NCBI GenBank assembly: GCA_001920415.1
Contig: MNJR01000019.1
Coordinates: 9,913-42,031 of the forward strand
Reading direction: 5' to 3'
DNA length: 32,119 nucleotides
From: Acidobacteria bacterium 13_1_20CM_3_53_8
Lineage (GTDB): Bacteria > Acidobacteriota > Blastocatellia > Pyrinomonadales > Pyrinomonadaceae
Shown piece by piece: positions 1 to 32,119 of this stretch. Below the pieces are notes generated by a model. That model was not told the DNA's origin. It searched no databases and saw only the letters and a program-made list of their open reading frames with translations. The first letter of the stretch is position 1; every line of letters begins with the position of its first letter. Made by a program: the position numbers and the translations under genes.

Positions 1-52
1 TGTGAGGCGTAACGACAAGCTTTGCTTTCACCGATTGCTGAAGCTTTTCCAT
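1..52 (-). CDS. 5' end of an unidentified protein (truncated by window edge)
   Basis: An ATG at 52-50 opens a frame that runs off the left edge with no stop, giving 17 codons (MEKLQQSVKAKLVVTPH). A good sigma-70-type promoter sits directly upstream (see 59-86) and supports this as a real start. No Shine-Dalgarno sequence precedes the ATG, which fits a leaderless message. Too little of the protein is present to name it. Confidence 0.45.
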   Translation of the reverse strand, partial: MEKLQQSVKAKLVVTPH

Positions 53-58
53 GCGCTT

Positions 59-86
59 ATTGTATCGCAGTTGGGCGCATGTTCAA
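59..86 (-). promoter_or_regulatory. Sigma-70-type promoter, leaderless arrangement
   Basis: On the minus strand, a -35 TTGAAC (86-81), a 16-nt spacer and a -10 TACAAT (64-59) are followed after only 6 nt by the ATG at 52. The expected transcription start falls on or next to the ATG, so the mRNA would have essentially no leader. Confidence 0.5.
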
Positions 87-175
87 CCTTGAATCCTGAA
101 ATTGTAGGGCGCTTCCTCCCCGCCATAAATGGCAGGGTCTCCGCGCCGTTACCGGGAGTTGCCCGATGAAAGTAA

Positions 176-386
176 AGCCCACGAGAGTGGGCGACAGAAT
201 AAAGCCCAGCACGTCAGTGCTGGGTTAGCGTAGCAATAAAAATTATCAAACCCCGCGCAAGCGGGCGACAGATGTTTGATTAATAATGCTCTGTCGCCCG
301 CTAAAGCGGGCTTGATTATCTTTTTGGCAACTCTAACCCAGCACTGACGTGCTGGGCTTTATTCTGTCGCCGTCTTCGACGGCTTA
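176..386. repeat. Nested modular palindromes (REP-like cluster)
   Basis: A perfect 38-bp inverted repeat (191-228 with 333-370) encloses a smaller pair (261-271 with 291-301) that shares the word GCGGGCGACAG/CTGTCGCCCGC. Each module is itself a short hairpin: CCCAGCACGTCAGTGCTGGG occurs in both outer arms, CCGCGCAAGCGGG and CCCGCTAAAGCGGG lie inside, and CCCACGAGAGTGGG sits just before the left arm. A further palindrome, GCCGTCTTCGACGGC (369-383), follows and recurs at 10899. The word GCGACAG follows several of the hairpins. No gene is seen in 53-396. The region resembles a composite of REP-like elements between two divergent genes. Confidence 0.85.
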
Positions 387-396
387 GGAAACTTTA

Positions 397-425
397 TTGA
401 GTGAAAAGATTTTTCGGCGTATGCT
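397..425 (+). promoter_or_regulatory. Sigma-70-type promoter for the UPF0182 gene, leaderless arrangement
   Basis: TTGAGT (397-402), a 17-nt spacer and TATGCT (420-425) are followed by 6 nt and then the ATG at 432. There is no Shine-Dalgarno sequence, so the message probably starts at or within a few nucleotides of the start codon. Confidence 0.55.
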
Positions 426-431
426 ATCGCC

Positions 432-3296
432 ATGGCTCATCCATTGCAGGACTTTGACGGACAGGTGATTGACGTTGAGCCGCCAAGACAATTTCGCTGG
501 CGGCGCTGGTTCATTCTTGCCATCATCCTCTCAATCGTCTTCGCCTCGTTCCGATTCTTCTCCATATATCTTTCCGCGCTGTGGTTCGGCTCCTTAGGCT
601 ACTCTTCCGTCTACTGGTACATGTTCAGGCTGAAGCTGGGACTGTTCGCAGCGTTCGCTGTGCTGACGTTCCTTATCTTGCGCGGCGCGTTCTGGTTGAT
701 TGAGCGCACGTTCTCGACCTCTGCGCTCGAACGGCGCACAATTCTTCTGAATAATCAGCCAGTCTCAATCTCTCCAGCACGCGTTGTTGGCCCAATCGCG
801 TGGGTCGTTTCCATAATAGCAGCGCTCTTTGCAGGCTCTGCCATGCGCGATAGTTGGCGACGCTTCGCGCTCTATTTCAATCAGGCACAGACAAGCCTCC
901 CCGATCCTATCTTTCATAAGCCGCTAGGGTTTTATCTCTTCAACTTGCCCGTTTATCAATTGCTGAGCGGCTGGCTGGTCTCCTTAGCTTTCATCATCCT
1001 TGGCGCTACGATTCTTTTAGCTCTGCTCTCGCTGCCGCAGAAACAGCGCGTGGCTGCCACTCAGGCTTCGCGTCGAACGAGCGTCGCGGCGGTTTCGATT
1101 GCGCTCGCCGTGTGGCTGCTACTTCTGGCGTGGCGTTTTTATCTCTCGCGCTTCCCTTACCTCTGGGAAGACCATCAGACTTTCACGGGCGCGAGCTATA
1201 CGGAAGCTAACTATCTTCTTCCAGGCCTCTTTCTAGTAGCAATTGCACTGGCCGTAGCCGCGCTCATTTCGCTTCTTAACGCTTTTGCTCAGAAAAGACT
1301 GCGACTTCTAATCGTCGCAGCCGCTCTTCCGATTCTCGTTTACATCGTCGCAGGCGTGATAGTCCCCGCTTACGTGACCAGTTTTGTGGTTAAGCCCAAC
1401 GAGCTTGCGCGCGAAACGCCGTACATACAGGAAAACATCACCGCCACGCGAAGGGCTTTCAATATAGAGAACATAGAGCAGCGCGAGTTCACGCCCGACA
1501 CAGGCAACGCCGCGCTCGATCTTGAGCACAACCGCGCGACGCTAGACAACATTCGCCTCTGGGATTGGCGTGCGCTTCAGGACACGCTGCGTCAGATTCA
1601 AGAGATACGAACCTACTACGATTTCCCGGACGTTGACGTTGATCGCTACACGGTCGGCGGGCAGAAGCGACAGATGATGTTAGCGCCGCGCGAGATTGAC
1701 CAGAGCAAGCTGCCGGAACAATCGCGCAATTGGATAAACGAGCGGCTCATATACACGCACGGCTACGGCGTGACTATGAACACTGCGAACGGCTTCACGC
1801 CAGAAGGCATGCCGCAGTTCGTTCTGTCGAACATGCCCATTGAAGCGAGCGCGGCTGAGATTAAAGTCACGCGGCCTGAAATCTATTTTGGGGAAAAGAC
1901 CAGCGAGACCGTTTACGTCAAGACGCGCGAGAACGAGTTTGATTTTCCGCAGGGCGAGGCGAACAACTACACGACTTATCAGGGAACGGGCGGCATACAG
2001 ATTGGCAGCGGGCTTCGCCGATTCTTGCTCGCGTGGGCGCTGGGCGATTTTAAGAATCTTACTTTCTCAGACCGCATCACGCCGGAAAGCCGCGCGCTTC
2101 TCAACCGCAACATATACGAACGTGTGCAAGCAATCGCGCCGTTCCTTTATTACGACAGCGATCCTTACATCACTGTCTCTGATGACGGGAAACTTTATTG
2201 GATAATTGACGCCTTTACGGAATCTTCGACCTATCCTTACTCGCGCCACTACAAGGCTGGCGATGAGTCTGTCAACTACATACGCAACAGTTGCAAGGCT
2301 GTCATTGACGCTTACAACGGGACGACCACGTTCTACATCTTCGACTCGCAAGACCCTCTGATTAATTCCTATAAAAATAGTTTCCCAGCACTCTTCCACG
2401 ACGCGAGCGAGATGCCCGCAGACTTGCGCGCTCACGTGCGTTACCCCGAAACTCTGATTAAGACGCAGGGCGATGTCTTCAGCCTCTACCACACGCAGAA
2501 CACCAAAGTATTTTTTCAACGCGAAGATGTTTGGAGCATAGCGACTCAGGTTTCCTTGAACAATCAGGGTCAACATCAGACTGAAATGGTCGAGCCTTAT
2601 TACGTGCTGATGCAATTGCCGGGCGAGGCTATATCCAACGAGTTCGTTTCTATACTGCCGTTCACTCCTGCGAATCGCCCGAACATGATTGGCTGGCTCG
2701 CAGGGCGCTGTGACGGCGAGCATTACGGGTCGCTTCTTATCTACAACTTCCCGAAATCGAAACTTGTAGAAGGCCCCATACAAATAGAGGCGCGCATAGA
2801 CCAGAACGCGCAGCTCTCCGGGCAGTTCACGCTCTGGAACCAGCAAGGCTCGCGCGTGCGTCGCGGAAATCTTCTGGTAGTTCCCATCGGCCATTCACTT
2901 CTCTATGTAGAACCTGTCTATCTTCAGGCTGAGCGCAGCCCCATGCCTGAATTGCGACTCGTGGTCGTTGCAACGCAGGACAATCTTGCCTACGGCCCGA
3001 CCTTCGCAGACGCTATGGCTAGCCTCTTAGGCGCAGACGCCGCAAGACAATTGGCTCAAGGCGCGCAGCAACAACAAGGTCAGACTAAACCTCAGCAGCA
3101 GGAGAACGCAGAGGCCGCCGCGCCGCAACCATCGCCTCCGCCTGCCAACACGCAACAGTTGATTGATCGCGCCATACAGGAGTTCGACGAGTACCAGCGA
3201 TTGACCGCACAGGGTAAGCTTGGCGAAGCCGGACAAAAGCTGGAGCAACACAGGCGAACGCTCGAAGAACTGAAGAAAGCAAGCGGAAGGCCATAA
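432..3296 (+). CDS. UPF0182 (COG1615) family integral membrane protein
   Basis: A 954-residue membrane protein of the UPF0182 family; the biochemical function of the family is not established. The N-terminal third carries about seven hydrophobic segments (roughly residues 24-45, 65-88, 115-138, 170-200, 220-236, 265-285 and 295-318). A long, probably extracytoplasmic domain follows with family hallmarks such as NERLIYTHGYGVTMN, TPEGMPQFVLSNMP, RPEIYFGE, ITPESRALLNRNIYERV and APFLYYDSDPY. The C-terminus has a Gln/Pro-rich linker (about 880-910) and a short charged helix (about 912-950), as in other members. Length is typical of the family. The start is fixed by the promoter immediately upstream. 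The receiver-domain gene follows 95 bp later on the same strand and may be co-transcribed. Confidence 0.93.
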   Translation: MAHPLQDFDGQVIDVEPPRQFRWRRWFILAIILSIVFASFRFFSIYLSALWFGSLGYSSVYWYMFRLKLGLFAAFAVLTFLILRGAFWLIERTFSTSALERRTILLNNQPVSISPARVVGPIAWVVSIIAALFAGSAMRDSWRRFALYFNQAQTSLPDPIFHKPLGFYLFNLPVYQLLSGWLVSLAFIILGATILLALLSLPQKQRVAATQASRRTSVAAVSIALAVWLLLLAWRFYLSRFPYLWEDHQTFTGASYTEANYLLPGLFLVAIALAVAALISLLNAFAQKRLRLLIVAAALPILVYIVAGVIVPAYVTSFVVKPNELARETPYIQENITATRRAFNIENIEQREFTPDTGNAALDLEHNRATLDNIRLWDWRALQDTLRQIQEIRTYYDFPDVDVDRYTVGGQKRQMMLAPREIDQSKLPEQSRNWINERLIYTHGYGVTMNTANGFTPEGMPQFVLSNMPIEASAAEIKVTRPEIYFGEKTSETVYVKTRENEFDFPQGEANNYTTYQGTGGIQIGSGLRRFLLAWALGDFKNLTFSDRITPESRALLNRNIYERVQAIAPFLYYDSDPYITVSDDGKLYWIIDAFTESSTYPYSRHYKAGDESVNYIRNSCKAVIDAYNGTTTFYIFDSQDPLINSYKNSFPALFHDASEMPADLRAHVRYPETLIKTQGDVFSLYHTQNTKVFFQREDVWSIATQVSLNNQGQHQTEMVEPYYVLMQLPGEAISNEFVSILPFTPANRPNMIGWLAGRCDGEHYGSLLIYNFPKSKLVEGPIQIEARIDQNAQLSGQFTLWNQQGSRVRRGNLLVVPIGHSLLYVEPVYLQAERSPMPELRLVVVATQDNLAYGPTFADAMASLLGADAARQLAQGAQQQQGQTKPQQQENAEAAAPQPSPPPANTQQLIDRAIQEFDEYQRLTAQGKLGEAGQKLEQHRRTLEELKKASGRP

Positions 3297-3303
3297 GAAA
3301 GAA

Positions 3304-3387
3304 CAGTTTTCAGTTTTTAGTTTTCAGTTTTCAGAAATGAAGCGGAAAGCTTTTTACTGAAAACTGAAAACTAAAAACTGAAAACTG
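3304..3387. repeat. Word-repeat hairpin, family A (CAGTTTTCAGTTTTTAGTTTT type)
   Basis: Two perfect 31-bp inverted arms (3304-3334 and 3357-3387) are built from the words TTTTCAG and TTTTTAG and separated by 22 nt. The same 31-bp arm recurs exactly at 19900-19930/19952-19982 and, as a single arm, at 28117-28147. Here it ends 4 nt before a start codon. Confidence 0.93.
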
Positions 3388-3391
3388 TTTT

Positions 3392-3772
3392 ATGAGTCGA
3401 GTGCTAATCGTCGAAGATAACGAAGAACGTTGCGCGTGGTTCCACGAGAAGTTCGAGGCGGCAGAGCGCGACGTGACGTGCGACGTGCGCGAGGCCATAG
3501 AGTGGCTGGCCGAGCGTGACTATTCCGTAATCATGCTAGACCACGACCTCGCCGACGAGCACTACTATTCTGACGAACCTGACGACGAGCGCACGGGCTA
3601 CGCCGTAGCCGCATGGCTCGCCGCACACCCTGACCGCCAGCGCGACGCCACCATCATCATACACTCGCTCAACTTCGCAGGCTCGCGCCGCATGCTAGAC
3701 ACCTTACGCGACGCAGGCCGCGACGCCGAGTACGTTCCATTCCATTATTTGCAATCGGGATTGAGGATGTAA
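3392..3772 (+). CDS. Stand-alone receiver-like protein (cyclic-phosphate processing Receiver family)
   Basis: A 126-residue single-domain protein with a CheY-like beginning (SRVLIVEDNEERCAWF) and the motif VIMLDHDLAD (about residues 46-55) in place of the usual phospho-acceptor strand. The DHD motif, the acidic loop DEHYYSDEPDDERTGYAVAAWL and the later IIHSLNFAGSRRM fit the REC-like family predicted to process cyclic phosphates better than a two-component response regulator. No output domain or histidine kinase is nearby. The start codon lies 4 nt after a repeat arm and has no Shine-Dalgarno sequence. The gene may be read from the UPF0182 promoter. Confidence 0.8.
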   Translation: MSRVLIVEDNEERCAWFHEKFEAAERDVTCDVREAIEWLAERDYSVIMLDHDLADEHYYSDEPDDERTGYAVAAWLAAHPDRQRDATIIIHSLNFAGSRRMLDTLRDAGRDAEYVPFHYLQSGLRM

Positions 3773-3788
3773 GAAAGCTCAGATTAAA

Positions 3789-3832
3789 GGATTGTCGAAG
3801 TCTCGACGAGCACGCCGAGACTTCGACAATCC
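3789..3832. terminator. Strong hairpin between convergent genes
   Basis: Perfect 17-bp inverted arms (3789-3805 and 3816-3832) surround a 10-nt loop, in the gap between the rightward receiver gene and the leftward gene ending at 3895. There is no T-tract on either side, so it is either a bidirectional, non-canonical terminator or a REP-like element. Confidence 0.5.
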
Positions 3833-3894
3833 ATGTGTAGCAGTAGCTAGTCTAGATAGCGCTCCGAGACTTGGCGAACGCCAGCTTAAATAGG

Positions 3895-6483
3895 CTACGG
3901 TGTATGCGGGGCTAAAGCGAACGCTGTCGGTAAGCCGGATGCGTTCAGTCCCGAGAGTTGGCTCCAGCCGTCAGTCGCCAATGCATAGACGCTCAGATTC
4001 ATGGCAAAGGCGGCCTTCGTGCAATCAGGAGAACCGGGAGGCTTGTTCTCTGTGAGGAGCGTGTGAACCGAGACGTTCTTGGAATAGACGCTTGAGGGGT
4101 CGCGCGTGAAGCCGTCTACTGGACTGCTCGCCACCGTCTGGTTTCCACTGGTCGCGGCGCTCGCTGAACTCACATAATTCGATGCCCCTCGGTAAATCGT
4201 AAAGCCGAAGGTTGCGAAGTTATGCGGATGAGCCGCTTTGAACTCAAGATGCACGTCATTATTGTGATCGAAGGCGGGGTTGTATTCGATAAACCCGCAA
4301 TTGGCGTCCACCGTCAAGTGGCCTGCCGACGCGTCGCTTATCTGGTGAATCTCGGCTGTGCATGGGTTGTTGTCCACACGCAGCACCATCTGGAAACCGA
4401 TTACATTGTGTGGGGGTGAACTATCTCTAATCAGGTAGTGCTCGCCGGGCACTGCGGTGGCAACGGTCTGTGTACCGAATGGCGCGTCAGTCGTCGCAAC
4501 TTTGAGCGCCACCCCGGCAGCCGTCAGGTCAACAAGCTGCGGAGCACCGCCGACGATTCTGAACAACTCAAGCTTCAAACGGTATTTACCGGCTGCTAGA
4601 GCAGCATCTCCTCCTTCCAGCAAATGTGAGAGGAAGTGGGCGCTGGATAAGTCCTCGTGTGCGTCAATCGCAGACCAATCAATGCCCGGAGACGGTGGGT
4701 CAATAGGCTGAATCTTGAAAAGGTCCTGGCCGGGGAATTCTGGCACAGGCCCCAGAGGATAGGCTGGGAAGCTCAAGTTACCGCCAGAGTCTATCACTGA
4801 ATAGTGTCTGACGACCGTCGCCCCAATTGAATGCCAGCTATCAGAGACGGGTGTTGTGCCGTTGCTTTGAGTGAGACGCATGTATGACCAGCGGTAATGC
4901 GTAATGCCTGCGGCTATTAACGCTGCTCGGCTAAACCAGACGCGCGGCTCCAGAATTCCGCCGAAGGGACGAGGTGGGTCATCAGTCGTCAGTCCGGCTA
5001 ATGGATCAATAGCAGGATTTGCGCCGCTGTAATCTCTTATCTCGTGCATGCTGACAACATCGCCGACGGACAGAACTGCCACCTGCATCCCCGTCAGGTC
5101 AGGTTCACCCCCGCAGGGTATTGCTCGCGGGTCTGTCACGTGGATTGTGACCTCGCTGCCGCACGCATAATCCCAGTAGGTGTGACATGGGATTGACGGC
5201 TTGTAAACTGGAGTCCACACGCCGCCGATTGAATACTCCACCCAGAAGTAGAGATCTGGCTGATCGTAGCAGCAGGCATACCAGATCGTTGTATCGAAGC
5301 GCCCTTGCGCGTCCGTCTCCAACACGTCCAGTTCATCACACCTGTACCACCACCAGAGCCAATCCCAGTAGCATAAATACGGGCGTAGTAGTTGAACGTT
5401 ATCCACCAGCGCCTGCCTGACGAGGTTTGTTGACGAAGACATCAGCGCGGCTCTGGTCTCCAATTTCATAGGCGAGGACATCATCTGTTGACTGCGTGTG
5501 CCGGTTTGTAGGCTGCTCATTTCACGAGGTGGTAAAGGTTGCGGGTTCAACGCTACGGCGTCGAAACGTGAGGCCATCTCGCTTATTGCGCCTATCTGCA
5601 AGCGTCCCGGTCTGCCAGGAGGTTCAGGTTGTGGGTTCAAGGCTACGGCGTCGAGACGTGATGCTATGCCTCCTGCTGCGCTCGACAGTCGCGCCCGATT
5701 CATCCTGGCTATATTCTCCGGCGAGGGATCAACTACGCGCGTGTCATACTTGAAGGGAGGAGGGTCTGGAAGCGGTATAGGGAAGCGAACGGGCTGCTCT
5801 ACGAGGTAGATCAAATCATCACGCAAGCGGTAGACGAGATCATCCGGCAATCGCCAGATGATGATTGGCAAAGGGTCCACTTCGCAGATGTGCACGCGAG
5901 CGTGACAGATGGGCAACTCTGTTGTCGTGCCGCCAATCGTAATAGGTCTTACCACCCGACCTCGCACACGACACTTGCACAATAGCCAGCATTTCCAGTA
6001 GTTCTCCGGGATGCCCAGAATCTCCTGAACACTCGCTTCGCGGTTGAATTTCCAGAAGGGTTCGTAAGCGTTCAAACGCTCCATATCTTTCAGAGTCATC
6101 CGCTCCGGCTTCGTTTTTGTCGGAGGCGGTGGCGCAACAAAAATACGTGCGTATCTTGCCTGATCTGGTCTCAAAGCAAGCTGCGCATGCTCGCCCGTGA
6201 CAGGCGCGCTGGCGATTAGATTGCCCGTACGATCAAAGGCGTAGGCTGTGAGCTTGATGTCCTGTTGTGGCTGGCCTTCAAAGCCCACCTTAACTCTTAT
6301 ACCTTGCGTCTGATTATCCCTCCCCGGACGGTTCTTATCCTGACTGCCCTCTTCATTCATGATCTTTTCCTCCTTTTGATTCTTAGGCTTAGTGGTTAGG
6401 CCACCTGCCCTATACAGGGCAAAGATAAGCACTACGATTAGGATCAGCAGCAGTGCTATGACCAATGCTTCCACGATGAGCAC
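3895..6483 (-). CDS. Large protein of unknown function with two ALNPQPxPP motifs and a carboxypeptidase-regulatory-like module
   Basis: An 862-residue protein whose function I do not recognise. The first ~25 residues are one hydrophobic segment (GTG start at 6483). In frame, an ATG at 6360 (residue 42) has a far better ribosome site (AAAGGAGG, 8 nt away), so a soluble 821-residue form is likely, alone or beside the anchored one. Residues ~55-115 look like a small beta domain. Around 165-185 lies CWLLCKCRVRGRVV. Two near-identical units of the form SRxDAVALNPQPxPP lie at ~277-292 and ~304-320. They are followed by a Trp/Cys-rich stretch and LETDAQGRFDT (~385), typical of carboxypeptidase-regulatory/transthyretin-like folds. 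The C-terminal third is beta-rich and ends in a domain with CGFIEYNPAFD and HNFATFGFTIYRG. The motif ALNPQPLPP recurs, from memory, in hypothetical proteins of several phyla; its role is unknown. Confidence 0.8.
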   Translation of the reverse strand: MLIVEALVIALLLILIVVLIFALYRAGGLTTKPKNQKEEKIMNEEGSQDKNRPGRDNQTQGIRVKVGFEGQPQQDIKLTAYAFDRTGNLIASAPVTGEHAQLALRPDQARYARIFVAPPPPTKTKPERMTLKDMERLNAYEPFWKFNREASVQEILGIPENYWKCWLLCKCRVRGRVVRPITIGGTTTELPICHARVHICEVDPLPIIIWRLPDDLVYRLRDDLIYLVEQPVRFPIPLPDPPPFKYDTRVVDPSPENIARMNRARLSSAAGGIASRLDAVALNPQPEPPGRPGRLQIGAISEMASRFDAVALNPQPLPPREMSSLQTGTRSQQMMSSPMKLETRAALMSSSTNLVRQALVDNVQLLRPYLCYWDWLWWWYRCDELDVLETDAQGRFDTTIWYACCYDQPDLYFWVEYSIGGVWTPVYKPSIPCHTYWDYACGSEVTIHVTDPRAIPCGGEPDLTGMQVAVLSVGDVVSMHEIRDYSGANPAIDPLAGLTTDDPPRPFGGILEPRVWFSRAALIAAGITHYRWSYMRLTQSNGTTPVSDSWHSIGATVVRHYSVIDSGGNLSFPAYPLGPVPEFPGQDLFKIQPIDPPSPGIDWSAIDAHEDLSSAHFLSHLLEGGDAALAAGKYRLKLELFRIVGGAPQLVDLTAAGVALKVATTDAPFGTQTVATAVPGEHYLIRDSSPPHNVIGFQMVLRVDNNPCTAEIHQISDASAGHLTVDANCGFIEYNPAFDHNNDVHLEFKAAHPHNFATFGFTIYRGASNYVSSASAATSGNQTVASSPVDGFTRDPSSVYSKNVSVHTLLTENKPPGSPDCTKAAFAMNLSVYALATDGWSQLSGLNASGLPTAFALAPHTP

Positions 6484-6772
6484 ATCCCACTAGACGGTCA
6501 ACGCCCCCTGGTGTCCGAAGTTCGAAAGCTATATTCAACGCTGTGGTCGGGTAGCGTTCAGGCCCAATAGGTGATTAGGTTTGACGGACGTTACTGGTGA
6601 AAAAACACGTTAGCGTTATTTTTAGGTACATGCTGAAATCCTGACTGCAATATTCGTACCAGCAGAATGTTGGATGGTTACAAGCTGAAATTCTCGTTGT
6701 ATTGGTGAGCGCAAATCTTTCAGGTGTCTACCCAAGATTACACGGGTCTACATTCGTTGACGCCTATAAAAC
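6484..6772. other. Intergenic region, no gene seen
   Basis: I see no convincing coding frame, RNA or strong promoter here. A TATAGC-like box in the minus direction near 6520 could serve the downstream ALNPQPxPP gene, but its -35 is poor. Confidence 0.4.
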
Positions 6773-6905
6773 AGTGATGAGTGATGAGTGATAAGTGATA
6801 AGAGGAAGAGTTTCAAGTTTCAAGTTAAAGAAGCTTTCCTAACTTGAAACCTGAAACTTGAAACTTGAAACCTTCTTATCACTTATTACTCATCACTCAT
6901 CACTT
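6773..6905. repeat. Nested word-repeat hairpins, families B (AGTGATGAGTGATAAG) and C (TTTCAAGTTTCAAG)
   Basis: The outer arms (about 6773-6803 and 6872-6905) are tandem variants of AGTGATGAGTGATAAGTGATAA. They enclose a second, unrelated inverted pair (about 6810-6827 and 6840-6871) made of GTTTCAA/TTGAAAC words around a short centre with AAGCTT. One complete hairpin lies inside another, as at 15671-15801. The right outer arm ends 4 nt before the stop codon of the phosphatase gene. Confidence 0.9.
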
Positions 6906-6908
6906 CTT

Positions 6909-8192
6909 TTAATGCCCAACAATCAAGTAGGTGGTGTCGTCGTAGTTGGGCGCGCCTATGCGGAAGCGGTCTAGGTCTGAGAGCAGCGCTGCGCCGATTT
7001 TTGAGACCTCGTGTTGATTAATCTTTTCCCGACATGCGTACAGACGTTCAAAATCGTACTGCTCGCCTTTTGTGTTCTCTGCGTCCGTTACTCCGTCGCT
7101 GAAAAGCACAAGGCGCTCGCCAGCCTTGAACTCCGTCTCGTTTGTTTCGTAAGTTGTTCCCGGCAGAAGACCGATGGGCATTTCTCCCGCTTCAAGATTT
7201 CTTTCCTGCGCGTCGTTCGCGTAGAGCCAGAAGGGCGGCAAGTGACCCGCGTTAACGAACCGCATGCGATTGCGGTCAGCGTTGACTATGCCTAGAAACA
7301 TCGTGGCGTATGTGCCAAGCGGAGTGACCGCGTCCACCCTGGAGTTCAGTTCTGTGGCGAGCTTTCCTAGATCGTGCTCTGCTCTGACTAATGCGCGAAG
7401 CTCTGTCTGAAGCGTAGTCATCAATAGCGCCGCGCCAATACCTTTGCCGCTCACGTCCGCGACCCAGAACGCGCACTCGCCACCGGGAAGCATAAGCGCG
7501 TCGTACGTATCACCACCAACATCGTAGCAAGCCTGGCTGTGCCCCCATGCGCAGTAAGGCTCAGGGAGATTGATGTTGCCGGGCGAAGGCAAAAGCCTCT
7601 GCTGAATCTTCCGGGCAAGCTCAAGCTCTGTCGTCAGGCGATGAGCGCGCATAGCCTCTTGCGTTAACTGCTCGCGCTCAACTGCGACAGCGGCGACCGC
7701 AGCGAATGATTCCAGATAGACAAGGTCTTCTTCCGTGAACTCGCCGCGCCTGGCGTTGATAGCCTGAAGCGCACCAAGAATTTCGTCCTCAGACTTTCTG
7801 AGCGGCACACACAGCATTGTCTCTGTGCGGTAGCCAGTACGCATGTCAGTCGTGCGGTCGAATCTCTCGTCCGTCTGCACGTCGTTGATAAGAAGGCTCT
7901 CGCCTGTCTCCGTGACGTATCCTGCCAGCCCAGTGCCCTTCTCAAGAATGATTTCAAGATGGCGCGAGCCTGCCATGCGACGAGCGTGAATTTTTCCAGT
8001 GCGCCTGTCGCTCAAAAACACTGTCGCCCGGTCGCAATCCAGTTGCGCGGGGATGAGTTCCAGAATCGCCTGTAGTATATCATCAAGGCTCGCTGCGCGG
8101 TTCAGCGATTCGCTGGCTATTACCAGCGCTTCCAAACGTTGGAGTCGTTTATGTTTTGGGAGATTCTGTAGAGCCGTCGTTGCGCTTGTCAA
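6909..8192 (-). CDS. GAF-domain PP2C/SpoIIE-type serine phosphatase (RsbU/P-like regulator)
   Basis: A 427-residue cytoplasmic signalling protein. A GAF sensor occupies about residues 20-175 (LESFAAVAAVAVEREQL near its end), followed by a short helical linker ending in ARKIQQRLLPS. A SpoIIE-type phosphatase domain covers ~205-425. Metal-binding motifs of the PP2C fold are present: DVGGDTYDA, VADVSGKGIGAALLM, FVNAGHLPPFW, LFSDGVTDAEN and NYDDTTYLIV. Such proteins usually dephosphorylate an anti-sigma-factor antagonist, but no STAS or HPK partner gene is nearby. The start is TTG, chosen because GGAGG lies 8 nt upstream. A four-codon frame (ATG GAG GAC GTT TGA) ends directly against this TTG, which could couple initiation. 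Confidence 0.92.
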   Translation of the reverse strand: MTSATTALQNLPKHKRLQRLEALVIASESLNRAASLDDILQAILELIPAQLDCDRATVFLSDRRTGKIHARRMAGSRHLEIILEKGTGLAGYVTETGESLLINDVQTDERFDRTTDMRTGYRTETMLCVPLRKSEDEILGALQAINARRGEFTEEDLVYLESFAAVAAVAVEREQLTQEAMRAHRLTTELELARKIQQRLLPSPGNINLPEPYCAWGHSQACYDVGGDTYDALMLPGGECAFWVADVSGKGIGAALLMTTLQTELRALVRAEHDLGKLATELNSRVDAVTPLGTYATMFLGIVNADRNRMRFVNAGHLPPFWLYANDAQERNLEAGEMPIGLLPGTTYETNETEFKAGERLVLFSDGVTDAENTKGEQYDFERLYACREKINQHEVSKIGAALLSDLDRFRIGAPNYDDTTYLIVGH

Positions 8193-8452
8193 TCAAACGT
8201 CCTCCATGAAAGTAATGACGCAGAGCATCCTAGCATCTGGCGAGCTTTCACGTTAAGAGGCAGATTGAAAAGTCCCGTAGGGACAACTGCACTGTTATAC
8301 TAAGTCGTAATCAAATAAGAGGAAGGAGGCGACCCACGAATCCACACGAAAGAGCCTGTGGTTTCGTGTAGTTTCGTGTGGATTCGTGGATTATCTTTTC
8401 CTCTCTTTTCATTGCATCTTGGTATTACATCTTCAAACAACTCATTTGAAGA
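8193..8452. repeat. Intergenic region with two inverted repeats, including a CCACGAATCCACACGAA hairpin
   Basis: No gene is seen. A small palindrome GTCCCGTAGGGAC lies at 8272-8284. A larger hairpin has perfect 17-bp arms at 8334-8350 and 8373-8389, and the right side begins with a tandem GTTTCGTGTA/GTTTCGTGTG. It has the same build as the other word-repeat hairpins of the window but uses a different word. Confidence 0.75.
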
Positions 8453-8491
8453 CAAAAAAGAAGCTGACTGTCTTCTTCAGCAGTCAGCTTC
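8453..8491 (-). terminator. Rho-independent terminator of the glycine-zipper gene
   Basis: In the minus direction, an 11-bp perfect stem (8491-8481 with 8470-8460, GAAGCTGACTG/CAGTCAGCTTC) with a 10-nt loop is followed by a run of six T. It lies 44 nt after the stop codon at 8535. Confidence 0.85.
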
Positions 8492-8534
8492 AAATTAGTT
8501 TCTCTCATCCGGCCGTTTGCGCAGTCTAGAGAGA

Positions 8535-10115
8535 TTAACGATTTGGCGAGCTTGCGCGCACGGTCAGTTCTGTGCCGCTGTTCAGTTCAAGGTCGTTGCG
8601 GCCTTGAACGTAGACGGAGCCTGCGCCGCCGCCTGCGCCTACTATTGCGCCGATTGCTGCGCCGCGCCCACCGCCTATGATCGCGCCAAGCACTGCGCCC
8701 GCGACGCCGCCTATGGCCGCGCGCTGCTCTGTGCGTGTTGTCTGGCTCTGATCCTGAACAGTACCTTCAGTGTCAACGCGCACGGCAGTGTCATTCGGCA
8801 CGCGAATGGTCTGCGTGATTCCTGCGAAACGATACTGGCTTCCATTGCGCAGTCGAATCGTATCGTAGTTGAGCGTCATCTGTGAGCGCCCTGTCAACGA
8901 ACCGCTGCGCCTGACGCCAGAGAGATGCCCCGTGATGACCGCGCCCTCGTAATCAAACGGCTGAGTCACATTCAGTGTGAACTGATCGCCATCGCGCGCT
9001 CTGGCCGTGCTCAGATTCTCATTAAGCGTTCCGACAATAGTGGTGCCGTCCGGCACTACGTAGTCACCGCTTGTAGTCCCTACCGCCACGCCGCCGCTCG
9101 TTTGCTGTCCTGTGTAGACGTTGTTGAAGTCGGCTACGGGAGAGATTTTATTGTACATGCTGACGAGCGCGATAGGACGGCTCAAACCTTCAGTATAAAC
9201 CCTTCGAGTGACGCTCAGGCGTTGACCGTTATCAATGGGATCGAAGGTGACTGTGAAATCATTGTTGCGGTCGCCAGCAGATGTGACTACCAATTGATCG
9301 CCTACGAGCCGCGCGCTCGAACGAACGGTTCGACCCGAAGGAGAGGTCGCAACATTCTCGCGCCCGTCCGCAGTGAAAGTAATCTGCGGCGAACGCGACG
9401 AAGCAATCGTCACTTGAAGCCCGCGTCGCTCAATCGCCAGTCTGTCAGGCGATTCGAGCATGGCCGTGAGCCTGTCCTGTATGCTTCGTCGCTGATTATA
9501 CGGAAGTCCACGCGTTGCGCTCTCTGCCGCCGCGCGTGGGTCATCGCTTCGCTGCATGTCTAGCTGGTACGTCCCCGTAAGACGATTCGATGCGCCGACG
9601 CCGACTCCAACCTGACCAACACCCACATCGCCTACAGGCGTAGAGATAATCGCGCGCGTAGCCCTGATGCCGGGCGTGCCATACACACGCGCAAGCTCGT
9701 TCAAATCTCTGCGCAACGTTATCCAGTCGTTCTGTGCGCGCACATCAAGGTAAGGGCGATTACGCGCCATGAAATCATCAATCACAGATGCGCGGTCAAT
9801 GACAAGGCGCGCATCACCTGAAGTTGAATAGCCTGCGTCGAATCGTTGCCGCAGGTTGCGTACTGCATCTTGAAAATCGCTGACGAAGCGATTGATGTCG
9901 TCCTCCGCGCGCGTGCCGTCAAAGCGGCTGCGGTCGAGCGTGGAATCGAGCGAATTGCGGAAAACGTCCGTGCGGTCTGCTATGCCGCGAATCAATTGGC
10001 GCACGGAAATGGTTGTCCCACTGTATGGACGACGCCTTGTTTGAGCGCCTATGCTTACACCGGCGATCAATACTACGAGCGCCAGTGCTATAACTTGTCT
10101 CATTCGATAAATCAT
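8535..10115 (-). CDS. Secreted protein of unknown function with C-terminal glycine-zipper (YMGG-like) segment
   Basis: 526 residues from the ATG at 10115, chosen over a longer frame (to 10172) because GGAGGG lies about 8 nt upstream and a clean signal peptide follows (MIYRMRQVIALALVVLIAG, cleavage probably after SIGA). Residues ~35-150 are helical and charged. The middle (~170-310) looks like a beta-rich domain containing two FT(A/V)-type strands, and ~340-450 another beta domain (VVPDGTTIVGTLNENLSTARARDGD). Near the end lies a glycine-zipper stretch (GGVAGAVLGAIIGGGRGAA) followed by GRNDLELNSGTELTVRASSP, a pairing I associate with Acidobacteria-type envelope proteins. Its function is unknown; an outer-envelope or periplasmic location is inferred. 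Confidence 0.8.
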   Translation of the reverse strand: MIYRMRQVIALALVVLIAGVSIGAQTRRRPYSGTTISVRQLIRGIADRTDVFRNSLDSTLDRSRFDGTRAEDDINRFVSDFQDAVRNLRQRFDAGYSTSGDARLVIDRASVIDDFMARNRPYLDVRAQNDWITLRRDLNELARVYGTPGIRATRAIISTPVGDVGVGQVGVGVGASNRLTGTYQLDMQRSDDPRAAAESATRGLPYNQRRSIQDRLTAMLESPDRLAIERRGLQVTIASSRSPQITFTADGRENVATSPSGRTVRSSARLVGDQLVVTSAGDRNNDFTVTFDPIDNGQRLSVTRRVYTEGLSRPIALVSMYNKISPVADFNNVYTGQQTSGGVAVGTTSGDYVVPDGTTIVGTLNENLSTARARDGDQFTLNVTQPFDYEGAVITGHLSGVRRSGSLTGRSQMTLNYDTIRLRNGSQYRFAGITQTIRVPNDTAVRVDTEGTVQDQSQTTRTEQRAAIGGVAGAVLGAIIGGGRGAAIGAIVGAGGGAGSVYVQGRNDLELNSGTELTVRASSPNR

Positions 10116-10526
10116 CTTCTCTTTCCCTCCAAGTCGGTGTTTAGCCCAAAGGTTAAATCCTCCGCCTCTCAACCTGACGAACAGGTCGAATCAGGCAGAA
10201 GACAAGCGCAGGGAGAGAAATTTCTGAAAAGACTCTCCGCCTGATACTTGCCTCAGAGCTTTTTGGGGGTACGGTTTTCTCTGTAGGCTACTTTTATCAC
10301 AAAGAGCAGACGTAAAGCTATATTCTCTGCATCAATCCTGTATGGGGAAGAGTCTTCTGACCTCTGTGATTCATTCGAGTTTGAGAGGGTTGCCGGTTGA
10401 GATTCATCAAAAAACTTTTGCGGAAAAACCTGGGCGGGCTAAGTAGCTGAATTTTCAGACAGCTACGCTAGATTTCTCGTGATATGCTTCGTGTTACTGA
10501 AATCTTCCTTTCCGGGGAATGTAATT
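10116..10526. other. Divergent intergenic region, no gene seen
   Basis: Apart from the ribosome site of the leftward gene (10116-10130) and a modest GGGGA ahead of the OsmC remnant, I find no repeat, RNA or convincing promoter. It should hold the divergent promoters of the two flanking genes. Confidence 0.4.
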
Positions 10527-10897
10527 ATGAATGAGATGAAAGCTACGGTTGTTTACGCGGGCGCAGACCTCTTCGTAGGCATCAGCCCCGGCGGGCACGC
10601 GCAGGTTCTGGATACGAATCACGAGCGCTCAAGCGCCGCGACGCCTGTGGAACTGCTGCTCAGGTTACGGATTACAGAGTAGAAGTGAGCGGCGAGCGAA
10701 GAGATGAGCATCCGCGCAGTTTCACTCGAATGGAAGTCCGCCACATCGTTCGCGGACGAAATGTTTCGGAAAAGGCCGTCGCGCAGGCCATCGAGTTATC
10801 CGAAACAAAATATTGCAGCGTCGCAGCGACCTATCGCCCGACGGTCGAGATAGTTTCGAGCTACGAAATAATTGAAGAAGATTCGCCAAAGATTTAA
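10527..10897 (+). pseudogene. OsmC/Ohr family protein, inactivated by an internal out-of-frame deletion
   Basis: The first frame (10527-10682) begins MNEMKATVVYAG and runs through HERSSAATPVELLL, the standard start of OsmC-like proteins. From about 10664 the similarity continues one frame over as VTDYRVEVSGERRDEHPRSF through KYCSVAATYRPTVEI to the stop at 10897. In intact members some 20 residues, including the first redox cysteine in a GSCT/GACT-type motif, lie between these halves; here ELLL is joined almost directly to VTDYRV. Both missing residues and a frame change are needed to explain this, so it is a deletion and not programmed frameshifting. The second cysteine (YCS) remains. A peroxidase of this family cannot work without the first cysteine. 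An assembly error is the alternative. Confidence 0.8.
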
Positions 10898-10917
10898 GCC
10901 GTCTTCGACGGCTTAAA
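10893..10917. repeat. Palindrome overlapping the OsmC stop codon
   Basis: TTTAAGCCGTC (10893-10903) and its complement (10907-10917) enclose a TTC loop. The core GCCGTCTTCGACGGC is identical to 369-383. The stop codon TAA lies in the left arm, so it may also end transcription of the remnant. Confidence 0.75.
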
Positions 10918-10950
10918 CCTTCTGGTCGCGTCCAGCATCATACAGATTCT

Positions 10951-12414
10951 ATGACTAAGCTATTCTTCACACGGCCTTTTTTCATGGCGCTGCTGTTTTG
11001 CCTGATAACATGCGCCGCGCCTGTGCGCTTTTTTCAAACTGGCTTCATCCAAACCACATCTTCGCAATCCATTAGCGATGACGCGCTCGCAAGCGTTCGT
11101 CGCATGGACAGCGCAGACCGCAATGCTCGCGGCGGTTTCTCGCTATTGCCAGCCTCAGAAAATCTGCGACGTGGAAACATATATCTCACCAACCGAGCAT
11201 TCGCAGAAGCGCGCGAACATTTTCAGACAATCGTTCAATCGAACCCGAACGACGTGAATGTCCCGGCTGCTCTGTTCGGCTTGGGTCGCGCCTATTTCGT
11301 GCCGCGTCTTTATGCTGAATCGCTCCCCTTCTTCGAGCGGCTCGCGCGCAACTACTCTTTCACGAAAGAAGGGCGCGAAGGTCTCTACGCTCTGGCGACA
11401 GCCCTTTTGCGCATGAGCCGGGCGGGTGAAGCGGTCGAGCGCTACATCGAATACACGCAAAAATTTCCGCAGGGCGAGCGCGCCGAAAGTTCTTACCTGA
11501 ATGTAATTGACGGGCTGCGCGAGGCCGGGCGTAACAGCGAGGCCGTTGACTGGATTGCGCGCACGCGCCAGAAATATCCGGGCACGGCGACAGACATAAA
11601 CGCGCTCTTCGCTCGCCTTCGCCTGGACATCTCTCAGAACGATTGGCAGCATGCGATTCAAACCGCAAATGAATTAAGCGGGAAGACTTTTCAGACCGGA
11701 GCGGTCACTAGCGCAGATGAGGTTGCTTATCTAAAGGCGTACGCGCTCGAACGAGCGGGGCGAACGAACGAAGCAATCAATGCGTACCTAGTCATACCTG
11801 ATTCGATTGATTCATATTACGGCGCGCTAGCCACAAAGCACCTATCGGCGATGAGTGCCGCGCGCCAACGTCCAGAAGTCGCTGCCAGAATCAATCGAGT
11901 GAATTCGCAAGCAACAACTTCATCTCAACTCTACCCTGCTCCTTACCGCGAGATAATCTTGCGCGCCACACGCGCTGGCCGTGTTGATCCAAGGCTTGTG
12001 CTAGCGATTATGCGGCGCGAGAGCAACTTTCGCTCCCTTGCGAAATCGCCCGCAGGCGCGCGCGGGCTTCTACAGCTTACGATAGATCAGGCATTGAAGT
12101 ATGCTGCGCAGGCGGGCGTTCAGAATTTACGCGAAGACGATCTCTACAGCCCAGATACATCAATCCGCGTCGGCAGCGCCTACCTTTCAGATTTGACGAA
12201 GCTTTTCGCGGACTCGCCAGAAGCGGTGGCCGCATCCTACAACGGCGGCGAGGACAACGTAGCTCGCTGGCTCAAACGCGCCCGTCAACAGGATGCAGGC
12301 GTCTTCGTAGCAGAGATCGGATTCCCCGAAACCAAAACCTACGTCCTCAAAGTTCTCTCCAACTACCGCGCATACAAGCTGCTCTATACATCTGATTTGA
12401 GAAGAAGCGCGTGA
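10951..12414 (+). CDS. Lytic murein transglycosylase (Slt-type) with N-terminal TPR-like region
   Basis: A 487-residue exported enzyme expected to cleave peptidoglycan glycan strands with formation of 1,6-anhydromuramyl ends. A signal peptide covers ~1-30 (FFMALLFCLITCAAPVRFF). A superhelical TPR-like region follows at ~70-300 (for example AREHFQTIVQSNPNDV, SLPFFERLARNY). The SLT domain covers ~330-470. The catalytic glutamate is E357 in IMRRESNF, followed by the family motifs SPAGARGLLQL and AASYNGGEDNVARWL. The build matches soluble lytic transglycosylase Slt70-type enzymes, though it is shorter. No Shine-Dalgarno sequence is obvious before the ATG. Confidence 0.93.
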   Translation: MTKLFFTRPFFMALLFCLITCAAPVRFFQTGFIQTTSSQSISDDALASVRRMDSADRNARGGFSLLPASENLRRGNIYLTNRAFAEAREHFQTIVQSNPNDVNVPAALFGLGRAYFVPRLYAESLPFFERLARNYSFTKEGREGLYALATALLRMSRAGEAVERYIEYTQKFPQGERAESSYLNVIDGLREAGRNSEAVDWIARTRQKYPGTATDINALFARLRLDISQNDWQHAIQTANELSGKTFQTGAVTSADEVAYLKAYALERAGRTNEAINAYLVIPDSIDSYYGALATKHLSAMSAARQRPEVAARINRVNSQATTSSQLYPAPYREIILRATRAGRVDPRLVLAIMRRESNFRSLAKSPAGARGLLQLTIDQALKYAAQAGVQNLREDDLYSPDTSIRVGSAYLSDLTKLFADSPEAVAASYNGGEDNVARWLKRARQQDAGVFVAEIGFPETKTYVLKVLSNYRAYKLLYTSDLRRSA

Positions 12415-12422
12415 TTAGATTA

Positions 12423-12528
12423 AGTCTGGAGTCTAGAGTCTGGAGTCTGGAGTCCGAGGTCAAAAGCAAGATTCTTTAAAATAGAATTCTTTATCTGCCT
12501 TTGACTCCAGACTCTAGACTCCAGACTT
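12423..12528. repeat. Word-repeat hairpin, family D (GTCTGGAGTCTAGAGTCTGGAGTC type)
   Basis: The left arm (12423-12457) is tandem GTCTGGA/GTCTAGA words. The right arm (about 12499-12528) is the inverse ACTCCAGACTCTAGACTCCAGAC, separated by an A/T-rich centre. It lies between the 3' ends of two convergent genes. The word GTCTGGAGTC also forms the outer arms at 15671-15801. Confidence 0.9.
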
Positions 12529-12532
12529 CCTT

Positions 12533-13441
12533 TTACGGCTCTGGAGAATAGCGGTGGCCGTCGAAGCCTGTGGCGCGCTCGCGGCGACGAATGGGGTCTG
12601 GATATGGACGCGGGCGCGGCAGCACTCCAAGACGTACGAGCGCGTCGTGGAATTCGTAGCGTATGTTCATCTCCGCTACCGGGCGCGGGATTAGCTCCAT
12701 GTTAACCCAACGCACGTCATTGTTGACGGAGCGGCCAATGCCCGTCGCTGCGTAGTCATCGTTTGGCTCTGCGCTCGGCCTTGCGCTTTCCACTCTGGCA
12801 GTGCCGCTTGATGCAGATGAGTTTGCGCGCGGTCTGGGCGCAGGCTGACCCTCTTCACGCTCATCATCCTGCGCTCGTGAAGAGCCTTGCTGCGGCGTCA
12901 CTATGATTGGACGGCGCTCGCGCTCGCGGAAGAAGACCGCAGAGATTACGCCAAGATTTTCCGTCTGACCTATTCGCGCGCCATATGAATCGGTTTCTGT
13001 AGTGAAGTAGAAGCGGCGAGCACGAGACGAACTCATCTGCCAGCCCGAAATCGTAATGGTCTGGTATGGGCCAATCACCCACTTGCTCGAGTTGAAGGCT
13101 GCTGTGTGTCGCGCGTCAATTGTGTTCAGTCCGTCAACGGCGAGCGCAACCGCTACGCGCACGCCTAGCGGGTTGTGAATGCGAAGCTCATATTCTTCGC
13201 CTTCTCGCGCTTCAACATAAGCTCTGCCACGCGCGCTATACTCTTCGAGCGGAACTCCGCCGACGAGGACTTCTACATCGAAGCCGCTCTCCTGCGGCGC
13301 AGGCTCGTAGTAACTTTCCTGCGGCTCTTCTATGGCGGTTTCGCCAACGTTCGCCTCTTCACGCTCAACTGAAAGAACTTTCGCTCCGATTACAAGCAGG
13401 CACGCGCTCGCTAAGAGAAGCGCTATCAGAATTTTCCTCAT
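12533..13441 (-). CDS. Secreted protein of unknown function with conserved beta domain
   Basis: 302 residues from the ATG at 13441, chosen because GAGGGAGG stands about 8 nt upstream and a signal peptide begins there (MRKILIALLLASACLLVIG); a longer frame reaches 13501. Residues ~55-175 form the only recognisable module: VEVLVGGVPLEEY, RAYVEAREGEEYELRIHNP, VRVAVALAVDGLNTID, PYQTITISGWQ and RRFYFTTETDSYGARIGQ, ending in NLGVISAVFFRE. I have seen this pattern in hypothetical secreted proteins, but I know no function for it. The rest is a low-complexity Arg/Pro/Ser-rich tail with a short conserved end (NNDVRWVNMELIPRPVAE). It lies alone between two rightward genes. Confidence 0.8.
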   Translation of the reverse strand: MRKILIALLLASACLLVIGAKVLSVEREEANVGETAIEEPQESYYEPAPQESGFDVEVLVGGVPLEEYSARGRAYVEAREGEEYELRIHNPLGVRVAVALAVDGLNTIDARHTAAFNSSKWVIGPYQTITISGWQMSSSRARRFYFTTETDSYGARIGQTENLGVISAVFFRERERRPIIVTPQQGSSRAQDDEREEGQPAPRPRANSSASSGTARVESARPSAEPNDDYAATGIGRSVNNDVRWVNMELIPRPVAEMNIRYEFHDALVRLGVLPRPRPYPDPIRRRERATGFDGHRYSPEP

Positions 13442-13712
13442 CACGGCTCCCTCCCTCAATCTCAAATTCCTGAGTTTCACGCACATTGAACGCTCGCCCA
13501 TAAATTTTCTTGCGAGAACCTAACATTTCTTTGATTAAAGGGAGGCGCTGGGCTGGCTGACATAGATTTCTAATACTTCTCAGGCTATTATTCTTCTTAA
13601 GCTTTACCCGAAAATCTGAAGACCCGGAGGGTGATTACTCACATTCGCAGGCCTGAGGTAACACCAGCAGACTTTGTCTGCCGATGAGATGATAAATGGC
13701 TGCGAGAGTGGC

Positions 13713-14304
13713 ATGAAAATTATGACGAGCGGGCAAGTGGTCGAGACTGGTTCGTTTTACGACAGGATTGCAGACCTCTATGACATCACTTTCAAGTTCA
13801 ATGGCTACAGCCGTTCGCTTGAGCATTTCCTACGCGAACACCCGCTGCCTCTGGAACCCGGCGCGCGTATACTGGATTCCCGTTCAGATTACAGCCATTG
13901 ACCTGTCTGCGTCGTCGCTTGTGAAAGCGAAGCGAGCGGCCAGAAAGAGTTTTTACAACGGGCACAAAGTCAACTTCGGTCAGGCAAACGTTCTAGCTCT
14001 TCCTTTCGCAAATGAATCTTTCGACATGGTTGTCACAAGCGGCGTGCTCGAATATGTTCCCTTGCAAGAAGGGTTCAGCGAACTTGCACGCGTCATTGCG
14101 CCCGGCGGTCATCTGCTTCACCTGCCCGTCATACCGACGGCGATGAGTAAGCTTCTTGAATTGATGTTTCGTTTCAAGACTCACCCGCCCGAAGAGGTCG
14201 AAGCGAACACACGAAAATTTTTCCGCATGATTGCCAACTATCGTTTCCCGCCGCTACACCCAATCGGTTGGACGAAGACCGCGATTCTTTCGCAGAAGAT
14301 ATAA
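13713..14304 (+). pseudogene. Class I SAM-dependent methyltransferase, inactivated by an internal deletion
   Basis: The first frame from the ATG at 13713 (MKIMTSGQVVETGSFYDRIA) reads like the start of a Methyltransf_11/25-type enzyme up to PLEPGARILD, where the glycine-rich SAM-binding motif (LGCGTG) should follow. Instead the frame hits a stop at 13899-13901. Similarity resumes one frame over near 13880 with ITAIDLSASSLVKAKRAARKS and continues through FANESFDMVVTSGVLEYVP and IAPGGHLLHLP to the stop at 14304. Some 15-20 residues with motif I are missing, along with the reading frame. The product could not bind SAM. A start at a TTG at 13674 is possible but unsupported. The gap 13442-13712 before it holds no other gene that I can see. 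Confidence 0.8.
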
Positions 14305-14336
14305 GATGTAATTTCAGAACAGAAGTTATACAACAT

Positions 14337-14458
14337 TTTGCGAGCTTATCTTTTAACTTTGCGCCTTTGCGAGAAACTGCAATTCTCTTAAAGCTCAAGA
14401 TAGAGATAGTTGAAGGTTCTCGCAAAGGCGCAAAGTTAAAAGATAAGCTCGCTAAGGT
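14337..14458. repeat. ~120-bp palindromic element, copy 1 of 4
   Basis: The arms run inward from GCGAGCTTATC through CTTTGCGCCTTTGCGAGAA and back out through TTCTCGCAAAGGCGCAAAG to GATAAGCTCGC. They surround a centre with GCAATTCTCTTAAAGCTCAAGA. It lies between the convergent methyltransferase remnant and the sugar dehydrogenase gene. Sister copies are at 18487, 20396 and 26348. Confidence 0.93.
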
Positions 14459-14468
14459 AATTTAGATA

Positions 14469-15659
14469 TTAACGGATTGGAACTAGCCGCAGAATGCGGT
14501 CGTCGTTTGCGGCGGGCGAGCCGCGACCGTCGTGGTTCGATGTTGAGAAATAGATTGCGCCTTCTGGGCCTTCTGCAATGTCGCGTATGCGCCCGAACTG
14601 TCCTTCAAGAAGATTCTCCTGACTAACGACCTGACGGCCATTCAGAACCACGCGAATAATTCTTGTTCCACGAAGGCAGCCGAAGAAGAAGTTGCCGCGA
14701 AACTCTGTGAAAGCCGAACCCCGATAGAACATGCCGCTCGCCGGCGCGCACGCGGGTGAGTATTCCAGCAGTGGCGAGACCATTCCTTCCTGCCTCTCTC
14801 TGTGATGAATAACAGGCCAGCCAAGGTTAGCGCCGCGCTCTACTAGATTGAACTCGTCGCCGCCCGACCCTAATCCTTCAAAGCCAGACGGGCCGTGCTC
14901 TGTCTCGAACATCACGTTCGTTCCCGGCTGCCAGTCAAAGCCCTGCGAGTTGCGGCTGCCCGTTGCCCAGATTTCAGGGCGCACATTTGGACGACCGACG
15001 AAAGGATTATCCTGCGGCACGCTCCCGTCGTCGTTTAGGCGAAGAATCTTTCCGACCAGTGAATCGAGCTTTTGGGAGAGTTCCCTGTGCGTGCTGTCGC
15101 CCGTGGAGATGTAGAGTTTACCGTCAGGCCCGAAGCGCAGGCGGCATCCGGCATGTAGCGGCGCTGCCGGAATATTTTCGATAATAACTTTCGGCTCGGT
15201 TAAGGCGCTGCCCGTTTCGTGATAGCGAACAACACGCACAAGCTGTTCGCCGTTTCCTCTATAAGCATAAGAGAGGTAGAGCAGATGATTGGAAGCGAAC
15301 TGCGGATGGAGCGCGAGTCCCATCAACCCGCTCTCGCCCGTAGGCTCAACGTCCGGGACTTTGAAGAGAGGCTCCGGTTTAAGCTTCCCATTTTCATAGA
15401 CGCGCACGCGCCCAGGTCTTTCCGTGATGAACATGCGACCGTCCGGCGCAAAGACGATTGACCAGGGGACTTCAAGATTCTCTGCGACCGTTTCGATGCG
15501 AAACTCAACACGGCTTTCCGGCGCGCTCACCACTTCGCCAGCGCCTTTGCCCGGCGGCGCGTGGCCGCAGGCAAAGGCAAAGATGATGATGAGCATGAAG
15601 AGAAAGCATGTAGGGAGTGTTCCCCTCATTCTTGAATGAAAGAATGGCTTTGTAATCAT
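14469..15659 (-). CDS. PQQ-dependent sugar dehydrogenase family (soluble aldose dehydrogenase type), exported
   Basis: A 396-residue six-bladed beta-propeller protein of the GSDH family (PF07995 type). It is expected to oxidise aldoses in the periplasm with PQQ or to act as a related propeller enzyme. The N-terminus has a hydrophobic signal (~residues 13-30) ending in FAFACGHAPP, so a lipoprotein is possible though the lipobox is not canonical. Family motifs are VPWSIVFAPDGRMFITERPGRV, GLMGLALHP, the catalytic-histidine region PLHAGCRLRFGPDGKLYIS, GPSGFEGLGSGGDEFN and NLGWP. A second copy of this domain is embedded in the giant protein at 20538-26309. No clear ribosome site supports the ATG at 15659; the ATG at 15629 is an alternative start. 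Confidence 0.92.
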   Translation of the reverse strand: MITKPFFHSRMRGTLPTCFLFMLIIIFAFACGHAPPGKGAGEVVSAPESRVEFRIETVAENLEVPWSIVFAPDGRMFITERPGRVRVYENGKLKPEPLFKVPDVEPTGESGLMGLALHPQFASNHLLYLSYAYRGNGEQLVRVVRYHETGSALTEPKVIIENIPAAPLHAGCRLRFGPDGKLYISTGDSTHRELSQKLDSLVGKILRLNDDGSVPQDNPFVGRPNVRPEIWATGSRNSQGFDWQPGTNVMFETEHGPSGFEGLGSGGDEFNLVERGANLGWPVIHHRERQEGMVSPLLEYSPACAPASGMFYRGSAFTEFRGNFFFGCLRGTRIIRVVLNGRQVVSQENLLEGQFGRIRDIAEGPEGAIYFSTSNHDGRGSPAANDDRILRLVPIR

Positions 15660-15670
15660 CCTGAAAAATA

Positions 15671-15801
15671 GTCTGGAGTCCGACTGATTTTAGATTTTAG
15701 ATTTTGGATTTTTGATTGAAAGAGAGCTTGTTACTAATCTTCAATCCGTTCGCCAATCGAAAATCGGCAATCCAAAATCCAAAATCGCTCTGACTCCAGA
15801 C
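15671..15801. repeat. Nested word-repeat hairpins, families D (GTCTGGAGTC) and E (GATTTTAGATTTTGG)
   Basis: The outer arms GTCTGGAGTC(CGA) at 15671-15683 and TGACTCCAGAC at 15791-15801 enclose inverted tracts of GATTTTA/GATTTTGGATT words (15686-15720 against 15740-15786). The outer word equals that of the element at 12423, so two families are nested here. Confidence 0.9.
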
Positions 15802-15804
15802 TTT

Positions 15805-16230
15805 TTACTGTGAAATGTAGTCATGAAGTAATTTGAGTTCGTCTCCCTGTTCGCCCACTTCCACGCGCAGCAGGTCGCGTATGGACAACATGCCGACCCA
15901 GCGATCTTCGTCGAAGACTGGCAAATGGCGGCTGCCTATCTGCTCCATCCTCATAATTGCGTCGTGCGGGCGTTCGTCGCAGCGTATAATGGCGCGCGGC
16001 TCGTTCGCAATCGCGCTCACTTTTACGTCCGCCGGGTTCAGATTTTCAGCCACGACCTTTTTGAGAATGTCGCGCTCCGAAAGCACACACTGTAGCTGCC
16101 CATCATCGTCAACGACGCAGACAGCGCCAATGTTGCGCGCGGCCATGAACTGCGCGGCTTCAAGCACAGTCTGCGAAGCGTGCACGGAGTAACCCTCGCG
16201 GTCACTTATAACATCTCTTATAAGAATCAT
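15805..16230 (-). CDS. Two-CBS-domain protein
   Basis: 141 residues from the ATG at 16230, placed there because GGAGGGAG precedes it by about 9 nt and the CBS fold begins at once (MILIRDVISDREGYSV). The open frame to 16470 adds 80 residues that are translated repeat DNA (FYLFTFAFLL). The two CBS motifs are visible: ...TVLEAAQFMAARNIGAVCVVD with LSERDIL, and PHDAIMRMEQIGSRHLPVFD with LSIRDLLR. Such tandem CBS proteins bind adenine nucleotides and sense energy state or act as regulators; the partner here is unknown. Confidence 0.92.
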   Translation of the reverse strand: MILIRDVISDREGYSVHASQTVLEAAQFMAARNIGAVCVVDDDGQLQCVLSERDILKKVVAENLNPADVKVSAIANEPRAIIRCDERPHDAIMRMEQIGSRHLPVFDEDRWVGMLSIRDLLRVEVGEQGDELKLLHDYISQ

Positions 16231-16301
16231 GGGGAAGCTCTCCCTCCTGATTAAGTTTTCCCGGAAGTTTTGGGTATTATAGATGAAAAGCGAGACGAAA
16301 C

Positions 16302-16337
16302 AAGGCAAAAGGAAGGCAAAAGTAAAAAGGTAAAAGG
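16302..16337. repeat. Word-repeat arm, family F (AAGGCAAAAGGTAAAAG type), left arm
   Basis: Tandem AAGGCAAAAGG / AAAAGTAAAAAGGTAAAAGG words. The inverse arm is at 17402-17432, about 1.07 kb away, with the DUF1801 gene between them. The other word hairpins of the window have their arms only 15-50 nt apart. Confidence 0.85.
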
Positions 16338-16624
16338 AAGGCTGAAACCATTCTTTATTAAATGGCTTCTGTCCGTAACTATTCAGGAGGCAGACCTCTA
16401 GATTAGTTTTGCTTCTTTTTCCTTCAGTCTCTTTCTTGATTTGAGGAGGTCCAGTAACTGGCTTTAGCATCGAAGCGCAGGCATCATCTTCGTTCCACCG
16501 AATACACTTTTGATGACTTCCATGGTCGTGCGAGACCAGTCCGGTACGACTGCGGGCGATGCGCGGCTCGACGCCGTGGGGACATGGAGGCGGAATTCTG
16601 GATTTTCTCCGACCTCACGGTGAG
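16338..16624. other. Intergenic stretch, no confident gene
   Basis: From about 16490 the base composition becomes more GC-rich and continues so through the DUF1801 gene. Only short open frames are present and none is convincing. Confidence 0.4.
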
Positions 16625-16641
16625 TTACTTCGAAGTAACTC
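16622..16641. terminator. 20-bp perfect palindrome at the DUF1801 stop codon
   Basis: GAGTTACTTC and its exact complement abut with no spacer; the stop codon TAA lies inside. There is no T-tract, so a terminator role is only possible. Confidence 0.35.
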
Positions 16642-17164
16642 GGCTGACTTTCTGCCTCGCCGGGGTCTTCTTGGCCGGTGTGCGCGTCTTGGCCGCGGGT
16701 TTAGCTTTCCCTTTGCCCATCGCGTCACGCATAGCCTGATAGCCAGCAATGTATTCCGAGACCGGGAGCCTGGCCACCGTGCTCTCAACCACATCCAGCG
16801 CAAGCTCCGGCAGCGTCTTGAAACGGAGGCAGCCCTTGCCCATATCCAGCTTCTTGCCGCTCTTTGCGTATTGCGCCTTGAACCACTCCAACAGCCCCGG
16901 CTGACCGTAGAAGCAAATCATGTGCAGCGCCATGTACGATTTCTGTGACGCCAGGCTGATAAGCGTTAGGGGCTGCTTGGGGTTGCCGCCATAGCCAGCT
17001 GGGTACGTGTCGAGCGGAACGAACCAGCTGATCATGCCGAACTGGATTCCTTCTTGGTATCCCGGTGGCAGGGCCCGGTTGATTCCCCGGCGGACTTCGT
17101 TCAACGCGTCACGGCGCTCCGCGGAGAGTGCGGCAAGGTATTCGGTCACAGTGGATGCTGGCAT
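16625..17164 (-). CDS. DUF1801 (YdhG-like) domain protein with basic Ala/Pro/Lys tail
   Basis: 179 residues. Residues ~5-135 match the DUF1801 pattern: VTEYLAALSAERRDALNEVRRGI, the Trp-containing GMISWFVPL, LISLASQKSYMALHMICFY, then GKGCLRFKTLPELALDVV. The last ~35 residues are a Lys/Ala/Pro/Thr-rich tail (GKGKAKPAAKTRTPAKKTPA), often seen appended to this domain in acquired genes. The family's molecular function is unknown; members have an iron-binding-like fold. The gene is richer in GC than its neighbours and is bracketed by the two halves of one inverted repeat, which suggests a separate origin. A start at 17164 gives a complete domain, but there is no good ribosome site. Confidence 0.88.
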   Translation of the reverse strand: MPASTVTEYLAALSAERRDALNEVRRGINRALPPGYQEGIQFGMISWFVPLDTYPAGYGGNPKQPLTLISLASQKSYMALHMICFYGQPGLLEWFKAQYAKSGKKLDMGKGCLRFKTLPELALDVVESTVARLPVSEYIAGYQAMRDAMGKGKAKPAAKTRTPAKKTPARQKVSRVTSK

Positions 17165-17401
17165 GGGCCAAGTCTACCGTAACGGTTTTGACGGGGCAAC
17201 TGTAATCCAGAGAGGCGCGCGTTTTGGCTAAGCCAACAAATCCTCGTCGTCACAGTTTCGGCAGTCATTCATGCAACCTCGGTCATCAAATCCCAGAGGC
17301 GGTGTCTTGCATGTGAGACAGGGCGGGCCACCCGAGGTCAGTAGTCCGCTCACCATTAGCCCGGCACGTCGAGGAAGACCTGAACAGTTACTCTGTCCGC
17401 A

Positions 17402-17432
17402 CTTTTGCCTTTTTACTTTTACCTTTTGCCTT
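17402..17432. repeat. Word-repeat arm, family F, right arm
   Basis: CTTTTGCCTTTTTACTTTTACC words, the inverse of 16302-16337. It runs into the stop codon (17431-17433) of the radical SAM gene. The stretch 17165-17401 before it holds no gene I can support; TTGGCTAAGCCAA (17228-17240) is a minor palindrome. Confidence 0.85.
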
Positions 17433-18456
17433 ATTCAAAGAGGCTGGCCTGCGCGGACGGTCTGCGAAAGGTCGTGGGGCGCGATTCCGAATAAGAGCCT
17501 GCCTCTTTTTTATTAAAACCCAATCGTTCGCAATGGACTTTGAAAAGGTTTTCAATCGCGCGCCAGTATTCCCCTTGGCCGCGCATGCGCTCGCCGAACT
17601 CGCTTGAATTCAGATGGCCTCCGCGCGCATCCCTTATGCGCCGCATCACGCGCTCTGCTTTCGTCGGTAAGCTCGCGCGCAGACGCTGCTCGAAATAGGG
17701 AGCGACGTTTCCGGGCAGACGCAGTATGCTCATGAAAGATTGACGCGCACCGGCCTCCCAGGCGCGCTTGAGAAGTTCTGGAATCTCCGTTGTGAGTCCA
17801 AGAATCACAGGGGCAATTCCAATTCCCACACTGATTCCTGCCTCTGCTAATTCTGACATAGCTTCAAACCTTGCGTCGGGCGACGGCGCGTAAGGCTCAA
17901 GCGCGCGCGCTATCTCGTAACTCGTGAACGGAATTGTGAAGAAGACTGAAAGCTCAGCCTCGCGCGCCAGTTCTCTTAACAAATTTTTGTCGCGCCGTAT
18001 GAGAGCGCTTTTGGTCACAATGCCGACGGGGTTGCGAAACTCAAGACAGACTTCAAGACATTTTTGGGTCAATTTGTAGTTGCTTTCGAGCGGGATGTAA
18101 GGGTCTGAGGTGAACGAGAAGACAAGCGTGTCGCCACGCCAACTCTTTCGCATCAACTCTTCGCGCAGCAGTTCAGGCGCTCTGATTTTAGCAACAATCT
18201 TTCGCTCGAAGTCTGTGCCCGCGCCGTAGCCAAGGTATTCATGTGTGGGACGACTGAAGCAATATGTGCAGGCGTGTATGCAGCCGCGATAGCAGTTGAC
18301 CGAGAAATCGAAACCTACATCCGGGCTTTTATTGTGCGTTATGATAGAGCGCGTCTCGGTCTCCTCGAACACTTCAAGCTCTGCGCGCGGCGGCTCGCCT
18401 ATCCACTCTACAGAGTGAGTGAGCCAGGGGTTCGGAGGGTTTGCAATGTAGCGCAT
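17431..18456 (-). CDS. SplB-like radical SAM protein (COG1533, PA0069/Rv2578c-type)
   Basis: 341 residues. The radical SAM cluster motif is [10 protein letters not shown] (CxxxCxxC) at about residues 58-67, followed by the group-specific [23 protein letters not shown]. Later landmarks are [23 protein letters not shown] and [11 protein letters not shown]. The family is related to spore photoproduct lyase, but the substrate of this branch is unknown and no endospore genes are nearby. Length is typical. The ATG at 18456 has no Shine-Dalgarno sequence; TAAATT lies 5 nt upstream, which could be a leaderless -10, but no good -35 accompanies it. Confidence 0.92.
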
Positions 18457-18486
18457 AAGAAAATTTAAGAGGACATTTCAGAATAC

Positions 18487-18609
18487 CTTAGCGAGCTTAT
18501 CTCTTATCTTTGCGCCTTTGCGTGAACCTGCAATTTACATGAATCTTGAGCATGGAGAGAAGTGATGGTTCACGCAAAGGCGCAAAGGGAAATGCTTAAG
18601 CTCGCAAAG
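18487..18609. repeat. ~120-bp palindromic element, copy 2 of 4
   Basis: Left arm GCGAGCTTATC...CTTTGCGCCTTTGCGTGAAC; right arm GTTCACGCAAAGGCGCAAAG...CTTAAGCTCGC. The centre holds GCAATTTACATGAATCTTGAGC, partly inverted relative to the centre of the other copies. It lies between two leftward genes. Confidence 0.93.
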
Positions 18610-18622
18610 CGTGGAGCGTCGC

Positions 18623-18838
18623 CTAAACCTTTTCCAGAGGCAGAACGGATTCAATCGTGTGGAGCAGGATAAAGACGCGGTCAGTTTCGCCCTCGTCACT
18701 CTTTATGGCGAGCGAAACGTAGTCGTTCGTTATCTCTCCAACCACGCCGTCATAGACGCCGCCGGAGATGGTCTTCACAGTAACCTCTTCTCCTTTGAAA
18801 CGTCGGAAAAGATTTTCCACATGCTGCAAGTTCATCAT
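18623..18838 (-). CDS. Small Sm-like/SH3-type beta-barrel protein
   Basis: 71 residues (70 if the second ATG is used, which sits better behind GAGG). A short helix (NLQHVENLFRRF) is followed by five likely beta strands: GEEVTVKTIS, GVYDGVVGEIT, DYVSLAIKSD, DRVFILLHTIESVLPL. This helix-plus-barrel order is that of Sm/Hfq-like proteins, but the Hfq RNA-binding signature is not evident, so RNA binding is only a possibility. It stands upstream of the radical SAM gene with a repeat element between them. Confidence 0.7.
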   Translation of the reverse strand: MMNLQHVENLFRRFKGEEVTVKTISGGVYDGVVGEITNDYVSLAIKSDEGETDRVFILLHTIESVLPLEKV

Positions 18839-18875
18839 TAGCCTCTAGCCTTAATGTTCAGACTGAAATAAAATC

Positions 18876-19247
18876 TTATTCTTCCGCTCCCCACGTGACG
18901 AAGAACAGGCGATACTTGTCAGGGTCTTCGATAGTGACGAAGGATGCGCCCCAGCCTTCGTCCACAGGCGGCGAGATTTTTATGTCGCGCCCTTTCAACC
19001 TTTCGTAAAAAGCGTCAACGTCTCGGACACCAATGAAGAAGTGAACGCCGCGCCCGCGCCTCAACATTGTTTCGGGCTGCTCCGCCAGACTTAACTTCAA
19101 ACTTCCGGCTCTGAGCGTTGCCACAGGAGGCTCAGATTCCGCGTTGTGCGATTCGATCGTGAACCCAAGCTCTTCCGCATAGAAACGTAGCGATTCTTCA
19201 AGCTTGTTGACTTCCAAGAACAGAACGTCTAGACCAGTGAACTCCAT
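18876..19247 (-). CDS. VOC (glyoxalase/bleomycin-resistance fold) family protein
   Basis: 123 residues with the typical single VOC unit pair: LDVLFLEVNKLEESLRFYAEELGFTIE, then LSLAEQPE, HFFIGVRDVDAFYERLKG and the closing GWGASFVTIEDPDKYRLFF. Metal-binding positions cannot be assigned with certainty, so the activity is unknown (dioxygenase, lyase or binding protein). It starts 24 nt after the J-domain gene on the same strand, so the two are probably co-transcribed. Confidence 0.9.
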   Translation of the reverse strand: MEFTGLDVLFLEVNKLEESLRFYAEELGFTIESHNAESEPPVATLRAGSLKLSLAEQPETMLRRGRGVHFFIGVRDVDAFYERLKGRDIKISPPVDEGWGASFVTIEDPDKYRLFFVTWGAEE

Positions 19248-19271
19248 CGCTTAGGGAAACTTTCTGTGCGG

Positions 19272-19853
19272 CTAGACCGCGCTCAGAAGCAGATAGACTC
19301 CGTATCCTGCCGCGCAGACCACAGACCAGAATAGCGCCTCCTGCAACTTTGTGTAGCGCCGCGCAGGATGCGTTTGAGCTAAGGATTCGCGCGCGGCTAT
19401 CATTGCTCCGCGCGCCATCATCACGCCGAACAGGATTACGAAGAAGGCCAGCATGCCCATAGGCCATAGAAACCACATCCACTGAAAGCGAACCAGGAAG
19501 AGTAGAACCAGTCCTATAGCCGAACACAAGATAGCGCCAGCAATCTTGCCATAAATCATGTCCGCTTCGGCTGAAGGCGAAGAGTAAGGCGGCCTATCTC
19601 TTTCAACAACGATTCGAGTCCGCTCAGAGTTGGTCGCTCTCTTCCTTTCAGCATCGTAGGCGCGCCTTCTTGCTTCGTCACGCAGAACACCGTAGGCTTC
19701 GTTCAGAGATTTCATCTCCTCTTCGTCGCCGCCTCTGTCCGGGTGGTGGCGTGTCGCGCGTCGCTTGTACTCGCGCTCTATCTCGCTGCGCGTCGCATCC
19801 TCTTGCGCGCCCAGGATAGAGTAGTAATCTTTCTCCGCATAGAACTGCCCCAT
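19272..19853 (-). CDS. Membrane-anchored J-domain protein
   Basis: 193 residues. An N-terminal J domain (residues ~8-68) has the obligatory HPD (37-39) in ATRHHPDRGGDEEEMKSLNEAYGVL. A charged linker follows, then about three hydrophobic segments (~100-118, ~122-145, ~170-190). It lacks the Gly/Phe, zinc-finger and C-terminal domains of DnaJ, so it should recruit DnaK to the membrane or to a membrane client. A promoter with its -10 box 9 nt before the ATG supports this start. It is the first gene of a likely two-gene unit with the VOC gene. Confidence 0.9.
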   Translation of the reverse strand: MGQFYAEKDYYSILGAQEDATRSEIEREYKRRATRHHPDRGGDEEEMKSLNEAYGVLRDEARRRAYDAERKRATNSERTRIVVERDRPPYSSPSAEADMIYGKIAGAILCSAIGLVLLFLVRFQWMWFLWPMGMLAFFVILFGVMMARGAMIAARESLAQTHPARRYTKLQEALFWSVVCAAGYGVYLLLSAV

Positions 19854-19862
19854 ATTTTATGG

Positions 19863-19891
19863 ATTTTAGTTTTGCGCCCACGCTTTTGCAA
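19863..19891 (-). promoter_or_regulatory. Sigma-70-type promoter of the J-domain gene, near-leaderless
   Basis: On the minus strand, TTGCAA (891-886 of the 19-kb block), a 17-nt spacer and TAAAAT (868-863 of that block) are followed by 9 nt and the ATG at 19853. The predicted leader is 0-3 nt. No Shine-Dalgarno sequence is present. Confidence 0.55.
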
Positions 19892-19899
19892 TCCAAAAA

Positions 19900-19982
19900 C
19901 AGTTTTCAGTTTTTAGTTTTCAGTTTTCAGTTAAAATCAGCTAGCATCTTTCTGAAAACTGAAAACTAAAAACTGAAAACTG
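19900..19982. repeat. Word-repeat hairpin, family A, second copy
   Basis: The same perfect 31-bp arms as at 3304 (here 19900-19930 and 19952-19982) with a different 21-nt loop. It separates the promoters of two divergent genes and ends 14 nt before the next ATG. Confidence 0.93.
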
Positions 19983-19996
19983 CTTTAAGGGGGGTT

Positions 19997-20353
19997 ATGG
20001 CGCAACCGTTTTCGCCCGGCGACGATCTTCTTTTTCAACTCGAAAGCGGCTTCGGATTGCTGCGCGTGCTGGCTGTTGAAGAGACGGGCGGGCAGGCTGT
20101 CTGGCATCTTCTGGCTTATGAGGAGTTCTTCCCGGACGCCGAATCCGCCGAGGCTGCTCTATCAAAGCACGGCGCGTTACACGTGCGCGCCCCGCACATG
20201 GCTCTAACAGATCGCGCGTTCGAGAGAACTCCGGCAGCACTCTTGGGCAATCGCCCTGTGAGTGAAGATGAGTTGCGGGCTTATCGTGATTGGAAGAGCA
20301 AGGGCGGCGAAGTATCAGATCGCTCTGCGCTTTTGATGCTGGGCTTTCGCTAA
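19997..20353 (+). CDS. Small conserved-looking protein of unknown function
   Basis: 118 residues; a strong AAGGGGGG site precedes the ATG by 2-3 nt. It opens with a predicted beta-barrel-like segment (FSPGDDLLFQLESGFGLLRVLAVEE, then AVWHLLAYEEFFPDAESAE) and ends in a charged helical part (SEDELRAYRDWKSKGGEVSD). The opening faintly recalls the start of Imm26-like proteins, but no toxin gene is adjacent and I would not name it so. Confidence 0.7.
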   Translation: MAQPFSPGDDLLFQLESGFGLLRVLAVEETGGQAVWHLLAYEEFFPDAESAEAALSKHGALHVRAPHMALTDRAFERTPAALLGNRPVSEDELRAYRDWKSKGGEVSDRSALLMLGFR

Positions 20354-20395
20354 CTGTTTCTCACCGACACGAAGCCGCAAACATATACTCAACCG

Positions 20396-20518
20396 CTTTG
20401 CGAGCTTAAGTTTTCCCTTTGCGCCTTTGCGAGAACCTGCAATTCTCTCTAAGCTCAAGATTCATGTGCGTTGAGGGTTCACGCAAAGACGCAAAGAAAA
20501 GAGCAAAGACCGCAAAGG
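20396..20518. repeat. ~120-bp palindromic element, copy 3 of 4
   Basis: Left arm GCGAGCTTAAG...CTTTGCGCCTTTGCGAGAACC; centre GCAATTCTCTCTAAGCTCAAGA then TTCATGTG; right arm GTTCACGCAAAGACGCAAAG. The outermost right part is degenerate (AGCAAAGACCGCAAAG instead of CTTAAGCTCGC). It lies between convergent genes. Confidence 0.9.
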
Positions 20519-20537
20519 AGTTCTTATAACTACGCTC

Positions 20538-23500
20538 TTAAATTCCGGCGCAATCGCTGTTCTTCCGAGTGACTACGGGGCTGAAGCGTTGCTGGTATTC
20601 GGCAGAAGTCAGGAACGCGCAGACCATCGCAAGATAATTCCCCGGAACTTTGTTGTTAAGCACATTAAGCCAAAACTGGTATCCGCCCACGTCCGCATCG
20701 CGGCGCAGATAGAGAAAGTATTGCGAGAGGACGAACGCAGGGTTTGTTTCCGCCTGCACGTACTCAGGATATTCAATCAATTTTCGCACGACGCGGGCGC
20801 GCGATTGCGTCTGGCTCGTTCCAGCATTGTATTCCGAGATTAGTTCGGAGCGATGAGAAGTCAGGTCTACGTTCGACGAGCTTTTGACCTTAGCTATCAG
20901 CGCATCAACGAAAGACGCGCCTTGCAGCGCAAGCGGGTAGTTGGAGATGAACTCAGGTCTCTGTACGAAATTTTCTGCGAAGAGAGTTTTGGTAGCATCC
21001 AAATCCGCTCCGACCACTATGCGCGTGCGGTCGTTGATGAACTCTTGAAAGAGGGGCTGCCTGCCGTAAGAGGCTTTGTATAGACGGTAGATGAAGAAGC
21101 CCGTCTGCTGAAACTCTTGTTCTATGAAGAAGGCCGCAGAAACTTCCGAACGGCGTCGAACCATGCATGATTGATCGCTTCCGCATTCATTGATGCGCGC
21201 AGTCCAGTAGGCAAGCCCGCCCTCATCAGGCTCGCGGTTAAGAAAGTCAAGATAATGTTGGCGCACGAAAACTCCAGCGTCGTCAATCGAGTTCGTTGTG
21301 GGTTGCGCTGTGTCGTTATCAAGAATCGTGAGCGTGGCTGTCGCTGGGCTTGCCATAAAAATTCCGCCCGTAGGATTGCTGAGAACAATATTCAACGCTT
21401 CGTTACCTTCAACATAAAGATCGTCCGTTACGCTGACCAGAAACGCCTTTGAAGTTTCGCCGGGCGCGAAGCGAAGAGTGCCCGCGTTGAATGTGTAATC
21501 AGAGCGATCAGACGCAGTGCCGTTGCTCGTTGTGAAATCAACGGTCGCGGCTGTGCTCGTATCGCCAAAGCGCGTGACAACAATCAGAGCGTTGCCGCCG
21601 CTTTCGTTGACGCTGTAGTTCGATGCGCTGAATTGAACGGTCGAAGCCGAGGGCGATGAACCGAACTGGCCGCGAATCTCGCCGTTAGGAAAATTTGCTG
21701 TATGCACGTTGACATAGAAGAGTCCGTTCTTCAAATCCTGCACCTGATCGGGCGTCAGAGAAATCTGATAGTCGCTGAACTGGCCTAGCGGCAGCGGGAA
21801 CAGAACGTTGGCCGAAGCGCCCTGCGCGGCTGGCCCATGAATATGCGCGGCGGTTTCGGCGCTCGACAGAGTTGTAAAGCTGAGCGAGATTTTAGCCGTT
21901 GTTTCGTCCGGGCTTAGCAAGAGCGTGGCCGTGCCCGTAGCGGTTGCGCCCGTAGGCGGCGTCTCCTGCGCGCCGTTCAATGCGGCAGTGAAAATGGTCG
22001 GCGCCTTCGCGGAGATTTCATAGACGGCGTTGTTCGTGTTGGAGACTACGAAAAGATTTCCGTTCGGCGCGGTCTCTATGTCTGTGGTGATGCCGAAGTC
22101 TCTTCCAACCAGAAGGCTCTCGCTTTCCGTGATGTCGAACTTGTCCAGATTGTCCGCGACTCTATCTGCTAATCGTGAGTCGCTTGTTGAAATGTGAAGG
22201 CGGTCGCTCGTCAACTTAAATCGGAAAAGATAGCCGCCGCTCAGGAACGTGCGCGATGCTCCTACAAATAGATCGCCATCATACTGAGCGCCGAGCGCCT
22301 GCCCTCTCATGAAGCCTATTGGCGAAGGAGCGACCGCGTACTTCCAACTGAATTCGGGTTCGACATACTGCGCGCCGGGCAACATGTATAGACGTGAGAG
22401 CGCCTGCTGCGGCGTGTCCGCAATCAAGGTCGGTGACCACCTGATCTGCTGAAGGTTGCGAGCGCCGTAGGTCGTCTCGATTGATTTGTATTCGCTGATG
22501 CGACTCGAAGGCCCTATGATCTGAACCCAGCCGCCATTGAATCCTGCGGGCACGCGATTAATCTCGTCGCAACAGTCGTCGCCATTCTCTTCCGTCCAGA
22601 GTTTTCCAGAAACGGGATCGAACGCCATACCGAAGCTGTTGCGTATGCCGTAAGCGAAAAGCTTCTTCACGTTCGCTGCGGCCTCGCCAGTCAATCCTGC
22701 GTTCGCATTGAAGAATGGATTATCGGTCGGAGTTGTTCCATCATCATTGAGACGAAGTATGACGCCTGTCATGTGAGCGTTGTCAGGCTCAGGCCCGCCG
22801 AATTGATCGTCGGGCACAGTGCCTCCGCTCGTCACGTTCTGCAAAAATCCGCGACGCCCGTTGTCGCCTATGATGATGTAGAGCTTGCCGTCAGGGCCGA
22901 AGCGAATCACGCCGCCGTTGTGATTGCCGCGAAGAGGTTGATTAGCGTCCGCTTGAAAGGCACGCAAGTGAATCAGGTTTCTATCGAATGTGAGCGTCGA
23001 GCCATTCCACACATACCTGTCAACGCGATTGCCCAGAAGCGGCACTTCGTCCAGATTGCTCGAATCCGCGCCCGTAGTGCTCTCTGTCCAGTAAAGATAG
23101 ACGTAAGACTTGTAGGGGAAATTCGGATGAAGAGCTATGCCAAGCAAGCCGCGCTCTGAAGCGTTGTTGACAGCCAGATCAAGCACTGTGCTTTGCAACT
23201 GTCCATTCACTATGCGCTTAACTTTTCCAGTGTTCTTCTCAAGCACCAGAAAATCGCTGGTGCCGATGAAAGCCATGCTGGTCGGCGCGTCCAGATTGCC
23301 TACGACAGTTCGCACAGTGAGATTCGGGTCGAGCATTGAAGGGCCGTTGGCTTGAACCTCAACTGTTGTAGAGATGGTCTGCGAGTTGTTCGCCGTGTTG
23401 AAGTCTGCTTCCGATTGCGTCACGGTCGCAGTGTTGTTGAGTTGTCCGGTTGATTGAGGCGTGACGACGATTGTCACAATCGTGCTATCGCCTACGGCCA

Positions 23501-26309
23501 GATTCCCTACGCTGCACGTCACAGTGCTAGTGACGATGCAATTGCCTTGAGTTGTCGCAGACGAAACGAATGCTGGCCCAATGGGCAGCGTATCCGTTAT
23601 TGTGACTCCGGTTGCGGGCGACGGGCCGTTGTTTGTTGCTACGATTCTGTAAGTCAAATTCGAATTGACCTGAGCAGGATTGGGCGAACCTGTTTTGCTC
23701 AAGACAATATCAACGCTGGTCGCGCCTTGAACCACCAGCAGCGTCGAAGCTGAATGTTGAAGCGCGCCGCTCGTGGCGTTTACGTTCAACTGGTAAGTGC
23801 CGGGCGCTGTCGAAGTCGTTGTAGTAATCGTCAGCGTTGAAGTTTTCGCTGAAGAATCCGTGATGCTCACGCTTGCCGGATTAAAATTCGCGCTTGAAGA
23901 ATTGGGTAGATTGCTCAAACCAAGCGCAACGTTTCCCGTAAAACCGCCGCCGGGCGTAATCGTCACAGTGTAGCTTGTGCCTGCGCCCGGCGCGACTGTT
24001 TGAGATGCTGGCGCGACGCTAACAGTGAAATCCGGCGACGCGACTGCTTCGGAAATCTTTGTGATGAAAGCATCGCTCGTTCCGCCTGCGTTCGCGGATT
24101 GAAGCGGCGTCTGCGTAGGAAAGTTTGTTGACGCAGTGTAACCCGTCACATATGCGTTGCTGCTTGAATCTAGCGCGATGCCGCCGCTGTAGGTAACGTT
24201 CGTCTGAAGATTCTCGTTGGCAGCGCCGCCCAGATATGTTGAATAGAGAATCGCGCCGCCAGCGGAATTGAATTTTGTGACGAATGCGTCCGCGCCTCCG
24301 GCTTTAGCAGGTTGCGTAGCGTTTGATACGGGGAAGTTGGTTGAAGTTGTATAGCCCGTAAGATAAACATTGCCGGAAGAATTTAGGGCGATTGCAGTAG
24401 CACGGTCGTCGCCGCTTCCGCCCAGATAAGATGCGTTGAGCTTCGCGCCCGCAGGACTTATCTCTGCATAGAAGGCATCGAAGAGGCCGCCGAAAGTTGC
24501 TTGCTGCGGATTCAGGACTGGGAAATTATTGGAAGCAGTCTGACCCGTCACGTATGCGTTGCCCGAAAGATCAAGCGCCAGACCGAAGCCACGATCATCT
24601 GCGCCGCCGCCAAGATATGAAGAGTAGATTAACGAAGCCGCGCCAGATGCTGCCGGGTTTATCTTTGCAACGAACGCATCGAAGCTTCCGCCTGTGTTCG
24701 ATTGAAAAGCGTTTTCCAACGGGAAATCGAGCGAAGCCGTGAAGCCTGTTATGTAAGCGTTCCCGACAGAATCAACTGCTACAGAGCTTCCTCTATCTGT
24801 GTCACTCCCGCCGAAATAGGTTGAATAGATAAGCGCGCTTCCCGTTGAATTTAATTTTGTGAGATAAGCGTCTGTGTTGCCGCTGCTGCTTGAAAGATAA
24901 GCTGTCGGGGTCGCTGGAAAATCCGGCGACTTAGTTCCGCCCGTGACGTATGCGTTCCCGCTCGCGTCTGTGGCAAGGCCGACCGCAGAATCGTTAGCGC
25001 TACCGCCCAAATAAGTTGAATAGATTAGAGCATTGCCCTGCGCGTTTAATTTCAGAACGAATCCGTCGAAATCTCCGCCGCGATACGTAGGCGCAAGCGC
25101 ACCCGGCGTTGTGGGGAAATCCGTAGAAACACTCTTGCCCGCGACGTATGCGTTCCCGACAGAATCAACAGCGATGCAGTCGCCAGTGTCCTGAAGACTT
25201 CCGCCGATGTAGGTGGAGTAGATGAGCGCTGTGCCTGCCGCATTCAACTTGGCAATGAACGTATCAGAGTTTCCCGCGTAAGAAGATTGTTTCGGGTTTT
25301 GAGTAGGAAAGTTTGATGAAAGCGTAGTGCCTGTGACATAAACGTTCCCGCTCGAATCAACCGCTATGCTGTTGCCAGTGTCGTCGCCGCTTCCGCCAAG
25401 ATACGTTGAGAAGACCAGCACAGGATCAATGACGAGCGGAAGGCTTGCATCGTAATCTCCGACTTTGAAGCTGATTTCGTTACGACCATTTATGACGTAG
25501 CCGCCAGCCACAACCTTGCGAACGCCGTTTCTATCTTGATAGATGACGGGTTTGCGCTGGCGCACTTCTGTTTGTCCCGCGCGCAGGATAAGGTCGCCGT
25601 TTACATCAATGCTCGCGCGCGCCGTTGAGCCATAGAATCTGAGCTTGATTATGTTCGGATTGACGCCGGGCGCGACTACAAAATCGTATTCAAGCTGTCG
25701 CTGGTTTCCATAAAATATTAGATTGACGCCTCTGTAAACCTCTTCGTATTCAACTCCAGCGTAGGTCGGAATGTTTGTTCGCCACTTCGCAGGGTCGTTG
25801 CCTCTGATGTAATTGATATTCCCTTGCAATTCATCAACGCCTCTGACTCTAGCGGAATCGCTCGCGCCGATTAACTTCAAGTGAAGATTCTTTTGGGAAG
25901 AAGCGGCATTGCGCTGTCTGTCATGGTGCGAATTCTCTTCGCTATGGAATCTCCCTGCGGCCTTACCTTGCAGGGAGATGAATGCGCCCGAAGAGGCAAG
26001 GTAAATAGCGCCGCCGCCACTTCTTGAGATGAATTTCGTCTGCGCGTTCGCCTGCCCTTCGTTCTCTTCAAAATTCAGGGGAAGATGCGCGAGCGATTCT
26101 GTAATGCGCGCGCGAGTTGTCGGATTTGGACTGGCCGTAGCGAGTCTGTTTTTTGATTGTCTATTAACAGCCTCAACCGTAGAAGTTTTGTGGTTAGAGA
26201 GAGAGGACTCGGCGCGACTGCGATTCGTCGTGAAAAGGGGCGTGAAGATAGAAGCGAAGACCAGCGAGGCTGTCAACATCTTCTTTGCGAGGCGATCAGT
26301 TCTTCTCAT
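20538..26309 (-). CDS. Giant secreted multidomain protein: SBBP propeller, Ig-like, DUF11, PQQ-dehydrogenase-like, CHRD, Calx-beta, DUF4214
   Basis: 1923 residues, exported (signal peptide ~1-33). Order of domains, approximate residues: DUF7948-type N-terminal domain (75-297, beginning LPLNFEENEGQ); seven SBBP repeats (298-750), each with (Y/F)STYLGGSxxD and xVDSxGNxYVTG; an Ig-like/BACON-type domain (755-860); DUF11 (866-985, VDIVLSKTGSPNPAQV); a PQQ sugar-dehydrogenase-like propeller (995-1425) with PLRGNHNGGVIRFGPDGKLY carrying the catalytic-type His; CHRD (1436-1548, AHIHGPA); Calx-beta (1553-1662); and DUF4214 (1675-1915, RQHYLDFLNREPDEGGLAYW). It is probably a surface or extracellular protein; whether the embedded enzyme domain is active is unknown. 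The fusion of an oxidoreductase propeller into an adhesion-like scaffold is unusual. No Shine-Dalgarno sequence precedes the ATG; TTGCTC-18-TAAAGT ends 5 nt before it. Confidence 0.9.
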   Translation of the reverse strand: MRRTDRLAKKMLTASLVFASIFTPLFTTNRSRAESSLSNHKTSTVEAVNRQSKNRLATASPNPTTRARITESLAHLPLNFEENEGQANAQTKFISRSGGGAIYLASSGAFISLQGKAAGRFHSEENSHHDRQRNAASSQKNLHLKLIGASDSARVRGVDELQGNINYIRGNDPAKWRTNIPTYAGVEYEEVYRGVNLIFYGNQRQLEYDFVVAPGVNPNIIKLRFYGSTARASIDVNGDLILRAGQTEVRQRKPVIYQDRNGVRKVVAGGYVINGRNEISFKVGDYDASLPLVIDPVLVFSTYLGGSGDDTGNSIAVDSSGNVYVTGTTLSSNFPTQNPKQSSYAGNSDTFIAKLNAAGTALIYSTYIGGSLQDTGDCIAVDSVGNAYVAGKSVSTDFPTTPGALAPTYRGGDFDGFVLKLNAQGNALIYSTYLGGSANDSAVGLATDASGNAYVTGGTKSPDFPATPTAYLSSSSGNTDAYLTKLNSTGSALIYSTYFGGSDTDRGSSVAVDSVGNAYITGFTASLDFPLENAFQSNTGGSFDAFVAKINPAASGAASLIYSSYLGGGADDRGFGLALDLSGNAYVTGQTASNNFPVLNPQQATFGGLFDAFYAEISPAGAKLNASYLGGSGDDRATAIALNSSGNVYLTGYTTSTNFPVSNATQPAKAGGADAFVTKFNSAGGAILYSTYLGGAANENLQTNVTYSGGIALDSSSNAYVTGYTASTNFPTQTPLQSANAGGTSDAFITKISEAVASPDFTVSVAPASQTVAPGAGTSYTVTITPGGGFTGNVALGLSNLPNSSSANFNPASVSITDSSAKTSTLTITTTTSTAPGTYQLNVNATSGALQHSASTLLVVQGATSVDIVLSKTGSPNPAQVNSNLTYRIVATNNGPSPATGVTITDTLPIGPAFVSSATTQGNCIVTSTVTCSVGNLAVGDSTIVTIVVTPQSTGQLNNTATVTQSEADFNTANNSQTISTTVEVQANGPSMLDPNLTVRTVVGNLDAPTSMAFIGTSDFLVLEKNTGKVKRIVNGQLQSTVLDLAVNNASERGLLGIALHPNFPYKSYVYLYWTESTTGADSSNLDEVPLLGNRVDRYVWNGSTLTFDRNLIHLRAFQADANQPLRGNHNGGVIRFGPDGKLYIIIGDNGRRGFLQNVTSGGTVPDDQFGGPEPDNAHMTGVILRLNDDGTTPTDNPFFNANAGLTGEAAANVKKLFAYGIRNSFGMAFDPVSGKLWTEENGDDCCDEINRVPAGFNGGWVQIIGPSSRISEYKSIETTYGARNLQQIRWSPTLIADTPQQALSRLYMLPGAQYVEPEFSWKYAVAPSPIGFMRGQALGAQYDGDLFVGASRTFLSGGYLFRFKLTSDRLHISTSDSRLADRVADNLDKFDITESESLLVGRDFGITTDIETAPNGNLFVVSNTNNAVYEISAKAPTIFTAALNGAQETPPTGATATGTATLLLSPDETTAKISLSFTTLSSAETAAHIHGPAAQGASANVLFPLPLGQFSDYQISLTPDQVQDLKNGLFYVNVHTANFPNGEIRGQFGSSPSASTVQFSASNYSVNESGGNALIVVTRFGDTSTAATVDFTTSNGTASDRSDYTFNAGTLRFAPGETSKAFLVSVTDDLYVEGNEALNIVLSNPTGGIFMASPATATLTILDNDTAQPTTNSIDDAGVFVRQHYLDFLNREPDEGGLAYWTARINECGSDQSCMVRRRSEVSAAFFIEQEFQQTGFFIYRLYKASYGRQPLFQEFINDRTRIVVGADLDATKTLFAENFVQRPEFISNYPLALQGASFVDALIAKVKSSSNVDLTSHRSELISEYNAGTSQTQSRARVVRKLIEYPEYVQAETNPAFVLSQYFLYLRRDADVGGYQFWLNVLNNKVPGNYLAMVCAFLTSAEYQQRFSPVVTRKNSDCAGI

Positions 26310-26347
26310 AAAAACTTTAATGACAACTATGCAGTTGGAGCAAAACT

Positions 26348-26472
26348 CTTAGCGAGCTTAAGCATTTTCCTTTGCGCCTCCAGCGTGAACGAGCAATTAT
26401 CTTAACACTTAAGATTCATGTAAATTGCATGTTCACGCAAAGGCGCAAAGAGAAAAACTTAAGCTCGCTAAA
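26348..26472. repeat. ~120-bp palindromic element, copy 4 of 4
   Basis: Left arm GCGAGCTTAAG...CTTTGCGCCTCCAGCGTGAAC (slightly diverged); centre GCAATTATCTTAACACTTAAG then ATTCATGT; right arm GTTCACGCAAAGGCGCAAAG...CTTAAGCTCGC. It lies between the promoter of the giant gene and the terminator of the DUF1501 gene. Confidence 0.93.
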
Positions 26473-26507
26473 GGGTTGATTGCTTATGTTCGAGCTTTCA
26501 ATTCTCT

Positions 26508-26554
26508 AAAAAATTAAGGAGAACTGACCGAAGTTCACTCGCGGCCAGTTCTCC
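26508..26554 (-). terminator. Rho-independent terminator of the DUF1800-DUF1501 unit
   Basis: In the minus direction, a 13-nt stem with one mismatch (GGAGAACTGGCCG, 26554-26542, with CGGTCAGTTCTCC, 26530-26518) is followed by TTAATTTTTT. It lies 50 nt after the stop codon at 26604. Confidence 0.85.
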
Positions 26555-26603
26555 TATAAAAAACTCTCACACACTGAAATACTTTTTCACTTAATCCGGG
26601 CAA

Positions 26604-28061
26604 TTAACCCAAAAATCCAAGGTTCGACGACGGAAATCTGCTGAGGAACGGGAAGACCGTCGGGAGATCGGACTGGGCCAACCCGTACCAAGTGGCAAGC
26701 GTCGCTGCGTACTGGTCAATGGAAGTTGAAGGTATCCAGCGCCCGCGATTGTCTGTGTCGTCAGGCCCGCCTAGAGCGAGCGTCGGATATTTTCCGTAAA
26801 AATCTCCGCCGTGAATAGCGCCGCCCATTATGAACGCATGATTGCCCCACGCGTGATCCGAGCCTACGGTGCCTGAGCCTGAGCCTGAAGGCTGGAACGT
26901 GCGCCCGAAGTCAGAGAGCGTGAAGGTCACAACGTTGTTCTGAATATTCTGCGCTACAGTCTCGTCGTAGAAAGCTCGCATTGCAGTGCTCAGTTGGAAC
27001 AGCAGGCTTCCCTGATTGCCAGAGCCTGCCGCGCCGCCCGCAGTGCTCGTAGGACTTGAGCCTGTCTGCTGAGTGTGCGTATCGAACCCGCCGAGCGTGC
27101 AGAAGAATATCTGCCGCTTCATGCCGAGCGTGTCGCGGAACTTCATGAGTCTAGCAACCTGCTTTAACTGATTTCCAAGAGAAGTGTTTGGGAAGGCCGT
27201 CACAACATCTTGTTGACTTGAACTAAGCGCTGCGCTTGTACTCAATGCTTGATTAGTTGTATCGCTCGAAGCCTTAATCAAAGCTCTGTCCAGATCAAAT
27301 CCCAGTAGTTGCGCGAACGTATTCCTGCGCGCCTGTTGATCCGAGAGCGTGCCCCCAAACATATTCAGAACAAGAACCTGGTTGAGTGAAGTCGGCGCTG
27401 GCGAGATTGCTAGTTGCCGACTGGTTTGACCCGTGGCGAAGAGGCTAGTGCCCGCGACTGAAACGTTCATGGGAAGCGGAACGATGCCATTAAGAGCGCC
27501 TGTGAAATCCGCTACGCGCCCGCCCCAGCCCGTCTGGCTTGGATTGTTAGAGATGGAAGCCTGCTGCTGCGCAACCTGATCCGAGTGCGAGAAAAGTTGA
27601 TAGGGGCGTCCCGTTCCGCTCTGATACTGCGTGCGCGTCAACGGCTGCACGAGCGTGCCTACATTGCAGAGCACAGCGAGCTTCTGTTGATTCCATAGAT
27701 CGAGCAGACCCTTGAACGTAGTTGTCGGGTTGGCAACCTCCGGCGAAAGATTCGGATGAAGACCGAACTGACGACCGCTTATAGGCGAGATGGGAAGAAG
27801 TACCTGCTGCGATAACGCTAGCTGCGCGGTGCTGCGTACACTCGAATAAGAGTTGTACTCGGAGTCTAGCGGTATGATTGTGTTGTTGCAATCGTTGCCG
27901 CCGCTCAGGAAGATGCAAACGAGCGCTCTATAATCGGAAGCAACGTCCGACGTTTGCGCCATAGCGCTTATCAAGTTGAGTTGATCAAGGCTTGCGACCA
28001 GTGCCGCGCCCGTCAGCGCGCATCCCGTCTGCTGCAAAAATTTTCTGCGTGATTGTGCCAT
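26604..28061 (-). CDS. DUF1501 family protein, Tat-exported
   Basis: 485 residues. The N-terminus is a twin-arginine signal (SRRKFLQQTGCALTGAALVASL). The remainder is a full DUF1501 domain of the alkaline phosphatase/sulfatase superfamily: YRALVCIFLSGGNDCNNTIIP, LHPNLSP, LAVLCNVGTLVQPLTR, GGFDTHTQQ, VTFTLSDFGRTFQPSGSG and GSDHAWGNHAFIMGG. The aspartate/histidine residues of these motifs suggest a metal site, but the substrate is unknown. DUF1501 genes nearly always follow a DUF1800 gene, as here (gap 89 nt, same strand), and the two proteins probably act together at the envelope. Confidence 0.94.
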   Translation of the reverse strand: MAQSRRKFLQQTGCALTGAALVASLDQLNLISAMAQTSDVASDYRALVCIFLSGGNDCNNTIIPLDSEYNSYSSVRSTAQLALSQQVLLPISPISGRQFGLHPNLSPEVANPTTTFKGLLDLWNQQKLAVLCNVGTLVQPLTRTQYQSGTGRPYQLFSHSDQVAQQQASISNNPSQTGWGGRVADFTGALNGIVPLPMNVSVAGTSLFATGQTSRQLAISPAPTSLNQVLVLNMFGGTLSDQQARRNTFAQLLGFDLDRALIKASSDTTNQALSTSAALSSSQQDVVTAFPNTSLGNQLKQVARLMKFRDTLGMKRQIFFCTLGGFDTHTQQTGSSPTSTAGGAAGSGNQGSLLFQLSTAMRAFYDETVAQNIQNNVVTFTLSDFGRTFQPSGSGSGTVGSDHAWGNHAFIMGGAIHGGDFYGKYPTLALGGPDDTDNRGRWIPSTSIDQYAATLATWYGLAQSDLPTVFPFLSRFPSSNLGFLG

Positions 28062-28116
28062 CGTTTTTCCGTTTCGATTTTAACTCTTCAATTTTAAGTT
28101 TCCAGTCTAGTTCTTT

Positions 28117-28147
28117 CTGAAAACTGAAAACTAAAAACTGAAAACTG
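28117..28147. repeat. Word-repeat family A, single arm
   Basis: Exactly the 31-bp right arm of the hairpins at 3304 and 19900, here without its partner, inside the 89-nt gap of the DUF1800-DUF1501 unit. The left part of the gap (28079-28110) is a different A/T-rich word tract. Confidence 0.88.
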
Positions 28148-28150
28148 CTT

Positions 28151-30412
28151 TTACCTCTGAACCTGATATTGCGACGAACTCGCAATGAGATAGATAGCCG
28201 TCTGCGCTCGCCAATCCGGGTTCGCGTTGGTAACGTTAGTCACGTTCGTCACAATCGAATTCTTCATCGCCTGCGACATAGTGCCGTGCATCAAGAGTTG
28301 ATTGAGCGCATCAACAAGCTGCGCAGGATTGCCAGCCATAGCCTGATAAGCGGAGTAATCAATCTTCGTCCCCGTAGGTCTGTCCGACGACGCAGGATTG
28401 CCCGCAATAGGCGGTGTGATAGGCAGAAAGCCGTTGCCGCTATTGGCAAGCACCAGCGCGTTGATGAAATTGGCGCGCTTGAAGGTAGTCGTTGTTGAAA
28501 GTATTCCGAATTCGGGGCCGAACAGTGCGGACGTTCCCGGCACTTGATAGTCAGCCGGGAAATAGCTGAAGACTGTCGGCGGGTTGAATAGGTCTTGCCC
28601 CATGTCAAGTAGAAGGCCGAACCTTGTTCCGTTGTTGGAAATATTTCCGTCCGTAGTCGCGTTGAAAGCGCGCAACAGATTCGTCGTCAACAGCACAGGC
28701 TCGCGCAGGTGTCCGTAGTTCGGGTCAGACTTGACATCGCCGCGCGACTCGGGGTCAAGCAGTATTGCAGTGATGGCTGCTTTCATGTCGCCGCGCACGC
28801 CAGCGCCGTTGTCATTGAAGGCAGCGGCCACGCGCTGAACATATGCGGGCGATGGATTGCTCGTCACCAATTGACTGATTAATGCTTTGGCGATGAAGGG
28901 GCCTGTGTTCGGATTGTTGAAGATGTTATCAATCGCCGCATTAAGCTCAGCCGTCTTGTACTGTCTAAGGTCTTGCCCTGCTGTAATCGCAGGCAGAACC
29001 TGACCGTTCAAAAGCGTCTTCGATGCTGTGTCGTATGTGCTGGTGTTGTTCGACAGCGCCATAGAGTCAATGTAGTTGGGCACGGGCGCGGTTGCGCCAG
29101 TCTTCGGGTTAGTCCAGGTCTTATTCGGCGAAAGATTCCAGCCCGTGAAGACGCGCGCGAAGTTTGTAATCGTAGCCTGATCGTAAGTCGATATGCGGTT
29201 GCCGTTCGCATCAAGCTTAGGAGTACCATCCGCGTTCAACGAATCAACGCCAACCGAGAAGAGTTGCAGAATCTCGCGCGCGTAGTTTTCGTTCGGGCTT
29301 ACACGTGAATTTCCGCGCATGTCCAGGTATTCCCCCATGCCCGGATTCAAAGTCACGTCCATCAATATCTGCCGAAAGTTTCCAAAAGCATTTCGGTCAA
29401 ATACCTGAAGATAAGGAGCGACCCATGCGGGCTGGTTGTTGAGGTCTCGCCCCGAAACGATCAGAATTTTATGAAGAGCATAGGCCACGCGCTGCCTGAG
29501 TTGATCCTGCCCGTTTCTAGCGTTCTGGAAGAACATAATTTGAAGCGGGTACATAGAATAGTTATCACGGAAGCACATAGTGCGCTCCGCAAGGACAGGG
29601 TAATCTGTAGCTGAGCATCCAACCTCTGTATCTGTTGGAAAGAGATTTAAAGTCGGATAATTAGTAGAGCCTACTGGCGCTGCTGCGAATTGTTCATTCA
29701 AGTAAGCGCGGAATCCAACGCTCCGAACGTGCGCTAAATCTGAAGATGTCGGCCCCCATGTCGCTTGCTCAAGAAAGCGAACGCCGTCGCCGCCAGCCGC
29801 AAGCGCAGGGTCTGTGTACGGGTTTTGCGCAGGCGCTGGAATCGGAGCGGGCGGAGTCTGCGGCGCAGGCGTAGGCACTGCGCCCTGATCGTCCGTAGGC
29901 CCACCGCCCACGTGCCCTATAGCAACGCGCACACGGTTGCTCGCCATGCCGTGTAGGTTAAGTCTTATGAGCACATCACCCATGTCTGCGGGCATCTGAT
30001 CGTTGAGCCGCACTATGAATTCTGTGATTCCTTCAAAGCCGGGCACTGGCGACATGTACTCTACGTTGAGCGTATAGCGCGTCGTTGCGCCATTCACAAC
30101 TGCTTCCGCATCCGCAGAGAAAGCGTTGACGCCCTCGCCCGCAATCGTGTCCAGGTTCATAGCGAAGATTATGATCCGCGTACGATTGTCTGCGCTAAAA
30201 GGCACAATCTGATTCGGCGTGAAAGGCTCTGACTTGAGCGTAACGGATTCTACGGCAACGGCGCGCGTGGAATCGTTATTGCTGAGAAGCACAGGCCCGA
30301 CGCCCGGCGCTGCTTGCAACGAGTTGACAGATGAGCAGAGCGCTAGCGCGGCGCATGCGCAAAGAAGCCTCAGAAGGCATGGGCGCAGGCACAGTAGAAA
30401 ATTCTTTTTCAT
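28151..30412 (-). CDS. DUF1800 family exported protein
   Basis: 753 residues. Signal peptide ~1-34 (LLRLLCACAALALCSSVNSLQA). An N-terminal beta domain (~40-165) is followed by a Pro-rich linker and then the helical DUF1800 domain (~200-750): RFLEQATWGPTSSDLAHVRSVGFRAYLNEQF, RQRVAYALHKILIVS, GNFRQILMDVTLNPGMGEYLDM, the signature NENYAREILQLFSVG and FTGWN, later DPESRGDVKSDPNYGHLREPV. Its function is unknown; members are paired with DUF1501 across Acidobacteria, Planctomycetes, Bacteroidetes and Proteobacteria. It is the upstream gene of the pair. No clear ribosome site is seen before its ATG. Confidence 0.94.
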   Translation of the reverse strand: MKKNFLLCLRPCLLRLLCACAALALCSSVNSLQAAPGVGPVLLSNNDSTRAVAVESVTLKSEPFTPNQIVPFSADNRTRIIIFAMNLDTIAGEGVNAFSADAEAVVNGATTRYTLNVEYMSPVPGFEGITEFIVRLNDQMPADMGDVLIRLNLHGMASNRVRVAIGHVGGGPTDDQGAVPTPAPQTPPAPIPAPAQNPYTDPALAAGGDGVRFLEQATWGPTSSDLAHVRSVGFRAYLNEQFAAAPVGSTNYPTLNLFPTDTEVGCSATDYPVLAERTMCFRDNYSMYPLQIMFFQNARNGQDQLRQRVAYALHKILIVSGRDLNNQPAWVAPYLQVFDRNAFGNFRQILMDVTLNPGMGEYLDMRGNSRVSPNENYAREILQLFSVGVDSLNADGTPKLDANGNRISTYDQATITNFARVFTGWNLSPNKTWTNPKTGATAPVPNYIDSMALSNNTSTYDTASKTLLNGQVLPAITAGQDLRQYKTAELNAAIDNIFNNPNTGPFIAKALISQLVTSNPSPAYVQRVAAAFNDNGAGVRGDMKAAITAILLDPESRGDVKSDPNYGHLREPVLLTTNLLRAFNATTDGNISNNGTRFGLLLDMGQDLFNPPTVFSYFPADYQVPGTSALFGPEFGILSTTTTFKRANFINALVLANSGNGFLPITPPIAGNPASSDRPTGTKIDYSAYQAMAGNPAQLVDALNQLLMHGTMSQAMKNSIVTNVTNVTNANPDWRAQTAIYLIASSSQYQVQR

Positions 30413-30421
30413 AGGACAGAA

Positions 30422-30682
30422 TCAGCGCGGGTTACCGAACCGCGTTCCTTGAAACTTCGTTGAGGCTGATTGAGCTACTTGTTTGGAGGGGCGACCAACT
30501 ATCCCTTGGGACATCTCAAAATATAGCATAGTCGCCCATTCCGGGGTCAATGTTTTTGACGTTGAATCCAGAATAAAAGTCTGACTATCTTCAAACGGAA
30601 TCCATCTAGGCCCGTACACAAACGATTCGTGAGCATAGTCTCCTCGCTGCACTAGACTCTTGCCCGGCCTCACGCACTTCAT
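30422..30682 (-). CDS. Possible small protein upstream of DUF1800 (uncertain)
   Basis: An 86-residue frame ending 9 nt before the DUF1800 start. The composition is protein-like (for example WIPFEDSQTFILDS and TPEWATMLYFEMSQG) and resembles nothing I know. There is no Shine-Dalgarno sequence and no recognisable domain. Chance or an untranslated leader of the DUF1800 unit is equally possible. Confidence 0.3.
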   Translation of the reverse strand: MKCVRPGKSLVQRGDYAHESFVYGPRWIPFEDSQTFILDSTSKTLTPEWATMLYFEMSQGIVGRPSKQVAQSASTKFQGTRFGNPR

Positions 30683-30801
30683 AGCGCCAGAACCGCAGAC
30701 AATTCTTATCCAGTACAGTCTGTGTATCGTTATATTCCGATTTACGGGCGTTCTATAGGTATAAAGCTCTGGGTTTTCTACAACTTAAGACCATTCTCGG
30801 G

Positions 30802-30817
30802 TGGCATATTCGTTGCA
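30802..30817 (+). promoter_or_regulatory. Sigma-54 (-24/-12) type promoter
   Basis: TGGCATATTCGTTGCA matches the RpoN consensus TGGCACG-N4-TTGCA with correct spacing of the GG and GC dinucleotides; only the weakly conserved positions 6-7 differ. The predicted transcript would start near 30829 and give a ~60-nt leader with an AGGAGGAG ribosome site. An enhancer-binding activator would be needed; none is in the window and I cannot point to its binding sites. Confidence 0.6.
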
Positions 30818-30891
30818 GTACGAGCTTAGCGTTGGATTCTATTCATCTCCCAGGACTGGAAACATTCTGTAACTTTAGGAGGAGAATGCTC

Positions 30892-31866
30892 ATGAGCAAA
30901 TTGCTTTACTTCGCGGGAGCGATAATTCTTTGCCTTGCTATGGCAAGCGTGTCGCTCGCGCAAACCACTACAACCATCACGACGACACCTACGCAAACGA
31001 CACAGACAACAGCCGTGCAGAACGCTGACGGCTCATGGTCGGTCGTAGAGTATCCTGTCGGTCGTGAAGTTCAGGTGAACTTAACTCCTGTGGGAACCAT
31101 CACGGGACTTAACGGAACGGCGACAGTGCTGCGCGCTGCTGATGGTTCGACGATCAAGTTAAACTTGACAGGAGTTCCCGCTAACCTGACGACTGTGAAT
31201 CTCTACGCCGTTGATCCGACGGGCGCGGTGACTATGCTTGGGCCTATCACGGTCAATAACGGCACAGGAACGTTCACGACAACAACTCCGCTCACCCGGT
31301 TCATGCTCTTCGCATCGCCCGAGACCAACCTGACTTCCTATTCCGCAACAGCGCCTATGATCTTCAGAAGCGGCGTGCCGGAAGGGCTGGCGGTTATTCC
31401 TTTGGCGAGGACAGGTGAAGGCCCCGGTGCTGCAACCGGAGAAAGAGTAGCGGCGACGGCTGCGCCTTCTTATAGCATCCCGATGCTTGGCATAGCTTCC
31501 TTCCCGAAGAAGAAAGAGACAACTATGCACCTGAACGTCGCTGACACTTTCCATCTACGCCGCGCGACCGTCTTCATTACGCCCAACTTCAACGACCAGG
31601 GCGCGACGCGCGTGAAGGCGAAATTCCATGAACTGTCAGATGTTCAGCAGGGAGCCTACCTGACGCTGTGGGCTGTTGGGCCTGATGGCAGTTTCATGAA
31701 TCTAGGCTCGACAACGAACACGGGTCATCCGAACGTTGCGACGATTGATACGGACAGGAACCACACCAACGTTCCTTTCACAGACTTCGGACTCTTCATG
31801 ACTGTTGAGCCGAGCGGCACGGTTAAAACACCGTCCGGCCCGATTGTCGTGAGGATAATCCAATAG
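30892..31866 (+). CDS. Secreted protein with a duplicated RskA-like (anti-sigma-K C-terminal type) domain
   Basis: 324 residues from the ATG at 30892, which lies 7 nt after AGGAGGAG; an ATG at 30886 is too close and the frame to 30832 lacks support. The signal peptide is MSKLLYFAGAIILCLAMASV, with cleavage probably at SLA-Q. A Thr-rich linker (~24-40) follows. Two similar halves (~45-155 and ~205-320) share the order LTGVPANLTTVNLYAVDPTG.. / LSDVQQGAYLTLWAVGPDG.., then M(L/N)LG, then FxLFxxxE. The end, KTPSGPIVVRI, resembles the end of RskA extracytoplasmic domains (PTGPIVL). There is no transmembrane helix or zinc-finger anti-sigma part, so it is not itself an anti-sigma factor. It is preceded by a sigma-54-type promoter and followed by a terminator, so it forms its own unit. 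Confidence 0.75.
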   Translation: MSKLLYFAGAIILCLAMASVSLAQTTTTITTTPTQTTQTTAVQNADGSWSVVEYPVGREVQVNLTPVGTITGLNGTATVLRAADGSTIKLNLTGVPANLTTVNLYAVDPTGAVTMLGPITVNNGTGTFTTTTPLTRFMLFASPETNLTSYSATAPMIFRSGVPEGLAVIPLARTGEGPGAATGERVAATAAPSYSIPMLGIASFPKKKETTMHLNVADTFHLRRATVFITPNFNDQGATRVKAKFHELSDVQQGAYLTLWAVGPDGSFMNLGSTTNTGHPNVATIDTDRNHTNVPFTDFGLFMTVEPSGTVKTPSGPIVVRIIQ

Positions 31867-31902
31867 CAAGGTGAAACTGCTATTCAATAGCAGTTGAAAA
31901 GA

Positions 31903-31942
31903 GAAGAAGGCTGCCGAGCTTGATGACAGCCTTCTTCTTTTT
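31903..31942 (+). terminator. Rho-independent terminator
   Basis: A perfect 11-bp stem GAAGAAGGCTG/CAGCCTTCTTC (31903-31913, 31927-31937) with a 13-nt loop, followed by five T. A second small palindrome (AACTGCTATT-C-AATAGCAGTT, 31875-31895) lies just before it. Confidence 0.88.
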
Positions 31943-31961
31943 ATATCCTCTGACGAAAAAA

Positions 31962-32003
31962 TCGGGGCGAGAGGATTTGAACCTCCGACCTTTCGGTCCC
32001 GAA
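31962..32003 (-). other. 3' fragment of tRNA-Pro (anticodon CGG), probable att site
   Basis: In the minus direction the sequence starts at an anticodon loop (TTCGGGA, anticodon CGG). It continues with the anticodon 3' stem CCGAA, variable loop AGGTC, T arm GGAGG-TTCAAAT-CCTCT and acceptor 3' strand CGCCCCG with discriminator A. CCA is not encoded. The 5' half is absent: neither CGGGGCG nor a D arm occurs in the following ~115 nt up to the window edge. A clean break at the anticodon loop is the usual footprint of a tyrosine-recombinase integration into a tRNA gene. By tRNA orientation, the integrated element should lie to the right, with the intact tRNA-Pro at its far end. Confidence 0.75.
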
Positions 32004-32092
32004 TCAAAAACTTAACCTAAACCCAACCAATTGATTTTGAAGCGGAACGCAGCCACGCACAAAATCAAGCGTTTTTCATCTACTGACATCTG

Positions 32093-32119
32093 TTACTCTT
32101 TAGTCACCATCGTTATCTC
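32093..32119 (-). CDS. Possible C-terminal end of a gene (integrase?), truncated by window edge
   Basis: Eight codons (EITMVTKE) and a stop at 32095-32093, about 90 nt from the tRNA-Pro fragment and pointing toward it. The position is where an integrase gene would be expected, and short V/T/K-rich tails are common in phage-type integrases. The sequence is too short to identify. Confidence 0.2.
   Translation of the reverse strand, partial: EITMVTKE

Follow-up and report, generated by a model that had tools for sequence, protein, structure and literature searches.

The window, i.e., the whole stretch of 32,119 nt that was analyzed (G000:C71:9913-42031), extends to the last base of its contig (C71; 42,031 bp). 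Host backbone genes are located at 6909..20353, with 11 of them being collinear with the region downstream of the tRNA-Pro(CGG) gene in a relative (G006; tblastn, L091 and L146). DUF1501 and DUF1800 genes (26604..30412, minus strand; Pfam) belong by synteny also to the tRNA-Pro(CGG) locus of three relatives (G009, G048, G055). The last host gene is encoded on the plus strand (30895..31866) and its product carries a C-terminal RskA_C domain (Pfam PF10099, 30.9 bits). This product has matches (E <= 0.001) in 22 of 40 genomes including the present one, several of them covering the C-terminal part only. Downstream of this gene a terminator-like hairpin followed by a T run (31903..31937) can be read directly from the sequence. 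PADLOC yielded weak HTH-type and similar matches only.

The terminator-like structure is followed by a 42-nt fragment of a tRNA-Pro(CGG) gene in minus-strand sense (31962..32003), after which 116 nt (32004..32119) remain to the contig end. The fragment corresponds to positions 34-75 of the tRNA, counted from its first base, and is identical (42/42) to C139:30956-30997. This second copy lies within the only complete tRNA-Pro(CGG) gene that was found in the genome (C139:30923-30998), and the identity extends to 44/44 once two flanking bases are added. The tRNA-Pro(TGG) gene on contig C2 agrees with the fragment in 40 of 42 positions. As read from the sequences, the 7-nt anticodon loop (TTCGGGA), which is enclosed by the stem TTCGG/CCGAA, begins with position 34. 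A 22-nt probe derived from the fragment (up to three mismatches) gave one match in the window and 0 in 100 shuffles. As ARAGORN called no tRNA in the window, the 5′ half of the tRNA-Pro is missing at this site. An earlier note on this DNA had described an intact segment from the anticodon loop to the acceptor end of a tRNA-Pro lacking its 5′ half, and had expected a full tRNA-Pro(CGG) with the same 42 nt. All of this is borne out, with the full gene being located on a different contig of this genome.

The 116 nt beyond the fragment, which would form the element-side arm beside the crossover, have similar copies at two other sites. Window positions 32017-32118 are 81% identical to C139:35996-36096. 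The arm also resembles the prophage end that adjoins the 5′ half of a tRNA-Pro(TGG) gene on contig C86 (local score 44; 1000 shuffles: 16.1 ± 2.3, largest 28; reversed control: 13), and this similarity is located at nearly equal distance from the crossover in both cases. The copies on C139 and C86 are only weakly similar to each other (score 27 vs. a shuffle maximum of 29). Within the genome, the tip of C71 (up to three mismatches) occurs on C71 and C139 only. No match to the arm was obtained in the 39 other genomes searched, nor was its 30-nt pattern found in viral contigs. The arms at the fragments of C2, G009 and G048 (two) are unlike the one in the window (scores 16-19; shuffle means 15.7-17.3). 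A coding function of the arm was considered and rejected, as the reading frames are not kept between its three copies; the arm is therefore treated as non-coding or decayed. A putative decayed tRNA fragment beside the copy on C139 was likewise rejected, with 116 of 2000 shuffles being at least as good under the best scheme.

The complete tRNA gene and the DNA beyond it

Upstream of the complete tRNA-Pro(CGG) gene, C139 contains SurE, PCMT (pcm) and VTT-domain (DedA-type) genes (Pfam). Past the tRNA about 8 kb extend to the contig end (C139:30999-38985), encoding a TPR/Fis-type regulator, a DDE transposase, an HTH_38/rve transposase, an ion-channel fragment, a DUF6880 SWIM protein, an HU-like protein and an HTH protein. 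The GC content of this stretch is 0.506 compared to 0.533-0.534 in its flanks, and none of 15 ORFs queried from it had a protein match (E <= 1e-5) in 30 loci of relatives. A PHROGs search with six of its proteins revealed no phage structural protein, which counts against a mobile element at this site. The TPR/Fis-type gene, which directly follows the tRNA, is a member of a multicopy family, for which matches were obtained in 17 of the 40 genomes (including the present one). The regulator alone is thus no proof of mobility, and part of the stretch could be host DNA.

Synteny with relatives

Ten tRNA-Pro(CGG) loci of relatives, each extending 5 kb or more past the tRNA on its 3′ side, were compared with the two contigs. 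Genes of C71 share the locus with the tRNA in five of them (G006, G009, G019, G048, G055), of which four carry pcm on the same contig as well. Within the stretches covered of the other five loci (G002, G007, G017, G021, G044) C71 genes were not found, which speaks against an element between the two contigs. The clearest arrangement is that of G006, in which pcm, tRNA-Pro(CGG) and 11 C71 genes are present in an order and orientation as if the right end of C71 had once adjoined the tRNA of C139. No 3′ fragment is found among the two tRNA matches of G006. A comparison with a relative lacking the element had been proposed as a check in the earlier note, and G006, with the tRNA and host genes of the window in one locus and no 3′ fragment, gives a positive outcome. 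The earlier assignment of everything left of 31962 to the host and everything right of it to the element is likewise supported by the synteny. In G006 the genes nearest to the fragment (20538-31866) are not located at the corresponding place, which argues against the element, and the tRNA is directly followed by homologs of two genes from the far left of C71, which indicates a certain degree of rearrangement in this region. The order and orientation from the tRNA to the 3′ fragment, whose contigs are separate in the assembly, are deduced from the synteny with G006, G019 and G055.

On their other side the relatives exhibit the order rdgB, tRNA-Pro(TGG), HU gene, and then genes of C2 and C71. 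The HU gene is present in 8 of 11 TGG loci that lie beside rdgB and whose anticodons were read by eye; as these loci were chosen for tRNA and rdgB matches lying side by side, the adjacency of rdgB is a biased count. Judged from gene order, the contigs would thus run C86 - C2 - C71 - C139.

Several relatives show insertions of their own at tRNA-Pro(CGG). In the genus of G009 (L086 6845-14820) and G048 (L087, L088, L099) the 3′ fragment, a segment (8 kb in G009) and the complete tRNA-Pro(CGG) gene form an inverted block, which is flanked by the same DedA-type and DUF1800 genes. On one contig of G048 two fragments are separated by about 76 kb, which suggests a tandem array. In G007 (L089 5526-6085) and G017 (L090 5706-6417) a complete tRNA-Pro(CGG) gene is followed by a small ORF, after which tRNA positions 46 to 77-78 are present once more. 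This mini-insertion of about 0.5-0.6 kb duplicates the tRNA tail. Its ORF, encoding cysteine/histidine motifs, has a length of 148 aa in G007 and is apparently broken in G017. By its motif the G007 ORF may be HNH-like, a label that a Pfam search of this gene did not support.

Integrases and related elements

The genome contains 13 PF00589 matches, which are distributed over 11 contigs. Neither C71 nor C139 carries one, a result that weighs against the element. Eight integrase contigs, some of which were covered in part, contain no exact copy of the tip of either C71 or C139; contigs C70 and C41 were examined around their PF00589 match. An integrase cut off by the end of contig C28 was considered as a candidate for the CGG element and was not assigned to it. 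Its best relatives are encoded by G017 C32 (64%, next to tRNA-Pro(GGG)) and G049 C40 (55%, next to tRNA-Met), followed by G048 C244 (48%, next to tRNA-Pro(CGG)) and G017 C118 (49%, next to tRNA-Pro(GGG)). In this integrase family (L172 to L198) a complete tRNA gene, namely Pro, Met, Ala, Ser or Thr, is present within the stretch covered in 18 of 27 loci, and the stop codon of the G048 member (L174) lies at most 19 nt from the 3′ end of the tRNA.

A comparable pattern is present on a single contig elsewhere in the genome. C2 carries a tRNA-Pro(TGG) fragment (40307-40348), a PF00589 integrase (40560-41726) and the complete tRNA at the right end. All four proteins of this segment that were scanned match phage families in PHROGs (tape measure, terminase small subunit, minor tail, primase/helicase). 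The C2 element (C2:40307-50227, L007) has a size of about 9.7 kb.

The 42-nt pattern was also found in a single viral contig (IMGVR_UViG_3300020020_000099, L164; IMG/VR), at positions 5083-5124 and with 40/42 identity to the window. A PF00589 integrase (31.4 bits) ends 85 nt before this segment, and terminase and portal genes are encoded as well. As the stretch examined contained no tRNA gene, the segment is the apparent attP of a tRNA-Pro-targeting phage. At the tip of C71, the possible 3′ gene tail reading toward the fragment that the earlier note had pointed out is indeed present on translation (32093..32119, minus strand; EITMVTKE-stop). Its stop is spaced 89 nt from the core, compared to the 85 nt in L164, and its residues are, as judged by eye, unlike the end of the L164 integrase. 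That this 27-nt tail might be a candidate for the end of an integrase gene is a guess.

Origin of the fragment

With a probability of roughly 0.88, the fragment at 31962-32003 represents the far, host-side attachment-site half of a mobile element that was inserted by a tyrosine integrase in the anticodon loop of tRNA-Pro(CGG). Such an element would have brought along a 3′ half of the tRNA of its own. Upon insertion, the tRNA-Pro(CGG) gene would have been rebuilt at the pcm-DedA side of the element (C139:30923-30998), and the original 3′ half of the host would have moved to the far side, which is now 31962-32003. The identical 42-nt copy in the sole tRNA-Pro(CGG) gene found, the start of the fragment at the anticodon loop and the host synteny are direct observations that support this reading, as does the fit of the fragment's polarity with the order tRNA, element, 3′ fragment. 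It is further supported by the five of ten CGG loci that hold C71 genes, with G006 having 11 of them in order in the absence of a 3′ fragment. The 8 kb of C139 following the rebuilt tRNA likewise point to an insertion, with their lower GC content, two transposase genes and the lack of any match in the 30 loci. Finally, C2 displays the full pattern on one contig, and in L164 the segment is located shortly past the integrase stop. The claim of the earlier note that the fragment marks the edge of an integrated element is thus supported by both the identical tRNA copy and the synteny of relatives. As a tRNA island boundary at the anticodon loop, the fragment is of an ordinary type, and scars of this kind are well known. 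The location of the two proposed ends on different contigs (C71 and C139) counts against this reading.

Most likely, the element runs from the C139 stretch to the end of C71 and is phage-like. The C139 part and the 116 nt of the window are presumably the ends of one element or of a tandem array, with a length of at least 8.1 kb (at least 7987 + 116 bp) if both were joined. The integrase would then be expected in the unsequenced middle between these parts.

It is possible, although rather doubtful, that the fragment is an old scar of an earlier integration, with the element being mostly or wholly deleted or scrambled by insertion sequences and no intact element following to the right. The two transposases and short pieces on the C139 side, the second copy of the arm within that stretch and the lack of a linked integrase would agree with such a decay. 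Yet, the fragment still shows full identity to the tRNA, while a functionless copy should drift, and the possible degenerate remnant of a second fragment next to the arm on C139 did not reach significance. Far less probable is an assembly artifact, by which host DNA would have been joined to the end of an element via the 42-44-nt exact repeat, with the real host continuing into the complete tRNA. The fragment starts 158 nt from the contig end and lies within a 44-nt exact repeat, and a false join of this kind would mimic two integrated junctions in place of an empty site and a free element. However, the repeat and the arm would still need to exist as attP and hence require an element, and the same layout is found within single contigs on C2 and in G009. 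A chromosome rearrangement, in which recombination (inversion) between tRNA genes rather than integration had generated the fragment, is the least probable explanation. In its favor, the block in G009 has the opposite orientation with respect to the same flanks, and inversion between tRNA genes driven by an integrase is described for archaea in the available part of one publication (PMC5495485). In the present genome, however, both the orientation and the flanks correspond to those of G006, G019 and G055 with no inversion being needed.

With the insertion of an element in tRNA-Pro(CGG) being the preferred reading, the end point of one mobile element is fixed in a little-studied lineage (Pyrinomonadaceae) and four contigs of a draft genome are put in order. 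In addition, tRNA-Pro genes appear as repeated insertion targets, as both the CGG and the TGG gene were hit in this genome and the CGG gene also in G009 and G048.

Prophage on C86

On C86 the situation is reversed: the tRNA half in the window is a 3′ half, the one on C86 a 5′ half. This 5′ half of tRNA-Pro(TGG) stands alone (C86:30068-30114; L085:4954-5000), adjoining a prophage, with rdgB upstream as in the relatives. Six of eight prophage proteins scanned match PHROGs, mostly tail families; no match was obtained for the 1822-aa frame or for the 83-aa gene nearest to the tRNA. This 83-aa gene, the last one of the prophage, has no relative in viral contigs, and the pattern of the tRNA 5′ half was not found in viral contigs either. 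The complete tRNA-Pro(TGG) gene on C2 has its own promoter-like region, which differs from that on C86 (promoter-like boxes upstream of tRNAs were read by eye). The C86 side shares 84% identity with a 118-bp stretch at the right end of C2 that includes this promoter-like region together with 46 nt from the 5′ half of the tRNA. No match to rdgB was obtained with the final 108 nt of C2, which is a weak test for such a short stretch. These data would fit a prophage that brought promoter and 5′ half, with the two contigs not being joined.

Tentatively, related prophages may have entered two tRNA-Pro genes of one genome in opposite orientations, although this appears unlikely at present. Phage ends of the same kind would then adjoin the 3′ half of tRNA-Pro(CGG) in the window and, on C86, the 5′ half of tRNA-Pro(TGG). 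In the latter case, the rebuilt gene on C2 would have received a new promoter and a 5′ half (C2:50074-50227) from the phage. As the stem of the anticodon arm reads identically in both directions (TTCGG-loop-CCGAA), a single integrase core could fit in either orientation, which could allow a phage lineage to switch from carrying a tRNA tail to carrying a tRNA head. In the available part of a review, the anticodon loop with its palindromic stem is likened to the lambda core site, and a rebuilt bacterial tRNA gene is stated to keep its original promoter with very few exceptions (PMC8371274). Islands with a 5′ fragment are a minority class (159 of 3919), according to the available part of the Islander publication (PMC4383910). 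In the part of the open-licence literature that was covered, no publication on one phage lineage integrating in both orientations was found. If this reading is true, a switch of elements between 3′-carrying and the rarer 5′-carrying integration would be explained by the symmetrical anticodon arm.

Comparison with known systems

The element proposed for tRNA-Pro(CGG) has a close counterpart in the same genome. The C2 element shares with it the kind of target, the loop and the combination of a fragment with a complete tRNA, whereas its arm is unrelated (score 16 vs. 15.7 for shuffles). The segment of L164 starts at the same loop base as the fragment; however, beyond the 42 nt this viral contig has no match to the last 219 nt of the window at E <= 1. 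pSAM2 of Streptomyces and phage 16-3 of Sinorhizobium integrate into tRNA-Pro genes as well. These are other elements in other hosts.

Among the 3919 islands of Islander, 3760 have a 3′ fragment and 2083 are anticodon-centered, as given in the available part of the source (PMC4383910). The criteria stated there are a tRNA and its fragment on the same replicon, a fragment extending from a known crossover subsite to the end of the tRNA, a location of the 3′ fragment downstream of the tRNA in equal orientation, an integrase gene between them and a size of 2 to 200 kb (PMC4383910). In the present case, a complete tRNA and a fragment of the same gene occur within one genome (C139 and C71), with the fragment starting at such a subsite and extending to the tRNA end. 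Islander-type 3′-fragment islands thus share with this locus the complete tRNA, the displaced 3′ fragment and the crossover at the anticodon loop, whereas here the two ends are located on different contigs, the length would be at least 8.1 kb if they are joined, and no integrase was found on either contig.
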